A DNA stretch of 64,000 nt from an uncultured Acidobacteriota bacterium (lineage in GTDB: Bacteria; Acidobacteriota; Terriglobia; Bryobacterales; Bryobacteraceae), in NCBI GenBank assembly GCA_900696665.1, contig CAADGY010000217.1, positions 1 through 64,000 of the forward strand. Direction: 5' to 3'. Under the pieces are notes generated by a model. It worked only from the letters and a program-made list of their open reading frames with translations, ran no database searches and had not been told where the DNA came from. Positions 1-64,000 of this stretch are shown here, piece by piece. The first letter of the stretch is position 1, and every line of letters starts with the position of its first letter. A program made the position numbers and the translations under genes.

Positions 1-2627
1 CCGCTGCCCGCCACGGTGGAGGGACTGAAGCTGGCGGTAGCGCCGGAAGGCAGTCCGCTCACGCTGAGCGACACGTTGCCGGTGAAGCCGCTGAGGGCCG
101 AGACGGTGGCCGTGTAAGCGGCGCTGGCGCCCGCCACTACGGATTGCGCCGAAGGCGAGGCCGAAAGCGAGAAGTCCGGATTGACCGGCCCACCCGAAAG
201 GGCTGCCGCCTGCAACGTGATGGTTCCGTTACTCGAGGTGTTCTGCGTAAAGGTGATGGTCAGCGTCTGCCCGGCAGATGCCGCGCGGTAATTGAACGTG
301 TAAACGCCCACCATGTCGCCGCTGCTGTTCAGCGACGTGTCGGTGTAATTGGGCGCGCTGTTGTCGCTCAACTGGGCCACCATCTTGCCTTGCGTGTTCC
401 AGATGCCAACGAACACCTTAAGTGTCCGCACCGTGGTGTCGGCGGGTGCGGTGATGCGGAAGCCGCGATTGAGCCCGGCGACCCAGATCCCGGTGGTGGT
501 GTTGGTGATCGAAGCGGTAGGGGTGCCGCCGGTCCAGGAGTAACCCATAGGGTTATCGGTGTAACGTTGTGCGGCGGGGCCACCCACCGGGGTGTAGTTA
601 CTGATCTGCTGGGACACGCCGGCTTTGTGATTGAAGCTGGTGTTCGAGCTCAGGCCCCAGTGGGCCCAATCGGAGGTGCCGAGTTGACTGAGGTTCTCGA
701 CCGCCGAAGGTGCAGCCACCGTGCCCGTCAGCGCACCGCCACCTGCCGCCGCGGTTACCGTGAACGGGGCCGGATTACTGATGCCGTTCCTGGTAGTCAC
801 CGTGATGTTATAAGTTCCTGGCACCGCTGCAACCCCGATGGATAAGGTGGCGGTAATCTGGGTCCCGCTGGCCAGGGATGCATTAGAAACCGTAACACCC
901 GTGCCGCTGACATTTACGGTGCTTCCGTAAACGAAACCAGTCCCCGTCAGCGTCACATCCACCGTGAAGCCGGCAGGAGCGCTGGCTGGAGTAATCCCGG
1001 CCAGTGAAGGCGCAGGTGCAATCTCAAAATTGGACGACTGATACGTAGAGGCGCAACCAAGCAGGCATGGTGTCTCCTCAAAGTCAGTGGGAATGCTCTG
1101 GTCCCAGACGCCCGGCCCGATCTGCCGGCTGAAGTGGAGGTGATCACCGCAATTCCGGTAGTTGTTATAAGTACCCGCGGAGCCGGAGTGACCCTGGTCC
1201 GCTATGTGAGTTCCCTGAACGACATTCTGCCCCGGCGTCACCTGAACGCTGCCGGACTTCAAGTGCGCGTAAAAGGAGTAACTGCCATCCAGGTGCGCGA
1301 TGGCGACATAGTTACCTGCTCCGGAATTCGGATCGTTGCATTGGTTCGAGAAATCATCCCAGCCTACGGAACAAGTGGTGGTAATGCTGTTACACGTGAC
1401 GTTGTTCGTAATCGCGGCCACTGTTCCATCGGCAACCGCCAGAATATGCGTATTGCCTTGGCCGTTCTCCGGCATTTGAATCCAGTCGAGCGCATAGCCG
1501 AGTTCGGAGAAATGAGCCGTGAGGAAGCACTGCGCGACACCGTCGCAGGAGCCGTCCTGATAGAGATTGCCGCCTTGTACCATGTAGGCCCATCCATCGA
1601 ACGGCAGTTTCCAGGTAGTGGACGCCCCCGCCGCAACAGGGCCCGCCTGGTGGGACGCTGCCCGCACGGATGGCGTCTGAAGGGATTTCATCTGCGCGGA
1701 CGTTTTGGTTGCGGCGGTATCAACGTACTTGTACTCGATGCCGGCCCTGGAGTTATCGCGAACTACCAATCCGCGCTCCGTCGATGCATACAGCCGGCCC
1801 TTTTCAATGAAATCGAACGTGCCGGCCACGCCGTTCCAGCGCTTGACAACCTCACGGCCGCCCTCGATGACGTTCACATAGATTTGTCCGCGGTGGATAA
1901 CAAACTTCCTCACCGGTCCTTCGTTCGGACTGGGAACTCGCGGATAAGGCGCGGTGACGTTCTGGCCGCTCACCCAGAGTTCGCCGCCGGCGTACTGAGC
2001 CCAATCGATATCGGGAATGTCTACTGTGGTTCCCTGGCGCAGGGAATAGCGGTGCAGCGTGGGGCGGTACTGGCGGTCGTCCGCGGCGCGCGTGCTCAAT
2101 GGCGTCATCGTCATGTAGAGCAGTTCGGCGCCATCCGGAGACCACTCGAGATACTCCGACCGTAACGGGCCACTACCGGCTTCCCTGTCTTGCCCTAACT
2201 CTAAGTTGTAAACCGACACATGGAAGCGGTTTGATGCATCGAGCGACATATAGGCCAGCATGGGCCCTGCCGGCGACCAGACGGCTTGATGAACCGCCGC
2301 CCGGGTAATCCTCTTTTCAGTCCTGTTCCTCAGGTCGTAACAATACAACGCGAATGATGGAAACCGGCCATTCGCTTTCAGGTACAGGAAGTACCGTGAG
2401 TCATGGGAGAACCCAAAAGCCTTGTATACGTTCGGGAGAAACGGCACTCCCGCAACACCAGCCTCGTAGTTGTAGAGAAAAGCTTCGCCGCCGCGGGCGA
2501 GCACGAAGGCGTTGGCGCGCGAAAAAGCTTCCTTCGGGATATCCGCAAAAGGTCCGGTCTGCTGGGCATACATGTGCATGCCGGAGGCTGCGAGTAGAGC
2601 CACTGAGGCTAATAATTTGGTCGTCAT
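1..2627 (-). CDS. Secreted propeller / M23 peptidase-like / TIG repeat protein (3' end off the window)
   Basis: One frame stays open from the ATG at 2627 to the left edge, giving about 875 residues; the C-terminus is outside the window. A signal peptide (cleavage near MYAQQ, residue 22) is followed by about 330 residues with TolB/WD40-like short strands. Residues about 385-510 look like an M23 (lysostaphin-type) metallopeptidase: YAHL near 453 and the GDHLHF motif near 495. A TIG/IPT Ig-like domain spans about 540-630, then a hydrophilic beta domain to about 810, then the start of an FSLSASPS-type Ig repeat. The family role would be cell-wall or extracellular peptide cleavage, but the first Zn ligand was not confidently placed, so activity is unproven. 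It may be a separate unit from the polysaccharide genes. Confidence 0.75.
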   Translation of the reverse strand, partial: MTTKLLASVALLAASGMHMYAQQTGPFADIPKEAFSRANAFVLARGGEAFLYNYEAGVAGVPFLPNVYKAFGFSHDSRYFLYLKANGRFPSFALYCYDLRNRTEKRITRAAVHQAVWSPAGPMLAYMSLDASNRFHVSVYNLELGQDREAGSGPLRSEYLEWSPDGAELLYMTMTPLSTRAADDRQYRPTLHRYSLRQGTTVDIPDIDWAQYAGGELWVSGQNVTAPYPRVPSPNEGPVRKFVIHRGQIYVNVIEGGREVVKRWNGVAGTFDFIEKGRLYASTERGLVVRDNSRAGIEYKYVDTAATKTSAQMKSLQTPSVRAASHQAGPVAAGASTTWKLPFDGWAYMVQGGNLYQDGSCDGVAQCFLTAHFSELGYALDWIQMPENGQGNTHILAVADGTVAAITNNVTCNSITTTCSVGWDDFSNQCNDPNSGAGNYVAIAHLDGSYSFYAHLKSGSVQVTPGQNVVQGTHIADQGHSGSAGTYNNYRNCGDHLHFSRQIGPGVWDQSIPTDFEETPCLLGCASTYQSSNFEIAPAPSLAGITPASAPAGFTVDVTLTGTGFVYGSTVNVSGTGVTVSNASLASGTQITATLSIGVAAVPGTYNITVTTRNGISNPAPFTVTAAAGGGALTGTVAAPSAVENLSQLGTSDWAHWGLSSNTSFNHKAGVSQQISNYTPVGGPAAQRYTDNPMGYSWTGGTPTASITNTTTGIWVAGLNRGFRITAPADTTVRTLKVFVGIWNTQGKMVAQLSDNSAPNYTDTSLNSSGDMVGVYTFNYRAASAGQTLTITFTQNTSSNGTITLQAAALSGGPVNPDFSLSASPSAQSVVAGASAAYTATVSALSGFTGNVSLSVSGLPSGATASFSPSTVAGS

Positions 2628-2692
2628 TGAAATGGAAGTAGGGACAGTAAGGTCCGGATGGAGTATAGCGTTACCTGGACGTCGGCTTCAAC

Positions 2693-2716
2693 ACAGATGG
2701 TTCTAGAACAGATGGT
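2693..2716. repeat. 9-bp direct repeat around a TCTAGA palindrome
   Basis: ACAGATGGT occurs at 2693-2701 and again at 2708-2716, separated by the 6-bp palindrome TCTAGA, giving a 15-bp period. It lies 66-89 bases upstream of the start of the propeller/M23 gene, in the only gap (2628-2744) between it and the cohesin-like gene. It could be a regulator binding site. No convincing -35/-10 pair was identified. Confidence 0.3.
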
Positions 2717-2744
2717 GCTAAATAGGGCATCTACTGGTACCAGA

Positions 2745-3224
2745 CTAATGCTTGATGGTGATATTTGTGCCGGTTGGCTTTAATTGGATCAGTTTCGGCC
2801 CCGGCAGGACCGCTTCCACATTCTCCAGACGGACTCGCGCATTACCCGGCTTCGCATTCGGGTCCGCGCGAAGCTTTAGTTCGGCGACCACGCCGCCGGG
2901 GACCAGCGACTGTCCGCCCACCATCATGCAGCGGTAGCGGTACTCCTGCGGGCTCTTTTTCCATGCGCCGGCGCACGCGATCGATTTTTCCGCCGAGCGT
3001 GCAGCCGGTCCCGCCTGTATACCCGCTTCTTCAATGATCAGCCGGTTCGCCGGATAGACCAGGTCCCATTTGAGAATCAAAACAGCCGTCGGTCCCGGCG
3101 CCAGCGTGATGCTGAGTGTGCTTTCTTTTCCGGACTCTACGGCGGCAGGCGCCATCTGTAACGATTGCCCGGAAAGACACGCAGCCACAAACAGGGCCAC
3201 GGCGCTTCTCAGGATCAGAGACAT
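2745..3224 (-). CDS. Secreted cohesin-like domain protein
   Basis: 159 residues. The N-terminus is a short signal sequence with a possible lipobox (VAAC, Cys16), so the protein may be lipid-anchored to the envelope. The remaining ~140 residues are beta-rich. The pattern LKWDLVYPANRLII near the start and GGVVAELKLRAD...PGNARVRLENV near the end resembles cohesin domains, which bind dockerins. It is the last gene of the polysaccharide run, 5 bases after the ICMT-like gene. The locus also encodes a protein with a C-terminal dockerin pair (48260-50815), which could be its partner. The fold call is from pattern alone; it could be another Ig-like carbohydrate-binding domain. Confidence 0.6.
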   Translation of the reverse strand: MSLILRSAVALFVAACLSGQSLQMAPAAVESGKESTLSITLAPGPTAVLILKWDLVYPANRLIIEEAGIQAGPAARSAEKSIACAGAWKKSPQEYRYRCMMVGGQSLVPGGVVAELKLRADPNAKPGNARVRLENVEAVLPGPKLIQLKPTGTNITIKH

Positions 3225-3229
3225 GAAAC

Positions 3230-3808
3230 TTAGGCCACGTACGGAATGAAACGCTTCGTGCGGCGGCAGTACGAATTATAGCCGGGCAGCGTGGAAACCA
3301 GCATCTGCTCTTCGCGAATCGCCTGCCGCAATACAACGGGGGTCAGCAGCGCGACGAAAAGAATCAGCCAGGAGTTCAGGGCGAGTTCCAATCCGGCCAG
3401 CAGCAGCAGGTCTCCGGCATAAATAGGATGCCGGATGAAGCGGTAGATGCCTCTTGAAACCACTGTTTGGCGCTGCTTCACACCGGCTGTCTCGATGTCC
3501 AGCCAGTTATCGCCCAGTTGAACCCGTCCGGCGATGGCGATAGCAAGCCCAGCCGTGTACAGAACCGCTCCGGTGATTCGAAGACCCTGCGGGCTGCTCG
3601 ATAGGGGAAGGATATCGGGCAGCATCGTCTGCATCAGAATGCCCAGGAGGATGCCCACCTTTACGGCTTTTACCAGCGTGACCTGCAAAGATCGCGCGGC
3701 CGGTTTCGCGGATGCCCGCGCGCCCCTGTTCCGTTTCATGACCTCCCACACGGCTTTGTGCAACAGGAGACCAACGAGCAGATACAACCGAAGCAAGTCC
3801 AGATCCAT
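3230..3808 (-). CDS. Isoprenylcysteine carboxyl methyltransferase (ICMT)-like membrane protein
   Basis: 192 residues with several membrane segments. The C-terminal half carries the family signature: GIYRFIRHPIYAGD, then REEQML, then an aromatic YNSYCRR...IPY tail, which forms the SAM-binding part of ICMT/PEMT-type methyltransferases. Many bacterial members have no prenylated protein substrate and methylate lipids or unknown small molecules. An AGGAG sits 7 bases before the ATG, inside the end of the preceding GT2 gene, so translation is likely coupled. Its position beside a DPM-like transferase suggests a lipid or polyprenyl-linked substrate; that is inference. Confidence 0.75.
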   Translation of the reverse strand: MDLDLLRLYLLVGLLLHKAVWEVMKRNRGARASAKPAARSLQVTLVKAVKVGILLGILMQTMLPDILPLSSSPQGLRITGAVLYTAGLAIAIAGRVQLGDNWLDIETAGVKQRQTVVSRGIYRFIRHPIYAGDLLLLAGLELALNSWLILFVALLTPVVLRQAIREEQMLVSTLPGYNSYCRRTKRFIPYVA

Positions 3809-3811
3809 ACC

Positions 3812-4777
3812 CTATCTCCTGGCAGCCGTGATCTGCGAAGTGTGCTCCGGGTGCTCCGCGCGCTCCGCATTCAACGCCAGCAGTTGTTTCATCTGGATTC
3901 CGATGACCGCATTCTGATTCAGCCGCCCCAGCCGCGTGGCGACCGCATCGCCCAACATGCCGATCAGCAGAATCAGCAGCGCGCTCATGAAGGCCAGCAT
4001 GGCGGAAGCCGAGATGTTTGGGTCCCGCATCATGTCGATGGTCATCTTCACCGTGCCATACGTGAGGCACAGCAACACGATAGGCAGAAACACCCGCAGC
4101 GGCCGGAACAGCATGGCCGTGCGCAGAATCAGCACGGCGAAACTGCCCGCGTCCCAGGGGACAATCTTCGAGCGTCCGGTGCGCTGGTGGTAATCGATCG
4201 GGATATACGATACGGCGTACTTGTCGCAGTGCATCGCCAGCGTGATCGTGGTGGTGAAACTGAACAGGTCGGGCAGAATCGAAAAGTACTGCATGGCGAT
4301 GTCGCGCCGGAAGACGCGCAGTCCGCTGTTCAGGTCCGGGATCTGTGCATTCGTGACGTAGTTGGCCAGCTTCTTGAGGGCCCACTTCGCCGGGCGCCGG
4401 ATCCATGGAATATGGACATTTCTGCCCGTTCGCGCACCCACCACCATATCGGCCTGCTCCAGTCCTTCGAGCAGTTGCGGAATCATTTCTGAAGGGTAGG
4501 TACCGTCGGCATCGGTAATGGCGATGATGTCGTGGGAGGCGGCGGTGATGCCGGTTTTGAGCGCAGCTCCATACCCGCGGTTGCTGCGGTGATTGAGCAC
4601 TCGCGCTCCCGCCGCGGCTGCGGCGTGGGCCGTGCCGTCGGTCGAGCCATCATCCACCACAATAATTTCCGCCTGGACCTGATGGCTCTCGAAAACGTCC
4701 CACAACCCCCGGACCACCGGGCCGACACCCCGCTCTTCATTGAAGGCAGGGATGACTACGGTAAGTGCTTTAATCAT
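3812..4777 (-). CDS. GT2 glycosyltransferase, dolichol-phosphate-mannose-synthase type
   Basis: 321 residues. The GT-A fold is clear: VVIPAFNEE at 7-15, DDGSTDGT at 42-49, the DAD metal motif at 89-91, DLNSGLR at 148-154 and QRTGRSKI at 198-205, followed by two predicted membrane segments (about 214-245 and 260-278). The family moves a sugar from a nucleotide donor to polyprenyl phosphate at the inner face of the membrane, making the lipid-linked donor that GT-C enzymes use outside. It overlaps the upstream GT-C gene by 4 bases (ATGA), which fits a donor-maker/user pair. Confidence 0.88.
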   Translation of the reverse strand: MIKALTVVIPAFNEERGVGPVVRGLWDVFESHQVQAEIIVVDDGSTDGTAHAAAAAGARVLNHRSNRGYGAALKTGITAASHDIIAITDADGTYPSEMIPQLLEGLEQADMVVGARTGRNVHIPWIRRPAKWALKKLANYVTNAQIPDLNSGLRVFRRDIAMQYFSILPDLFSFTTTITLAMHCDKYAVSYIPIDYHQRTGRSKIVPWDAGSFAVLILRTAMLFRPLRVFLPIVLLCLTYGTVKMTIDMMRDPNISASAMLAFMSALLILLIGMLGDAVATRLGRLNQNAVIGIQMKQLLALNAERAEHPEHTSQITAARR

Positions 4778-6453
4778 CGTTGTCCATCCGCTTGCTTATA
4801 TCCCGCCGCCACCGGGCGCCCCGGGGCCCGCAAGCGGCACACGTAAACCTCGCCCCCGCTGAGCGTGCCCGGAAAGATTCTTATCGGCTCAAACTGAGTT
4901 TCCACCACTTTCCAAATCTCCGGCCGGAAGGCTTTCAACTCGATAGGAAGCGAATATATCACGGATACATCGGCATGTTTCGCGCTGATGGCCGTCAACT
5001 CGGCCGCGGTCGAGGCAAGGTCCCAGTGCGGGGCAAGGTATTGTTTATAAACCGGACCGGCGACACCTACCACTACTACGGCATCCCCCGGCGTACGATG
5101 TCGTTCGACAAAATCCCGTGCGCCGGCAAAATCCTGTTTGGGCAGCGCGTAACAACGGGGCACGGTGGCGGCCGAAGCCGCTATCAGCAGGAGGGCTCCC
5201 GCCAGACCCGCCGCTTGAGCTATCTTGCGCCGGCGGAAAATGATTTCCGGCACGGCTATGGCGCCCGCGATGACAATCAGAAGAGCGAATCCCATCGAGA
5301 AAAAAAAGAACCGGGGCCACAGATTGTGCCCGAGCGCCAGCATCGACGCTCCCCCCAGCAGGCCGGGCAGTACCATGGCGAGGGCGGCGGACCGCGAGCG
5401 GCGCCACAGGTTCCACCATCCGGCAAACAGAAACGCACCGCCGGCAATCAGGATGGCGGCGCCCGCAAAGCCGGTGCGCAGGCTGCGTAAAGATTCCGTC
5501 ACCACCCACATCGGGTTGGTCCACTCCGATTCCATCGAGACTTCATGCGCCGCCGAATGAAAAAATTCGGGCAGCGTCAACGCATACACCTGGGCGCTGA
5601 GGCTCGCCGCCAGCAGCCAGGCCGCTGGCGGTTGCCACAACCGGGCCCAGTTCTTCTCGCGCAAATTCGAGAACAGCTCCGGAACCGAGATCAGTGCGTG
5701 GGCGAGGACAACGAAGACCATGGTCATGTGAACCCACATGCCAAGACAACAGGCGATCGCATAGCCGGTCCATAGTCTCCAGTCGTGCTCTGTGCGTGCC
5801 TCCAGCCACAGCCAGGTGGCCAGGATGGCGAAGAACAAAAGCCCCATGTAGCCGCGGGCGTTCTGAGAAAACCAGATGTGATGGTAGGAAACCGTCATCA
5901 GGCCGCAGGCGAGCAGCGCCTGCCGTGCGCCGGCCAGTTTTCTTCCGAGCAGAAAGAGCCCCCAGATACTGCCCACGCCAAAAAATACGGAGGGCAGGCG
6001 CAGGGTCCAGGGGTGCTCGCCGAACAGTTGCGTGGAGCCCCAGGCCAGCACGGAGTACAGCATGTGCTGGTTCTGGCTGTGAAAGCTGGTGACGATTTCC
6101 GGGAACGGCCGGCGGACGTATTCGATGAGTGTCAGCGCTTCGTCCAGCCACAATCCTGTATTGAGCGCCCAGAAGCGCAGCGCGAACGCCACTACGCTGA
6201 GGCCCGCGAGAATCCACCCGTGCCGGCGCTTCATGCGCCATATGTTTCCGCGGGGCGTTTTCTGCGCCTTCCACCGCCAGGCGATCATCAGGCACACCAG
6301 TCCATGCGCGGCCAGCAGCATCCGGAACAACGCGGGTCCCCACGCCAGCGTTCCGGGAGCGCGTCCGCCGAAATCCTGTTCGAGATTCGAGTTGGACAGC
6401 ATCGCGGCGGCTGTCACGAGGGACAATCCCAAAGTGCCAAGAGCGATTCGCAT
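4774..6453 (-). CDS. GT39/PMT-like GT-C membrane glycosyltransferase
   Basis: 559 residues, strongly hydrophobic with about 10-12 membrane segments. The first large outer loop holds the acidic pair of GT-C enzymes (LWLDEALT, D104/E105), followed by HSQNQHMLYS. A soluble domain of about 90 residues lies at the C-terminus. GT-C enzymes use polyprenyl-phosphate sugars and act on the periplasmic side. The gene overlaps the DPM-like GT2 by ATGA, which probably supplies its donor. It starts 3 bases after the preceding gene's stop. The acceptor (polysaccharide, lipid or protein) cannot be told from sequence. Confidence 0.82.
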   Translation of the reverse strand: MRIALGTLGLSLVTAAAMLSNSNLEQDFGGRAPGTLAWGPALFRMLLAAHGLVCLMIAWRWKAQKTPRGNIWRMKRRHGWILAGLSVVAFALRFWALNTGLWLDEALTLIEYVRRPFPEIVTSFHSQNQHMLYSVLAWGSTQLFGEHPWTLRLPSVFFGVGSIWGLFLLGRKLAGARQALLACGLMTVSYHHIWFSQNARGYMGLLFFAILATWLWLEARTEHDWRLWTGYAIACCLGMWVHMTMVFVVLAHALISVPELFSNLREKNWARLWQPPAAWLLAASLSAQVYALTLPEFFHSAAHEVSMESEWTNPMWVVTESLRSLRTGFAGAAILIAGGAFLFAGWWNLWRRSRSAALAMVLPGLLGGASMLALGHNLWPRFFFFSMGFALLIVIAGAIAVPEIIFRRRKIAQAAGLAGALLLIAASAATVPRCYALPKQDFAGARDFVERHRTPGDAVVVVGVAGPVYKQYLAPHWDLASTAAELTAISAKHADVSVIYSLPIELKAFRPEIWKVVETQFEPIRIFPGTLSGGEVYVCRLRAPGRPVAAGYKQADGQR

Positions 6454-6456
6454 GGG

Positions 6457-8034
6457 TTACTTCCGGACCTCGCTCTCCGGTGTGCTCAGACGCTTCGACC
6501 AGATGCTGTAAAGGATAAAAGCCACCAGCACAAACAGGGGCAGCGGCGAGACCCCGTTTGCGGCGTAGCCGCCGTATGCGCCGCCAATTCGGGAAAGCGT
6601 CGATAACACCGGCAATTGAAATCCGCCCAGGAATACATGCAATACGGGGTCCAACACGCCTAGTCCCCGCTCTACGTCGCGATACATCGCCATCGGCCAG
6701 GCCTGCGCCACGGCCAGAACCGCCGCAAAGCAGACCACGCGTTTCGGCAGGCGATCCAGAACTACGGCCAGCGGGAGGAACAGCAGCGGCACGGCGGAAA
6801 TCATGTAGCGGACGCCGGTATTAAACTGCAGGCGGGAGTAACTGACGGAGGCGCAGAACAGCCACAACAGACCCGCCGTGCCGAACAGGAAAACGAGTTC
6901 GCGGGCGGGCAGCACACGCCGGAAACCACCCTGCGGCCAGAGGCTCAGAAAGGCCAGCAGCAACAGGGGGCAGCTTACAAACAGGCCGTACCGGTAGTCG
7001 AAGAGATTGGCCGCCAGCATGTCCCATTGCGGCCAGCCGAAGCCGCGATAACCCACCTCGACCCATTCGACCGGAGCCATCCAGTGCTGAGCCGGATAGA
7101 ACGGGTGGCCGAAGCTTCGCCACTGTGCAAACCAGAGTAACGCCAGCGGCCCCAGAGCGCCCGTGACAAACCATCCGCCCAGACGAAGCACACGGCGAAA
7201 TGAGCCGTGTTGCCAGTTGGCAAACACGGCATAGGCCGACAACGCGGCGAGCGGCACGACGCCGGTATAATCCATCAGCACGCCCAGTCCCCCCGCCGCA
7301 CCCGCGGCGAAATGCCGGGCGCTACCGGGCCACCGTGCCGCATTTCCGGGATTCCAGAGCGCCAGCAGGCCGGACAGCAGACAATGGGCCAGCAGCAGGT
7401 TCTGGTTCAGGTAACCCGTCCGGAAAAAAATCGGGGTGCCGAACGCATAGAGCAGCGCGAACCACACCGCTTTTCGATCGGAGCCGAGCAGGCGCCGCAG
7501 CAGAAAAAACATCGCCAGAACCCCCGCCGCCGACACGGGCGCCATGGCAAGCGTCTGCATAATGAGCGCCGCCAGACCGAGCTTGACATCCACGCCGCGC
7601 TCCCAGGCCTTCTGGTAGAACTCGCGCGCCATCGGCCAGGGAGAGTTGTAGACGGGCGCCGCGGCGGGAGAGGAGGCCCTTTGCCGGTTGACTTGCGCTA
7701 CGATGCGATCGGCCAGCGGCCGGAGAAGCGCGTAGGGTACCGCGCCTACCAGCGAAGCGCCCGGGTTGGAGTTGATGTGCCATCCGAAGCCCGGTTTTTC
7801 AAACAGGTCCGGATGCAGCCCGGCGTACTCGTCCACGCGAAGGGAAAAATGATCGCCCAGCGACACCGCCGGATAAATTTCACGGACGATGTTTGTGGCC
7901 GCGTGCAGGGCGTAGATCAGCCAGCAGGTAAGAAACAGCCGGACGGCAATACCGCGTGCAGAGTACTGCCACGGAATTACTCCGCCGGCGGGTGCCAGCG
8001 GGGCGGCCGGCGTTTCCGGACGCGCGAGGATCAT
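6457..8034 (-). CDS. GT-C-like multipass membrane protein
   Basis: 525 residues, multipass. After the first membrane segment comes an outer loop with RVDEY (D68/E69) and HINSNPGAS, arranged as in GT39-type transferases, so I call it a probable GT-C enzyme with less certainty than its neighbour. No soluble C-terminal domain is present; the protein ends just after the last membrane helix. The ATG overlaps the flippase stop (ATGA). It could be a paralogous periplasmic sugar transferase or an inactive membrane partner. Confidence 0.65.
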   Translation of the reverse strand: MILARPETPAAPLAPAGGVIPWQYSARGIAVRLFLTCWLIYALHAATNIVREIYPAVSLGDHFSLRVDEYAGLHPDLFEKPGFGWHINSNPGASLVGAVPYALLRPLADRIVAQVNRQRASSPAAAPVYNSPWPMAREFYQKAWERGVDVKLGLAALIMQTLAMAPVSAAGVLAMFFLLRRLLGSDRKAVWFALLYAFGTPIFFRTGYLNQNLLLAHCLLSGLLALWNPGNAARWPGSARHFAAGAAGGLGVLMDYTGVVPLAALSAYAVFANWQHGSFRRVLRLGGWFVTGALGPLALLWFAQWRSFGHPFYPAQHWMAPVEWVEVGYRGFGWPQWDMLAANLFDYRYGLFVSCPLLLLAFLSLWPQGGFRRVLPARELVFLFGTAGLLWLFCASVSYSRLQFNTGVRYMISAVPLLFLPLAVVLDRLPKRVVCFAAVLAVAQAWPMAMYRDVERGLGVLDPVLHVFLGGFQLPVLSTLSRIGGAYGGYAANGVSPLPLFVLVAFILYSIWSKRLSTPESEVRK

Positions 8035-9563
8035 CCAACCAACGGCTCCTCGGCCCGGTGGGCCAGTTCCCTGTGGAGGAATTCGCGTGCAAACGAGAGA
8101 ATCTGCCTGCCTTCGGTGGATACCAGTACGGCCCCGTAGGCAAACGAGGCGGCCACCGCCGCGATCCAGGGACCTAAGTGCTCGTACCGGAGCAGGCCGA
8201 ACACTGCGGCGGCCAGCGCCAGCGCCGATAGGGGTTTTAAAAGCTGGTTGTGAATCCGGATCTCCACCACGTGCTGACGGAAAGCGCGGTAGACCAGCGC
8301 GAAGTTCATGATGTTAGCGATCAGAAGCGCCCAGGCCGCTCCGAAATCCCCCATCAGGGGCACCAGCGTCAGTCCCAGCGTAACGGCGATCACGGCCGAT
8401 GCCGCCGTGCATTTGAGCAGACTCATTTGGCGGTTGTAGGCGATCAGCGCGAAGCGGTGGTGTCCGCTCAACATGGCCACCGGAAGCATCCAGGCCAGGA
8501 CCGCGAAGGAATGCCCCGCTCCCTCGAAGTCGTCTCCGAATACCAGGACAATCACCTCACTGGACAACGCCGTGAGCGTGAAAGCGGCAAAGAGACTTGT
8601 CCAGGAAGCGAACTTGACCGATTTCTTCATCAGGCCGAGCAGGTAGTCGTGAGGCAGATCGACGCAGCGCGAGATGGATGGCAGCAGGTTGAAGAAATAG
8701 AGCCAAACGAAGGTATGCAGCGCCATCAACGCCCGGTGCGAGGCGCCGAACCAGCCGAGGGCTTCGTTCGCGAAGATCACGCCGAGAATGACAGTGGCAA
8801 AATACCAGATGAACGCCCAGGACAGCTCCGTGAGTCCGATCGGCATGCCCTGGCGCAAATGCGAGAGCAGGGCGGGGAACCGGAACGAGGGCCATTCTAG
8901 ACGCACCCGCATCCGGTAGCGCACCACATACAAACAAAACAGCGCGACCACCGTCACCGAAATACATTCGGCCACACCGATGAATGCCAGCGATGTGCCG
9001 GGACGGAAAAACACAAACAGAACCGTTGCAAAAACCCCCTGCCGCACAATGGAGGCAACCGCCACCCAGTGCATCAGATCGTGAGCCTGGAAAAACCACT
9101 GGAGCAGAAGAGGGCCGGCAAAGAGGCTCCACCCATACACCGCCAGCAGAAGCTTGAGCTCCGGCGCTTTCCGGATCACGCCCGTGAAAAGAAGCAGGAG
9201 GGCAAACGAGACTACGGCCAGAATCAGCCGCATGCCCGTAATTTCGCGCAGCAGGCGACCGGCAATCGGTTTGTTGCGGGCGATTTCCCGCGCTCCGTAG
9301 GCGCCCAGACCGAGATCGATAGGCAGCGTAAAGAAAACCATTACCGCCAGAACGAATTCAAGGCTGCCGTAGGTTTCCGGACCAAGTGTGCGCGCCAGGT
9401 GGCTGAAGGCTAGAAACGTAAGAATCTTGGCGATGAATTCTCCCGCAGTCAGCAGGAGTAAGTTGATCTCCAGCCTGCGGGCCACGGGCCTGCCGGTCCC
9501 CAAAGGGGCCGGTGGAGCCGCGGTTGCCGTCTCCGCGTCAGAGGCCATGGCCGGCGCCGTCAT
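8031..9563 (-). CDS. Wzx/MATE-like polysaccharide flippase (first of two)
   Basis: 510 residues with about 14 membrane helices. The N-terminal segment ([21 protein letters not shown] then [10 protein letters not shown]) is typical of the polysaccharide-biosynthesis (MVF superfamily) flippases. The start chosen at 9563 gives an ATGA overlap with the radical SAM gene; upstream codons in frame belong to that gene's coding region. Wzx proteins move undecaprenyl-linked repeat units across the inner membrane. A second flippase at 45618-47099 means the locus may export two lipid-linked products. Confidence 0.88.
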
Positions 9564-10732
9564 GCGGTTCCGTTCGACTCCCTGATCACCGTTAGCTTTT
9601 CCGGAATCTTTTTCGCGGGTGTTTCCAGGCTGACCTGGATTTTTTCGTCTTCCGGTAAAGGTGTGGGCTTTCGCCAGACTTGTGCCCCAACCATCACCTG
9701 CACCAGCCGTGCCGGCTGATAGGTGAAGCTGGGCCAGAGGAAAATCTCGTTCGTGCAGTAGCACTCTTTCCGCTTGATGGAATCGAGAAGCTGCTGTGCT
9801 TCCGGAGAATCCCAGATTTCCCAGAAGCTCTTTTGGCGCAGGTTCCCCAGCGGGGCGTGCGTTTCACACACGCTCACATCGCCGTTCGAATATACGACCG
9901 CGCTCAGCACGCCGGCGCGGCACGGGATCACCTGGTTCTGCGCTTTCGCCGTCCGCGTTTTGGCCCATTGCAGCATCGGCTCGATGATCGAGCCATAACG
10001 CGATTCTTCGCGGGAAGACCAGAGCCTCTGCACGTAGTTGTACAACTGCTGGTACTCGGCCAGGTTCGGTCCCTGCAAAGACGGGTTCTTGCGGTCGCCT
10101 CGAATCAGTGCCAGGTTGTGATGATCCATCTTCGGACAGTGGTCGAACAGGTACGTCGTCAGGCGGCGGATCTCGTCCATGTTGATCCCGGTCGCGGTCG
10201 AGATCGAATGGATGCGGAGACGCGGGTCGCTCTCCTGCAGCCGCGCCAGCGCCTCGTAGGTCTGCATAGCTTTGTCGAACGCACCGGGCGATCCGCGGAA
10301 CTGATTGTGAAATTCGCCCAGCCCGTCGAGCGAAATCTCGGCGACAAACAACTCCAGCGAAGGCTCTTTGAGCGTCTCGGTAATCTGCTTGACGGTTCGA
10401 TCCGTAAAGTAGCCGTTGGTTGGGACGTAGATTTGACGAACCTGGTTCTGCCGGATGAACTGCCGGCAGATTTCGCCGAACTCCGGCCGCAGAAATGGCT
10501 CGCCACCCGACAGGTTCAGGTTTTCGATACGGCCCAGGGATCGCGAAAGCTCGAAAAGCTCTTCCTTCGAAAGATCGTCACGCCGGTTCAGATTCCGCCA
10601 GTAAAAGCAGTGCTCGCACTTTTGATTGCAGATCGAGTTAATGAAAAGAATCAGAAACGGCGGGCTGGGCCGCCGCTGGTAGTTTTTCCAGGTAATCCGG
10701 GCGTGGCGGACAACTCTTTCGCTAAAACGCAT
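9560..10732 (-). CDS. Radical SAM protein with SPASM-type C-terminus
   Basis: 390 residues. The radical SAM cluster motif CNQKCEHC is at residues 35-42 (C35, C39, C42), followed by LSGGEPFLR, the SAM-binding GGE motif. The C-terminal part has spaced cysteines ([17 protein letters not shown]) of a SPASM domain that would hold extra Fe-S clusters. The start at 10732 has AAGGAG just upstream. It is coupled to the flippase by ATGA. Radical SAM/SPASM enzymes modify peptides or dehydrogenate sugars and alcohols; in an EPS locus a sugar or carrier modification is possible, but the substrate is unknown. Confidence 0.82.
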
Positions 10733-10791
10733 AGCTCCTTTATCCCCTGCGTCGCTTGGACGGGTGCTATTGTGCTGTCCGCATGTTATTA

Positions 10792-10816
10792 GCCAAATCC
10801 GTACACCTGGATTGGC
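10792..10816 (-). other. Imperfect hairpin in the leader of the radical SAM gene
   Basis: On the minus strand GCCAATCC pairs with GGATTTGGC (one bulged T) around an 8-base loop. It lies 60-84 bases upstream of the radical SAM start, in the 158-base gap 10733-10890. No T-tract follows, so it is more likely a leader structure than a terminator. Confidence 0.3.
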
Positions 10817-10867
10817 AATAACTTGGCATCTCCTCAACCGTTCGAAGAACAGGCGAATGCGGTTATG

Positions 10868-10882
10868 TGGGAATTTATCCCA
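10868..10882 (-). terminator. Weak hairpin just after the SGNH-like gene
   Basis: TGGGA and TCCCA pair around a 5-base AT loop, 9-23 bases past the stop of the SGNH-like gene. The stem is only 5 bp and has no T-tract, so at best it is a weak terminator or mRNA end protector. With the 158-base gap it may mark a break between transcription units. Confidence 0.25.
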
Positions 10883-10890
10883 AACATGAA

Positions 10891-11961
10891 TCAGCGGGAG
10901 GCGGTTTCCACCAGGGCCGGCGCGATCACCCGTGTGAAGAACTCGTTACCGTTCTGGTTGAAGTGATGGTTGGGCCAGTCGTAGTCGTTGTAAAAGAGGC
11001 GGTCGACTTCGTCAGGGCTCATGCCCTGGAACAAACTTGCTGGCGGTATGCCGATCAGGGTGATGTCTTTGCCGAAGAGGCCGGGCCAGGGCATGCGTTC
11101 GATAGCCCTGGTGCTCTCGCGGTCGGTCCAGACCGGAATATTCAGTAAGACTGTTTTGACCTCGTGCCGGCGTAACAGCTCGAACGTGAGTTTCAGAAAA
11201 TGCATCTGAAACGGATTCAGGACCTGGCCGGTGAAGTGAAACCTGCCGCGCGTTTGCTCCGAATAGATCATGTCGCGGACAGGGATATCGGGCGGTTTGG
11301 GTGTCCATCGCGTGAACGGACTGTTTCCGATGCCCCTTTGCACCTGGCGGGATCCCAGCGTGAGCTCATAGGGAGCGCTGTCGGCGTGATCCGGCCGGAC
11401 CAGGCTCAACAGATGCCGTGGGGCTCCGAGTACGTTGCCTGCGTAGGATGTCAGGCGATTCCGCGCAGGCAATCCATGGAGGGATGGCTCATCCTCGCCG
11501 TACAGCAGCCAGCGGTAGGATTGCACATGCGGCAACTCGTCCTTCTGCCGGAAGATGGGCATCGAAAGCACCACCATCCGGACCTTCCGCCGCTCCAGGA
11601 TATCGCGCAGCAGCATATAGTTGAGCTGTTCGCAGCGCCAGTTGGTACCCAGGCTGATCACGTTCGCCTCGCGTCCCAGCCGTTTCGTCATCTCCCGCTG
11701 AACGTGCGGTGTATCGATGGCTTCCCAGAGCAGGGAAGTGCCCAGGAACAGCAGGTCGATATCGGATGTTTTTTCGAAGATCTGCTGGTGGATGTAAGGG
11801 AAAGAGCCCCATTTGACGGGCACGGTCTCGTACACGTCGCGGCGCGAGAGGGCGCCCGACTTCGCCAGAATCAACGGCAGCGCGAGAAAAAACAGCAGCA
11901 CCAGGGCAAACCCGGCCGTCTGTCGCTGAGAGAAGAACGGCGAGTCCATGGGCTCCCGCAT
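10891..11961 (-). CDS. SGNH-hydrolase-like membrane-anchored protein
   Basis: 356 residues. One N-terminal membrane anchor (about 15-34) is followed by an extracytoplasmic domain. [16 protein letters not shown] near residue 70 resembles block I of DltD/AlgX-like SGNH proteins, and near the C-terminus [11 protein letters not shown] matches the Asp-x-x-His block. Such proteins often partner MBOAT acyltransferases in O-acylating cell-surface polymers. An MBOAT gene lies about 15 kb upstream in the same locus. The nucleophile is not certain: the block has GTS rather than the usual GDS, with the Ser as candidate. It starts 5 bases after the upstream GT-C gene. Confidence 0.6.
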
Positions 11962-11966
11962 CGCTA

Positions 11967-13697
11967 TTACCCCTCGCTGCGTTTGGACTTACGCACAAAG
12001 ATCTGTACCCGCGGATTGATCCAGGGCAGAAATTTCACCGGGCGCCCGATGAGGGAGCGGGTTTTGAAATCGGCGGCCTTATCGTAGCCGAGCGACCCAT
12101 TCTGAAGACCGGCATAGACGGCCTGGGGGAGAAAGGCGCTGCGCTCCATTCCCCAGTCCCGGAAGCCTGCTTGCGCTCCGGTCGAGCGGCTGGAATTATC
12201 CGGACTCACCAGCACCCAGGCGATGCGTTGCTCTTCGAAAAAGCCGGGATCCGGGCGGACCGTGTCTCTATGCAGGCGTACCGGCTCAACGCCCCGCGGC
12301 AGGTTCGGCACAAAATCCGGCGATGTGAAGAACGCCACCCGGTCCCCAGGACGCACGGCGGTTTCAAGCCACGCACCGGCGGGATAGCGTGCGTCATACA
12401 ACATCTGATACACCAGATCCCCGCTCATCACCGCCAGCCAGCACGCGCCGGCCAGGCCTGCCATGACCGCTGCCAGGCGAGTTCTACCATCTCGCAGCCA
12501 GCCGAGCCTCAGCACCCGTGCCGCCGGCAGCATCAGGGCCACCGCGGCAAACAAAATATAGCGGTATTGCATGTGCCGGACCGGAAAAACCGTCAGCACC
12601 AGGTGAGAGATCGTCATCGCCGCCAGAATCCGCACAAACGGTGCGCCGCGCCAGGTTAGCGGCAGCCCCACCAACGCGGCCGTCACCAGCACCGGTCCCA
12701 TCGCCTCCATCAGGCAACCGCAAATGTCGATTGCGAGTTGAGCATAGCCGCCGGGCGTGACGGGCCGCAGCAGTCCCAACTGCGCCACGTTGAAAAATGT
12801 CGTTTCGAAGTTCGCCAGGAAAGAGACGTGCGCCCAAAACCGGGCCGGGTTCCAGGCAAGGCCGCTCGCCATCGCGTAGACAACGAAACCCGAACCGGCA
12901 ATCGCCGCCAGCGGTTTTAAGAAACCGGGCTGCCGTCCGGGTGTGCGCCAGTGCAGAACGCCCAGCGCCGCGAAACCGCCCAGCCACGCGGCGTAGGCCT
13001 GATCTTTCGTGGCTACCGAGATGGCTGCCAGCGCGCCGAGCGTGAGGCCGCGCTTTACCGTCAGACCGTTTTTCACACTTCGGGCCAGAACCACCATTCC
13101 CAGGACGGTCCAGAACAGAACCGGTGTATCGAGGTTTCCTGTGCGCCCATAGTAGACCAGCGGGACACATAACAGAACTCCCGCGGCGGCCATTACGCCG
13201 GTGGCGCGGTCCCATACAATGCGGCCCGTGCGGTAGCAGCAGACAACGATCCCTATCACCATCGCGAGCGTGACAAATCTCGCCAGAAGCCCGAGGATGG
13301 CTATCGACCGGACCGGATCGGAGAAGCCGTAGGGATAAACTCCGGATGGATTCGCCAATCCTCCTGAAAGCCATAGAAAGGCGAGATATGGCGTGTAGGC
13401 ACCGCCGAGCACCAGGTAATGAAAGACGGGGTAGGCTACATACCAGCCCGGTTGCGGCTGGAGGAAAAGATTGTGCAACTCGGAAAGTACGGCCAAGCCG
13501 GACGCGGTGTCGATTTCCCAACCGTGGGGCACCTGCGGATGAACGACATGCGGCAGCCCCCACCACATGCCCGGAATGTACAGCAGCAGGGTGATGGCAG
13601 CGATCGCCAGCGCCGTTCCATCCACTGGAAAACGCCGGCGCGGCGGCGCGAATCGTACTTGTCTGAACTCTTCTACCACAAGGGCCGGGCTGCTCAT
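11967..13697 (-). CDS. GT39-like GT-C membrane glycosyltransferase
   Basis: 576 residues from the ATG at 13697, which overlaps the GT2 stop (ATGA). There are about 10 membrane helices. HGWEIDTASG in the first outer loop supplies an acidic residue, and GNLDTPVLFW is a common GT39 signature. The C-terminal ~110 residues are soluble. Its predicted role is transfer of a sugar from a polyprenyl-phosphate donor on the periplasmic side. It follows the CDP-sugar module directly, so it may use a lipid-linked form of that sugar; that is inference. Confidence 0.75.
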   Translation of the reverse strand: MSSPALVVEEFRQVRFAPPRRRFPVDGTALAIAAITLLLYIPGMWWGLPHVVHPQVPHGWEIDTASGLAVLSELHNLFLQPQPGWYVAYPVFHYLVLGGAYTPYLAFLWLSGGLANPSGVYPYGFSDPVRSIAILGLLARFVTLAMVIGIVVCCYRTGRIVWDRATGVMAAAGVLLCVPLVYYGRTGNLDTPVLFWTVLGMVVLARSVKNGLTVKRGLTLGALAAISVATKDQAYAAWLGGFAALGVLHWRTPGRQPGFLKPLAAIAGSGFVVYAMASGLAWNPARFWAHVSFLANFETTFFNVAQLGLLRPVTPGGYAQLAIDICGCLMEAMGPVLVTAALVGLPLTWRGAPFVRILAAMTISHLVLTVFPVRHMQYRYILFAAVALMLPAARVLRLGWLRDGRTRLAAVMAGLAGACWLAVMSGDLVYQMLYDARYPAGAWLETAVRPGDRVAFFTSPDFVPNLPRGVEPVRLHRDTVRPDPGFFEEQRIAWVLVSPDNSSRSTGAQAGFRDWGMERSAFLPQAVYAGLQNGSLGYDKAADFKTRSLIGRPVKFLPWINPRVQIFVRKSKRSEG

Positions 13698-14665
13698 CGC
13701 GATACCACCCGGCCCGGTTCCGGCGTGTGCGCCGGAGAACGGATTTCGACCGGCTTCGCGGTGACATAACCGATGAACTCGCCCGCCGCCTGAACCACCA
13801 TCAGAATCAGCATCGACGGAAACGCCGTGAGAAATACTCCCCTGTTGCGCCCGCGGCGTACTACCTCCGCTGTGCGGCGTGCCGCCAGCAAGGCCGGCAG
13901 CAGGGGTGAAAACAGAATCCATAGAGCACGTTTCAAAAGGGGAGCCCCCGCGGCGCGCCGGCCCGCAAACAGCCGCGCCCACGCAAAACGTTCCCGCAGC
14001 AGAGGTCCGAGCCGCAGCCGGCCGCGGTCGTGGCGCACCACGATCCGGGGCGTCAACCAAAGCGTCTCGCCGGCGGCCTCGAGCGCCGCATGCACCGCTG
14101 TTTCGTGATAGTACCGCCGCCAGATGGGCCGTGTTTTTTCAATCGCCGCACGCTTGTACGATATGTTGATGTCACTCGCATAGTGCGATGGACCTTCCTG
14201 GAGCGGATTGGCATATCGTCCGAAATCGCAGAAGTAGGCGGCGCGGGTCAGCCATCGCGGGCTTGCATTCTCAATTGCTCCGCCGATGGCCGCGTAGGGT
14301 TCGCGGTGGGCCTCCGCGATCCCGGCACACCAGGTTTCGTCTGGAATGGCGTGATCCTCCGTCATCGCGATCCACTTACCCCGCGCCGCGGCCAGACCCG
14401 TAGCCCGCCGCCGGTCGTAGGTCAGATGGAGCAGGCCGGGGTCGCCTGACGCCAGTCCCTCCTCATCGCCTTCGACAGGAAGGAAACACACCGCCGGGTG
14501 AGCGGAGCGCAAGGCCGCTACTTCGTCAAAATTGTGATAAATGGGAACCAGAATCTCCATCGCCGGAGCGTTCTGCTGGGCTTCGAGCGCTTTGAGGCAG
14601 CGGCCCAGGTTCGGCGCTCCGCTGGTGATGGTGACAATGACCGATAAATGGGGTTCGGTACTCAC
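13694..14665 (-). CDS. GT2 family glycosyltransferase
   Basis: 323 residues. The GT-A core begins SVIVTITSGAPNLGRC, with an atypical, degenerate nucleotide-binding part; EDHAIPDE near residue 103 is the likely metal/donor motif. ENASPRWLTRAAYFCDF and HETAVHAALEA mark the acceptor side. A hydrophobic segment near 265-290 may anchor it to the membrane. It lies 9 bases after the RfbG gene, so it probably adds the CDP-derived sugar made by the preceding module. Confidence 0.72.
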   Translation of the reverse strand: MSTEPHLSVIVTITSGAPNLGRCLKALEAQQNAPAMEILVPIYHNFDEVAALRSAHPAVCFLPVEGDEEGLASGDPGLLHLTYDRRRATGLAAARGKWIAMTEDHAIPDETWCAGIAEAHREPYAAIGGAIENASPRWLTRAAYFCDFGRYANPLQEGPSHYASDINISYKRAAIEKTRPIWRRYYHETAVHAALEAAGETLWLTPRIVVRHDRGRLRLGPLLRERFAWARLFAGRRAAGAPLLKRALWILFSPLLPALLAARRTAEVVRRGRNRGVFLTAFPSMLILMVVQAAGEFIGYVTAKPVEIRSPAHTPEPGRVVSR

Positions 14666-14674
14666 AACCTCAAC

Positions 14675-15658
14675 TCAAGCCACCGCGGCCCGCTCAAGCG
14701 GCGCGGAATACCACTCGATGGTCTCCGCCAGTCCTTCTTCCAGCGTGTACTTGGACCGCCACCCCAGGAGTTGTCTTGCCAGCGTGCAATCCAGATATTG
14801 CCGGGGGATCTCATGTGTGGCCTCGTTCAGTACGGCCGGCTTCAGGTACGTCCTCTTCATCAGCGACAGGATGGTTTCCACTACTTGCAGTACCGATACC
14901 GGCACTTCGGTCCCAAAGTTGAAGGCGCGGTCTTCCAGCCGTCCATCCAGCATCTTTTCGGCCAGTGTCAGATACGCATCCACGGCGTCCCGGACATAGA
15001 AGTAGTCGCGGATGAACTTGCCGTCACTGCGGATGATGGGCGCCTCGTTCGCCAGCGCCGAGCGGATGGTGCCCGGTATCAGGCGGTTGAAATTCAGATC
15101 GCCCGCGCCGTAAAGATTGCCGCAGCGCGTGATAGCGACCGGCGTGCGGTACGTGTGCCAGTAGGAGAGCGTGATCAGGTCGGCGCAGGACTTCGACACG
15201 TCATAAGGGAAGCGCCCTTCGAGTGGAACCTGCTCCGTGTAGGGCAGCTTTTCATGCGATCCGTAGGCCTTGTCGCTCGAGGCCACGATGACGCGGCGCA
15301 CCAGTTTCGAGCATTGCCGGCAGGCTTCCAGCAGATTCCAGGTGCCGCGAATATTCGTCTCAAACGTGGAAAGCGCCGAGCGCGACGCCGTGCCCACGAT
15401 GGTTTGCGCGCCCAGATGAAACACAGTGTCGATTTCGTATTCGTTCAGCGCGCGTACCAGCAGCGCATGATCTTCAAGTTCGCCGTGGACAACGTTCATC
15501 CGCGAAAAGGCCTCCGAAGCGAGAAGACGGCTGGCCGGTACCCAATCGCGCATCAGGCAGGTAACGCGGGCTCCTCGCCGGACAAGTTCTTCGCTCAGCC
15601 ACGATCCGAGCAGGCCGGTGGCGCCGGTGACGAATACGTTCGCATGTTTCCAGGACAT
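14675..15658 (-). CDS. rfbG: CDP-glucose 4,6-dehydratase
   Basis: 327 residues of the extended SDR family. NAD-binding GATGLLG is at 12-18, the S-D-K of SSDKAYG at 127-133, and catalytic Tyr152/Lys156 in YDVSK. The [14 protein letters not shown] and [16 protein letters not shown] segments are typical of RfbG enzymes. It converts CDP-glucose to CDP-4-keto-6-deoxyglucose in the cytoplasm. The start chosen lies 2 bases after the stop of rfbF, its pathway partner; an in-frame ATG at 15670 would overlap rfbF. No PLP-dependent RfbH (3-dehydrase) gene accompanies it. Confidence 0.88.
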
Positions 15659-15660
15659 TG

Positions 15661-16431
15661 TTATTCCCATATCTTCCAGGGGGCGTTTCCTCCGGCCCAT
15701 AGCGACTCGAGCAATTGCTTTTCGCGCAGCGTGTCCATCGGTTGCCAGAAGCCGGCGTGACGGAAGGCCATCAACTCGCCTTCGCGTGCCAGCCGTTCCA
15801 GCGGCTCGCGCTCCAGAATGGTGCTGTCGCCTTCGATGTAGTCGAGCACTTCCGGCTCAAATACGAAAAAGCCGCCATTGATCCAGCCTTCTCCCGTCTG
15901 CGGCTTCTCGGAAAATTCACACACCGCGTCTCCATCGAGCGTCAGGCCGCCGAAACGCGCCGGAGGGCGTACGGCCGTCACCGTCGCAAGCCTGCCGTGC
16001 GATCGATGAAAACCGAGCAGCGCGCGGATATCGATATTCCCCAGCGAATCGCCGTAAGTGGCCATGAACGTTTGCCCGCAAACCTGGGTTTTCAGTCTCC
16101 GGATGCGGCCGCCCGTCATTGTTTGCAGTCCGGTGTCGATCAGCGCCACCCGCCAGTCCGCCTTGCAGGGATGGATGGTGGTGCGCGATCCGTTGCTGAA
16201 GTCGATCAGATAATCGCTGTTGCGGATGGAGAAGTTGTGGAAGTAATCCTTGATCATCTCGCCGCGGTAACCGCAGGCGATCAGAAAATCCTTGATGCCC
16301 TGCGAGGCATAGATATTGAGGATGTGCCAGAGGATGGGGTGGCCGCCGATCTCTACCATCGGTTTGGGCCGCGTGGTGGTCTCCTCGGCCAGCCGTGTAC
16401 CCAGGCCCCCGGCGAGAATAATCACTTTCAT
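15661..16431 (-). CDS. rfbF: Glucose-1-phosphate cytidylyltransferase
   Basis: 256 residues. [25 protein letters not shown] is the nucleotidyl-transferase signature (the key residues are the GGxGTR loop and RPKP), followed by [10 protein letters not shown] and the RfbF-specific [10 protein letters not shown] region. GGLTLDG and [18 protein letters not shown] are also typical. It makes CDP-glucose from CTP and glucose-1-phosphate. The ATG lies one base after the stop of the C-methyltransferase gene. Length matches the family (about 257). Confidence 0.92.
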
Positions 16432-16432
16432 C

Positions 16433-17704
16433 TCACACCACCCGCGGCGCCGGAATCGGGATGATGAACCGCCCGCCGCGCCGGCGGTATTCACGCTGTT
16501 GTTCCATGATCTCGCCGGCGAAATTCCAGGCCAGAATCAGCACATAATCCGGCTGCCGCTCGAGTAGTGTTTCCACCGGCAGCACTGGAATATGAGTGCC
16601 TGGAGTGTAAGTACCGACCTTCAACGGATTCTTGTCCACCGTGTAGGGCACGAGGCCCGTATCGATACCGCAGTAGTTCAGCAGCGTGTTCCCCTTGGCC
16701 GGAGCGCCGTAGCCGGCGACGCTTCGGCCTTCGCTCTTCAACCGGCAAAGCAAGTCCCGGATGGCCTGCCGGTTCGCTGCCGTCTTTTTACCGAACTCCT
16801 CATATCGCGCCAAGCCGGTCAGTCCGCGGGAGCACTCCTCGCGGGCCATCGCCAGCACGGATTCCGCATGCCCGCCATTCCGCTCCCACCTGCCCGCATA
16901 GACGCGCAGTGAACCGCCGTGCACGGCCACGGAATCGATCCGCAGGATAGCCAACCCGGCGCGCTCGAACATCCGCAGCATCGGCGTCACCGAGAAGTAA
17001 CACAAGTGCTCGTGATAAACGGTGTCGTATTCCAGGCGGTCGAGAAACTCACCGGCATAGGGGAATTCGGTAATGATGAGACCTTCCTCGCCGATCAGGG
17101 TTCGAGCCCCGGAAAGAAAATCGCACGGTTCGTCTACGTGCGCCAGAACGTTGTTGGCGATGACTGCCCGCGCCGGTCCGTACGTCTCCCGCACCTTGCG
17201 GGCCATCGCGGAGCAGAAGAACTCGTTCATCGTCTCGATGCCCCGGGACCGCGCGATCCCGGCGATATTCGACGCCGGCTCGATGCCCAGGGTTCGGATG
17301 CCAAGGTCACGGAAACAGGTAAGCAGGCTGCCGTCGTTGCTCGCCACTTCGATCACAAGATCGCTGTTCGAAAGGTGAAGCAGTCCGGCGATTGTCCGCG
17401 CGTACTCGCGATTGTGCCGCGCGATGGTGTCCGATGTCCCCGTGACGTAGATGTAGTGGCGGAACAACACTTCCGGGTGGATCACGTCGAGCAACTGGGT
17501 GAGGCTGCAATCCCGGCAGAAGTAGACGTCGAGCGGAAAGCGGGCTTCGTCGCGAAACTCTTCGGGCGAACGCAGAAACGAGTTTGCCAGCGCCGCCGGT
17601 CCCAGCGACAGAAAGCGGGTGAGGTTGCGCCCTCCGCAGCCGCGGCAGTCCTCCCTCTTTCGATGTACGGAAACGGTAGCAGAGGTAGCCATGAGCCTGC
17701 TCAC
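16433..17704 (-). CDS. Sugar C-methyltransferase (NDP-hexose C3-methyltransferase type)
   Basis: 423 residues from a GTG that overlaps the upstream stop (GTGA); an ATG four codons later is also possible. An N-terminal zinc site is formed by C20, C23, C63 and C66. The SAM loop is EVASNDGS (119-126), and the catalytic YHEH motif is at 230-233. The domain order (zinc site, SAM fold, C-terminal Rossmann-like part with GYGAPAKGNTLLNY) matches enzymes that put a methyl branch on carbon 3 of NDP-4-keto sugars. The rfbF and rfbG genes follow directly, so the likely substrate is CDP-4-keto-6-deoxyglucose. Confidence 0.87.
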   Translation of the reverse strand: MSRLMATSATVSVHRKREDCRGCGGRNLTRFLSLGPAALANSFLRSPEEFRDEARFPLDVYFCRDCSLTQLLDVIHPEVLFRHYIYVTGTSDTIARHNREYARTIAGLLHLSNSDLVIEVASNDGSLLTCFRDLGIRTLGIEPASNIAGIARSRGIETMNEFFCSAMARKVRETYGPARAVIANNVLAHVDEPCDFLSGARTLIGEEGLIITEFPYAGEFLDRLEYDTVYHEHLCYFSVTPMLRMFERAGLAILRIDSVAVHGGSLRVYAGRWERNGGHAESVLAMAREECSRGLTGLARYEEFGKKTAANRQAIRDLLCRLKSEGRSVAGYGAPAKGNTLLNYCGIDTGLVPYTVDKNPLKVGTYTPGTHIPVLPVETLLERQPDYVLILAWNFAGEIMEQQREYRRRGGRFIIPIPAPRVV

Positions 17705-18504
17705 TTGCCGGAAACAGCGGTGTGGGTCTTGACGGGCAGCGCGTCGACCTTAGTCCGTGTTTCCATGCGCCGCTCTTTCAGCCGGTAGCGGATCAGGTTG
17801 ACCATAAACTCCCAGCAGGTAGCCGGGCGCACATTGGAGACTCCTTCCGCCCGCATCTGCGAGAACACGTTCATCTCGAAAGTAGGCAGCCCCATGCGCT
17901 TGGCCTTCACGATGACTTCGGCATCCAGAAACCAGTCCTTCGATTCCAGCTCCATGGCTTCGAGGTGTTCCCGGTGCAGAATTTTGGGGTTGGCGTTGAT
18001 GTCCATGGTGCCGAGTTCCCCAAACAGGGTATTGGCCAGCAGGTTGTAGCTGGCTGAAACGACCCGCCGCAGCGGACCCTCCAGCCGGAAGCGCCGGCGT
18101 ACCTTGAACAGTTTCGGCGTACGCGCCTTGGCGGCGATGTGATACAGCTTCACGACGTCCTGCGCTTCCACCTGCTCATCCGCGCACATGAAGCCGATGA
18201 GGTCGGCACGGCAGGCCGGCAGCCCCTGGAGAATGCCTTTGCCGTAGCCTTCGTTGACTTCCACCACCGCCTTGGCTACAGGCCAACCCTCGGCGATCAG
18301 CTCGTCGATGATCTCACCGGTTCGATCGGCGGAGCCGTTGTCTACCAGTACCAGCTCCAGATGGACGTTTTGCTGGCGAAAGGCGGTGATCAGACGGTCC
18401 GCTGTGTTGCGGATAGCGTCTTCCTCGTTGTAGCAGGGAATAACAAGAGATAAATCGGGGCGGCCGCTCGGCTTCGATGCCGCATTGCTTGAATCGAGGC
18501 TCAT
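17701..18504 (-). CDS. GT2 family glycosyltransferase
   Basis: 267 residues. LVIPCYNEEDA, then ELVLVDNGSADRTGEI (nucleotide binding) and IGFMCADEQVEA (metal/donor motif, D-x-E variant of DxD). No membrane segment is evident. It overlaps the reductase-like gene upstream and the C-methyltransferase gene downstream by 4 bases each, placing it inside the CDP-sugar module. It is therefore a good candidate for adding the branched sugar or the residue next to it. Confidence 0.82.
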   Translation of the reverse strand: MSLDSSNAASKPSGRPDLSLVIPCYNEEDAIRNTADRLITAFRQQNVHLELVLVDNGSADRTGEIIDELIAEGWPVAKAVVEVNEGYGKGILQGLPACRADLIGFMCADEQVEAQDVVKLYHIAAKARTPKLFKVRRRFRLEGPLRRVVSASYNLLANTLFGELGTMDINANPKILHREHLEAMELESKDWFLDAEVIVKAKRMGLPTFEMNVFSQMRAEGVSNVRPATCWEFMVNLIRYRLKERRMETRTKVDALPVKTHTAVSGK

Positions 18505-19499
18505 TGGACCCTCTCCATTTGTGGGTGCTTCGAATACAAAAGTGTTTGGCGAATTCCCTCCTCAATGGAGGTTTCCGGCCGCCATGCGAGGAGGCGTTCG
18601 AGCCGGTGCAGATTGACGGCGTTGTGCTTCATTTCAGTGAAACGCGTCGGAACTAGGCCGAAACCTAGCCTTATGGAAGGAATACCTAGCAATCCGGCTG
18701 CCGTCTCGACGAACTGGCGCACGGGAGTGAGCCGGCCTGTTGCCAGATTGACAACGGTGTGCGAACCGCTTTCCGCGGGTATGAGACCCAGCCGCAGCAG
18801 CCCCTCCGCCACGTCTTTCACATAAGTGAAATCTCTCTGCTGTACGCCGCTTGTCAGCGGAACCACGCCGTCCGTGTGCGACGCCTCGATGAGCGACGGC
18901 AGCAGGCGGCCGGCGTGCTCTCCCGCGCCATAAACGGTAAAGAGACGTGCGGTAACGGCTGCAATTCCGGTTTCTTTGCAATATTGTTCAATTTGCCGTG
19001 TGCCTTCGAGCTTCGAACGTCCGTATGTCGTGGTTGGGTTCGGCTCGGAATCCTCGGCCAGATCGCCATCGATAGCACCGTACTCGAGCGCCGAGCCGGC
19101 ATGCACCAGAACTTGTGCCGGCCAGTACAGGTCGCGGGCGCCGGCAACGGCCCGGGCCAACTCGCCCGTAAACGCGGCGTTAATGCGCCATGCCGGCTGC
19201 TCGCCGGTTTCGCTGTGATCGACGCCGTAACCGGCGAGATGAAAAACGATAGACGGCCGCACTTCCCGCAACAACTCAAGCAGACTGCCGCCATGCTCGA
19301 TGTCAAATTCCATCGGTTCAGCTTCGATACCGTGCCGGTGAAATAGCTCGCGCGCAGCGAGAGGGTCGCGGACCGGCAGGTACAACCATGCGCCGTGGGC
19401 ACTGAGCGCCTGCGCCACCCACCGGCCGATAAACCCGGAAGCGCCGAAGACCATCACGCGCGCCCGGCGATATGGACTGTCTGTGGCTCGCAACATCAT
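18501..19499 (-). CDS. SDR-family NDP-sugar 4-ketoreductase/epimerase
   Basis: 332 residues from an ATG overlapping the upstream stop (ATGA). NAD(P)-binding FGASGFIG is near residue 16, and the catalytic YGRSK motif lies in the middle. FHLAGYGVDHSE, HAGSALEYG and FTVYGAGEHAGRL place it with NDP-sugar reductases and epimerases. In this module a 4-keto group is left by RfbG and the C-methyltransferase, so 4-keto reduction would finish the sugar. The exact stereochemistry cannot be read from sequence. Confidence 0.78.
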   Translation of the reverse strand: MMLRATDSPYRRARVMVFGASGFIGRWVAQALSAHGAWLYLPVRDPLAARELFHRHGIEAEPMEFDIEHGGSLLELLREVRPSIVFHLAGYGVDHSETGEQPAWRINAAFTGELARAVAGARDLYWPAQVLVHAGSALEYGAIDGDLAEDSEPNPTTTYGRSKLEGTRQIEQYCKETGIAAVTARLFTVYGAGEHAGRLLPSLIEASHTDGVVPLTSGVQQRDFTYVKDVAEGLLRLGLIPAESGSHTVVNLATGRLTPVRQFVETAAGLLGIPSIRLGFGLVPTRFTEMKHNAVNLHRLERLLAWRPETSIEEGIRQTLLYSKHPQMERVQ

Positions 19500-21736
19500 T
19501 GTGCGAACCGGGCCATGCTGAGGCGGCCATCCAGCAACTCTTCGGGGGAGATCTCCCCTCGCAGCCGATAACCGGCTTTTGTGATGCTGGGACCGTCCAC
19601 CAGCCAGATTTTTCGATCCGGGTACGCTTTTACCAGATCGGCCACAACATCGCTTTTCCACCGCACGGCGTAAATCGATTCGAGCGATATATACAGCGGC
19701 GCGTCATTGTCAAAATAGAGCGGGTTATAGATCCAGGCCGACGCGTAATCGGGATGCCACCACCCGCGAATCAGCACCAGGCTGTTCCGGAAGTCCTGCT
19801 GTTTGGCCAGCTCGCGAATGTCCGGCCGCATGTTCAGGTAGTGGTAATACTTGTCGATGGCCCGCCAGGGGAAATAGTTCACGGCCGTGAGCACGCATAG
19901 AATCAACACCCCGCCCAGAACGCGCGCCCGGTTCTGCGTGGAAACGGAATCTTCGAGAAAGCCGGTACTCCGGATCGCCAGCACCACCAGGGGGATCAGT
20001 ATCAGATACCAGTACCGCGCTCCAAAGTCGGGGCCGCCACTGTACCAGTAGAGGCTAAAAGTCCCGACGACCAGGCCGATGATGGCCAACATATGCCAGT
20101 CGTGCCGCTGGAGCCGTCCCGAAAAGACCAGCAGCAGAATCAGCAGCAGCGACCCGGTGGCCCAGCCGAACAGTTCCACGTTCAGCGAAAACGTGTTCAG
20201 TTTTGCGTTCACAATGACATCGGCGATCCCATGCCCGGGAAATGCGTCGAGACCGCCGAAATCGAATCCGATGTTGGGGCCGAATCCCAGTGCATTGCGG
20301 CCTTCACCGAAAATCCGGTCGAGATATGCATTGAGTGGGAACGATGCCGGCTTACCGGTCAGATGCTGGTTGTAAGGGAAGACCAGCGCTCCCACCAGAC
20401 CCGTTGCCAGAACGAAGCCGGCGATGGAGGAAAGCTTCATCCGTCTGCCGCCTACGCCAATCATCCATAGCCCGAGCACGGCTGCGGCGAGCACGCCGTC
20501 GAGCGGCCGTATGAGGCTGCCCACGCCCGTAGCCGCTCCCGCGGCCCAGGCCCACGCGGTTTTGTCTGTTTCCCGGCAGCGCAGAATCGCCCAGGCGGCG
20601 GCCAGCACACAGAACAGCGTGAAGGTATGAGTCATGAAGTTCATCGCCATGAACACGTACCAGGGCGATGTCGCCAGCAGCAGCAAGCCGAGCGCCGCGC
20701 TCCGGCGGCCGCACAATTTCCGCAGTAGCTCCCACACGAGCAGCATGTTGATGCCGGCCAGCAGCGGATTCACCAGCCACGGTACGCCCGCCAGCCAGCC
20801 GAGGGCCAGCAGGGCCGGCCATCCCGGCGGCGGGGTGGCAAACCAGGCGCCGTTTTTTACATCGATCAGGTATAGCTCAAAGGCTTGCGGTACGGCCGGC
20901 GCGGGGACGCTCAGATGACCCGCGGCCAGCGCTTGCGCATGGTAGAGATAGGCAACTTCATCCGGAACGTGAGGGTGGTTCTGATAGACGAAATAACTGA
21001 GCAACGCCGCCACCGAGAACACCCATAACGCGGCCACGGCCGGCAGCTTCGGCGAAGCGATCCAACGTTCCAGGCGGGCTTTCCAAAGGGGAATGCCCGC
21101 GGCAGGAAGGCTGGCCGCCGCCATGAGCAGCGTCACCAGGTTCACCGCCTGGAGAATCGTTCCGAAGATCGTCTCCTGAACGTGCATCGCCGGGTCGGCG
21201 GAGGCCGCGGTACTTGAAAGCGTGAACCCGGCCCCTATCAGGAACAGCGCCCAGGGGCGGAAGTTCGCGCGAATCCATCCGAAAAAAGGTTTCCGGCAGC
21301 GCACAAACGCCGTCCCGGCAATGCCCGCCTGCGCGGCGGCGATCAGCAGCGGCACCAGATGGGTGTGAAACAGGTTTCCGTCAAGCGGCAGATAGTGCTG
21401 GTAATGGATGCGCCGGCCGGCGTCGATCAACTGGAGCGTGGCCGCCTGCCCCAACAGCGTCAATGCGAGCCATAAACCGAACCGGCGCCATACGCCCGCT
21501 ACGGTCGCGCCGCACACTGCCAGCGCCAGTCCCGCGGCCAGCGGCAGGCAGGCACTGCCGGACAAAATCCCTTCTCCATCCCGGAACCGCGGGTCGAAGA
21601 AGGCGAAGACTACAAACACGAGTCCCGCCGCCCACAGGGTCAGGCGTGCGAGTGTGAGGATCCGTCCACCCGGCGCCTTTTCAACGACCGCCGTTCCAGC
21701 GCTTCCCCACGCCGCTTCAGTGGAGTTACGAACCAT
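19496..21736 (-). CDS. Large GT-C-like membrane protein
   Basis: 746 residues from an ATG preceded by GGAAGC, 8 bases after the epimerase stop. About 12-14 membrane helices. HPHVPDEVAYLYHA in the first major outer loop has the Asp-Glu pair of GT-C enzymes; GAWFATPPPGWPALL follows and is also typical. The first ~200 residues are an extra block of about six helices not seen in the shorter GT-C proteins of this locus. A soluble domain of ~110 residues closes the protein. The donor is presumably a polyprenyl-phosphate sugar. Confidence 0.7.
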   Translation of the reverse strand: MVRNSTEAAWGSAGTAVVEKAPGGRILTLARLTLWAAGLVFVVFAFFDPRFRDGEGILSGSACLPLAAGLALAVCGATVAGVWRRFGLWLALTLLGQAATLQLIDAGRRIHYQHYLPLDGNLFHTHLVPLLIAAAQAGIAGTAFVRCRKPFFGWIRANFRPWALFLIGAGFTLSSTAASADPAMHVQETIFGTILQAVNLVTLLMAAASLPAAGIPLWKARLERWIASPKLPAVAALWVFSVAALLSYFVYQNHPHVPDEVAYLYHAQALAAGHLSVPAPAVPQAFELYLIDVKNGAWFATPPPGWPALLALGWLAGVPWLVNPLLAGINMLLVWELLRKLCGRRSAALGLLLLATSPWYVFMAMNFMTHTFTLFCVLAAAWAILRCRETDKTAWAWAAGAATGVGSLIRPLDGVLAAAVLGLWMIGVGGRRMKLSSIAGFVLATGLVGALVFPYNQHLTGKPASFPLNAYLDRIFGEGRNALGFGPNIGFDFGGLDAFPGHGIADVIVNAKLNTFSLNVELFGWATGSLLLILLLVFSGRLQRHDWHMLAIIGLVVGTFSLYWYSGGPDFGARYWYLILIPLVVLAIRSTGFLEDSVSTQNRARVLGGVLILCVLTAVNYFPWRAIDKYYHYLNMRPDIRELAKQQDFRNSLVLIRGWWHPDYASAWIYNPLYFDNDAPLYISLESIYAVRWKSDVVADLVKAYPDRKIWLVDGPSITKAGYRLRGEISPEELLDGRLSMARFAQ

Positions 21737-21744
21737 GCTTCCAA

Positions 21745-22731
21745 TCAGGCGATGGCGTATTGCTTCTGCCGTTCCAGGCACCAGTCGCGCGTGTGGCGAA
21801 GCGCCGCGTCCAGGGTGACTTGAGGAGAATAGGAAGTGCAGGCCACAATCTTTTCGATATCGGGGACGCGCCGCTCCATGTCCTCGAAACCGAGCTCATA
21901 GGCCCGTTCGTAAGGGATAAACTCGATGCCGGCGCTCGATCCCGTAATCTCGATGATCTTCCGCGCCAGCCCGGTGATGGTAATCTCCTCGGGATTGCCG
22001 AGATTCAGAATCTCGCCCACCGCCCGGTCGTTCGCCGACAGCAAGAGCAGCCATCGCACCACGTCGGAAACGTAGGTGAAACACCGCGATTGCTGGCCGC
22101 TGCCGTAGACCGTCAGATCCTGCCCGGCGAGCGCCTGGTTCAAAAACCGGGGCACCACCATGCCGTAGCGGCCGATCTGGCGGGGTCCAATGGTGTTGAA
22201 CAGGCGAACGATAACGGTCGGCACACCAAATTCGCGCCAGTAGGCCAGCGCCAGGAATTCATCGATTACTTTGCTGCAGGCATAGCTCCAGCGTGACTTG
22301 CTGGTCGCGCCGAACACCAGGTCGCCGTCTTCCCGGAACGGGATGCGGTGCGACTTGCCATACACCTCCGAAGTCGAGGTGAGAATGACTTTTTTCTTCT
22401 TTTTTGCCGCCATCCGCAGCACCGCTTCCGTGCCGCCGATGTTGTTCTCGATGGTGGCGACGGGACTTTCGATGATGTTAAACACACCGACCGTGGCAGC
22501 CAGATGAAAAACGACATCCGCCCGGTCAACGAATTCCGCCAGGATGCTTTTCGAGGTTACGCTTTCGGGAAGAAATTCGAGCGCGGGATGAGTCCGCACC
22601 GCCGAAAGATTCTCTATGCTCCCGGAGGACAGATCGTCCAGCACCAGGACACGGTGCCCTTCCGCGAGCGCTGCTTCCACGAGATGGGAGCCGATAAACC
22701 CGGCCCCTCCAGTTACTAGAAATGTCGCCAT
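21745..22731 (-). CDS. NAD-dependent UDP-sugar epimerase/dehydratase (extended SDR)
   Basis: 328 residues. TGGAGFIG at 7-14, STSEVYG near 119-125, and catalytic Tyr150/Lys154 (YACSK). The segment RLFNTIGPRQIGRYGMVVPRF is typical of UDP-glucuronate decarboxylases and UDP-hexose/uronate epimerases, so the product is one of these. GAGG stands 5 bases before the ATG. An AAKKKKK stretch at 108-114 is coded by nearly pure A/G codons. A strong terminator lies just upstream (22814-22850), so this gene probably starts a new transcript. No clear promoter was found in the remaining 80 bases. Confidence 0.83.
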   Translation of the reverse strand: MATFLVTGGAGFIGSHLVEAALAEGHRVLVLDDLSSGSIENLSAVRTHPALEFLPESVTSKSILAEFVDRADVVFHLAATVGVFNIIESPVATIENNIGGTEAVLRMAAKKKKKVILTSTSEVYGKSHRIPFREDGDLVFGATSKSRWSYACSKVIDEFLALAYWREFGVPTVIVRLFNTIGPRQIGRYGMVVPRFLNQALAGQDLTVYGSGQQSRCFTYVSDVVRWLLLLSANDRAVGEILNLGNPEEITITGLARKIIEITGSSAGIEFIPYERAYELGFEDMERRVPDIEKIVACTSYSPQVTLDAALRHTRDWCLERQKQYAIA

Positions 22732-22813
22732 GCGAACCTCGTCACTCAAACCTCCAGATTGCAAATCATGGGTATTACAGGCAGAAAGGCACGTACAGGG
22801 CCAACTGGAGCCC

Positions 22814-22850
22814 GAAAAATAGGGCGTTTTGCCGCCGCAAAACCAGCCCC
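22814..22850 (-). terminator. Rho-independent terminator after the GT4 gene
   Basis: On the minus strand GTTTTGC (22832-22826) pairs with GCAAAAC (22843-22837) around a 4-base loop. Flanking GGGC/GCCC can extend the stem with a 2-base bulge, and TATTTTTC follows at once. It is the clearest terminator in the window. It separates the genes at 22.9 kb and above from the epimerase, and implies a separate transcript for the CDP-sugar part. A run of eight T at 22856-22863, nearer the gene end, has no stem of its own. Confidence 0.65.
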
Positions 22851-22874
22851 CTTCTAAAAAAAACGGCCAGATTC

Positions 22875-24155
22875 CTAAGCTTTTGGACTGGACGGCTGGG
22901 GGCAGACCGGTTCGGGCGCGGTCTGCCAGGGGATGCTTCCGCATTTTTTCATTGCGGCGCGGCGGAGGTAATCGAAATAGAAGCGCATATGCGCCTCCCG
23001 GCACCACCACTCGAGAAAACCACGATAGCCTTTCTCCCCAAGCTCGCGCCGCAAGCCGGCGGAAGCGCCGATCTGGCGGATGGCTTCGAGCAGCTCTTGC
23101 TCGCTTCGATAAACGAACCCTCCGCCGGAATCCTCGACGGCTTCGGGCAGCGCGCCGAGGTCGCGCACGATGACCGGCGTCTTGCGCGCGAAGGCTTCAA
23201 TACTGATCATCCCGAAGGTCTCGTAAGTGATCGAAGGAAGGATGCAGGCGAGCGCGTGATGATAGAGTGCTCCCAATTGCCGTTGTGACATGGGACCCAG
23301 AAACCGGATCCGCGGATTCGATGCCGCCATGGCGCGCAGCTCCGCTTCATAGCTGCCGGTCCCGGCCACCAGAAGATCGAACTCCACGTTCTTCCAAAAC
23401 GGGATCAATGTCTGGAGTCCCTTGATAATTTCCAGCCGGCCGACAAACAGGAAGTAGGGCCGTTCCTGCGGGCGCGGGCTGGGGGTGCGCCAATCCTCGT
23501 CGGCACGGTCGATGAAATACGGCAGATGCTCCACCGGTTGCGGAAAGCCACGGCTGGCATGCATCTTCGCCGTGAAGCGGCTGGGCGAGACGAACTGATC
23601 CACGTGCCGGGCCGCGCGTTCGAGCAAGCCGGTATAGCGCCACCACTGCGGCGGCCGCTTTCCGAGGAGCGTGCATTTCAGGCACTCGGGCTTTTCGCAC
23701 GCCCTGCTGTTGAACTTCCACAGCACGTGCATGGGACAGACCAGCCAGTGTTCGTGCGTCGTGTAGATCTTCACCGCCGCGGGATTGGGCGGCTCGATGG
23801 CGAGCGTCTGCGGCCCCAGCAGCGACATGTTGTGAAAGTGGATCACGTCGTGGCGCCGCGAGGAAAGCACTTTGCGGATCGCGTCCGTTTTGAGGTACGG
23901 CCGGCCGGTCTGCTGGGTCAGAAACGGAGACAGCCAGCCGTAGCCGCTGCGCAGCTCGTGACGCGTCACGTTCGGGTGTTCCGCAAACTGAATCGGTGGT
24001 TTCGCCGGATGCAGAAGGTGGTAGGAATCGACGCAATGAATGACATCCACGTGATGGCCCGCCTCCCCCAGGGCGTGCGAGAGGCGGTAGATGTACATGG
24101 CATCGCCACCGAAGCTGTAAGGCGGATAAAACGTGGTCAGGTGAAGAAAGTTCAT
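22875..24155 (-). CDS. GT4 family glycosyltransferase
   Basis: 426 residues from the ATG giving FLHLTTFYPPYSFGGDAM, the glycine-rich acceptor loop of GT-B enzymes. The C-terminal domain has FLFVGRLEIIKGL and SITYETFGMISIEAFA, the E-x7-E donor-binding motif. A four-cysteine patch (CPMHVLW...CEKPECLKC) is seen in some GT4 members of EPS loci. The longer reading frame upstream is the gene before it in another frame. It starts 8 bases after that gene's stop. The transferred sugar is unknown. Confidence 0.87.
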   Translation of the reverse strand: MNFLHLTTFYPPYSFGGDAMYIYRLSHALGEAGHHVDVIHCVDSYHLLHPAKPPIQFAEHPNVTRHELRSGYGWLSPFLTQQTGRPYLKTDAIRKVLSSRRHDVIHFHNMSLLGPQTLAIEPPNPAAVKIYTTHEHWLVCPMHVLWKFNSRACEKPECLKCTLLGKRPPQWWRYTGLLERAARHVDQFVSPSRFTAKMHASRGFPQPVEHLPYFIDRADEDWRTPSPRPQERPYFLFVGRLEIIKGLQTLIPFWKNVEFDLLVAGTGSYEAELRAMAASNPRIRFLGPMSQRQLGALYHHALACILPSITYETFGMISIEAFARKTPVIVRDLGALPEAVEDSGGGFVYRSEQELLEAIRQIGASAGLRRELGEKGYRGFLEWWCREAHMRFYFDYLRRAAMKKCGSIPWQTAPEPVCPQPSSPKA

Positions 24156-24163
24156 GGCAGTAG

Positions 24164-25327
24164 TTACTCGAAGCTTTGCATCACCCGCATCAATTGCTCT
24201 GCCGCGGCATTCCAGGTGAGCCGTTGCGCCGCTGCGGCGCCGGCGCGCCGCATGCGTTCCCGCATCTCTTTCGAAGCCAGTACCGCCTCCAGCGCAGGCT
24301 CCAGTTGACCGCTTCCCGGCTCGATGTAGATTCCGCCTCCCTCCAGCAGTTGCGGCAGCGGACTGGCCTTGGTGGCGATCACCGGGCATCCGCACGCCGC
24401 CGCCTCCACCGCGGGCAGCCCGAAGCCTTCCATGAAAGAGGGAAGCACCAGCACCGCTGAAAGGTTCAGCAACTTTGCCAGATCCTCGTCGGATACGTAT
24501 CCCGGAAACACGACGCGCTCGTGCAGACCGGCTTGGTCCACTTTCCCGCGAAGGGCTGGAAGGCAACTGTGAAACACTTCTTTCCGCGTCTCTCCCACCA
24601 GCACCAGCAGGCAATCGGCGAACTGCTCCAGGGAAGCGATGCGCGAGAACGCGTCCATCAACTCCTCCAGATTCTTGTGCGGGCTGAAGCCACCGACGTA
24701 AACAACGATGCGGCGGCCGGGATCGATGCCGAGCGCCCGCAGGGATGCGGGCATGGCTGGCTGCTCCAGGATGCGGAAAACCGGATCCGCGGCTTCACTG
24801 ACGACAAAGACGCGTTCCGGAGCAACACGGAAATGTTCGATGATTTTCTCGCGCGAGAACTCGGAGACGGTCACCAGTGCGTCCGCCTGCATACGCCCCA
24901 AGGCGACTTTGGCTTTCCAGAACAGGCGCGCCGTCCGCCGGGGCAGCGTCAGATTCGGATAGGTCTCCGCAATCACGTCATGAATCATGACGAGTTTCCG
25001 GGCGCTCGTCAGCGCCGGAACGTACGTATAGATGGTCGGATAGAGCAGTACATCCACACGGGCCTTCGACAGAGCCCGGCTCATTCTCCACATATCGGCC
25101 AGCGACCGGTGGCCGTTGGACGAGGCCGCCGACGAGGCTGGCGTGTCCGCCGCCACCAGTTCCAGTTTCGCGTGTCCGGCAAGATCGGGTGTGTTGCCCG
25201 CAGAGTCCAGAAACAGCCGGTATTCATTCTCCGGATACCGGCGGATAAGCGTCGAAACCAGTGCGCGGGCGTGCCGTCCATAGCCCCGGTTATTGTGCCA
25301 GCAGGTGGCGTCTATGGCGACACGCAT
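24164..25327 (-). CDS. GT4 family glycosyltransferase (mannosyltransferase-like)
   Basis: 387 residues. RVAIDATCWHNNRGYGRHA is an N-terminus common in GT4 mannosyl- and glucosyltransferases. The C-terminal half has YVGGFSPHKNLEEL and PSFMEGFGLPAVEAAACG, giving the E-x7-E donor site. It follows the DUF362 gene by 17 bases and precedes another GT4 gene by 8, so the two probably add successive sugars. Confidence 0.88.
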   Translation of the reverse strand: MRVAIDATCWHNNRGYGRHARALVSTLIRRYPENEYRLFLDSAGNTPDLAGHAKLELVAADTPASSAASSNGHRSLADMWRMSRALSKARVDVLLYPTIYTYVPALTSARKLVMIHDVIAETYPNLTLPRRTARLFWKAKVALGRMQADALVTVSEFSREKIIEHFRVAPERVFVVSEAADPVFRILEQPAMPASLRALGIDPGRRIVVYVGGFSPHKNLEELMDAFSRIASLEQFADCLLVLVGETRKEVFHSCLPALRGKVDQAGLHERVVFPGYVSDEDLAKLLNLSAVLVLPSFMEGFGLPAVEAAACGCPVIATKASPLPQLLEGGGIYIEPGSGQLEPALEAVLASKEMRERMRRAGAAAAQRLTWNAAAEQLMRVMQSFE

Positions 25328-25344
25328 GGTTTTCACACCAGACC

Positions 25345-26469
25345 TCAGTCCGCCGCCGAAGCAACGGATGTGCGCGCACCGTAGTGCGCGTATTCGCCGA
25401 ACAGGCGGCCCCATTCGGTCGTCCGGAGCCACTGCTCATAAACCTGTCTGTCTTTGACCGGCCAGCGGAACCAGTCATGGTAGGCCTCCGACCCGAAGAC
25501 GAACATGTGCACCAGCGGCGAATGAAACAGTAACTTCTGAATGCGTTTCAGGGGTCCGAACCAGCAGATATCGCCGATGCGGCTCGCCATGTTGTCGCCG
25601 ACGCTGAAGCCCCAGCTCTCATTCCGGATGTCGTCGCCGGCGATCTGAATCTCCTCGGGTTTGCCCACGCCCAACCCGCGCTCGTGCGCCAGGCGGATAT
25701 AAGGCAGGCTCATCGGGTCGAATCCCATGATCTTCGCCGCCACGGCATCAATGGCGGCCTGGTCTCCGCTGGCCAGCATCAGGTTTTTGATCTTCGGGCG
25801 CATGGTGCGCGGTCCCGGACCGTCGCCGGCCGTGGTGCCGTCCATAATGGCGAAAAGTCCGGCGTGGATCTCTTTTTGAATGGTCAACAGGTCCACCAGC
25901 GTTTCGTGAATCCAGGAGTGGGTGTAATGGCGGTGCGTGTTCAGAAGTCCGCCGAAGGCGTTCTTCATCGCGCCCGTTGTGGTGGTGTAGATGTGGCACT
26001 TCATCGTAGGCAGATGGACGATATTCTTTCCGAAGAAATAATCCGGAACGTAGATCCCTTCGCGGAAGATTTTATCGAGCACCAGCATCTTCCCCTTGGG
26101 CTTATACTCGATCCACTTCATGTCCTCATCGTGAAAGTTGTATAGCACCGGGATTTCGTGGCGCTGGAAAATAGGCACGTAGTGGTTCAGGTCCTCGCCT
26201 TTGAACGCGTTGGTGACTACCGTCTTGTTCTGCACGCAGGAGAGGTCTTTGAATCCGCGCTCGCGTAGCGCCAGGATCGCGCCTTCAAGCTGCCAGGGCG
26301 TGGTATTTGCTCCGGGAAACGGAAAGTGCCAGGAGATATTATCTTTCAGGATAGTGGTCGAACGCGCATCCAGCGCCTCGCGCATTCCAGCCAGTTCCGC
26401 CAGGCGTCCAATATCGTCGAGCACCCTTTCCGGCGACGTATATAAAGCGGCAACAGTACTTCGTGGCAT
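25345..26469 (-). CDS. DUF362 family protein
   Basis: 374 residues. The sequence matches the DUF362 pattern: DNISWHFPFPGANTTPW, KTVVTNAFKGEDLN, NIVHLPTMKCH, GAMKNAFGG and ASGDQAAIDAVAAKIMGFDP. The function of this family is unknown. Some members carry 2[4Fe-4S] domains, but none is seen here. The ATG overlaps the MaoC-like stop by one base (TGATG), so it is tied to the acyl module (MaoC, MBOAT, ACP, FkbH). Its role in that module is open. Confidence 0.8.
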   Translation of the reverse strand: MPRSTVAALYTSPERVLDDIGRLAELAGMREALDARSTTILKDNISWHFPFPGANTTPWQLEGAILALRERGFKDLSCVQNKTVVTNAFKGEDLNHYVPIFQRHEIPVLYNFHDEDMKWIEYKPKGKMLVLDKIFREGIYVPDYFFGKNIVHLPTMKCHIYTTTTGAMKNAFGGLLNTHRHYTHSWIHETLVDLLTIQKEIHAGLFAIMDGTTAGDGPGPRTMRPKIKNLMLASGDQAAIDAVAAKIMGFDPMSLPYIRLAHERGLGVGKPEEIQIAGDDIRNESWGFSVGDNMASRIGDICWFGPLKRIQKLLFHSPLVHMFVFGSEAYHDWFRWPVKDRQVYEQWLRTTEWGRLFGEYAHYGARTSVASAAD

Positions 26470-26915
26470 CAACAGTCCCCCTGTTCTTCCGCCATAATGA
26501 CGACTTGCACGCGTCCCCGGGCGGCCGTGTAACTCCGGGTCCGGTTTTCGTAAGCAAGATCGAGAACTACTACGCGGCGGCTCTCCAGTTTCTGGGATAT
26601 GGTACCGCGAAGAACCACCTTGTCTCCCATGTAACAAGGTTTCAGGTAACGCATATCCACCGACAATTCGAGCGAACGGCGGCCTGGAAAGCACATGCCC
26701 ACGAAATGCGACAGGAATCCGTTCAGGATAGCGCCGTGCATGACGATGCCGTCGAAGCCGTTGGCTTTCGCGTAGCCGTCATCGACGTGCACCGGGCTCT
26801 TGTCGGGAAAGATGGACAGGAAAGTTTCATACACGGTCGTGTCGATCGTGTATTCGTGCTCGACCATCATTCCCTCGTGCAGGTCTTCGAAAGAGTAGCT
26901 GTTATTGGAGGGCAT
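26469..26915 (-). CDS. MaoC-like hot-dog hydratase/thioesterase-fold protein
   Basis: 148 residues. The hydratase motif is FPDKSPVHVD followed by YAKANGFDGIVMHGAIL, with D38 and H43 in the positions of the usual catalytic Asp/His of R-specific enoyl-acyl hydratases. It probably works on an acyl thioester, perhaps the ACP-bound group made by the neighbouring module. The start used overlaps the MBOAT gene by 14 bases; an in-frame ATG at 26945 would overlap by 44. Neither has a strong ribosome site. Confidence 0.82.
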   Translation of the reverse strand: MPSNNSYSFEDLHEGMMVEHEYTIDTTVYETFLSIFPDKSPVHVDDGYAKANGFDGIVMHGAILNGFLSHFVGMCFPGRRSLELSVDMRYLKPCYMGDKVVLRGTISQKLESRRVVVLDLAYENRTRSYTAARGRVQVVIMAEEQGDC

Positions 26916-28284
26916 GCAGAATCTGCCGGGCTGTTCCGAAATCATTCGCGAAGAAAAACAGGCTGGCTGTCACAAACAGGAACGTCATGGCGACGGCCAC
27001 GGCATGGACGAGGCGGCTTTCATGATAGGCCTTGTAGCGCTCCTTGCCCAGGCGTTTCTTGAGCCACACGTTGTAGTAGTGAACGGATGCGACTCCCAGG
27101 CCGTGAATGGCTCCGTACACGGCAAAGTTCGCTCCGGTTCCATGCCAGATTCCTACCAGCAGAAACACAAACAGGATGGTGGCGGCAATCGCGTGATTGG
27201 CCTGTTTCGGTCCCAGCCGGCCGACCAGAAACTTCGACAGCGGTGAAAACACCACATCCCGCATGTACGTGGAGAGTGTAATGTGCCACCGTGTCCAGTA
27301 ATCCTGTACGTTCCGTGCTCCCAGGGGATTGCGGAAGTTCTCTTTCACCTGGATGCCCAGGAGGCCCGCGCCGCCGATCGCCATGTCGCAGAATCCTGAA
27401 AAGTTACAGTACAGATACAAGTGGTAGGCAACGGCGGCGACGAAAAGATCGACCGGCGAATGCCGGTAACCGTCGAGCAGCAGACCCGCATAGGAAAGTT
27501 GGTTGAAAATATTCCCTAAAAATTGGTATTTCGCAGCGCCGATCAGGATGCGCAGCAAACAACGGCCGATGGGTGTCGCCGCACGGTCGGGTGCTCCCAG
27601 CGATTCCGCGTGGTTGCTGTAAGGATTAATGGGTCCGACTACGAGCGTGGGCAGGAAGAACGCAAATCCCAGATACTGCCAGAATCCGGGCGTGGCGGCG
27701 ACGCCGTTTCTCACTTCGAGCACCAGATGGCTGAGCCGGAACGCCATGTAGGAAAGCCCGATAAAGAAAGCCGCCAGCGGCCCCGATAGAATGCCCGGAA
27801 CCAGTGCAAACACCGGGTCAAACAGAGCGGCGGCATAGCGCAGCACAACCAGGACGGCAATGGGCGAGGCGAATGCCATCCATGGCCACCAGCCGGTTCG
27901 CCGTGCGAACAGGCGCATCATCCCGTAGTGAAACGAAACCATGGAAAGATACGCCGCCAGGAGAAAAAGGAACCGCCGCCGGCCATCGCTCATATCGAAG
28001 AACAGGCCGATGGCGGCGACGTTGATCACCGCGAACAGCATGGCCCGGAAGCGGACGGATTTCAGATAGAGTACGGCCCTTGCCGCCGCCAGGTAGGTTA
28101 GCGCGCCGAGCAGGAACCGGGCCGCCTGAACGGTTCCGAGGGGCCGGTAGCCGGGTGGGTCCCAGACCAGAAATGCCGCCAGGCCGGCCGCACCAAAGGC
28201 AGCCAGCAAACCGGCCTTCAGCCACTCGCCGGTCCGGGGCAACTCGGGCGTAAGAACCGGCCTCGTCACCGCGGAAGCTGCCAT
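26902..28284 (-). CDS. MBOAT family membrane O-acyltransferase
   Basis: 460 residues and about 11-12 membrane helices. The two MBOAT signatures are present: NVQDYWTRWHITLSTYMRD with His334, and GIWHGTGANF with the conserved His381. MBOAT proteins such as AlgI and DltB pass acyl groups across the membrane to surface polymers. GGAGG stands 6 bases before the ATG, and the ATG overlaps the small gene before it by one base (TGATG). The presence of its own acyl carrier protein two genes upstream is like the DltB-DltC pairing. Confidence 0.88.
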   Translation of the reverse strand: MAASAVTRPVLTPELPRTGEWLKAGLLAAFGAAGLAAFLVWDPPGYRPLGTVQAARFLLGALTYLAAARAVLYLKSVRFRAMLFAVINVAAIGLFFDMSDGRRRFLFLLAAYLSMVSFHYGMMRLFARRTGWWPWMAFASPIAVLVVLRYAAALFDPVFALVPGILSGPLAAFFIGLSYMAFRLSHLVLEVRNGVAATPGFWQYLGFAFFLPTLVVGPINPYSNHAESLGAPDRAATPIGRCLLRILIGAAKYQFLGNIFNQLSYAGLLLDGYRHSPVDLFVAAVAYHLYLYCNFSGFCDMAIGGAGLLGIQVKENFRNPLGARNVQDYWTRWHITLSTYMRDVVFSPLSKFLVGRLGPKQANHAIAATILFVFLLVGIWHGTGANFAVYGAIHGLGVASVHYYNVWLKKRLGKERYKAYHESRLVHAVAVAMTFLFVTASLFFFANDFGTARQILHALQ

Positions 28285-28418
28285 CAAAAACCTCCATACA
28301 CAATGCCAATATCGAGCGAATCGCTTGGCAGAAACAGGAAAAGGGCAATTGCCGCAATACTGAGCGCGATCGTGACGAGCGTGATGGCGTTTCCCGGCGA
28401 CAGCGTATTTCTGAACAT
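28284..28418 (-). CDS. 44-residue single-helix membrane peptide
   Basis: A short frame from ATG at 28418 to TGA at 28284 fills the gap between the ACP and MBOAT genes. It codes for one membrane helix (about residues 12-30, ITLVTIALS to FLFLP) and a short polar tail. It starts 14 bases after the ACP stop and ends in a TGATG overlap with MBOAT; the MBOAT GGAGG lies inside its last codons. Position, coupling and the clean single helix support a real gene, as with the small DltX peptide of dlt operons. No clear ribosome site precedes it. Confidence 0.55.
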   Translation of the reverse strand: MFRNTLSPGNAITLVTIALSIAAIALFLFLPSDSLDIGIVYGGF

Positions 28419-28432
28419 TTCAAAAAGAGGGA

Positions 28433-28678
28433 TCAGTTGCCGTTTACGCGCCGTACGATCAGGTCCGCAAACTCACCGACGTTTTTCGTAGCTTCGACCT
28501 CGCCCACGCGGAACCGCACATTAAATTCCTTCTCCACCGCCACCATCAGCGAGATCTGAGTCAGCGAGTCCCACTCCTCTACGTCCTGCGCGCTCAGTTG
28601 AGGCGTCAGCTGCACTGGTTCGAGAAAGATGTTGTCAAAAACTCGCTGTAGACGCGAAATGACTTGATCTTGATTCAT
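28433..28678 (-). CDS. Acyl carrier protein
   Basis: 81 residues. EEWDSLTQ holds the serine (S38) that takes 4'-phosphopantetheine, in a four-helix ACP pattern. GGAAGGAG stands just before the ATG. The gene begins inside the end of the FkbH-like gene (44-base overlap in another frame). Being between FkbH and MBOAT it is a dedicated carrier, comparable to the FkbJ-type ACPs that receive glyceryl groups from FkbH or to DltC. The loaded acyl group is not known. Confidence 0.9.
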   Translation of the reverse strand: MNQDQVISRLQRVFDNIFLEPVQLTPQLSAQDVEEWDSLTQISLMVAVEKEFNVRFRVGEVEATKNVGEFADLIVRRVNGN

Positions 28679-30533
28679 AACTCCTTCCGGTAATGCGGAT
28701 TTGGGTAGGGACAGCTTCATACGCACCGGTGTCCAACAGATATTCCGTATGGGTTTCACTGCCGGACGCAGGCCGGAAACCCATCTGCGGATACAAATCA
28801 CGCACCATTCCATTCTTTGCGGTGGGGATATACACACCCCGTATTTCCGCACAGGAATGGAGACGCGCCAGCCGCGCGATTTCGTTCAACGTCTCCTGTT
28901 CCACCTGCCGTTTCAACACGCGGCAACTCATCAGCCAGGTATCGATTTCAAACACCGGCCCTCCTTTGCCCGGAACGATCTTTGCGATGATGACGGCAAT
29001 GAGACCGTGATCGCCGAAGCGGTCCCGCAGGCGGATGGTGAAGGCCGCCGCTCCCGGGTCCCCCGCCAACTCCAGCACTTCGGCCTCCGTCCGGCGGCGG
29101 GTGGTGAGATTAAACTGGTTGCTCTTGTTGATGAGCTGTGCGATGCGCGGCGCATCGATCGGATTGAACTCGCGAAGGGTGGCTTCCATCTCGAGCGAAG
29201 CCAGGTAGGCATCCATATCGGTGGCGGAAGCAAGCAGCGTCCTGCGCTCGGCTTCCTGCCGGTACTGCGCCGTCCGTCCGGCATCTTCGGCTGTAATGCT
29301 GCGCGGCTCGAAGTAGCGCGAATCCTGGAGTTCACGGGTATACGCGGCGGGATCGGGCCCCAGCAGGATGGTTGACACCTCGGGCAGAAACTGCCGGACA
29401 ATTTCGATCTCCGCCGGATTGTCGTCCACGAATACAAAGCTATCCAGGCCAAGGTTCAACTCGGCGGCCATCTCGCGGATATTCTCCGATTTGGGATTCC
29501 AGTTGGCTTTGAACGAGACGAAGTGTTGAGGGCGCAGCACCATCTCCGGGTGTTTGTCGAACGGCTCGATGGCTTTCTCGTGATCGTTCTTGCTCGATAC
29601 GGCGAGAAGGATGCCCCGGCCCGCCAGCGAGAGGATATAACGCTGGAAAGTCTTGAACGCTTCTCCGCGCGGTGAGGTGTCTCCGATTTCGATTCCCTCC
29701 AGGCCGTCGTCGCCCACAACGCCGCCCCACAGCGTATTATCCAGGTCGAGCACCAGCACCTTTTTGTGCCCTTTTCGAAAACCTCGCACCAGCACGGCAA
29801 TTTCTTTGGCGATGTCGGCAAGCAGGTCGGGTGCGCAAGGCTGTTTGGTTTCAAACCACCCGCGGGCATCTTCAGATGCGGTTGCGCCGCGGCGATAGGC
29901 AAGAAACTCGAGATCGCACAGGTGAACGTAAGGCGGAGCGTTGAGACCCAGTTCCAGGTTCACCATCTTGCGGAAGCTCCAATCGGATGCGAGCGTGCGC
30001 GTGCGATAAGCACCGGGATCGAACCCGCCCGGCAGTATGAAATTGGAAAGGAGAACTTCCGCCCCGGTGCGCTCATACACTCTGCGGCACAGATCCAATA
30101 GCTGCGAGGCGGTCTCTACCGCTTGCGCCTGTTGCACTTGGCGGGCATCCGTCCACCTCCCCTGATATTTGCAACGCCCGGGTGAGGGCAGAAGAAACAC
30201 CACCTGCGGAGCGAAGCGGTAAAGCGCGCTCGCTTCGTCCATGATTTCGGAGACGTAATTGTCGAAGTCGCCGGTAAAGACCTCGCAGGCATAACCTTCG
30301 ACGGAGAGCATATGCCGGGCGAGCTCATTGAGCGGATAGAGGCTGCACCCGCCGAGAAAAGCGATTCGCAACGTCTCCTGGGGTTCGGCCGGCGCGAGTC
30401 CCGCCGCTTCGGCTCTCTTGCGTAACGTACAAAGCGAAATGAGGGTTTCAAAATTCGAAGCCTGCCCGGACTGTTCGCGCAACTGCGGCCAGAACAGCGG
30501 GTCTTTACGGATCAGTAATTCCCTGAGTTCCAT
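28635..30533 (-). CDS. FkbH-like HAD-IIIC protein with GNAT domain
   Basis: 632 residues. An N-terminal SGNH-like region (FLGGCSLYPLNE near 59-70) is followed by the HAD domain: DLDNTLWGG from 263, Ser313/Ser314, and VDDNPAE at 369-375. The last ~150 residues are a GNAT-like domain. This is the layout of FkbH proteins, which take 1,3-bisphosphoglycerate and load a glyceryl unit onto an ACP; some relatives act on other acyl groups. The next gene is an ACP. No strong ribosome site precedes the ATG, 8 bases after the GT-C stop. Confidence 0.87.
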   Translation of the reverse strand: MELRELLIRKDPLFWPQLREQSGQASNFETLISLCTLRKRAEAAGLAPAEPQETLRIAFLGGCSLYPLNELARHMLSVEGYACEVFTGDFDNYVSEIMDEASALYRFAPQVVFLLPSPGRCKYQGRWTDARQVQQAQAVETASQLLDLCRRVYERTGAEVLLSNFILPGGFDPGAYRTRTLASDWSFRKMVNLELGLNAPPYVHLCDLEFLAYRRGATASEDARGWFETKQPCAPDLLADIAKEIAVLVRGFRKGHKKVLVLDLDNTLWGGVVGDDGLEGIEIGDTSPRGEAFKTFQRYILSLAGRGILLAVSSKNDHEKAIEPFDKHPEMVLRPQHFVSFKANWNPKSENIREMAAELNLGLDSFVFVDDNPAEIEIVRQFLPEVSTILLGPDPAAYTRELQDSRYFEPRSITAEDAGRTAQYRQEAERRTLLASATDMDAYLASLEMEATLREFNPIDAPRIAQLINKSNQFNLTTRRRTEAEVLELAGDPGAAAFTIRLRDRFGDHGLIAVIIAKIVPGKGGPVFEIDTWLMSCRVLKRQVEQETLNEIARLARLHSCAEIRGVYIPTAKNGMVRDLYPQMGFRPASGSETHTEYLLDTGAYEAVPTQIRITGRSYESRSSHFASTASF

Positions 30534-30541
30534 GGCTACAC

Positions 30542-32338
30542 CTACAAGGAAGATGGTTTGCGGTTCAAGTCGACCCGCTCCGGCTTCACCACCACAAGCC
30601 GTTTCAAAGCCGGAGTGAGGGTGTCGAAGTGCGGAGAGTTCCTGCGCACATATGCAAAGCTCTTGAGGCCGGAGGTACGCCATCCCGGCCAATTGATTTC
30701 GCCCAGCCAGACCCAGTTGTCCCTTAGCTCGCGCATGCGCGTGTGCCACAACTCGGGCCGCGTGAAAAACGTGCGGTTCTCGATGATCACCACGCCGCCT
30801 GTGCGATAAAACTGCATCAGGTGGTTCAGGTAACCCGTCTTCATGCGAGGATCGTCTTCCGCGCTGACGGCGCCCGGGGAGGCCGGCGGTTCAAAGCCGA
30901 TGTACACGTCGAGGTTGCGGCTCCAGATGTACTGTTCCCGCTGTTCCGGGCTGATCGGGCGCCGTCCCGAGAGAAAGTTGTCATTGAGGCCCACCCGGTC
31001 CAGCAGGTTCACTTCCGTCACAAACGGGATGATTCCGGCGGCATCGCAAAGAATGGTCATGCGGGGTCCGAGGTGTGTGGCTTCAAGCGTTCGGGCGATC
31101 TGGAAGTGATATTCGGAGAATGCATCCGGCGGCCGCGCCGCACCACCCTGGAGTAACGAGCGCCAGTTGCCGTCGGTCGCGAAAAGAATGGCTACCGCCA
31201 TAGCCGCAAAGGCTGCCAGGCGGGTTCTGTTCAGATCCGGCAGTCGTTTGAAGGCCAGAGTGGCCACGGCCGCCGCGGCAATGACCAGGTAAAAATATGT
31301 GGGGTAGGAGAACCTGTGACTTCCACCCACTTCATGCGTGATGGTCGTATAGTAGGCCAGCGCGAGCGCAGGCGGAACCAGGGTCAGTGCCACTTTGACG
31401 GTGGTGCGTGGGTTTCGGAAAATTGCTTTTACGGATCCGGCGGAGACGAACAATCCCAGCACGGCAACCAGCGGGCCGAGGCGGACGGCAATGTGCTCCA
31501 GGTACCGCAGCACGAAACCGGCGCCGGCCAGCGAAACCTGGTTCGATTTCACATAGAACGGGTTCGGCAGCAGATAGCCGAAATACTGATACTTCGCGAG
31601 TCCGTAGGCGAGCCCGAGACCGGCGAGCAGAACCACCGGCGACAGATAGGCTTTGACGTGTCCGGGAACGGTCTCATGCCGCCGCGCCGCAGCGATCAGA
31701 TAAATCCCCAGCACGGCATAAATTCCGGCGCCGTAAATCGCTCCATCCGGCCGGCACAACACGGAAGCAAACGTAGCGATCGCGAGGGCGATGCCTTTCC
31801 CCAGTACGGGCTCTTCCACGAAGGAAATCGCGAGGAGGTAACACAAGCACAGCAGGAAGACAAACAACTGCGTTTCGAGCGCAATGGAGGTAAGACCCAC
31901 CGTTGTGCGATCCGCCAGGTAAAGACCGACGATCAGGGCCGCGGGCGGAGCCAGCAGCCCGAATTGGCGCCGCGCGACCACGATCAGCAGAAACGCGGTC
32001 CCCAGCGCCGCAAGGACGGCGATTACCGTTGCGGCCGTTTCCGGAGCAACACCGGCACGGATGGCGCCGGCCAGCAGGACGACGTGCAGCATGCTGGTGA
32101 ATCCTTCCACCCGCTCGCCGCCGATGTTCCACACCAGTCCTCTTCCTTCGGCCAGGTGGTTGGCATACCGCAGTGTGATGTAAGTGTCATCGAGCAGAGC
32201 GTTCCGCTCCGCCAATGCACTTACCAGGAAAACCAGGAAAGACGCCGCGAGAACCACAGCCACCGCGAACCGGCCGGCCCCGTGCACGGATTCCATCCGG
32301 AGTTTTGGCGGCGGAGGCGATGTGTGAGGAATGGACAC
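30542..32338 (-). CDS. AftB-like GT-C membrane glycosyltransferase
   Basis: 598 residues, start GTG with GAGGG 6 bases upstream. About 10 membrane helices. The first outer loop reads DDTYITLRYANHLAEGRG then VWNIGGERVEGFTS, the signature of the AftB-like GT-C family, which in mycobacteria transfers arabinofuranose from decaprenyl-phosphate. A ~170-residue C-terminal domain lies outside the membrane. The locus also has a DPPR-synthase-like gene (51088-52005), the first step to polyprenyl-phosphate pentofuranose. The actual donor here is inference. Confidence 0.78.
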   Translation of the reverse strand: MSIPHTSPPPPKLRMESVHGAGRFAVAVVLAASFLVFLVSALAERNALLDDTYITLRYANHLAEGRGLVWNIGGERVEGFTSMLHVVLLAGAIRAGVAPETAATVIAVLAALGTAFLLIVVARRQFGLLAPPAALIVGLYLADRTTVGLTSIALETQLFVFLLCLCYLLAISFVEEPVLGKGIALAIATFASVLCRPDGAIYGAGIYAVLGIYLIAAARRHETVPGHVKAYLSPVVLLAGLGLAYGLAKYQYFGYLLPNPFYVKSNQVSLAGAGFVLRYLEHIAVRLGPLVAVLGLFVSAGSVKAIFRNPRTTVKVALTLVPPALALAYYTTITHEVGGSHRFSYPTYFYLVIAAAAVATLAFKRLPDLNRTRLAAFAAMAVAILFATDGNWRSLLQGGAARPPDAFSEYHFQIARTLEATHLGPRMTILCDAAGIIPFVTEVNLLDRVGLNDNFLSGRRPISPEQREQYIWSRNLDVYIGFEPPASPGAVSAEDDPRMKTGYLNHLMQFYRTGGVVIIENRTFFTRPELWHTRMRELRDNWVWLGEINWPGWRTSGLKSFAYVRRNSPHFDTLTPALKRLVVVKPERVDLNRKPSSL

Positions 32339-32347
32339 GAGTGCCCT

Positions 32348-33967
32348 CTATTTCAGCCCGATTTGTACTTCCTGCCCGATTTTGGGGACCGGAATTTCCA
32401 GCGGCTCAGCCGGCACAGGCGCCCGGTGCGTGAGCTTGTAAAGGCTCAGCGAACCTTTCCTCCACCGCGAGCTGGAGGAGTTGAGTGGAAGCCGGTGTTC
32501 GAGGTGCATGGAAGCCGTCGGAGCCGCCAGAAGGTCTTCGCAGGCCTGCCGGCGGGTCGAGTCTTCGATCACGATACGGTCGATGCTGTACCGCCTGGCA
32601 AACGCTTCGAAGTTTGCGGGAGAGAGATCGGCCTCCGGGAGCTTGTCTCCGGGGATCACGGTGGTTTGCCGTTGCGGGTCCAGCGTGCGGACCGCGAAGA
32701 TAAAATTCCCATCCGTGCTGCCGCAATACAGCACGCGTTGCGGCGTGCCGCTCACAACCAGGGCCGCCGATTGCGCGGGTCCCGACAGGAAGAACGGGCC
32801 CGCCATCAATCCCATCACTATGCAATAAGCGCCCACCGCTACTGGCACATACCAGGCTAGCCGTCCGGGAAAAACCATGGATGCCAGCCGGAACAACGAC
32901 GCATAGGCGATAACGGCCAGGGCGGGATAGACAAAAAACAGATACCGTTCATCAAACGGTCCGAGAAGCAGTAAAACTGTGAATGCCGAAAGCGCCCAGC
33001 TCCAATACAGAGCCGGTCTTTGGCGGCCGGCGGTTACGGGTTTCAACACGGCCGCCGCTACGATGCACAAGCCGAGAAGAATGGCGGGCGCCAAGCCCAG
33101 CGTACCGGCGATGCTTTCGAGATAGAAGCGGAGGTTATGCGTGAAGATCTCGCCGATTTCGTTCGCCGGCGCCACCTGGTCGACGCCCGTTCCCCGGAAC
33201 GGCAGGGCGAGCAGCGACAGCCCGATGACCTGGACGCCGAACACGATGGAAGATACCCAGATGGTCTTCTGTAGCAGCAGCCTCCAGCGGAACGTAAACA
33301 AAACGATAAACCAGGGGACCAGTCCGAGAAAAACCGCGTGCTGCTTGGTCCAGACGGCGGCGCCGGCCAGAAGGGCGAAGGCCAGGCCGCGCCGGAGGGG
33401 ATACTTTCCCGTATCCAGATCGCGAACCATGTACAGCGCCGCCAGCGTGAAGACGAGTGCGGGAAACTCGAGCATCACATCACTTGCCACGGCGCGCGAA
33501 TGCCTCCACAGGCAGAATGTAGCGATCGCCAGGATTGCCAGCAGGCGGGAGCCATGTGTGGCGAGAATCAGGCGGTAGAACAGCAGGACCGAAATCGCTA
33601 CCGCCAGCGCTACCGCGAGCCGGGCGGCAAATACGTTCACACCGAAGACGGCGAAGAACAGGGATTCGATCGCTGGAAACAAAGGCGGATGAAAAGGCAG
33701 CGAGAGCGCGGGAAAGTCGGCATAGTATTCCTTGCCGTATGCGATCGGGTGCAGCAATTTCCCTTCACGGATCAGGTCCAGGATGAAGCTACCGTTCATG
33801 GCATGCCTGGCTGCGTCGGTATCAATGATGTTGTTGGCCCCCACCCCCCGCAACGACCACAACAGAAAGAAAAGCGCCAGCGCATAAGGCAGCGATTTTA
33901 AGATCAGGCTGCTATCATGCCGGGTTTGCGGGCCGGTTCTGTTCTCCCGCAGCGTGCTTCCGCTCAT
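32348..33967 (-). CDS. GT39/PMT-like GT-C membrane glycosyltransferase
   Basis: 539 residues, with the ATG overlapping the FAD protein stop by one base (TGATG). IDTDAARHAMNGSFILDL is the GT39 first-loop motif with the acidic residue, followed by ADFPALSLPFHPPLFPAIE. About 10-11 membrane helices and a ~110-residue soluble end. It would act outside the inner membrane with a polyprenyl-phosphate sugar donor. It is 9 bases before the AftB-like gene, making a tandem GT-C pair. Confidence 0.82.
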   Translation of the reverse strand: MSGSTLRENRTGPQTRHDSSLILKSLPYALALFFLLWSLRGVGANNIIDTDAARHAMNGSFILDLIREGKLLHPIAYGKEYYADFPALSLPFHPPLFPAIESLFFAVFGVNVFAARLAVALAVAISVLLFYRLILATHGSRLLAILAIATFCLWRHSRAVASDVMLEFPALVFTLAALYMVRDLDTGKYPLRRGLAFALLAGAAVWTKQHAVFLGLVPWFIVLFTFRWRLLLQKTIWVSSIVFGVQVIGLSLLALPFRGTGVDQVAPANEIGEIFTHNLRFYLESIAGTLGLAPAILLGLCIVAAAVLKPVTAGRQRPALYWSWALSAFTVLLLLGPFDERYLFFVYPALAVIAYASLFRLASMVFPGRLAWYVPVAVGAYCIVMGLMAGPFFLSGPAQSAALVVSGTPQRVLYCGSTDGNFIFAVRTLDPQRQTTVIPGDKLPEADLSPANFEAFARRYSIDRIVIEDSTRRQACEDLLAAPTASMHLEHRLPLNSSSSRWRKGSLSLYKLTHRAPVPAEPLEIPVPKIGQEVQIGLK

Positions 33968-35382
33968 CAGTCCTCCACAACGTGCCGCTCGAATTCGCGG
34001 CGATACCCGGCCCATTTCCGGCGATCCAGCCCGCCGGCCTCATCCAGGCAGTCGTTCAACCCGTAAGCCATGGCAAGCGTGTGGTGCGTGTTGTCGTGCG
34101 CGAACAGGCCCTGTCTGCCGAACGTGACCAGCCCATCGATGGTGTCGACCCAGCCCGTAATCCGGTCGAAATGCCGGCGGTAATCACGGGTGTAAATGGG
34201 ATAGGCTTCGGGGAGCCGCCGCGTAAGAATCTGCCGGATGCGCGCGTTGACGGGCAGCCCGGCCGCGGCCAGAGCGTCCGTCATGACGCGGCCTAACTGC
34301 TCGTCAGAGGCCGTCCACACCGTGTCGGTGCGGGAGCAGGGCAACTCGGCGCACAGTACGGTTGTGCCGGGCGCCTCGGCCAGGCCGTAGTTCTTCGGCT
34401 CGGACAAGCGTGTAATGGCCACGCCGGGGGCAGGGAAGTAGTGCGCGTCGTACTCGGTGAAGCGTTCCGTTTCGAGCACGAGATAGATAAGAATCATCGA
34501 ACGGAATCGCAGAGAGGCCGCGGCTTCAAGCACGGCTTGCGGGGCCGCCGGCCTCATGCATTGAACCAGCCGTGAGATCGGGATTGTGGATAGAATCTGG
34601 CGTGCGGGCAGCAGGCGTTCCTCATCGCCTGCGCGGACGGCAGCCGCAACGGCACGGCCGTCCCTGGTCTCGATACCCGTCACCGGGACCCCGAGCATCA
34701 CCTTTGCCCCGGCGCGCAGGGCCGCGCAATGGTAGGCTTCGCTGATCTGGCCGAACCCCCGTTTCGGATAGAAGAAACGGCCGCTTCCGGGGGGCTTTAT
34801 TCCCGGAATCGCACCCATTACTTTCCGGATCATCTTCGCCAGCGAGCCCGCCGATACGCGGCGGCGCGCCTGTTCGGCATCGAGCTCCGACGGATCTACG
34901 CCCCAGATCTTCCTGGCGTAAGGAAAATAGAAATCGCGGCAGATGGTCCTGCCGAGACCGTGCTGTAAGACCTGTTCGAAACTCTCGCCGCTGTCTTTGC
35001 GGCCGAGTTTGGCGGCTGCGTCGCGCAACACGCCGAGCGAAAACGACAGAGGCAGATGGGCCGCCAGGTCGAGCGGCTTTAGCGGGAAGTGCACCCACCG
35101 GCCGCGGATCCGCATGCGTCCGTGCCGCGGCCGGTCCAGCAGGTCCGCCCCCAGCATCTCGCGGATGTCGGACAGGATGGCGGGAGAGCAGGCCGGATGC
35201 AGCCGGTGGCTTCCGTAATCCACCTGCAAACCGCCGGCGTCGAAGCTTCCGGCGTTACCGCCAACCTGTGTGTGCCGTTCCACCGCGGTTACGTCGAACG
35301 GCCCGCGGCGGGCCAACTGGAGCGCCGCTCCCAAGCCGGCGGGACCGGCGCCGAGAATAACAATAGGAGTACGTTGATTCAC
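33967..35382 (-). CDS. FAD-dependent oxidoreductase, UDP-galactopyranose-mutase/amine-oxidase type
   Basis: 471 residues from a GTG that overlaps the deacetylase stop (GTGA). The FAD motif VILGAGPAGLGAALQLA is near the N-terminus, then VERHTQVGGNAGSF. FPYARKIWGVDPSELDAEQARRRV matches flavoproteins common in EPS loci that resemble protoporphyrinogen oxidase and UDP-galactopyranose mutase. It might interconvert or oxidise a sugar nucleotide. It is not a DprE1-type flavoprotein. Substrate unknown. Confidence 0.78.
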   Translation of the reverse strand: MNQRTPIVILGAGPAGLGAALQLARRGPFDVTAVERHTQVGGNAGSFDAGGLQVDYGSHRLHPACSPAILSDIREMLGADLLDRPRHGRMRIRGRWVHFPLKPLDLAAHLPLSFSLGVLRDAAAKLGRKDSGESFEQVLQHGLGRTICRDFYFPYARKIWGVDPSELDAEQARRRVSAGSLAKMIRKVMGAIPGIKPPGSGRFFYPKRGFGQISEAYHCAALRAGAKVMLGVPVTGIETRDGRAVAAAVRAGDEERLLPARQILSTIPISRLVQCMRPAAPQAVLEAAASLRFRSMILIYLVLETERFTEYDAHYFPAPGVAITRLSEPKNYGLAEAPGTTVLCAELPCSRTDTVWTASDEQLGRVMTDALAAAGLPVNARIRQILTRRLPEAYPIYTRDYRRHFDRITGWVDTIDGLVTFGRQGLFAHDNTHHTLAMAYGLNDCLDEAGGLDRRKWAGYRREFERHVVED

Positions 35383-36143
35383 GATCGTGCTGTAGACGGA
35401 TGGAGACGGAGTTGAGCTTGTCTCGCCGCTCGAAGCGTCTGGCGCAAGGCCAGGTAAGCCCGGCCCCGCAAGCTCCACAGGGATTCAAACCAGAAAGAAT
35501 TCTGGAAGTAATACATGTCGATGCGCGGCAGCTCGATGGGATCCGAATGTTCGTTGACCATGCCGAGTGCCGTGCCGCAGGCGAAGCGGAAATATCCGGC
35601 GGCGCAATCGCGAACCGCGCGGCTGGTATCTCCGTACGGATAGGCGAACGTTTCCACCGGTGCGCCGGCTCGATCTTCGAGGTCGTGCTTGGAGCGCCGG
35701 ATCTCCTCTTCGGCCCGGGCCAGCGGCAGTTCCGGCAGATGCGGATGTGTCGCCGTGTGCGCCCCCAGCGTAATGCCGCAACTCACCAGTTCCCGCAGTT
35801 GTGTCCAGCTCATCAGTTTCCTTCGCGGAATTCCGCGGAGCGATTGCGACGGCCAGTCGTTCGAGCCTCCGCAGTAATCCGTCACCACGAATACGGTCGC
35901 CGGCAGGCCGTACTCCGTTAAGACGGGCAACGCATCCGTGTAGAAGTTTTCAAAGCCGTCGTCAAATGTGATGGCAACGGCGCCCGGTGTGGTGCGCAGC
36001 GATTCCAGCGGGACCACGGGAATCGCGCTTTGCGCCAGAAACTCCATTTGGGAGCGAAATACCTCCGGCGCAACGGAAATTACACTCCCACTCTTATCGA
36101 GCGAGTGATAGGTCAGAATCATCGCCTTGCCGGAGCCGGTCAT
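35379..36143 (-). CDS. Polysaccharide deacetylase (NodB-type, CE4)
   Basis: 254 residues. AITFDDGFENF carries the Asp-Asp of the NodB metal site, and LGAHTATHPHL the two His ligands; FAYPYGD is the third motif. No signal peptide is apparent, so it may act in the cytoplasm or be missing a sorting signal. It removes N- or O-acetyl groups from a sugar polymer or lipid-linked precursor. It overlaps the GT2 gene upstream (ATGA) and the FAD gene downstream (GTGA). Confidence 0.86.
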   Translation of the reverse strand: MTGSGKAMILTYHSLDKSGSVISVAPEVFRSQMEFLAQSAIPVVPLESLRTTPGAVAITFDDGFENFYTDALPVLTEYGLPATVFVVTDYCGGSNDWPSQSLRGIPRRKLMSWTQLRELVSCGITLGAHTATHPHLPELPLARAEEEIRRSKHDLEDRAGAPVETFAYPYGDTSRAVRDCAAGYFRFACGTALGMVNEHSDPIELPRIDMYYFQNSFWFESLWSLRGRAYLALRQTLRAARQAQLRLHPSTARS

Positions 36144-37576
36144 CGGTTCGAAGATGCGGCCATCCTTTTGCGTTCGGGCGGCGGCTCGCGTTTGAACACG
36201 CGTTGCAGGGTGTGCCGTGCGAGTCCAACCGCGAACGAGATGCCGTTGTAGAAGTGAAACAACAGATGAAACGGGATAGCCGCCAGCGCCAGCAGCCTCC
36301 CGGTTCTGCCCGCCAGGAATACGTAGAACTGCGAGTTCAGGGCAACCACGATGCTGAAGATCACGAAGAACGCGAACACGAACGGATTGTTGGGCAGATA
36401 CGTCAGCACGAACAGGATGACGAACAACAGATAAACTCCGCAGAAGATGCCGGTCATACGGCGCCGGCGCTCGCTGCCGTAAGCATAGCGATGGCGCAGG
36501 AACAAGAGCAGGTAAGCGAGCAGCACCGGTGGAACCAGCCAGTAGCTGCCGGTGAAAAATGCCAGGGCGACAATGACGGCAACCAGAACAATAGTTCCAA
36601 TGACCGCTTTGGGATTCTGCTGCCAGGTGCTTTCAGTCTCGTAGCCGATCAGGAACAGAAAGAAAAGCGCCAGCAGCGGCAGGATGAAAGTGGCGCCCGC
36701 GTAAATGGCGCCTACCGCCGCAACACCGATCAGAAGGTACACCAGAGCGACGCTTACTCTTTGACTCAACTGCAGGTTCAGGTCGTTGGGGAGGTTCTTG
36801 TCGCGCAGGATCAGCTCGGTCCACGGAATGCCGCGGTCCAGGATATCGGTCTTGACCAGGCTGGTGAAGCTCCAGGCCTTCAGATGCTTCACCTGCAGTT
36901 CCGTATCAAGGACGATCTTCTTCTTGTCACGCTTCAGCCGGTATCCCAGCTCGATATCCTCGATAGCCGGACGGCCGTAGGATTCGTCGAACCCGCTGCA
37001 CTCGAGAAACACTTCCCGGCGAATGGCGCCGCAGCCGCTCCAGAACGTGCAGGCTTGTCTCTTGCCGCGCTGGTGCGTGTAGCAATGCATCAGGTTCTTG
37101 TATTGGGAGAGGAAATCCTGGGCCTGCGGCGAGTTGTCGTAGGAGCCGATCAGCGCATCGATGCCGGGGTCTTCTTCAAAGTTCGCGTGGATCCGCCGCA
37201 GCGTACCCGGCTCCACGCACACGTCGGCGTCGATAAAGTACAGGATGCCGCCAGAGGCCTCGCGGGCCCCGATATTCCTGGCGTGAGCCGGACCGCTGCG
37301 CCTGTCCGTCGACAGCACCTTCGCTCCGAACTGACGCGCCACGTCCGCCGAGCTATCGGTGGAACGGTCGTCCACAACAATGCACTCGTAGGGAATGGTA
37401 GATTGTTGCAGGGCTTGGAGGCACTGCCGGAGGTAGGTGGCGGAATTGTAAACGGGAATGATTACGGAGATCAGGGGTGCGGGAGGCGTTCCGGATATCG
37501 ATGAAGGAATCTCTTTGCCACTCATGGGCAGTACCTCTGTGTCTGGTGAAGTTTCGGATGGTTGTCTACTGTTCAC
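36140..37576 (-). CDS. GT2 glycosyltransferase with C-terminal membrane domain
   Basis: 478 residues from a GTG overlapping the GT4 stop (GTGA). GT-A core: SVIIPVYNSATYL, CIVVDDRSTDSSADV, FIDADVCVEPG, and further on FDESYGRPAIEDIELGYRL with the acceptor/base ED motif. About five membrane helices fill the last ~200 residues. This arrangement suggests a processive or membrane-bound transferase at the inner face. An in-frame ATG 17 codons later is an alternative start. Confidence 0.82.
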   Translation of the reverse strand: MNSRQPSETSPDTEVLPMSGKEIPSSISGTPPAPLISVIIPVYNSATYLRQCLQALQQSTIPYECIVVDDRSTDSSADVARQFGAKVLSTDRRSGPAHARNIGAREASGGILYFIDADVCVEPGTLRRIHANFEEDPGIDALIGSYDNSPQAQDFLSQYKNLMHCYTHQRGKRQACTFWSGCGAIRREVFLECSGFDESYGRPAIEDIELGYRLKRDKKKIVLDTELQVKHLKAWSFTSLVKTDILDRGIPWTELILRDKNLPNDLNLQLSQRVSVALVYLLIGVAAVGAIYAGATFILPLLALFFLFLIGYETESTWQQNPKAVIGTIVLVAVIVALAFFTGSYWLVPPVLLAYLLLFLRHRYAYGSERRRRMTGIFCGVYLLFVILFVLTYLPNNPFVFAFFVIFSIVVALNSQFYVFLAGRTGRLLALAAIPFHLLFHFYNGISFAVGLARHTLQRVFKREPPPERKRMAASSNR

Positions 37577-38724
37577 GCGCTCTCATGGAGAGTACGCTGC
37601 CGGGACACATGTGCGCGCGATAGTCCAAGTGCGGCGTAATACTCATCTTCATAGCAACGAACCATGCGTTCCAGGGAATAGCGGGCAATACATCGCTCAC
37701 GATTGCCAGCTCCCAGGGCGGCGCGCGTCTCAAAGTTATGGGCCAACAGCCGCATGGCGTCCGCATAAACGCCAGGATTCTCCGGCGGAACGGCCACCGG
37801 AGCGCCGGGCTCTCCAAGCATTTCCCGGATGTCGCCTACGTCGGTACATAACGCCGGCAAACCACAGGCCATTGCTTCAAGCAACGACATCGGCATCTGC
37901 TCGGAAACCGACGACATCACGAACACATCCAGGGCTCCCAGATATGGTAGAGGGTCTTGTACTTTGCCTGTAAAGATCACCTTTCCCAGTACGCCTAGCT
38001 CCCGTGCCGCATGCTCCAGTTCAGGACGGCAGGGGCCATCGCCAACGAGAACGAGCCTGGCGTCCTCGATATTGGCCAGCGCGAAAGCCCGGATCAGTAA
38101 CCCCAGATTTTTTTCCGGCCGCAGTTGCCCGACGTAGCCGAATAGCAGGCCACCGGTTCCCAATTGTCCGCGCAATTCCGGATTGTGGCCCGGCCGGAAC
38201 CGCTTTGTGTCTACCCCGTTGGGGATCAGGCGGACTTTCTCCGCGGCCAGGCGGTAACGTGTGATCGCGATGTCATACAGTACTTTTGAAGGCACAATGG
38301 TGCAATGCGCCGCCTTGAGGAGGATGCGGCGTGCCAGCACGCGCCGGAATTTCAAAGAGTGGGCCTCATCGATTCCAAATCCATGCTCGTGCTGGATCAC
38401 AGGGCAGAGCCGCCCCACCACGGCGGCCAATACCGCATCCATCGCTCCCCAGTTGTAGCCCACTAACAAATCGGGGTGAATATTCCGAATCGTATTATGC
38501 AGCGCCATTGCATGGGGTCTGCCGGCATCACGTTCGGGCGGCATGATGAAGTGAACGCACGCACCCGGTGCGATTCTACAGGCGGCATCGCTGTTGCGGT
38601 CCATGGGCAGAATGGTGTGACGGAACGCCGGTCCAAGCGAGTTGATGATGTTTGCGACCCGCAACTGTGGCCCACCCAGGCCGAAGGTGGAAAACACGTG
38701 CAGGATGTGAATGGAATCACGCAT
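37573..38724 (-). CDS. GT4 family glycosyltransferase
   Basis: 383 residues. ILHVFSTFGLGGPQLRV is the GT-B acceptor loop; FGYVGQLRPEKNLGLLIRA and SEQMPMSLLEAMACG hold the donor-site Arg/Lys and E-x7-E. It starts 3 bases after the stop of the preceding SDR gene. No membrane segment. It is one of five GT4-type enzymes in the locus; the sugar is unknown. Confidence 0.87.
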   Translation of the reverse strand: MRDSIHILHVFSTFGLGGPQLRVANIINSLGPAFRHTILPMDRNSDAACRIAPGACVHFIMPPERDAGRPHAMALHNTIRNIHPDLLVGYNWGAMDAVLAAVVGRLCPVIQHEHGFGIDEAHSLKFRRVLARRILLKAAHCTIVPSKVLYDIAITRYRLAAEKVRLIPNGVDTKRFRPGHNPELRGQLGTGGLLFGYVGQLRPEKNLGLLIRAFALANIEDARLVLVGDGPCRPELEHAARELGVLGKVIFTGKVQDPLPYLGALDVFVMSSVSEQMPMSLLEAMACGLPALCTDVGDIREMLGEPGAPVAVPPENPGVYADAMRLLAHNFETRAALGAGNRERCIARYSLERMVRCYEDEYYAALGLSRAHVSRQRTLHESA

Positions 38725-38727
38725 GGT

Positions 38728-39741
38728 TCAGGTGCACCGGAGATCGCCCGCAAGAAGCGGTTGAAGATGGGAATCGATCGCTTCGGCCAGAAACGTTGCG
38801 GTCGAAGTTGTGGGTGACCACCCCAGGATCCGCTCCGCGGCAGTCGAATCCAGTTGTGCGCGCAGCGACCGGCTCTTCAAATCCCGAAAGCTGGGCCACG
38901 CATTATCACGCTTTCTGGCAGCACATTTCACGGCCCACTTCAGGATCTCGATCATCTGCATCTTCAAAAGGCTTTGCGGATAGAAACGGAAATTCCGCCG
39001 TGACCGTTTCCGCACCATCTCCATGAACTCCGCGGCGGAAGGACGGATGGGTCCGGCCAGATTAAACGATCGCCCCTCGATCCCCGGCGTCTCCATAGCC
39101 AGCACCAACGCTTCGGCCACATCTTCGACAAGAACAAACGGCAACGGCGTTTTTCCCCGGCCCCAACCGGTGCAGCAGGTGCTGGAGGGCCAGAACCCGA
39201 CGCCGGAATGGTTCAGCATTCCACCCCGGCCGGCGACCAGCGCGGGCCGGACCACCACCAGCGGCAACCCGCTGGCGTGATGCATCTGCTGGAGAACCGA
39301 TTCGGCCAGGATCTTGGCGCGCGAATAGTGACTGCGAGAGCCGGGTTTCGTGTCCGTGCCTGCACTCTCATCCACGGGTTTTGTGCCGCCAAGATACAGC
39401 GCGGCCACCGAGCTTGTATAGATCAGCCTTCGGGCGTTGTAGGCAAGGCAGGCGTTCGCGACGTTGCGCGCGCCCTGGACAAAATCACGCTCAAAGGCCG
39501 CCCAATTATTTCCCCCGCCGGTTGCGAGATGGAATACCACCGAGGTGTCGCGCAGGCATTCGAGCATTGAGGACGCATCGCCGACATCGCCCCGGACATA
39601 CGTTACGCCTTCGGTGCGGTTTCGCTCCGGTCCCGCTCGCCGGCTGACGACTTTTAACCGGTATCCGCGTTTTCGCAAAGCCGCCACTAGGGCGCTTCCG
39701 ATAAAGCCCGTACCGCCCAGAATGGCAATCTCACCCGGCAT
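38728..39741 (-). CDS. NAD(P)-dependent SDR epimerase/dehydratase
   Basis: 337 residues. GGTGFIG near residue 9 binds NAD(P), and YSRAK is the catalytic Tyr/Lys motif. It has SSVAALYLGG in place of the usual Ser/Thr strand. The C-terminal half (residues ~200 on) is like atypical SDR members (3-beta-HSD/NAD-dependent epimerase). It overlaps the Gfo/Idh gene by 11 bases, so both may act on the same sugar nucleotide. Confidence 0.78.
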   Translation of the reverse strand: MPGEIAILGGTGFIGSALVAALRKRGYRLKVVSRRAGPERNRTEGVTYVRGDVGDASSMLECLRDTSVVFHLATGGGNNWAAFERDFVQGARNVANACLAYNARRLIYTSSVAALYLGGTKPVDESAGTDTKPGSRSHYSRAKILAESVLQQMHHASGLPLVVVRPALVAGRGGMLNHSGVGFWPSSTCCTGWGRGKTPLPFVLVEDVAEALVLAMETPGIEGRSFNLAGPIRPSAAEFMEMVRKRSRRNFRFYPQSLLKMQMIEILKWAVKCAARKRDNAWPSFRDLKSRSLRAQLDSTAAERILGWSPTTSTATFLAEAIDSHLQPLLAGDLRCT

Positions 39742-40873
39742 GTGCGATCTCCTTGGAAATATCTGTATAGTTCAATCGTTCACCGCCGGCGCTATGAACA
39801 ATCCGCTCACAGGCTGTAATGACAGCCGAGGCCTGCTCAAGATCGACCGGCAGCGGACTTCCCTCCCGGAGAGCTTCATAAAAGGCCCGGACGCTAGCGC
39901 GAATACCGGCAAAAAACGGGTCATTTGATGCTTTCAGTTTCAGAAACGAGAGGCCGTAATTTACGAAGTTTTCCGCGCCCTGGCGCATTGCTGCCGAGCC
40001 GTTCCGAACGCCGTCGAGCAGATGGTCAACAGGTTCCAGGAAGCGTGTCTGTTCGCTGATTTGGACCCGGTTGGTGCGCAGATCCACAAAGGCCACTGCG
40101 TCCTCGCCGGTCACCTGTAAGGTGGAGACCGGGAAACCCCCGCCGAAGGAGAGCGAGCACTGGGCGGAGCCTCTCTCGCAAACCATCGAAATCTGCCAGG
40201 TATTGTAGAACGGCTGGCCTGTATTCAGAAGCTGGCGCCCGGAGGCAAGAGCCGAAACCGACTCGACGTTTCCCACAAGAAGCTGAATCTGCGACAGGGG
40301 ATGCGGCGCCTGCTCCAGAACAATATTACCCGGACTGCGGAACATCCAATGATCATGCTGGCCCTGGCTGAGCTGACGCAGCGGCAGGTTAATGGCCGCG
40401 GCGACATGCTGGACCCGGCCGAAGCGCCAGGCGCGGATGGCCGTCTTCAACCGTTCCAGAGCCGGGTGATAGCGGGCATTGTGATTCACTCCGGCGCGCC
40501 GCCCCGAACGGGCCGATGTGCGCAGTAAAGCGTCGCATTCCTCCGAACTTGTGGCAAGCGGCTTTTCCAGAAACACATCCACGCCCGCCTCCAGGCATGC
40601 CAGGGCAGCTTCAAAATGCCGATCCGGTGGCAGCAGGATATGAATGACGTCGAGGCTGGATTTCTCCAGCATCTCTTCCAAGGAAGAATAGACCTGCGGG
40701 ATATTCCAGCGCTCGCCGGTGAGGGCGGCTTTACCGGATGCCTGATCGCATACGCTACAGACTTCAACGAACGGCAGCGTTTTCAAAGCCGCGATGTGCA
40801 GGTCGGAGATGAAACCGGCGCCGAGAATTCCTACACGGAATGAACGCGCCGGACTGGCATGCTTTCGCATCAT
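39731..40873 (-). CDS. Gfo/Idh/MocA family oxidoreductase
   Basis: 380 residues. The Rossmann motif GILGAGFISDLH is at the N-terminus, and EKPLA, the conserved Lys-Pro, is near residue 103. The C-terminal domain is the usual beta-sheet substrate lid. Enzymes of this family oxidise or reduce sugar and nucleotide-sugar hydroxyls, for example at C3. The ATG overlaps the GT4 stop (ATGA), and the gene overlaps the next SDR gene by 11 bases. Confidence 0.86.
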   Translation of the reverse strand: MMRKHASPARSFRVGILGAGFISDLHIAALKTLPFVEVCSVCDQASGKAALTGERWNIPQVYSSLEEMLEKSSLDVIHILLPPDRHFEAALACLEAGVDVFLEKPLATSSEECDALLRTSARSGRRAGVNHNARYHPALERLKTAIRAWRFGRVQHVAAAINLPLRQLSQGQHDHWMFRSPGNIVLEQAPHPLSQIQLLVGNVESVSALASGRQLLNTGQPFYNTWQISMVCERGSAQCSLSFGGGFPVSTLQVTGEDAVAFVDLRTNRVQISEQTRFLEPVDHLLDGVRNGSAAMRQGAENFVNYGLSFLKLKASNDPFFAGIRASVRAFYEALREGSPLPVDLEQASAVITACERIVHSAGGERLNYTDISKEIAHAG

Positions 40874-42090
40874 GCGGATATCCTGTGTTCCTGTTGTGTC
40901 TCTTTCCCCAAAACGATTCGTTGCATCTCACCCACCACTTCGGCTGCGACCTGATCCCAGGACCGGCCGTGAGCCCATTCAGCGATCGCCCGGCGGTCCC
41001 ATTCTTTGCCAAGCGCGTTCCGCAAGGCTGCGGCCAGTGCCGCCGGGTCCGCCGGTTCCACTACAATTCCGAATTTTTCGGACACAACCAGGCTTTCCAC
41101 CGCGCCCACGCGGGTAGCGACAGCCGGCGTACCGCAGGCCAGGGCTTCGTGCAGCACATTGGGCCAGCCTTCCCGATGGCTGGCCAGACAGAACACGTCG
41201 GCCGCCGACATCAGCTCCGCCAGCGTTTCCGGTGGCACCGCGCCCATAAACTGGACGGTGTCTTCCAGGCCCAGTTCGTTCGTTAACCGCCGGAGTTCCA
41301 TTTCAAAACTTCGTACGCCGCGGCCTGGGCTGCCGCCCGCGATGACCAGTTGCAATGGAAGGCCCGAATCGGCTAGTTGCCTCACGGCGCGGATAACGTG
41401 GTGATGTCCTTTGAGCTCGATCAGATGTCCGGCGGTAAGCACTACCGGCAAATCGGTTCTGAGATTATGTTTCCGGCGGCATGCGGCGCTATCGCGCGGT
41501 AAAAACATCGATGCATCCACCCCATTGGGGATCGTCCGCGCTCTGGCCGGGTCCACGCCGAGTTCAATGGCGAAAGCCCGTAACTGTTCCGACACGGTAA
41601 TGACACAACCGGCGCGGCGCAGCGCGAAACGCATGGCGGCGCGGCGCAACCGGTAGCGGCCGTGCAATAACTCGGCGCCCCGGAGTGTAACCGTAAAAGG
41701 CACACGGAGCACGCCGGCCAGCAGGCAGCCGGCCACGCCTTCGGGATAGCCGAAGTGGACGTCCAGCAACTGGCACCGTCCGGATTTTTTCAACCGGTAC
41801 AAGGGGCCGAGTAATTGAACGAACAGCAACATCGCCGTCAGCACGCCAGCGCCGGGCACGTACATCCATCGCGGGTGTACCACCTCAAGTAATCCGTCGC
41901 GGCGGCTGGCATGGATGACGGCCTTTGTACCGCCTGGATGCGCCAGCTTGTGGTAATCGAACCACAGTACGGGAGCAAGCACCGTTATCCGCGCCAGCGC
42001 GGCCATTCGCTCAAGCCGTGCTCGAACAAATAATCCCGATGACGTTTCCACCGCGTTGGGAAACACGCAACTGAGACTGACGACGTTCAT
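40870..42090 (-). CDS. GT4 family glycosyltransferase
   Basis: 406 residues from the ATG giving NVVSLSCVFPNAVETSSGLF. LLDVHFGYPEGVAG and VTLRGAELLHG are typical of this EPS-type GT4 subgroup. TAGHLIELKGHHHVIRAV and SHREGWPNVLHEALACG form the donor site. The 44-base gap to the preceding gene holds nothing recognisable. It is coupled to the Gfo/Idh gene by ATGA. Confidence 0.87.
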   Translation of the reverse strand: MNVVSLSCVFPNAVETSSGLFVRARLERMAALARITVLAPVLWFDYHKLAHPGGTKAVIHASRRDGLLEVVHPRWMYVPGAGVLTAMLLFVQLLGPLYRLKKSGRCQLLDVHFGYPEGVAGCLLAGVLRVPFTVTLRGAELLHGRYRLRRAAMRFALRRAGCVITVSEQLRAFAIELGVDPARARTIPNGVDASMFLPRDSAACRRKHNLRTDLPVVLTAGHLIELKGHHHVIRAVRQLADSGLPLQLVIAGGSPGRGVRSFEMELRRLTNELGLEDTVQFMGAVPPETLAELMSAADVFCLASHREGWPNVLHEALACGTPAVATRVGAVESLVVSEKFGIVVEPADPAALAAALRNALGKEWDRRAIAEWAHGRSWDQVAAEVVGEMQRIVLGKETQQEHRISA

Positions 42091-42134
42091 AGGCCGGGGT
42101 GTATCGTCTGCGAGCCGCTCCAGAAGATGAGGAC

Positions 42135-43199
42135 TTACTGCTGCTGGAGTGATAACAGCCTCCACCTGAGCGAGCAGCTCAACCTGTACGCCGTGGAACA
42201 GATCCCATGCCGGTACCACGCGCCCGCGAAGACCGTGTACTGGCTGTTGCCGAACTCCCGTTTGTACTGATTGTCTCCAGCGGCGCAATCGATGCTGGAA
42301 AGGCCGGCGGCGGGCGCCGCCTCAATCAGTTCCTTGATCAACAGGCGCCCGGGTGAATACTTGCTCAGTTCCGGATTGTAGACGGGGAAATAGAGGCTCA
42401 GCACATCCTGATTGCGGATGCCAAAATGCGATGCCACCCAGGTATCTCCCGCATAGAGGGTGGAAAGCGTTCCCTGGCAGCTTGAATGCCTGGACGCGGC
42501 CAGTTCCTCCAGCAGGGCGCGCTTCCAGCGGATGCGCAAACCATCCCGGCCTTTGGTCCGTACGTATTGCAGGCGCTTGTAATGGATAAGATTCTCCATT
42601 TCGGCTGCCCGGTTCGCGGAATCGAACACGAACGAGAGCGGTCCCAACGCCTCCTGGATTCTACGCCGCTGCCGTTCGGTATCGAGCACGAAGTTCTTGT
42701 TCCGTTTCCGGAGATCGCTCCAATAGGAACCGGAATCGGAGGAGGCCAGCGACAGCACCATGCCGGTTTGTTTGCGCTCCCCACCCAGCCCGTAGCCCGC
42801 CTGCCCTTCATGCAGGTTGGAGAACTGGATATGCGTGAGCCCGGCCAGCAGCAGGAGTGCATCCGGATGGATACAAACCTCCGGCGCGGCAATGAAACCA
42901 AAGTGATCGTTCATCAACTCGCCGGCCGGCTCGCCCACCCGTAGCAGTTTGTGCAGGCGCGTGCGGAACTGGAACGGAAGAAAGCCCGCCAGTCCACCGC
43001 GCCGCCGGCGTACGACGAGGGTATAGACGCCACCTCGCACGCTCGCCACGGCTCTCATGAAATGCGGCGACAGAAAGGGGCTGTGCAGGAAACCCGCCGG
43101 GGCGCACAGCTCTTCCCAGTAACTCAACTCATCGGGTTCGAGTTCCAGGGGCGATATCACACGCCCCTCAAAATCGCCGAATTGTCTCCGGCTGCTCAT
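42135..43199 (-). CDS. GNAT-type acyltransferase, CelD/FemAB-like
   Basis: 354 residues. The layout is that of the CelD/BcsL (Acetyltransf_6) group: an N-terminal half with AGFLHSPFLSPHFM and VVRRRRGGLAGFLPFQF, and a C-terminal half with WVASHFGIRNQDVLSLYFPVYNPELSKYSPGRLLIKELI, which is the acyl-CoA/aminoacyl-tRNA-binding fold. Such proteins occur in cellulose and exosortase-type EPS loci and are thought to acylate a sugar precursor. It overlaps the O-ligase gene by ATGA. Confidence 0.8.
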   Translation of the reverse strand: MSSRRQFGDFEGRVISPLELEPDELSYWEELCAPAGFLHSPFLSPHFMRAVASVRGGVYTLVVRRRRGGLAGFLPFQFRTRLHKLLRVGEPAGELMNDHFGFIAAPEVCIHPDALLLLAGLTHIQFSNLHEGQAGYGLGGERKQTGMVLSLASSDSGSYWSDLRKRNKNFVLDTERQRRRIQEALGPLSFVFDSANRAAEMENLIHYKRLQYVRTKGRDGLRIRWKRALLEELAASRHSSCQGTLSTLYAGDTWVASHFGIRNQDVLSLYFPVYNPELSKYSPGRLLIKELIEAAPAAGLSSIDCAAGDNQYKREFGNSQYTVFAGAWYRHGICSTAYRLSCSLRWRLLSLQQQ

Positions 43200-44506
43200 G
43201 TCGGAAGATATGCTCCTGTGTTGGTAATCATTACCTCTTCGCTGGTGGGCTCAGGTTCTTCGTCAGCCTTCCTCAGTTCGTCGATGACGGCAATTTTTGT
43301 AAGCATGAGAATAGCCATCAGGTGATAGGGCAGATCGAAATAAGCAATGGTGGAAGTCGCGCCGCCAACCGCATAGCTTGCCAGGGCAACCTGTGACATG
43401 GCAGCGAGGTCTCCGGCCCAGCTCAGATCTTCCCGCTGGAACGCTACACGCCGGATCCAGGTGCCGGTCCGCCAGGCGCATACACCCAGCAACAAAAACA
43501 GAAACAGCCCGGGGTAGCCGTGCTCGCCCAAAACCTCGAAAAAGATGCTGTGCGGCTCGCGGTAATCATGAGTGTTGCCGATGTACTTCGCAAAGAGCTC
43601 CTGTGTAAAGCTTTTAAATCCGCCCCCAACCAGTGGACGGTCCGCGGCCATGTTGATGGCGAACTGCCATGCCTCCAGGCGCCCCATTGCGGAGCTGTCG
43701 CTTTTATACTCGCTGATGGTGTCCATCCGCTCGAACCATTCCTGCGGCATCAGCGACAGTATCAGGGGAACCGTAACGATCATCGCTCCCGCCAGCAGCC
43801 ATTTGCGCCGGCTCTTAATCAGCAGGAGAAAACCGGTTGTGCAAAGCGCGAGGAATCCACCTCTCGAATAAGAGGCAAGAATGGCAATAGCGGTCAGCCC
43901 CATCCCCACCCCGAGGCCCTGGCGAATGAGCCGGCTTTCGGTATTCAATTGCAGATAACGCATCAACGGCAGCGTCGCAGCCATGAAAATCGCCAGCGCA
44001 TTATTATTTTCGAGCATCGTGCGAGGGGGCCCTTGCACCGTATACTGGGCGCCCGTGAGGATGGCGAAAATTCCTCCTTTGACGCCGTAAAACTCAATGG
44101 AAAGCACGATTACCCAGACCAGCAAGTGAAGGCGCGATCTTGCGGCCATTACCAGCATGCCGAGGAAAATCATCAGCATGGTCTTCATGGTCTGATCCCA
44201 CTTGAACCAGGCCCCTGGCGGGTTCAAGGCGAAAAGAGTGGTGACGTTCATCCATAGAACGAACAGCAGGAAAATGAACGTCTCCCGCGCCCAGGGGAAC
44301 CGCTTGCGCTCGGAAGAAATGAATATGCTTGCAATCGTGACCGCCGCGGCCACGGCGAAGAAAGGGAAGTACGCGGCAAACCCGTAACAGAGGCGGTGCG
44401 GGCTCATGTAACCTAACCAGGCGCACAGGAGCACACCAATCCAGGGCCGCCCGATTGCCGCCAACAGGATTAGCACAAAAACAGAAGTAAAAACCAGATC
44501 GCGCAT
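43196..44506 (-). CDS. O-glycosylation ligase, exosortase-A-associated type (Wzy/WaaL superfamily)
   Basis: 436 residues and about 10-12 membrane helices. The N-terminus RPWIGVLLCAWLGYMSPHRL is diagnostic of the putative O-glycosylation ligases found with exosortase A. The outer-loop block (MGRLEAWQFAINMA, REPHSIFFEVLGEHGYPGL with His) is the Wzy_C active region. It either polymerises repeat units or attaches glycan to exported proteins. It is 9 bases after the deacetylase gene. No exosortase or PEP-CTERM protein lies in the window. Confidence 0.85.
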   Translation of the reverse strand: MRDLVFTSVFVLILLAAIGRPWIGVLLCAWLGYMSPHRLCYGFAAYFPFFAVAAAVTIASIFISSERKRFPWARETFIFLLFVLWMNVTTLFALNPPGAWFKWDQTMKTMLMIFLGMLVMAARSRLHLLVWVIVLSIEFYGVKGGIFAILTGAQYTVQGPPRTMLENNNALAIFMAATLPLMRYLQLNTESRLIRQGLGVGMGLTAIAILASYSRGGFLALCTTGFLLLIKSRRKWLLAGAMIVTVPLILSLMPQEWFERMDTISEYKSDSSAMGRLEAWQFAINMAADRPLVGGGFKSFTQELFAKYIGNTHDYREPHSIFFEVLGEHGYPGLFLFLLLGVCAWRTGTWIRRVAFQREDLSWAGDLAAMSQVALASYAVGGATSTIAYFDLPYHLMAILMLTKIAVIDELRKADEEPEPTSEEVMITNTGAYLPT

Positions 44507-44515
44507 GTTGGGGAA

Positions 44516-45628
44516 TCAGTACCGGACGGATGCAACGGATGATATTCGGGCGTTCTCTTTCCGTCTGGTGCCAGTGAATACTCGAGGCCGGTTGAACAGC
44601 CATAACGCCAGCAACTCCGGGCGGAAACTTCCATTCCGGTCCGTGATGTTCCCGGATGAAATATTCAACCGGCCGATGAGTGCGGTTTGCCAGTTTGCCG
44701 TGTCCGCGGAGGTGAGGTGCGGGTCGCTGGTGAAGAGCAAACGGTAGCCGGCCGCACGTGCAAGCTGTACGGTCTCTTCGTTGTAAAGACCATGCGGGAA
44801 AGACAAAGCCAGCGGCGCCCGCCGCTCCTCGAGTCCCAGCAAAGCTACCAGCCGCCGGCGGGAATCTTTCAACTCCTTTTGAGGGTTCGCCGCCAGAGGA
44901 ATAGGCGTGTGTGTCAGGCCATGGGACCCGATGCTGATGCGGGCTTTCGCAAGAGCGCCCAGTTGAGCGGTTGATAACATCACGGATCCTTCGAGCGCGG
45001 AGGACGGTTGGAAAATCGTATTCAATAAGGCCGTCCGTGATACGTCATCGAGGGTATCCAGCCGGTTGGCCAAAGCCCAGAAAGCCTTCGCCGAAGTCCA
45101 ATCCCGCGGCTTGGTATCTTCCGCATCCGGCAGTGCGCGCCATAGACCGCCGAGTTGATCCGCATCGAGGGAGCCTCTTCGCCACTGCCGGTACAGGCGT
45201 TCCCGCCAGAAACCTTCCTGGTCTACTGCGCCGGCCACGACAAACACCACGGCGGGTAGCCCGTACTCTTGTAAAATGCCGGCGGCGTATTGTTCGTTGT
45301 CCGCCCATCCGTCGTCGAACGTGATCAACAGCGGCCGGGCGGGCAAGTTCTCTCCGCCATCGCCGGCGCGTAGTAAATCATCGATCCCGATGACGTTGTA
45401 GTGCCTGCGGAAAAACTCCAGGCAATTCCGGAAAAGGTGGCTGGTAACGGTCCAGTTCGGATCGGTATCCGGCCAGCGGGGATCATCCTCCGGCAGAACC
45501 TGGTGAAACATGACAACCGTCAGCGAGCGCTGATTCCTCACCCGATGGTACAGGCTGAGCAGCCCGGAACAGTACAGGAACCGTTTAGCAACACTTGAAA
45601 CAAACAGGGGTTTGTGTTCAGGAGGCAT
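44516..45628 (-). CDS. Polysaccharide deacetylase (NodB-type)
   Basis: 370 residues. VVMFHQVLP, LITFDDGWADN (metal-site Asp-Asp), GSHGLTHTPI (His ligands) and LSFPHGLYN are the four NodB motifs. The fourth motif has PHG where PYG is usual. It resembles the longer deacetylases of exosortase-type loci, which lack a signal peptide. The gene overlaps the flippase end by 11 bases. It is the second deacetylase of the locus, with 35379-36143. Confidence 0.84.
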   Translation of the reverse strand: MPPEHKPLFVSSVAKRFLYCSGLLSLYHRVRNQRSLTVVMFHQVLPEDDPRWPDTDPNWTVTSHLFRNCLEFFRRHYNVIGIDDLLRAGDGGENLPARPLLITFDDGWADNEQYAAGILQEYGLPAVVFVVAGAVDQEGFWRERLYRQWRRGSLDADQLGGLWRALPDAEDTKPRDWTSAKAFWALANRLDTLDDVSRTALLNTIFQPSSALEGSVMLSTAQLGALAKARISIGSHGLTHTPIPLAANPQKELKDSRRRLVALLGLEERRAPLALSFPHGLYNEETVQLARAAGYRLLFTSDPHLTSADTANWQTALIGRLNISSGNITDRNGSFRPELLALWLFNRPRVFTGTRRKENARISSVASVRY

Positions 45629-47099
45629 GAGATACAGCCTTTACGAGGAGCCGCCGCCGCTGTGACAGATAACTCCTCACCATCGCTTTTTCCTCTGCCG
45701 GAAAATATCCGATCAGCCACGCCACCAGGGCGAACCCGAGCACCAGCAGAACATCAATGCCGATCCGCCCGAGCATCGCCACTTCACCGATGAGCATTGA
45801 TGCGAACAACACCAGGGCGGAGAGTACACCCAGTAAAGCCACGGACCGGAAGGCGAACGCGATATGGTGCTCGTATTGTGCGGCCACCCAACAACCTGCC
45901 ATATAGGCGAGCCAGGTCAGCAGTGTTGCCAGCGCGGCGCCCTTCATCTGATACTTCTGGATCAGCCAGTAATCCAGTCCGATATTGAGCAGAGCGCAAA
46001 CGATGGCGATTCTGCTGAACAGCCCTGACCGTTTGTTGATAAACAGCAGATCCCGGAAGAAATCGCCGATCTCGCGGAATACGTAGGCAAACGCGATAAA
46101 CGGAATCAGCATCGCCGCCTGGGCATAAGCCGGGGCGGCGACCAGTGGGACCGCTTCATCGGCCACTACGCTGATGCCAACCGCGGCCAGAAACAGCGCC
46201 AGAACGAAATACCGGGCGATTCTGCCGAACTGGTGCCGCCATCCTTCGGTCGACGTGTGCGCATACAAACTCACTGCCCAGACCCGGGCGAACGGTTCCC
46301 CAACAATATAGGTGACGAGAAAGCCTGCTTTATAGGCGAGCGCATACACGCCGACTTCACCCAGGTTGACGAAGTGATTCAGGAAGAAGCGATCAGCAAA
46401 ATGGATCACAAAAAAGCAGGCACTGGTAATCACCAGCGGTCCGCCAAAGTGGGCCATTCTCCGCGCCTGCTCCCAGTTGAAACCGAAGCCGGTTTCCCGT
46501 AGCAGAAGCACGATGAGAATCGCGGCGCCCAGTCCCGTGCAAATCAGCTTGCTGAGGATAAATCCCCAGACGCCCATTCCCCGGTACGCAATAAACCAGA
46601 TGTTCAAAGCGAGTGTGAGGGTAAGCTGGGCGGCCGAGAAGAGAACGAAAAATAATGACCGCTGTTTGATTCGTGAATAGACCAGTGCCAGTTCGGTAAT
46701 ATTGCCAAGCACCATCGCCAGAAAGGCGAGCCGCACCAACCACGCGCTGCTGCTGGAGCCGAACATAAGGATCGCCAGCGGAGTAGCGCCTATAAATGCG
46801 GCGCCCGCCAGTAGCAGGCTCAAGGAAGTGATTCCCACGAGAGCGGTAGAAACCAACATGCCGCGGCTACGCTCGTCGGGATAGTCGTAATATATCCGCA
46901 CCATCGCGTCATTCATCGCGAGAACGCCGAGAATGATCACCGAGACGGACACGAACAACTCGATCATCTCGATCAGACCGTAATCGGCCGGAGTCAGAAA
47001 TTTGGTGTAGACCGGAATCATCAGGAAGCCGACGCCGCGGCGTACGATGTTTCCGATGAAGTAAAGGGCCGATTGCTGAAACAACCAGGATATTTTCAT
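45618..47099 (-). CDS. Wzx-type polysaccharide flippase (second of two)
   Basis: 493 residues, about 14 membrane helices. ALYFIGNIVRRGVGFLMIPVYTKFLTPADYG and IEMIELFVSV are classic O-antigen/EPS flippase starts. It moves a finished lipid-linked repeat unit across the inner membrane. It begins 3 bases after the GT2 gene and is close to the ligase/polymerase, which suggests it handles the main repeat unit. The other flippase sits 36 kb away. Confidence 0.9.
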   Translation of the reverse strand: MKISWLFQQSALYFIGNIVRRGVGFLMIPVYTKFLTPADYGLIEMIELFVSVSVIILGVLAMNDAMVRIYYDYPDERSRGMLVSTALVGITSLSLLLAGAAFIGATPLAILMFGSSSSAWLVRLAFLAMVLGNITELALVYSRIKQRSLFFVLFSAAQLTLTLALNIWFIAYRGMGVWGFILSKLICTGLGAAILIVLLLRETGFGFNWEQARRMAHFGGPLVITSACFFVIHFADRFFLNHFVNLGEVGVYALAYKAGFLVTYIVGEPFARVWAVSLYAHTSTEGWRHQFGRIARYFVLALFLAAVGISVVADEAVPLVAAPAYAQAAMLIPFIAFAYVFREIGDFFRDLLFINKRSGLFSRIAIVCALLNIGLDYWLIQKYQMKGAALATLLTWLAYMAGCWVAAQYEHHIAFAFRSVALLGVLSALVLFASMLIGEVAMLGRIGIDVLLVLGFALVAWLIGYFPAEEKAMVRSYLSQRRRLLVKAVSHAS

Positions 47100-47102
47100 G
47101 GA

Positions 47103-48191
47103 TTAGAGTGACTGGGCGGCAACGGTGCGGACGCGGGAGTGTGCGGGAACCTGTCTCGATACGACGCGGCGGCCGAACCACCACTCATACCGGCCGGCCG
47201 AGAACAGAGATCCAAGCATTCTTCTGATCCGGGCTCCCAACAACACGGCACGGCATTTCACGGCGGAAAGCAGCCTCACCGGCACAACCGAGGCGGCCGA
47301 GCGAAGCAGGCGCGCCCTCCAGCGGTAAGTCCACAGGGAAAAAGATTCTTCTTTCAGATGCCGCAGCAGAGTATCATGTTTTCCGAGATCGAGCAGCCAG
47401 TATGCATGCCGGAGAAGTAGCCAGTCCAGCAGAAGGGTGGCATCGCGGCGTTTCGCAGGGGGTAGTGCTCCCGTGTCAAGGAACCGGCGCAGCGTGCGCG
47501 CGGCGGGCGGATAAGGCGGATTCGATTTCCAGCGTGAAAACGACCGGCCTGTGGCATCGGTGTGATAAATCGCCAAAACACGCGAATCGTATGCGATGGG
47601 ATGCCGCAGAGCGATGCGCACCCACATATCGCGATCCGCGCCGATCGGCTCGCCCTCAAGGAATACTCCCACTTCCTCGAAAACGGAGCGTGGAATGGCC
47701 ACACTCGAAGAGCTTACGAAATTTCCCTGCTTTGCATAATAAAAATACTTCTCGATGAGACTGGCATGGCCGGTGCCGCCAGATTTGAATGTGGTCTCAA
47801 GATCGTATGCCTCACCGTCTACGCGGCGCAGGCCCGTGGCCAGAATGCCGGCCTGAGGAAACTGTCGGGAAAGGCCAGCCACTGCTTCCAGGAAACCGGG
47901 CTCCCACTCGTCGTCCCCATCCAGAAAGGCAATCAGGGCACCTCTTGATTCCGAGATACCACGATTCCGGGCGCCTCCCTCTCCGCGGTTTTTCTGCTCC
48001 ACAACACGGAATCGCGGATCGGGAAATGCCGCCGCCAAGGCGCCTCCCCGGTCTGATGAGCCGTCGTCGACCACGATGACTTCGTAATCTGAAAATGTCT
48101 GTCTTCGAATGGACTCGAGGCAGCGAAGAATGTAGCGTTCTTTGTTGTAGAGCGGCACTACAACGGAAATGGCCGGGAATGTTGTACTCAC
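47103..48191 (-). CDS. GT2 family glycosyltransferase
   Basis: 362 residues from the GTG at 48191; a TTG two codons earlier (48197) is also in frame. SVVVPLYNKERYI, VIVVDDGSSDRGGA and FLDGDDEWEPG are the GT-A donor motifs. GGTGHASLIEKYF and GADRDMWVRIAL are on the acceptor side. No strong ribosome site. A hairpin stands just upstream at 48203-48231. It is the first of the run that continues through flippase and ligase. Confidence 0.85.
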   Translation of the reverse strand: MSTTFPAISVVVPLYNKERYILRCLESIRRQTFSDYEVIVVDDGSSDRGGALAAAFPDPRFRVVEQKNRGEGGARNRGISESRGALIAFLDGDDEWEPGFLEAVAGLSRQFPQAGILATGLRRVDGEAYDLETTFKSGGTGHASLIEKYFYYAKQGNFVSSSSVAIPRSVFEEVGVFLEGEPIGADRDMWVRIALRHPIAYDSRVLAIYHTDATGRSFSRWKSNPPYPPAARTLRRFLDTGALPPAKRRDATLLLDWLLLRHAYWLLDLGKHDTLLRHLKEESFSLWTYRWRARLLRSAASVVPVRLLSAVKCRAVLLGARIRRMLGSLFSAGRYEWWFGRRVVSRQVPAHSRVRTVAAQSL

Positions 48192-48202
48192 GAGCAAATG
48201 GT

Positions 48203-48231
48203 GCGACGGCCTTCTTTGCGAAGGCCATCGC
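48203..48231 (-). other. 12-bp-stem hairpin between the dockerin and GT2 genes
   Basis: GCGATGGCCTTC pairs with GAAGGCCGTCGC (one G-T wobble) around a 5-base loop. It sits in the 68-base gap after the dockerin gene. There is no T-tract, so it could be a Rho-type end, an RNA processing point or an attenuator rather than a simple terminator. Confidence 0.45.
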
Positions 48232-48259
48232 CATGGATTGAATTGGTCTAACTGAAAAC

Positions 48260-50815
48260 TTAAGAACCGGTACGGCAGGCGCCGCCCAGGGCGGCGTTAA
48301 TGACACGCTGCACGTCGATGACGTTGCAGCGTCCGTTGGAGTCGAGGTCGCTCGTGCAGGAACTGGTCCCGAGCGCCTGGTCGATTCCCAACTGCACGTC
48401 CAGCGCGTTAACGAAATTGTCCTTGTTGATGTCGCAACTGCTCACTACAGGATCCGGCGGAGGAGGCGTAACGGGGGGTGGCGTGGAAGAACCCTCCGTG
48501 CCTCTGGGCAGGAAAGCCCATTTCGGATTTTCCTGGCCGCTCACGTCATAGAGGTTGGCCTTCAGCCACTCCCAGGCGGCCTTACCCGTGTACGATCCGT
48601 TCGAATAGGGATATGCGTAACTGGTGGCCGCGAATCCGATATAGGCATAGTCGGACGCGCCGGTAGCCTCCCAGGTCCTGGCGTCCCGGATGGTTGGCAG
48701 AAACGCGTTCTTCACGGAGGACCACGACGTCAGATATTTCGCATCGGGCGTCATCACGGGCGTCTGGTAAGCCTGGATCAGATATGGATTGTAGCTGGGA
48801 TCCAGGATGCGGCTGGTGTAATACTTGCTCCGGTCCTGCAGAATTCTGGAGTAGTTGAAACCGAGTTCGTTCAAGTGTCCCCAGACGGCATAAAGCATGT
48901 GCTCCTGCCAGGTGAGAACACAGTAGTTTGCCTGTGGATTGTTCACGACGTAATCGTGGCAGGCAGGTACCCCGAACGAGATAAATCCCAGATTCGGATA
49001 ATTGATCGAACCAGTGAAATCCGGGCCCTGGGAAGCGGTCTTGTTTCCCCAGCACCATTTGCTCTTTTCCGTGGCGGCATTGTAGGGGCTGGTTGTGCAG
49101 GGCGAATACAACGGGCTGCCGGTGATATTGTAGAATCCTTCCTGTATCACGATATTATTGTTCATCTTCTGCACAAACTGCGCCTTCTCCGGCGTTCCGT
49201 CCGGCGCCACGAAAGCAGCTTGGCCGATGGTCCGCAGGGCCCACGCCTGGCCGCGTGTCTCTATGGCCCCTTGGTTTATGTATCCCCAGGTTTCATGCCG
49301 CGACCAGCCCAGTGTGATGCCGGGATTGGCCACCCCGAGGTTGTACGCTGCCCAGGCGTAGAGTTCCTCAAGAAAATACCAGTCACCCGTGATCAGGTAA
49401 GGCAAATACGTGAACGCCGGCTGATGCGCCAGATCGGGCGACCAACCGTGCGCACTGCTGCGGGGCCCTGCCGCCACGATCCTGTCGGTCGGGTCGTTAT
49501 CCTTCTCACCCAGACGGACTCTCGGACGAGCATCGATGGAGACCATACGCCCAAACGCCTCATCGGTATCGGCAAGCCCGTCGTTGTTGGCATCCCGGAA
49601 CGACCGGCCCGTAAGCGATTCGCGCAGGTGAATCGGAACATGCCCGCTGACGGCTGCGTTCCCCAACACCGGGCCATCGAGCATCGCGTTGTCGGACACC
49701 TTCGACATCGTGTAGAGATACCGCACCTGCCATTCCGGAATAATGCCGATGTGGCCATCCGTCGTCTGACCCGTGCCGGGCATGTATTTCTGATACTGAC
49801 CATTGCCATTGATGTCACCACGGTCGGTTGCGTTGAATGCGGAGATGTCATTTGCAATCCGGGACGTTGAAACCGGCATCGACAGATCGTAGTTCGGCAA
49901 AGCCTTGGTGGAGATCAGATACGGCAGGTTGTGGTCGATTTTAATATCGCCTGGCGCCGTGTTCGACCAGAACGTCTTGCGCCATCGCGTGGCGGCGTAA
50001 TGGGTTACTATCTTGCTATACCGGCTGGCGAGATTCGCGCCGCTTTTCAGATTGACCGTGTAGCGTTGATCCTGGAGCGCGGTGGTCCACATGTTCTCCA
50101 GAATGTAATCCACCTTGACTGTCTTGTTTGCGGGATAGAACGTCACTACAAAAATAGGATGCAGGGATCGGTTCTGGTTGTCGGCCGCCCACGTTGCGCT
50201 GGCATAATCGCCCGTGCAGCCCCCTGTACAACTCCAACCGAAATCGGCGGAGCGGTTTGGGGACTTGTCTTCGATGATGACCTGCGTGACCACGGGACCC
50301 GCCATCCAATACCGCACCTGGGCGGTATTAAAATCGGTGCTGACGTTCAGGTTGTTCAGCATCGTCCGGGCGTTGGCGCTCTTTGCCAGCCCGGAGGCGG
50401 CCGCCTCGATCGACGCACCCCATCCGTTGCCCGCGCCAGATGTGCTCTCGTTGAACGCGAGCATGCCGGCTTTATCCAGATACCCGGTGTTATTCCCGGT
50501 GGCCTGGCTGACGAAATCGACGGTTATGGTGGCTCGTGCGCCGATCGTCGCGTTAAAGCTTACCAGGGCGTGCTGCAAGCTGCCGTCGGGCCACCTGGTT
50601 TTGACATCGCATTGCGTAGTGACGGGCGTACCGTTCACCCGGGCTTGCGCAAACCTTGCAATGTCGCCTTGTGCGAACACTCTGGAGATCGTGATCGGAC
50701 GGTTCGTTTGCGCGGCTCCGCTCAGATCGGTGATGGTGATGGCATTGCCGGACGCGGAAAATAATCGTACGGCCGTAAGAAACAAAACAGAAGTTATGAA
50801 AACAAAATGTTTCAT
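48260..50815 (-). CDS. Large secreted protein with C-terminal dockerin pair
   Basis: 851 residues from the ATG preceded by GGCGG. A signal peptide (FVFITSVLFLTAVRLFS) leads an N-terminal beta domain with RWPDGSLQHALVSF, a motif also seen in RGLX/YetA-like lyases. The ~500-residue middle has aromatic, helical-toroid-like character, with Ca-loop-like stretches (DRGDINGNG, DANNDGLADTDEA). A Pro-rich linker then leads to a dockerin pair: DINKDNFVNALD and DLDSNGRCNVID, both with the Asp/Asn Ca ligands, ending in QRVINAALGG. A polysaccharide lyase or hydrolase role fits the locus, but is inference. Confidence 0.78.
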   Translation of the reverse strand: MKHFVFITSVLFLTAVRLFSASGNAITITDLSGAAQTNRPITISRVFAQGDIARFAQARVNGTPVTTQCDVKTRWPDGSLQHALVSFNATIGARATITVDFVSQATGNNTGYLDKAGMLAFNESTSGAGNGWGASIEAAASGLAKSANARTMLNNLNVSTDFNTAQVRYWMAGPVVTQVIIEDKSPNRSADFGWSCTGGCTGDYASATWAADNQNRSLHPIFVVTFYPANKTVKVDYILENMWTTALQDQRYTVNLKSGANLASRYSKIVTHYAATRWRKTFWSNTAPGDIKIDHNLPYLISTKALPNYDLSMPVSTSRIANDISAFNATDRGDINGNGQYQKYMPGTGQTTDGHIGIIPEWQVRYLYTMSKVSDNAMLDGPVLGNAAVSGHVPIHLRESLTGRSFRDANNDGLADTDEAFGRMVSIDARPRVRLGEKDNDPTDRIVAAGPRSSAHGWSPDLAHQPAFTYLPYLITGDWYFLEELYAWAAYNLGVANPGITLGWSRHETWGYINQGAIETRGQAWALRTIGQAAFVAPDGTPEKAQFVQKMNNNIVIQEGFYNITGSPLYSPCTTSPYNAATEKSKWCWGNKTASQGPDFTGSINYPNLGFISFGVPACHDYVVNNPQANYCVLTWQEHMLYAVWGHLNELGFNYSRILQDRSKYYTSRILDPSYNPYLIQAYQTPVMTPDAKYLTSWSSVKNAFLPTIRDARTWEATGASDYAYIGFAATSYAYPYSNGSYTGKAAWEWLKANLYDVSGQENPKWAFLPRGTEGSSTPPPVTPPPPDPVVSSCDINKDNFVNALDVQLGIDQALGTSSCTSDLDSNGRCNVIDVQRVINAALGGACRTGS

Positions 50816-50948
50816 GGGTTCCGCCAAGGTGAAACTCGGGTCCAAACCTTAAAGTGATTCAGTGGTGCAACTGATAAGTGCAAAACAACAATGTACTGTC
50901 TCAGTTGCCGGCCAATGATTGCTCCCAAACGGATTTCCCATCCTAACA

Positions 50949-50967
50949 TGCATACTAGGACTATGCA
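50949..50967. promoter_or_regulatory. 19-bp inverted repeat upstream of the dockerin gene
   Basis: TGCATA and TATGCA form a perfect dyad with a 7-base spacer, in the AT-rich part of the 272-base gap 50816-51087. It lies about 135 bases upstream of the dockerin gene start and could be an operator. A second palindrome is next to it (50974-50985). No good promoter consensus was found, only weak matches. Confidence 0.4.
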
Positions 50968-50973
50968 ATAAAA

Positions 50974-50985
50974 AGTACTAGTACT
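50974..50985. promoter_or_regulatory. 12-bp perfect palindrome AGTACTAGTACT
   Basis: The sequence equals its own reverse complement and is made of two AGTACT units. On the minus strand it is followed by TTTTTA. It may be part of an operator with the 19-bp dyad 7 bases away, or a weak terminator of the UbiA-like gene. The rest of the 50816-51087 gap holds no gene that I can see. Confidence 0.35.
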
Positions 50986-51087
50986 AAATAAGTCTTTCGG
51001 TTGTTCAAATGGCGTCCGGCTAAATGTGGTTTTCCCCGCGTGTGGACAGAGTGATTCTGTGCTGCGTCATCGGAGTTTCTGGAGATC

Positions 51088-52005
51088 TCAGAGATAGATG
51101 ATCGCCGCGCAGGCCAGCACCCAGCCGGCGACGCACATCAATAATTGCTTATCCAGCATCAGCGCCGAGGTCGGGTTTCCCGTGCGATCTCCGGAATGCA
51201 TCATGTGCAGATAGCGCAGGACGCCGAACACGACGAAGGGCAGCGTGTAGATCAGCGCGTCGGTTCCGAACTTCGCCTGGGTTTCGGGTGAGACCGCATA
51301 CAATGCATAGGCCACCACGGTGGATCCCGATACCACCGTACCCGCCTGATCGAGCCACGGCAGGCTGTAGTGGGTCAGTACCCGGCGATGCTGCCCGGAG
51401 CCGTTTGAGAGGGTCACGATCTCCTGGCGGCGCTTGGCGATGCCCAGAAACAACGCGATGAGGAAGGTGCACATCAACAGCCAGTGCGAGCTCTGCACGT
51501 GGATCGCGGTGGAGCCGGCGATCACGCGCAGGACAAACCCCACCGCGATGCACATCAGATCCACGATCTCTACATGTTTGAGCGCCAGGCTGTACAGGCC
51601 GTTCAAAATCGCATAACCGAATAAAAGAAACCCGGTCGCCGGGTTCAAGGCGAAACCTGCAAGGACGCCCGCGATCAGCAGCAAGGAACCGCAACTTATC
51701 GCCACCGCCGGCGTCAGCCGTCCAGACGGGATCGGCCGCCTCTTTTTCTGCGGGTGATTCAGATCGCTCCGCCAGTCGAGACTGTCGTTCCACAGGTAAA
51801 CGCCGCTCGCTACCATCGAGAACGCCGCAAACACGGCCAGCGCCCGCAGGCCCAGTTCGAAGTTCTGGAGATTGGCCGAAAAGATCAGCGGCGCCAGCAC
51901 AAATCCGTTCTTGATCCATTGCACCGGCCGCATGCCTTCGAGCAGGCCCATCAGGCTGCTCGATACACCGGCCGTGGTGGTGGTCTGTAGAACGGGTGAA
52001 CTCAT
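51088..52005 (-). CDS. UbiA-family polyprenyl-phosphate phosphoribosyltransferase (DPPR-synthase-like)
   Basis: 305 residues, about 8-9 membrane helices. MRPVQWIKNGFVLAPLIFS and the NDSLDWRSD motif (73-81) with KKRRPIPSG are those of decaprenyl-phosphate phosphoribosyltransferases. A second Asp-rich loop (DLMCIAVGFVLRVIAGS) follows. The enzyme puts 5-phosphoribose from PRPP onto polyprenyl phosphate, the first step to lipid-linked ribo- or arabinofuranose. A HAD phosphatase gene precedes it, matching the next step. No ribosome site of note. Confidence 0.86.
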   Translation of the reverse strand: MSSPVLQTTTTAGVSSSLMGLLEGMRPVQWIKNGFVLAPLIFSANLQNFELGLRALAVFAAFSMVASGVYLWNDSLDWRSDLNHPQKKRRPIPSGRLTPAVAISCGSLLLIAGVLAGFALNPATGFLLFGYAILNGLYSLALKHVEIVDLMCIAVGFVLRVIAGSTAIHVQSSHWLLMCTFLIALFLGIAKRRQEIVTLSNGSGQHRRVLTHYSLPWLDQAGTVVSGSTVVAYALYAVSPETQAKFGTDALIYTLPFVVFGVLRYLHMMHSGDRTGNPTSALMLDKQLLMCVAGWVLACAAIIYL

Positions 52006-52063
52006 TGCCGCTTTCTGTGAACAGGCAGGTAAATAACCATCGCCGGGGATAACACCTTATAGG

Positions 52064-52090
52064 CTCTTCCGGAACCTACGGGGAAGAGCG
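52064..52090 (-). other. 8-bp perfect hairpin between HAD and UbiA-like genes
   Basis: GCTCTTCC and GGAAGAGC pair perfectly around an 11-base loop in the 88-base gap 52006-52093. It begins 3 bases after the HAD stop and has no T-tract. It may act as an mRNA end or attenuator. TATAAGG directly follows and could be a weak -10 element, but no good -35 was seen. Confidence 0.4.
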
Positions 52091-52093
52091 CAA

Positions 52094-52789
52094 TCAATTT
52101 GTTGTACAGAATGACGATTTTTGGTATGGGGTGGCCGCCACCAGGGCAGCCAGATGGGACATCCCCGCTCCATCCGGTTCAATCAGAATCGAGGAGATTC
52201 CCGCCCGGACGGCGGCAGCATCGTCCACGCCGCGGCGGTCGCCGATATACACCACTTCTTTGCAGGTAACGCCGAGTTTACGTGCCGCGACTTCGAGGCC
52301 ACGCGGGTGCGGCTTGAAACACTGAACCTCGCGGTCCTGGGCGCAAACGATTACGTCGAAGTATGCCCTCAGGTTCATCGCTTCCAGCTTCCGTTCGCAC
52401 GGATAATCAGAAACCACGCCCAGTCCAAGCCCCCGCTCCCGGGCCTGCCGCAAAAGATCCGCTATACCGGGTCTTACACAACGCGCCAGCAGGTCCAGCG
52501 GAGACCGTTCCATCCAGTGCTGAACCAGCGCCCGCATCCGCGCCGCTTCGATTCCCGACCGCCGGGAAGCCAGTTCGATCTGAGCCTCCTCCAGGTTCTT
52601 GAAGGGAGCCGCGGCCGCACGCATCTCTTCCTGTGCGCACCGGTACGCCGCCAGCGCCCGCACGAGCGAGCGCGCTTTGAGGGGCGCGCCCGCGCACGCC
52701 TTCCCCAGCCGCAGCATCATGCGGCGGCGGAGCCACGCCTGGGAATACAGCGTGCCGTCCACGTCGAAAAGCAAAGCGCGCGGGTTCAA
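52094..52789 (-). CDS. HAD-superfamily phosphatase
   Basis: 231 residues from a TTG that overlaps the amidotransferase stop (TTGA); no other start fits. LLFDVDGTLYS is HAD motif I, GVVSDYP motif II, CFKPHP motif III and VVYIGDRRGVDD motif IV. A helical cap (residues ~20-105) is present. Because it sits next to the DPPR-synthase-like gene, a phosphatase acting on polyprenyl-phospho-5-phosphoribose is attractive. In mycobacteria that step uses a PAP2-type enzyme, so this is a hypothesis. Confidence 0.82.
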   Translation of the reverse strand: MNPRALLFDVDGTLYSQAWLRRRMMLRLGKACAGAPLKARSLVRALAAYRCAQEEMRAAAAPFKNLEEAQIELASRRSGIEAARMRALVQHWMERSPLDLLARCVRPGIADLLRQARERGLGLGVVSDYPCERKLEAMNLRAYFDVIVCAQDREVQCFKPHPRGLEVAARKLGVTCKEVVYIGDRRGVDDAAAVRAGISSILIEPDGAGMSHLAALVAATPYQKSSFCTTN

Positions 52790-54696
52790 TTCGTCCCAGC
52801 CATTTCAAGGGCGGCTGGCCGCGAAGGGTCCTGATAACGCGCGTGCCACAGGGCCAGCATGAGAAGGTTCCACAGTTTCCGGTCGTGGTTGTGCAGACCG
52901 GATTGATGCTCCGTCCAAATCCGCCCGAGATAGGCCGTTTGAAGCAGTCCATTCACTCCATCGCTTAAGACCGCCGACTCGAATACCGGTTTCAGACTGG
53001 TGCGGAACCACGCGGCCAGGGGTACGGAGAAACCCATCTTCTTGCGGTGGAGGAGCAGTTTGGGAACGTACGGCTCCATGGCTTTTTTGAAGATGTGTTT
53101 CCGGATGCGGCCGTTGATCTTCAGGTTTGCCGGCAGGCGGCAGGCCAGTTCCACCAGCCGGTGATCGAGCCAGGGCGAACGGCTCTCGAGCGAATACGCC
53201 ATCGTCGCCCGGTCTGCTTTCACCAGGATGTCGCCCGGCAGGTAGGTGTGAAGATCAACCCACTGCATCTGCTCGAGCGGCGGTAGATGCCGGACGGCCT
53301 CGAACCGTTTCCGGTAAGCTTCCCTCGGCGAATAATCTCCCGGTTTGCCGTTCGCGACGAGCGCTTCGAGATCCCGTTCGCGAAACGCGGTCATCGAATG
53401 GAAATACGAGTCGCCGATCTCATGAGACAGGTTGGTGAGCAGGCTCTTTGCGCGAAAGACCTGCGGCAGGTAATCGAACTTCGGATAATATCTCGCCCCG
53501 GTGCGAATCACCGATCGCCGGAACCATTCCGGGAACCGGCCGCGGAGCCGCTCTTCGAGCACGCCGTAATAATAACGGCGGTAGCCCCCGAAGATCTCGT
53601 CGGCGCCGTCGCCTGAAATCGCCACGGTGACAAACTGGCGGGTCATGCGGGACAGATACAGCATGGGGATGGCGGAGGAGTCGCCGAACGGTTCGTCGAA
53701 ATGCTCTACCAGTTTCTCCAGGATCTCGAAGATCGAGGGCGTCACTGTCTCCTCGTGGTGATCCGTGTGGTTATGCGCCGCCGCGATCCGGGCGTAGCGC
53801 AGCTCGTCGAACCGCTTGTCGGTGAAGCCGATCGAGAACGTCTTCACACGGTCCGGCGCCGAGCGGGCCATGATGCCGACGGCGGCGCTCGAATCCACTC
53901 CCCCGCTCAAAAACGCGCCCAGAGGAACATCGCTGACCAGACGCGCCTCGACCGCATCCCGCGCCAGCGCGCGAATCTCTTCGGCGGCCTCGCCCTCGCC
54001 GGTCTTCCCACGGCCGGCAAACTCCGGGCGCCAGTATCTTCTGCTCTGCGCGCCGCCGGCGGTGACCGTTAACGAGTGGGCGGGCTCGAGCTTATGGACG
54101 CCATCGAAAATGGTAGCCGGATCGGGGATGTAGGAGAAGCACAGGAAATCCGCAATCGCGGAATGGTTCAGCCGTCCCCGGAACCCCGGCGCGGCCATCA
54201 ACGCTTTCAGCTCCGAGGCGAAGGCGAACCGCAATCCGGGAATGGAAAAAGAATAATAGAGAGGTTTCTTTCCGCAGCGGTCGCGCGCCAGGAACAATTG
54301 CCGGCGGCGCGCGTCCCAGATGGCAAACGCAAACATCCCGTTGAGATATTCCGGCAACCTTTCGCCGGTCTCCTCGTAGAGATGCACCAGAACCTCAGTG
54401 TCGCTCCGCGTGCGGAACTGGTGGCCACGGCGCGCCAAGTCCCGGCGCAATTCGCGGAAATTGTAAATCTCGCCGTTGAAGACCGTTAGCACGCTGTTGT
54501 CTTCGTTGGCGAGGGGTTGATCGCCGCCGGCCACGTCGATGATGCTCAGGCGGCGATGCCCGAGCGCGAGCGCGCCATCGACGTAATAGCCGTCCGCATC
54601 GGGCCCGCGATGCGCAATACGGCTGCACATCTCCCGGAGGAGAGAGCCTTCGGCCGGCGCATCACCGCCGCTCCAAAACCCCGCGATTCCACACAT
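52786..54696 (-). CDS. asnB: Asparagine-synthase-like amidotransferase (exosortase-locus type)
   Basis: 636 residues. Cys2 of MCGIAGF is the glutamine-hydrolysing nucleophile; AHRGPDADG and VFNGEIYNF complete the Ntn domain. The synthetase half carries the PP-loop SGGVDSS (264-270). Amidotransferases of this family are regular members of exosortase-A EPS loci, where they probably amidate a sugar acid or act on the polymer precursor rather than make free asparagine. It follows the small regulator by 22 bases and overlaps the HAD gene. Confidence 0.87.
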   Translation of the reverse strand: MCGIAGFWSGGDAPAEGSLLREMCSRIAHRGPDADGYYVDGALALGHRRLSIIDVAGGDQPLANEDNSVLTVFNGEIYNFRELRRDLARRGHQFRTRSDTEVLVHLYEETGERLPEYLNGMFAFAIWDARRRQLFLARDRCGKKPLYYSFSIPGLRFAFASELKALMAAPGFRGRLNHSAIADFLCFSYIPDPATIFDGVHKLEPAHSLTVTAGGAQSRRYWRPEFAGRGKTGEGEAAEEIRALARDAVEARLVSDVPLGAFLSGGVDSSAAVGIMARSAPDRVKTFSIGFTDKRFDELRYARIAAAHNHTDHHEETVTPSIFEILEKLVEHFDEPFGDSSAIPMLYLSRMTRQFVTVAISGDGADEIFGGYRRYYYGVLEERLRGRFPEWFRRSVIRTGARYYPKFDYLPQVFRAKSLLTNLSHEIGDSYFHSMTAFRERDLEALVANGKPGDYSPREAYRKRFEAVRHLPPLEQMQWVDLHTYLPGDILVKADRATMAYSLESRSPWLDHRLVELACRLPANLKINGRIRKHIFKKAMEPYVPKLLLHRKKMGFSVPLAAWFRTSLKPVFESAVLSDGVNGLLQTAYLGRIWTEHQSGLHNHDRKLWNLLMLALWHARYQDPSRPAALEMAGTN

Positions 54697-54718
54697 AGAG
54701 GAAGTTGTTTAAAAGCTG

Positions 54719-54928
54719 CTACAGGGGCTTTTGCCGTTCGACCGGCTCGAACAGCCAGGATTCTTCGCGTTGGAGCAATGTGGCGATCTTGGCCCGGAGT
54801 TCCGGGTTGGGCTCGCGGTATCCGTTCACGATCTTGCTGAGCACGGTCTCATCCAGGTCCAACATTTTCGCCAGCAGGTTCTGGCGAATACCGGTGCGCC
54901 ACAATTGCAGCTTTAGGTTGGGATACAT
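54719..54928 (-). CDS. Small Cro/CI-type helix-turn-helix regulator
   Basis: 69 residues, just long enough for one HTH domain: LKLQLWRTGIRQNLLAK, then DETVLSKIVNGYREPNPELRAKIATLL, the typical recognition-helix pattern of XRE proteins. It has only a short C-terminal tail, so no sensor domain. It lies 25 bases after the nusG-like gene and 22 before asnB. It could repress the locus through dyads such as the one at 55549-55561; that is inference. Confidence 0.75.
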   Translation of the reverse strand: MYPNLKLQLWRTGIRQNLLAKMLDLDETVLSKIVNGYREPNPELRAKIATLLQREESWLFEPVERQKPL

Positions 54929-54953
54929 CGGGATTCTCGCTTTGAGGCTGATA

Positions 54954-55529
54954 TCAGTTTTTGTACGGAGGACGGAGAACCTCTACATCACCGCTGTCGA
55001 TTTCGGTGGCGACCGACTGCGACAGCATCTGAACAGACAGAACCAGGCGGCTGCCGCTCTTCACGCGCACCAGCAGCCCTTCGACTCCTTCGAGCGGTCC
55101 GTGCTTCACCCTCACCCACGCTCCTTCCCGCAGGAAAGGATGCGAGAAGAAAGGGACCTTCGACAGCAGAAGACGGCGGACCGATTCGATCTCGATTTCC
55201 GGAACCGGTTCGATTTCCGGGCCGTGGCCGAGAATGCGAACCGCCCCCGTGCAGCGCACCACCTGCAACCGGACCGGCACGCTGTCCGGTATCCGGACAA
55301 ATACGTAACCAGGGAAGATGGGGACGTCTACCTCTTTCCGGCGGTCCTTCCAGCGATGCACTTCGCGCACCGCCGGCAGATAGGCTTCAATTCCCTTGGC
55401 CGCCAGATCGGCCGCTACGGTCTTTTCAAAATTCGAACGCGTATAGACGGCGTACCAGCGCGGTATTTCTAAAGCGCCAGGATGCGAGACTGTGAATCCG
55501 GCCGCCGGATGAATAATGAAATCAGACAT
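54954..55529 (-). CDS. NusG/RfaH/UpxY-type transcription antiterminator
   Basis: 191 residues from an ATG with GGGGCGGAG just upstream. The NGN domain is RWYAVYTRSNFEKTVAADL through IFPGYVFVRI; the KOW part is REGAWVRVKHGPLEGVEG. The housekeeping NusG has extra N-terminal features that this lacks; its length and place match UpxY-like paralogs that let RNA polymerase read through long capsule/EPS operons. The polysaccharide locus here is about 50 kb long downstream. An ops-like element and a 13-bp dyad lie in its leader. Confidence 0.87.
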   Translation of the reverse strand: MSDFIIHPAAGFTVSHPGALEIPRWYAVYTRSNFEKTVAADLAAKGIEAYLPAVREVHRWKDRRKEVDVPIFPGYVFVRIPDSVPVRLQVVRCTGAVRILGHGPEIEPVPEIEIESVRRLLLSKVPFFSHPFLREGAWVRVKHGPLEGVEGLLVRVKSGSRLVLSVQMLSQSVATEIDSGDVEVLRPPYKN

Positions 55530-55548
55530 AGCTCCGCCCCTTCGCTTA

Positions 55549-55561
55549 CAGGCGACGCCTG
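55549..55561. promoter_or_regulatory. 13-bp dyad in the nusG-like leader
   Basis: CAGGCG and CGCCTG form a perfect inverted repeat with a 1-base centre, 20-32 bases upstream of the nusG-like start. It could be a protein operator or a small RNA hairpin near the ribosome site. Confidence 0.35.
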
Positions 55562-55590
55562 CAAACATTAATGAAACCCTTCCTCCCCCA

Positions 55591-55610
55591 GCTACCGCCT
55601 TTGCTACCGA
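55591..55610 (-). promoter_or_regulatory. ops/JUMPstart-like element before the nusG-like gene
   Basis: On the minus strand two GGTAGC copies occur 12 bases apart; the downstream one is GGCGGTAGC, matching the first nine bases of the RfaH ops consensus. The upstream copy overlaps the stop codon of the kinase gene. It lies about 60 bases before the nusG-like start, as ops sites lie in leaders of RfaH-controlled operons. GGCGGTAG also occurs by chance in coding parts of this GC-rich locus, so support is modest. Confidence 0.35.
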
Positions 55611-56536
55611 CTGCGAAACTCTTTCGAGGCGCGGTAATAATACGAATCGTACTGGTCTTTTCCCGGCAGAAACCAGTTGCTCTCGCAATTCAGAATTACA
55701 CCCAGCAATTTTTCTTTGGGCAGCGTTTCGAGCGCTTTAAAACAAAGCGTCCGGTTCGTATGATCCGGCCGTACTACCAGCACAACGCCGTCGCATGCCG
55801 CCATGATCAGGTCGTAATCGGCAACGGCCGCAATCGGCGGGGAATCCACGATGACGTATTCAAAGGCGCTTCTTACCCGCCCGGTCAGCGACTGCCACTG
55901 CGGAGAATCCAGCAACTCCGCCGGGTTCGCCCTCTGGTCTCCAGCAGGCAGAACATACAGCGCCGGGAACTGCTCGGTATGCACCAGGGCGTCTTCAAGC
56001 GCGCAGGTTCCTTCCAGAACTTCCGCCAGGCCGGGCGTGTGCGAAAAGCCGATCTGACGGTGTATGGTGGCCCGGCGGAAATCCCCGTCCATCAAAAGAA
56101 CGTTCGAAGTTGTCTTGAGTGAGAGCGCGCCCGCCAGGTTGATGGCCGTGACGCTCTTTCCGTCACCCGAGCCGGGGCTGGAAACCACGATCATCCGGGG
56201 CTTCCGCGGATGTTGCAGGATTTTCGTGCGAATTATCCTGTACCGCTCGCTGGCCTGCCAATGCGTGTCGTCGAACGGCAGCACGGGAGCCGTTTGCGGC
56301 ACCTGTAGCGACAGAGTGCGGATTTTGTCCAGCCGCAGCCCCGCACCCGGAACCGGCACGGCGGCCGGTGGCGCCTGGGGATGCGCGGACGCCGGAGCGG
56401 CATCCACCACAACCGGTGTGGCGGGGAGTGGCTGTTCCGCCGCCGCTACGGTGTCATCGGGTCCGATCAGATCCGGCAGAAGAGAACTCGCCGGTTCTCC
56501 CTCAGCCCTCGTCAGTGCTTCGAATATTTTGCTCAT
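55604..56536 (-). CDS. BY-type tyrosine autokinase of EPS locus (CpsD/exosortase-A type)
   Basis: 310 residues. Walker A SPGSGDGKS is at 120-128, Walker A' LLMDGDFRR at 147-155, and Walker B VIVDSPP at 228-234. A tyrosine cluster near the C-terminus (Y296, Y299-Y301) is the likely autophosphorylation site. The N-terminal ~95 residues are a Pro/Ala-rich linker after MSKIFEALTRAEG, a start shared with exosortase-locus kinases. It is cytoplasmic and works with the Wzz-like protein encoded two genes upstream to control chain length and export. Confidence 0.9.
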   Translation of the reverse strand: MSKIFEALTRAEGEPASSLLPDLIGPDDTVAAAEQPLPATPVVVDAAPASAHPQAPPAAVPVPGAGLRLDKIRTLSLQVPQTAPVLPFDDTHWQASERYRIIRTKILQHPRKPRMIVVSSPGSGDGKSVTAINLAGALSLKTTSNVLLMDGDFRRATIHRQIGFSHTPGLAEVLEGTCALEDALVHTEQFPALYVLPAGDQRANPAELLDSPQWQSLTGRVRSAFEYVIVDSPPIAAVADYDLIMAACDGVVLVVRPDHTNRTLCFKALETLPKEKLLGVILNCESNWFLPGKDQYDSYYYRASKEFRSR

Positions 56537-56551
56537 GCGCGCCGGTTATCC

Positions 56552-57568
56552 TCAGGTCAGTCCGAGCTTCTCCGCCCACCGGTTCCACAACGTCTTCGGC
56601 CGCGGCTCGGAGCCGAAGAACACCGGAACCCGGATCTCGGGAACCTTTGCCATAGGCAGCGGCGATTCCTGTGGAGCGGCGGCGGGAAGAGGCTCGCCGG
56701 CTACAGGTTTGTCTTCCATGCCCGGGACTTCTTTCTTGTCTGTGGTCTGGGCCGCGGGTTGTGCCAGATCAAGGTCCGCCGTGGCCTGTAAAATGTGGGC
56801 GGCGGAAACCACCTGGGCTTTCTCTGCGAAAGCGAGCAGCAGAGCATTGTCGCAGATGGAATTAATCAGCCGCGGAACTCCTTTCGACCAGGCGCCGATC
56901 TGTCCGACCGCTGCCGGAGCGAAGGGCATATTTTCGCGGCCGCCAGCCTGCGTCCAGCGGTAGCGTATGTATGACTCCACTTCTTCGGTGCTCAACGCTT
57001 TCAGGGCCACCCGTACCGAAACCCGCTGCTTGATCTGGCGCAGTTCCTCGCGCTTCAGCACCTCGTCCAGTTCGCTCTGCCCGGCCAGCACGATTTGCAA
57101 CAGCTTCTGGTCGCCGTGGTCGAGGTTGCCTAACAGCCGGATCTCCTCGAGAACCTCCGGACTCAGCTTGTGCGCCTCGTCGATAATCAACGCCGAAAGC
57201 TTGCCTTCCCGGTCGGCCTCCTTCAGGAAATTCTGGAGCCTTACCAGCCGCTGCGCCTTGCTGGCCGGGACGTCCGGGATCCCGAAATCCATCATGAGCA
57301 GTTCCAGAAATTCGTTCGGCGTGAGCGTCGGATGCATCACCACGCTCGACTGTACGCGCCCCGGGGGAAGAAACCGCAGCACCCGCGAAAGCACCGTCGT
57401 TTTGCCGGTTCCCACTTCGCCCGACAGCACCAGCAGACCCTTACGGCTCAAAATTGCGTAAACCAGGGCCGCCATCGCTTCCCGGTGCTGGCTGGTCATG
57501 AACACGCACCCGGGATCCGGGGTCATTGCGAACGGATATTTTTGGAGGCCAAAAAAATCTTTGTACAT
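56552..57568 (-). CDS. ExeA-like AAA ATPase of exosortase-A-type EPS loci
   Basis: 338 residues from the ATG 2 bases after the chain-length gene. YKDFFGLQKYPFAMTPDP is the family N-terminus, Walker A GEVGTGKTT at 50-58, and Walker B LIIDEAH at 127-133. Sensor parts GQSELDEVL and LRQIKQRVSV follow. The last ~70 residues are a Pro-rich tail. This ATPase type regularly sits between the Wzz-like and autokinase genes of exosortase-A loci and is thought to power or gate export. Its exact role is unproven. Confidence 0.89.
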   Translation of the reverse strand: MYKDFFGLQKYPFAMTPDPGCVFMTSQHREAMAALVYAILSRKGLLVLSGEVGTGKTTVLSRVLRFLPPGRVQSSVVMHPTLTPNEFLELLMMDFGIPDVPASKAQRLVRLQNFLKEADREGKLSALIIDEAHKLSPEVLEEIRLLGNLDHGDQKLLQIVLAGQSELDEVLKREELRQIKQRVSVRVALKALSTEEVESYIRYRWTQAGGRENMPFAPAAVGQIGAWSKGVPRLINSICDNALLLAFAEKAQVVSAAHILQATADLDLAQPAAQTTDKKEVPGMEDKPVAGEPLPAAAPQESPLPMAKVPEIRVPVFFGSEPRPKTLWNRWAEKLGLT

Positions 57569-57570
57569 AA

Positions 57571-59235
57571 TCAGAACCGTTGCGCAATAAAATAGCCGGC
57601 GACGGCTGCCACTGAAATCACCGAACTCCAGACAGCCAGGCGCATCTTCATGCGCCCCAGTGCCGCCAGCGCTCCGGCGCCGTCGCCGATCCGGATCTGC
57701 GGCAGTGCCCCCAATACGACCGCGTTCGGGGGCAGTTCCCATTCGCCCAGCAGCACGTTGCGGCGAAATTCATTCCCGAACGCCACCGCCAGACCCAAAA
57801 GCATCGCCACGGCCGATCCCAAAAGCATCAGCACCTTGCGGTTGGGCTTGAACGGCTTCAGTGGGATTCGGGCCGGGTCGATCACTGTGAATCGCTCCGA
57901 TTTCTGGCGCCGCTCGAGGTCAGTCGCCATGTCGGCGGCCAGCTTTTTGCTGAGCAGGGACTGGTAATTCTGCCTGGAGATCTCGTAGTCTCTGGTGATG
58001 GCGGACATCTCCTGCTCCCGGAAGGGCATCATGTCCACCTTGGCCTGCACCCGCAGCATCTCCTGCCGGATCCGGTCCTGATCGGCGATCCTGGCGGCGA
58101 GTTCCTTGTCCGCCATCCCGATCTGCGCTTTCAACGTCTCCATTTTGTCGCGGGCTTGGGCGAGTTCGGCGGATTCGCGCACCGGGGGAGCCGTACGGGC
58201 GAGTTCGGCAGTATCGGGCTGCCTGGATTTAGGCGCCGGAGCGGGCGGCTCGTTGGCCTTGATCTGCCGCAATTTCTCAATCGTGATGCTGAGGCGCTTC
58301 ACGTCCGGGTGCTGGTCGCTGTAGCGGAGCCGCAGGTTTTCCATCTGCCCTTCGAGCTTCCGCAGTTCCGCTTCGGCCGGGCTCAGCGGAGGGGCCGGCG
58401 TCCCGGCTCCAACCGCCGCCAGAGAGGGTACCGGCTTGTTATCGCGGATCGCCTGCTCGACAGCGGCAATCGTTGTTTGCGCCATGCTCAGGCTGTTGTC
58501 CAGGATGGTTTTATCCTGGCGCACGCGGTTGATGGCTTCGGTGTTGGCTTGCAGTTCCGCCTGCAGGCGCCCCAGCGTGCCGACCAGCGCGTTCTGCTGT
58601 TGCGGCAGTTCACCGCCATGCCGGGCCTTGTACTGGCTGACCGTGGCCTCGAGTCCATCAAGCTTCTTTTTGGCTTCCGCGAGTTGGGAATCGATGAACT
58701 CGGCTGTGCCTTCAGCCTGTACTTCGCGATTCTTCAGGTTTTCCTCGACGAAAAATGATGCCAGCCGGTTTGCCACTTCCGCCACGACGCGGGGCTTCGA
58801 ATCGATGTAGCCGATACGGAACGCCGTCAGCCCTCCCGTCCAGCCCGTATCCAGATTCAGCTTGATATTGGCCCGCATCTGGTCCACGGTGGTGTCCGGC
58901 ACGGTCTTGCCACGGGTGAAGCCGAACAGGTTCATCTCCTGAATCAGCTCTTTTAGCCGGTCGTTGCTCAGGATGCGCCGGCTCATCGCCGCCAGGCGGT
59001 CCCGCACATCCACCCGGACGGTCGATGACACATAATCCTGGGGAATCTTCTGATAGTCGACCAGAACCAGAGCTTCCGACCAGAACAGCGAGGGCATTCG
59101 GGAGATATAGAGATAGGCGGCAACACTGCCCAGGATCCACACTGCCACCGCATAGTGCTTGCTCTTCCAAATGGCCCGCAGGATCGACAGCGGCATGAAT
59201 TCCGGGCGGATAAGTGGCTGTATTGATTTCGTCAT
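57571..59235 (-). CDS. Wzz-type chain-length determinant of EPS locus
   Basis: 554 residues. A membrane helix near 30-50 (VAVWILGSVAAYLYIS) is followed by a large periplasmic part with coiled coil (residues ~170-430, many KLDGLEATVSQYK-like heptads). A second helix (KVLMLLGSAVAMLLGLAVAFG) and a third at the very C-terminus (WSSVISVAAVAGYFI) complete it. There is no kinase domain; the kinase is separate. It sets polymer length in the inner membrane. The extra third helix is not usual in Wzz proteins. Confidence 0.87.
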   Translation of the reverse strand: MTKSIQPLIRPEFMPLSILRAIWKSKHYAVAVWILGSVAAYLYISRMPSLFWSEALVLVDYQKIPQDYVSSTVRVDVRDRLAAMSRRILSNDRLKELIQEMNLFGFTRGKTVPDTTVDQMRANIKLNLDTGWTGGLTAFRIGYIDSKPRVVAEVANRLASFFVEENLKNREVQAEGTAEFIDSQLAEAKKKLDGLEATVSQYKARHGGELPQQQNALVGTLGRLQAELQANTEAINRVRQDKTILDNSLSMAQTTIAAVEQAIRDNKPVPSLAAVGAGTPAPPLSPAEAELRKLEGQMENLRLRYSDQHPDVKRLSITIEKLRQIKANEPPAPAPKSRQPDTAELARTAPPVRESAELAQARDKMETLKAQIGMADKELAARIADQDRIRQEMLRVQAKVDMMPFREQEMSAITRDYEISRQNYQSLLSKKLAADMATDLERRQKSERFTVIDPARIPLKPFKPNRKVLMLLGSAVAMLLGLAVAFGNEFRRNVLLGEWELPPNAVVLGALPQIRIGDGAGALAALGRMKMRLAVWSSVISVAAVAGYFIAQRF

Positions 59236-59566
59236 ATCGACGTTCCAGCGGCGTGAGGCCTTTTTACGGCTCTGACAGCCCTGTCAACATCTTGTTGCAA
59301 GCTGGATAGCATGCACGTGCGATGCCGAATTGTGAATGCGCTTGATTCAGTGCCGGTTCCGCAGGTGAGACCCTGGTTGATCCCACGTAGGTTTATAGGA
59401 CTTTGTCCAAAACATGGGGACGCGTCTGGCCTTAACCGGATGAAAAGAAGACTGTCTTGCCCTCATAAATCCTTTAGAATTGCTGTTGATAATGCACGGC
59501 ATCCTCCAAAGGGGGGGCGGTGACACCGGGTTCACATTGAGTTGCCGCAGGGCTACCGGGTCTGAG
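59236..59566. other. 331-base gap between the barrel and Wzz-like genes
   Basis: No gene is supported here. It contains a CGGTG/CACCG dyad at 59518-59528 and a GCACGTGC palindrome near 59313-59320. A GG-N10-GC pair at 59312-59327 (minus strand) is the nearest thing to a sigma-54 site but matches poorly at -24 and -12. The region is AT-richer near 59460-59500 and probably carries the promoter of the Wzz-ATPase-kinase genes. Confidence 0.35.
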
Positions 59567-60961
59567 TTACCGTACCAGCCCGGCATGCGGGGTCCAGGAG
59601 ATGCCCACCGTAGCGGCATTGGCTCTTAGCTTATAGGCCTGCGAGAGAAAGTCCGCGTTATAAGTCAGGTACGCATACTGCATGTTCAGGACGAAACCCC
59701 AGCCGATCGCCTGCCCAAAACTGACGTGCGAGCGCCATGCCTGGATATTCGAAAATCCAGGGGTGCCCAGATCCTGGCGCCCGGAGCCGGCCGAGATCCA
59801 CCAGGAGCGGCCGGGACGGCTCCAACTCCAGGCGGCATCGGCGGACATCGTGGCGTTCGAACCGATTCCATAGTTGTCACCAATCGTACGCTTCACATCC
59901 ACCAGGAACGTATGCTCCCGGGTCTTGTATCCGATGACAGTGCCGCCCATATAGCCGACCTTTGTCGGAACCCGGTAGGTTTCGCGCAGCGGCACGATCA
60001 TCCCGGCACCCCCGTTGACCGTCAGAAACCAGCGCCGGCTCAGGGTCCATCCGGCAAAAACCGTCGCGTAATTGGCATAGGAATCCTGCAGCCGGTTGAA
60101 CGTCCGCACCGTGCCGGTATTCATTCCAATCTGGGTTCTCGGCGAAAGGGAATACGATAGGCCGACGTTGGCGTTGGCGTTGTTTGTGTAAGGCACCAGG
60201 TGGCGGCTCGAGTTCGAGCTTCCGCCAAACGAAGTGAGATGTTGTATCCGGCTTCCGCCCCCTCCGAACATCCAGGAAAGCCGTCCCGATTGCGCATAAG
60301 TAAAGGTACCTTGCACCCCCCCCATGAACATGCGGTCACCATAAAACAAAACATTGGCCGCCGAATCCGTAACCGGAACGCCGTTGATTACTGGCGCCAA
60401 CTGATCGCTCGACGGGTTCTGCCGTATCATGGCGCCGGCAAGCTGATCGAACGAGGCAGGGGCGGAAGCGATGTTGTCGAGCGTGGTGGGCGCAAACAGG
60501 GATTGGTTCAAATTGGTGAAATTCGTCATCAGCGCGAAGTCGAACGTCCACCGGGGTGAAATCGTCAGGGTTCTCGGAGTATTCGTGTTGATGGTGAGCG
60601 AATGGTTCCAGAACGACCAGTCAGGATTGCGCAGGCTGCCAAAATAAGAGGGGGCATAACCAATGGAAATATTCGTATTTTTGGACGGCCGGCTCCACCC
60701 CACCGAAGCCGAACTTTGAAACAGCCAGTCCGATCCCGTAAAAAGCTGGGGGATTTGTGTGTTCGACAGCCGGTTGTCGAAATAAGTGGCCGAGCTCATA
60801 ATGCCGTAGAACTGAAATCCCCGCAGCCGTCCGAAACCCGGGGAATTCGGTCCGAGTAGAGGCATTTGGGCGTGTACCGGACCGCTCGCCAGAATCCCTA
60901 GCGCCAGTGCCGCGATTTTGTGGGAAATACCGGTTTTGGAAGTCAAATGCCACCTTTCCAT
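59567..60961 (-). CDS. Outer-membrane beta-barrel protein of EPS locus
   Basis: 464 residues. A signal peptide (cleavage near GPVHAQ, residue 32) leads a sequence of alternating hydrophobic/aromatic strands such as LSWMFGGGGSR, WFLTVNGGAGM and WGFVLNMQYAYLTYN, ending in a strand-like C-terminus. This looks like a porin-type barrel. Exosortase-A loci usually carry a ~500-residue barrel of unknown role at this place. It may be the exit pore or an outer-membrane assembly partner of the export protein. It is 90 bases after that gene. Confidence 0.75.
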   Translation of the reverse strand: MERWHLTSKTGISHKIAALALGILASGPVHAQMPLLGPNSPGFGRLRGFQFYGIMSSATYFDNRLSNTQIPQLFTGSDWLFQSSASVGWSRPSKNTNISIGYAPSYFGSLRNPDWSFWNHSLTINTNTPRTLTISPRWTFDFALMTNFTNLNQSLFAPTTLDNIASAPASFDQLAGAMIRQNPSSDQLAPVINGVPVTDSAANVLFYGDRMFMGGVQGTFTYAQSGRLSWMFGGGGSRIQHLTSFGGSSNSSRHLVPYTNNANANVGLSYSLSPRTQIGMNTGTVRTFNRLQDSYANYATVFAGWTLSRRWFLTVNGGAGMIVPLRETYRVPTKVGYMGGTVIGYKTREHTFLVDVKRTIGDNYGIGSNATMSADAAWSWSRPGRSWWISAGSGRQDLGTPGFSNIQAWRSHVSFGQAIGWGFVLNMQYAYLTYNADFLSQAYKLRANAATVGISWTPHAGLVR

Positions 60962-60967
60962 CTGCCC

Positions 60968-60993
60968 GGGACGCTCTGTGACCCAGCCGTCCC
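60968..60993 (-). other. Hairpin between export and barrel genes
   Basis: GGGACG and CGTCCC pair across a 14-base loop in the 90-base gap 60962-61051. It lies 7 bases upstream of the barrel start, so it could hide the ribosome site. No T-tract. Confidence 0.3.
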
Positions 60994-61051
60994 ATTCATT
61001 AGTAAGTGGTGCGAAAGTTCGGGAAATCGCAGCATGCCTATCCCATGAACC

Positions 61052-61819
61052 CTACTGGGGAACCACAATCATGTCGTCGGGCCGTAACACGATGTTCTGT
61101 TCCAGGCGCTTGCCTTCCAGAATGGCTTCGTAATCGAACGGTAGCCGTAGCTGCTTACCGCCGTCATTCCGCAGGATATAAATCTTGTTCCTTTTGGCGT
61201 ATTCGCTCAGTCCGCCCGCTTCGTTGATGGCTTGCAGAACCGTCATGGGGCCGATCATGGGAAGCGGCCCTTCTTTTTTGACCGCGCCCATCAGGTACAC
61301 CTTCATACTGTTGATCTGTTTTGGGATGACGGTGACGTCCGGACCATTGATGAACTTGGCGAACTTCTCGGTCAGCGTCTCCTCCAGTTCCCTCGGAGTG
61401 AGCCCGACCACTTCGATTTCCTTAATCAGAGGGACTGATATTTTGCCGTCCACACGCACCACCGCATCCGGCACCGAGGCTTCCGGCTCCCTCCAGACGA
61501 CGATCTGAAGCAGGTCGCCCGGCCCGATACGGTATCCGCCGGGCAGTCCCTTGGCCAGTTGCACTCTGGTCCGGTCCCCGCCCTGGAGTTTCTCGTTATT
61601 CAGCATGCGCACGATCGTATAGGTGTGCTCGATGGTTGGCGCATCCCAGCCGGCGCTGAGAGCGTTGGCCCGGATCTGCTCGTCGTTCAGCCCGAGTTTC
61701 CTCGCATTCTCGATGTATTCGAACAACTCTTTGGGGGTTTTCTGCTGGCCAGCGGCCGGCAGAGAAAACAGGAGAACCAGACCTAAAATCAAACAATTTG
61801 TAATCATCGGTATGCGCAT
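61052..61819 (-). CDS. Polysaccharide export protein (Wza-like, Poly_export/SLBB)
   Basis: 255 residues; an internal ATG four codons later is an alternative start. A signal peptide ends near AAGQQ. There is no lipobox Cys at the cleavage site, unlike Wza. GGYRIGPGDLLQIVVWREPE begins the Poly_export domain; the SLBB part is YLMGAVKKEGPLPMIGPMTVLQAINEAGG. It forms the periplasmic/outer-membrane channel for the polymer. It heads the minus-strand locus and is divergent from the plus-strand genes. GGAG stands 10 bases before the ATG. Confidence 0.9.
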   Translation of the reverse strand: MRIPMITNCLILGLVLLFSLPAAGQQKTPKELFEYIENARKLGLNDEQIRANALSAGWDAPTIEHTYTIVRMLNNEKLQGGDRTRVQLAKGLPGGYRIGPGDLLQIVVWREPEASVPDAVVRVDGKISVPLIKEIEVVGLTPRELEETLTEKFAKFINGPDVTVIPKQINSMKVYLMGAVKKEGPLPMIGPMTVLQAINEAGGLSEYAKRNKIYILRNDGGKQLRLPFDYEAILEGKRLEQNIVLRPDDMIVVPQ

Positions 61820-61892
61820 TAAGTTTCAACTCCGCTCAGAAATCCGGCCATTCGGGTGGGCGACACGGACTTTCTCGCATTTTTGGGACCAA

Positions 61893-61908
61893 TGGCGGGC
61901 GTTTTGCA
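61893..61908 (+). promoter_or_regulatory. Sigma-54-like promoter for the plus-strand operon
   Basis: TGGCGGGCGTTTTGCA fits the sigma-54 consensus at 10 of 12 key positions: TGGC at -24, TTGCA at -12, exact GG-N10-GC spacing. It lies in the 154-base divergent gap 61820-61973, about 65 bases before the ATG at 61974. Exosortase-A loci are often run by a sigma-54 activator (PrsR), but no such gene is in the window. A CTGTG/CACAG dyad (61957-61970) sits in the leader. Confidence 0.4.
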
Positions 61909-61973
61909 GAATAGTCTTTCCTGTCTCCGGTTCGGAAAGCAAACTGCAACAACCCGCTGTGCGTACACAGCCT

Positions 61974-62561
61974 ATGGACAAAAGGGTGATGTCAGCCGGA
62001 CTCGCCTGTTTTCTGGCGGTTCAGCTCGCCGTAGCTCAACCTGCGGCTCCCGGACTGACAATTACAGTGCTGGATGGCCTCGGCGCCATCAACAACATCA
62101 ACCAGCGCGAGCCGCGCACGATCGTAGTACAGGTTTCCGATGAGCAGAACCGGCCGGCGTCCAAAGCCGCCGTTACGTTCACGGCTCCCGCGCAGGGCGC
62201 CAGCGTTTCGTTCAACGGTAGCGGGACCACCCAAACGGTCACGGCGGACGAGCAAGGCAGGGCGAGCGTGCGCACGCGGCCAAACCGTATCGCGGGCGAA
62301 ATGGAGATCCGCGTCAATGCTTCGCACGAAGGCCGCACGGGGAGAGCCACCATCACGCAGTTCAACATGGCTGTTCCGAAGCAGGAGGCCGTAAGCGGCA
62401 GCGGATCCAGCGTTGGCAAGATCCTTCTCATTCTGGCGATCGGCGGTGGAGCTGCCGCAGGGGCTATTATCGCGGGCACCCGCAACAGCGACTCCACTTC
62501 GGCCGCTCCGGCCCCCATCACGATCACGCCTGGAGCCGGGACCATCGGGCCCCCGAGATAA
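61974..62561 (+). CDS. Secreted Ig-like protein with C-terminal membrane anchor
   Basis: 195 residues. A signal peptide (MDKRV... to LAVAQPA) leads a bacterial Ig-like (Big_1-type) domain, with the typical VVQVSDEQNRPASKAAVTF and GRASVRTRPNRIAGEMEIRV segments. A glycine/alanine-rich helix (ILLILAIGGGAAAGAIIAG) near 145-165 could be a membrane anchor. A Thr/Pro tail ends the protein. No clear ribosome site before 61974; an ATG at 61989 has AAGGG but would lose the basic start of the signal peptide. It leads a plus-strand operon. Confidence 0.75.
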   Translation: MDKRVMSAGLACFLAVQLAVAQPAAPGLTITVLDGLGAINNINQREPRTIVVQVSDEQNRPASKAAVTFTAPAQGASVSFNGSGTTQTVTADEQGRASVRTRPNRIAGEMEIRVNASHEGRTGRATITQFNMAVPKQEAVSGSGSSVGKILLILAIGGGAAAGAIIAGTRNSDSTSAAPAPITITPGAGTIGPPR

Positions 62562-62580
62562 ATCAAGGAGCATCGTTCGA

Positions 62581-63570
62581 GTGTTTCTCAAAGTGGCACT
62601 ATTCGTTGGAATTCTGTACATTTTCCAGGGACCGGCCGCCGGCGCCTCCGGCTTCAGGATCGGAGCCCCACGGCTGGGCTACGTCTGGGATGCCGGTACC
62701 GGAAAAGTGGTGCCCATTCAAGGTATTCCGGGCGCATCTATCGCCGGTCCGGCATTCGATCCCGGCCTCGGAGATTCAGCGCGGGTGTGGGCCGCCAGCG
62801 GTTATTTTGTGGCCGTGTCCGGCGGCAAAACCTTCGTGGCCACGGAACCGGATGCCGCGCCCAGGGAGATTGCGGCGCCGTTTCCCCCCGATCAGGTGTT
62901 TTTCAGCCCCCGTGAAACCGCGGCCGTACTGTGGAGTGAAGAGGGCCGCTTCGCACAGGTCGTGGCGGGATTACCCGGAAACCCGGCCGCGGCGCGCCGC
63001 ATCGTGGTTCCGGACTGGGCGGGACGGGCGGATCTCTGGGCGATCAGCGATGACGGGGAAGTCCTATTGGCTTGGGGCACGGACGCTGCGGTTCCCTTGC
63101 TCTCCATCGATTCGGGCGGCCGCGTGCAGACGCTGCCGGTGGCGGGTCCCGTAACGGCGGCGGCGTTTCGCCCCGGATCGCGGGATGCGTTGGCCGCCGC
63201 GGGCCCGGAAAGCGGGATTTATCTGCTTCGCAATGCGGGCGCCGGGGAAGCGCCGCAACTGGTGGCAGTTCTGGGCGATCTTGCTGGCGCGCCCAGCGCA
63301 CTGGCGTTCGACGAAGCCGGCGGCGGGTGGGTGGCCGCGGATGCGGAGGGAGCGATCGTCACCATCGCCATGTCTGGTGAGATTTCAGCGCCCCTGGTAT
63401 GCGGGTGCACGCTGTCCGGCCTACGGCGGTTGAATGCCGAATCTGCTTTCCTGTTGAACCGGCCGGCGGGAGGGGAGCTGCTGCGCATCCTGGATTTTAG
63501 CCGCGGCGCGGCGCGTTTGTTGTTTGTACCGGCGTCTGTTACGGACGAAAACGGGAGAGGCGATCAATGA
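62581..63570 (+). CDS. Secreted propeller-like protein
   Basis: 329 residues from the GTG at 62581, with AGGAG 10 bases upstream; no ATG fits. A signal peptide (FLKVALFVGILYIFQGPAAG) is followed by repeated short strands such as VWAASGYFVAVSGGK, LWAISDDGEVLLAWG and GWVAADAEGAIVTIA, typical of a beta-propeller without a strong named motif. It is 19 bases after the Ig-like gene and overlaps the next gene by ATGA. Function unknown; probably an outer-surface structural or binding part. Confidence 0.7.
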   Translation: MFLKVALFVGILYIFQGPAAGASGFRIGAPRLGYVWDAGTGKVVPIQGIPGASIAGPAFDPGLGDSARVWAASGYFVAVSGGKTFVATEPDAAPREIAAPFPPDQVFFSPRETAAVLWSEEGRFAQVVAGLPGNPAAARRIVVPDWAGRADLWAISDDGEVLLAWGTDAAVPLLSIDSGGRVQTLPVAGPVTAAAFRPGSRDALAAAGPESGIYLLRNAGAGEAPQLVAVLGDLAGAPSALAFDEAGGGWVAADAEGAIVTIAMSGEISAPLVCGCTLSGLRRLNAESAFLLNRPAGGELLRILDFSRGAARLLFVPASVTDENGRGDQ

Positions 63571-64000
63571 GAGGGCTGGCTCTCGGGTGGAAAGCAAAGC
63601 CATTCGTGTTGGCGGTGGGAATCCTGTTGTATTGTGCCGCTGTCGAGGGGCAGACCACACCCCTGGTGATCACCACCACGTCGCTGCCGGATGCGACAGC
63701 CGGTGTCCCCTATTCGTTCGCATTTTCGGCCATCGGAGGTGCGGTCCCGTACAACTGGTCCAGTGTGGGCACGCTCCCGGCAGGATTGAGTTTGAGTAGA
63801 GCCGGCGTGCTCAGCGGGACGCCGCGTGCGCCCGGAGCCTTCCGCTTGACGGTTGTGGCGTCGGATGCCAGCGGTTCCGGCTTAGCCTCCAAAGTTTTCC
63901 CGTTAACGGTCCTGGCCCAGCCGGTGGCGATTACGAACAGTTCTCCGCTGCCGGCCTCGACGTTGGGAACGGCCTATTCTTATACGTTCACTGCTTCCGG
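63567..64000 (+). CDS. Putative-Ig (He_PIG) repeat surface protein, cut by the window edge
   Basis: 144 residues are visible; the rest is off the right edge. The signal peptide ends near EGQTTP. Then come He_PIG-type repeats: LPDATAGVPYSFAFSAIGG with LPAGLSLSRAGVLSGTP, and a second beginning LPASTLGTAYSYTFTAS. These are common in long secreted adhesin-like proteins of Acidobacteriota and relatives. The ATG overlaps the stop of the propeller gene (ATGA). Confidence 0.8.
   Translation, partial: MRGLALGWKAKPFVLAVGILLYCAAVEGQTTPLVITTTSLPDATAGVPYSFAFSAIGGAVPYNWSSVGTLPAGLSLSRAGVLSGTPRAPGAFRLTVVASDASGSGLASKVFPLTVLAQPVAITNSSPLPASTLGTAYSYTFTAS

Follow-up and report, generated by a model that had tools for sequence, protein, structure and literature searches.

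The window analysed here comprises 64,000 nucleotides of DNA from an uncultured Acidobacteriota bacterium of the family Bryobacteraceae and opens a contig of 192 kb. Below 61.8 kb, as far as the window edge, all called genes lie on the minus strand, and the island contains XrtA-type EPS genes, glycosyltransferases, two Wzx-type flippases, SDRs, deacetylases and five GT-C-like proteins (Table 1). The EPS assembly genes resemble XrtA/PEP-CTERM EPS loci in that TIGR03097 is passed by the O-ligase (470.5 bits, cut-off 188.1) and in the order of genes for chain length, ATPase, kinase, export and amidotransferase. The UpxY antiterminator also exceeds the cut-off of its model (NF033644, 120.4 bits against 100). 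The locus differs from its XrtA/PEP-CTERM counterparts in two respects: several members fall under the cut-offs, and a DPPR synthase (DPPRS) gene and a HAD phosphatase gene are inserted. The chain-length, ATPase, kinase and export genes stay below cut-off, with TIGR03007, TIGR03015 and TIGR03027 among the models not reached. The amidotransferase reaches 692.9 bits with TIGR03108, below the cut-off of 816.9, and passes asn_synth_AEB.

Table 1. Features of the island, with positions numbered from the first nucleotide of the window.
Feature	Position	Strand	Basis or remark
PMT_2-type GT-C, alternative candidate	4774..6402	-	PF13231
Multi-pass membrane protein, alternative GT-C candidate	6457..8034	-	orthologue adjoins DPPRS in G055
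Second Wzx-type flippase	8031..9485	-	PF01943, 94.9 bits
PMT_2-type GT-C, alternative candidate	19496..21736	-	PF13231; homologue in G396 island
AftB-like GT-C, proposed lipid-P-pentofuranose : polysaccharide transferase	30542..32296	-	584 aa; AftB profile match
PMT_2-type GT-C, alternative candidate	32348..33967	-	PF13231
Extended SDR epimerase/dehydratase, possible modifier of lipid-linked pentose	38728..39741	-	PF01370, 115.6 bits
XrtA-type EPS assembly genes framing the DPPRS-HAD pair	42135..61807	-	TIGR03097, NF033644
Members: FemAB-like, deacetylase, O-ligase 43196, UpxY antiterminator 54954	within 42135..61807	-	
Members: kinase 55604, ATPase 56552, chain length 57571, export 61052	within 42135..61807	-	
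Wzx-type flippase, candidate repeat-unit exporter	45618..47099	-	PF13440/PF01943
DPPR synthase (polyprenyl-phosphate phosphoribosyltransferase, UbiA superfamily)	51088..52005	-	305 aa; NF008977, PDB 8j8j, motifs
Stand-alone HAD-IA (C1-capped) phosphatase	52094..52789	-	231 aa; TTG start; PF00702/PF13419
XrtA/PEP-CTERM-type asparagine synthase-like amidotransferase	52786..54696	-	upstream neighbour of HAD

The DPPRS gene starts at ATG 52005, with ATG 51951 as the other possible start. Its product scores 266.7 bits with the NCBIfam model for decaprenyl-phosphate phosphoribosyltransferase (NF008977, cut-off 234) and matches the solved M. tuberculosis enzyme (PDB 8j8j) at E 7.2e-29. The NDxxDxxxD motif of DPPR synthases, to which the original prediction had pointed, is read as NDSLDWRSD, and the family model adds support to that assignment. 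HPQKKRRP follows, and the second conserved DPPRS motif, KRxxE, appears as KRRQE. By family the protein is a DPPR synthase, and it would be expected to transfer ribose 5-phosphate from PRPP. It groups with the orthologues of genomes G003 and G386 in the UbiA tree (100% support), and among the four UbiA genes of the genome it alone has a DPPR synthase match. Across the phylum DPPRS was found in 199 of 396 genomes, mostly in single copy, and it is rare in the window's class; the majority of the genes inspected, that of G396 included, have no HAD neighbour. No PAP2 gene lies beside DPPRS in the window, the flanking genes being the HAD gene and 48260, neither of which is PAP2 according to Pfam. The latter (48260-50815, minus strand) encodes a large protein whose C-terminus is dockerin-like; it comes after DPPRS both here and in two relatives (L029, L205). 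The island also encodes a DUF362 protein (25345-26424, minus strand). Its close homologues in four genomes of another class (L209, L210, L212, L213; E 1e-90 to 1e-109) lie directly downstream of DPPRS, and a GT2 gene flanks DPPRS on the opposite side.

Both genes of the pair were found exactly where they had been reported, with the HAD gene 88 bases upstream of the DPPRS gene. The HAD gene starts with TTG, and the amidotransferase gene, with its stop, runs 4 bases into it; coupling upstream is thus at least as tight as to DPPRS, and the HAD protein could serve another step. The protein belongs to HAD subclass IA by its C1 cap, its catalytic residues and its Pfam matches (PF00702 and PF13419, both over cut-off), and D9, D11, S127 (motif II), K159, D184 and D189 are invariant in an alignment of 29 homologues. 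An AF2 model (pLDDT 95.7) shows a capped HAD-IA fold whose closest matches are phosphatases acting on sugar phosphates, of the YniC-like and NANP kinds. An inverted repeat of 8 bases (GCTCTTCC...GGAAGAGC) lies in the gap between the two genes (52006-52093, minus strand). No such spacer exists in G386, where the HAD and DPPRS genes overlap by 4 bases.

The AftB-like GT-C gene is located 20 kb from the DPPRS-HAD pair, with four further GT-C-like proteins encoded in the island. Its start is more likely ATG 32296 than GTG 32338, and the DDxYI...RVEGFTS signature described earlier is present as DDTYITLRY...GGERVEGFTS. Pfam and NCBIfam models give no match to this protein, including the AftB equivalog NF041481 even at E 10; the same model finds the homologues in G071 at E 5e-10, far under cut-off. 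A profile built from the GT-C family matches AftB (PDB 9dlf) at E 2.8e-21, the sole significant match in the PDB (next 0.07), in keeping with the AftB likeness first proposed. Residues D37, T67, E141 and R182 align with AftB D62, T91, E172 and R221, which the AftB (9dlf) paper identifies as nucleophile and donor contacts of a retaining enzyme. The equivalent of AftB R372 is probable, one column off, and D37 and R182 are invariant in all 41 homologues covering these positions. By analogy the GT-C is probably retaining too, and since AftB is retaining, a beta-linked product would be the default expectation. Residue 246 (Pro; AftB Thr274, which contacts donor C2) was rejected as a marker of ribose or arabinose use because Pro is also seen where DprE1 is present (G164, G438) and many genomes without DprE1 have Thr. 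A single-sequence structure model of the GT-C was discarded (pLDDT 42).

Among the relatives, homologues of this GT-C occur only in G071, in three copies, each at most 10 kb from a DprE1-like gene and from a gene in which HAD and UbiA (DPPRS) are fused (NF006088, 541.9 bits); a DprE2-like gene is farther along. The best homologue in the 396 phylum genomes, a full-length match at the 42% identity level, is in G396 and lies 1.1 kb from DPPRS, with an extended SDR between the two; the G396 island has many genes in common with the window. DPPRS is present in 56 of 61 GT-C-positive phylum genomes compared with 143 of the 335 others (Fisher 1e-13, a value confounded by phylogeny). That the GT-C uses the lipid-linked donor, as originally proposed, draws on this linkage to DPPRS in G396 and G071 and not on adjacency in the window, where the 20-kb distance and the four other GT-C-like proteins count against it. 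On these grounds a role as pentofuranose transferase is likely. Alternatively, DPPRS and the HAD might act as proposed and supply one of the other candidates (6457, 4774, 19496 or 32348), with the AftB-like GT-C taking a different polyprenyl-P sugar. Directly beside DPPRS in G055 there is a homologue of 6457 (locus L033; E 1.6e-184), and orthologues of 4774, 6457 and 8031 lie near DPPRS in G029. However, homologues of 6457 occur in 8 of 101 relatives, not every one with DPPRS (G056, G063 and G092 have kin of 6457 and no DPPRS match). This protein was accordingly demoted from main transferase to rival. Linkage to DPPRS is more specific for the AftB-like kin, and transfer by one of the other GT-C proteins is unlikely.

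The location of the genes suggests the island EPS as acceptor. Pentofuranose side groups added to EPS outside the membrane, as first envisaged, are consistent with the pathway genes; the choice of EPS derives from gene position, and a dedicated donor flippase (SMR/MATE or GtrA) was not recognised in the island, the only GtrA recognised being on another contig (C36). Comparable lipid donors feed cell-wall arabinan in actinobacteria and pilin in Pseudomonas pili, half of the phylum genomes have DPPRS, and most of the DPPRS genes inspected are not within an evident EPS locus. The donor might thus serve a cell-envelope glycolipid or a surface protein. We consider this unlikely, given that the pair lies inside the same EPS gene order in the window, G003 and G386.

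The nature of the sugar depends on whether the lipid-linked ribose is epimerised. The original prediction noted no DprE1, and a search of the whole genome (6.04 Mb in 443 contigs, 91.8% complete) gave no match to PF04030 and a best NF053785 match of 42 bits, compared with 213-504 bits in DprE1-bearing genomes. At E 1e-40, DprE1 was found in 19 of 62 searched genomes and in none of the window genome, G386 and G396. With about 8% of the genome possibly missing, this absence is strong, not absolute, and ribofuranose is most likely the sugar, as the default donor. A FAD amine-oxidase-like protein (33967-35334, minus strand; PRK07208 kin) recurs in such EPS islands (L032, L204) and adjoins DPPRS in G029. 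Despite that adjacency it is unsupported as a substitute for DprE1, since 11 of the 101 relatives have it and several of these show no DPPRS match.

The ribose or arabinose donor proposed earlier therefore narrows, for want of DprE1, to ribofuranose by default, with xylofuranose, through C3 epimerisation by an SDR, as open as arabinofuranose. Conversion of the lipid-linked ribose to an epimer, through an SDR or some enzyme not recognised as such, has a precedent in Citrobacter youngae O2, where a single SDR, ORF13, converts polyprenyl-P-Ribf to Xylf (PMC11127046). The island has four extended SDRs, an extended SDR separates DPPRS from the GT-C orthologue in G396, and the GT-C kin in G071 are near DprE1/E2. 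Against this, the genome has no DprE1, and no SDR of the window adjoins DPPRS. The SDR at 38728, with the motifs GGTGFIG and YSRAK, is only distantly related to that of G396 (E 1e-12), and the window SDRs are equally fit for nucleotide-sugar synthesis. Xylofuranose or arabinofuranose as the end sugar is hence quite unlikely. A literature search for the sugar composition of acidobacterial EPS found no usable data.

A close homologue of the HAD phosphatase was found in 4 of 101 relatives. In G003 the order is amidotransferase, HAD, a 543-aa membrane protein and DPPRS; G386, found separately, has amidotransferase, HAD and DPPRS. The HAD-DPPRS linkage is thereby held in three genera (window, G003, G386), with the amidotransferase adjoining the HAD gene in each. 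In G006 the HAD gene directly precedes a different UbiA gene in a non-EPS setting, and G033 has a copy without a nearby UbiA. The HAD alignment was also scanned against 84,980 species genomes. The best 80 loci span Acidobacteriota, Armatimonadota, Bacteroidota, Gemmatimonadota, Desulfobacterota, Planctomycetota and others, phylum names being those in the record titles. A UbiA gene of the DPPRS superfamily is near the HAD gene in 72 of these 80 loci (same strand in 67), and in 52 of the 80 no more than 200 bases separate the open frames of the two. By our own estimate, based on four UbiA genes in 6.04 Mb, any UbiA would be expected within 8 kb on either side in about 1% of cases by chance. On Rhizobium plasmids the HAD gene lies between the UbiA gene and a GtrA flippase gene.

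Eight of the 72 UbiA partners are DPPRS-type. In L120, L125, L131, L139 and L153 the HAD gene shares one locus with DPPRS and DprE1, and in four of them also with DprE2, which places it in otherwise complete arabinose-donor operons. In L131 the DPPRS model is passed (215.9 bits, cut-off 207), while the DprE1-like (390.6) and DprE2-like (186.9) proteins fall below their cut-offs of 500 and 250. From the recurrent HAD-UbiA linkage and the presence in DprE1/DprE2 loci, the HAD protein is likely the 5'-phosphatase for polyprenyl-phospho-5-phosphoribose. The alternative, that the protein acts more generally on sugar phosphates in the island (in nucleotide-sugar supply, say) and that another enzyme dephosphorylates DPPR, would suit the fold closest to small-molecule phosphatases, the overlap with the amidotransferase gene and the G033 copy, but it is improbable in view of the Rhizobium arrangement and of the 72 UbiA-linked loci, whose contexts are unrelated and some of which lack the amidotransferase.

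The remaining 64 of the 72 partners form a separate UbiA clade on a long branch (100% support). This clade, seen in L063 and in 64 of the loci L076-L154, is what the window-type HAD most often pairs with. Members tested are far under every curated DPPRS cut-off. Their motifs are N(D/E)xxDxxxD (NExxDxxxD in L063-like members), often HPxK..RP, and KRxxE. In Bacteroidota loci of this sister clade, genes for a FAD-dependent (GMC-like) oxidoreductase and GtrA-like and GT-C-like proteins recur nearby. In the HAD tree the DPPRS-type partners are interspersed, at three separate points, with those of the other clade, as would be expected if both UbiA clades pass the HAD the same kind of product; both may use PRPP. 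We tentatively suggest, at somewhat less than even odds, that the HAD belongs to an unnamed family of dedicated polyprenyl-phosphoribose 5'-phosphatases present in many phyla, and that the L063-like UbiA proteins are a second, unrecognised PRPP-dependent branch of lipid-linked-pentose synthases.

Taken as a whole, the genes suggest that EPS synthesis in the island includes a branch based on lipid-linked pentofuranose, running from DPPRS through the HAD to the AftB-like GT-C, with ribofuranose as the most likely sugar; from sequence we give this reading a probability of roughly two in three. The UbiA enzyme would move 5-phosphoribose from PRPP to polyprenyl phosphate, and the HAD-IA protein, judging from its conserved linkage and intact active site, would strip the 5'-phosphate to give polyprenyl-P-ribofuranose. 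The lipid-linked ribofuranose would then be flipped across the membrane, where the AftB-like GT-C is predicted, by homology, to pass the sugar to the polysaccharide outside as a beta-linked pentofuranose side group.

The closest parallel is the three-component pentofuranose system of C. youngae described by Kelly et al. 2024 (PMC11127046), comprising ORF15 (PRP-PPPRS), ORF14 (flippase) and ORF12 (GT136). There a HAD phosphoribose phosphatase is fused to a PRPP-dependent PPPRS, and in O1 a GT-C adds ribofuranose without DprE1. The window likewise has a DPPRS-type UbiA, a HAD phosphatase, a GT-C and a presumed polysaccharide acceptor, lacks DprE1 as does O1, and has an SDR epimerase as an option, as in O2. 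In contrast to C. youngae, the HAD is encoded on its own, not as a fused PRP-type domain, and belongs to a different HAD subfamily, the GT-C resembles AftB, no small flippase was recognised in the island, and the setting is EPS, not O antigen. The window HAD gave no phmmer match to UbiA-fused HAD domains from L042, L045 and L048, and the phosphatase thus seems to have been drawn from different HAD subfamilies. The proposal that a HAD replaces PAP2 is strengthened by the linkage in three genera and in 72 of the 80 best loci, and it is not new in principle: the pathway logic has this Citrobacter precedent. New here are the stand-alone HAD-IA phosphatase, the AftB-like, probably retaining GT-C, and a sister UbiA clade, little described so far, that pairs with this HAD.

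Other systems share parts of this arrangement. The actinobacterial block of AftB, DPPR synthase and PAP2 (Rv3805c-Rv3806c-Rv3807c; Rhodococcus ruber pmega_4) also has DPPRS and an AftB homologue, whereas the window has HAD-IA instead of PAP2, no DprE1/DprE2 and distant AftB kinship. A Lactococcus plasmid EPS locus (DPPRS, HAD-IB phosphatase, GtrA) has a stand-alone HAD by DPPRS too, but its HAD-IB has no relation to the window HAD that phmmer can detect, and it includes GtrA. The noeC(N)HOP operon for Nod-factor arabinosylation (IRBG74 plasmid), in which noeN has been put forward as DPPR phosphatase (PMC5080398), shares the DPPRS-type UbiA and lipid-linked pentose; unlike the window it has DprE1/E2-type genes and GtrA, and no HAD-IA. 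By operon place noeN appears to be L221 5867-6289 (plus strand), which is annotated as GtrA family and fits a flippase better; it was rejected as a HAD precedent. By position, candidate phosphatases beside DPPRS on named plasmids include HAD-IB in Lactococcus, a divergent PAP2 in Marivivens, a PHP domain in haloarchaea and PAP2 in Rhodococcus.

The 5'-phosphatase emerges as the least uniform step of lipid-linked pentofuranose synthesis, with PAP2 in actinobacteria, a fused HAD in Citrobacter and others on plasmids. A HAD-IA family that tracks UbiA synthases across phyla would be a marker for finding such pathways. If the HAD family and the second UbiA branch are as suggested, lipid-linked pentofuranose would be far commoner than annotated, in Bacteroidota, Gemmatimonadota, Desulfobacterota and Planctomycetota. 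For uncultured Acidobacteriota, pentofuranose, probably ribofuranose, is predicted in the EPS, and the findings suggest that AftB-type retaining GT-C enzymes are at work beyond actinobacteria, without arabinose donors.
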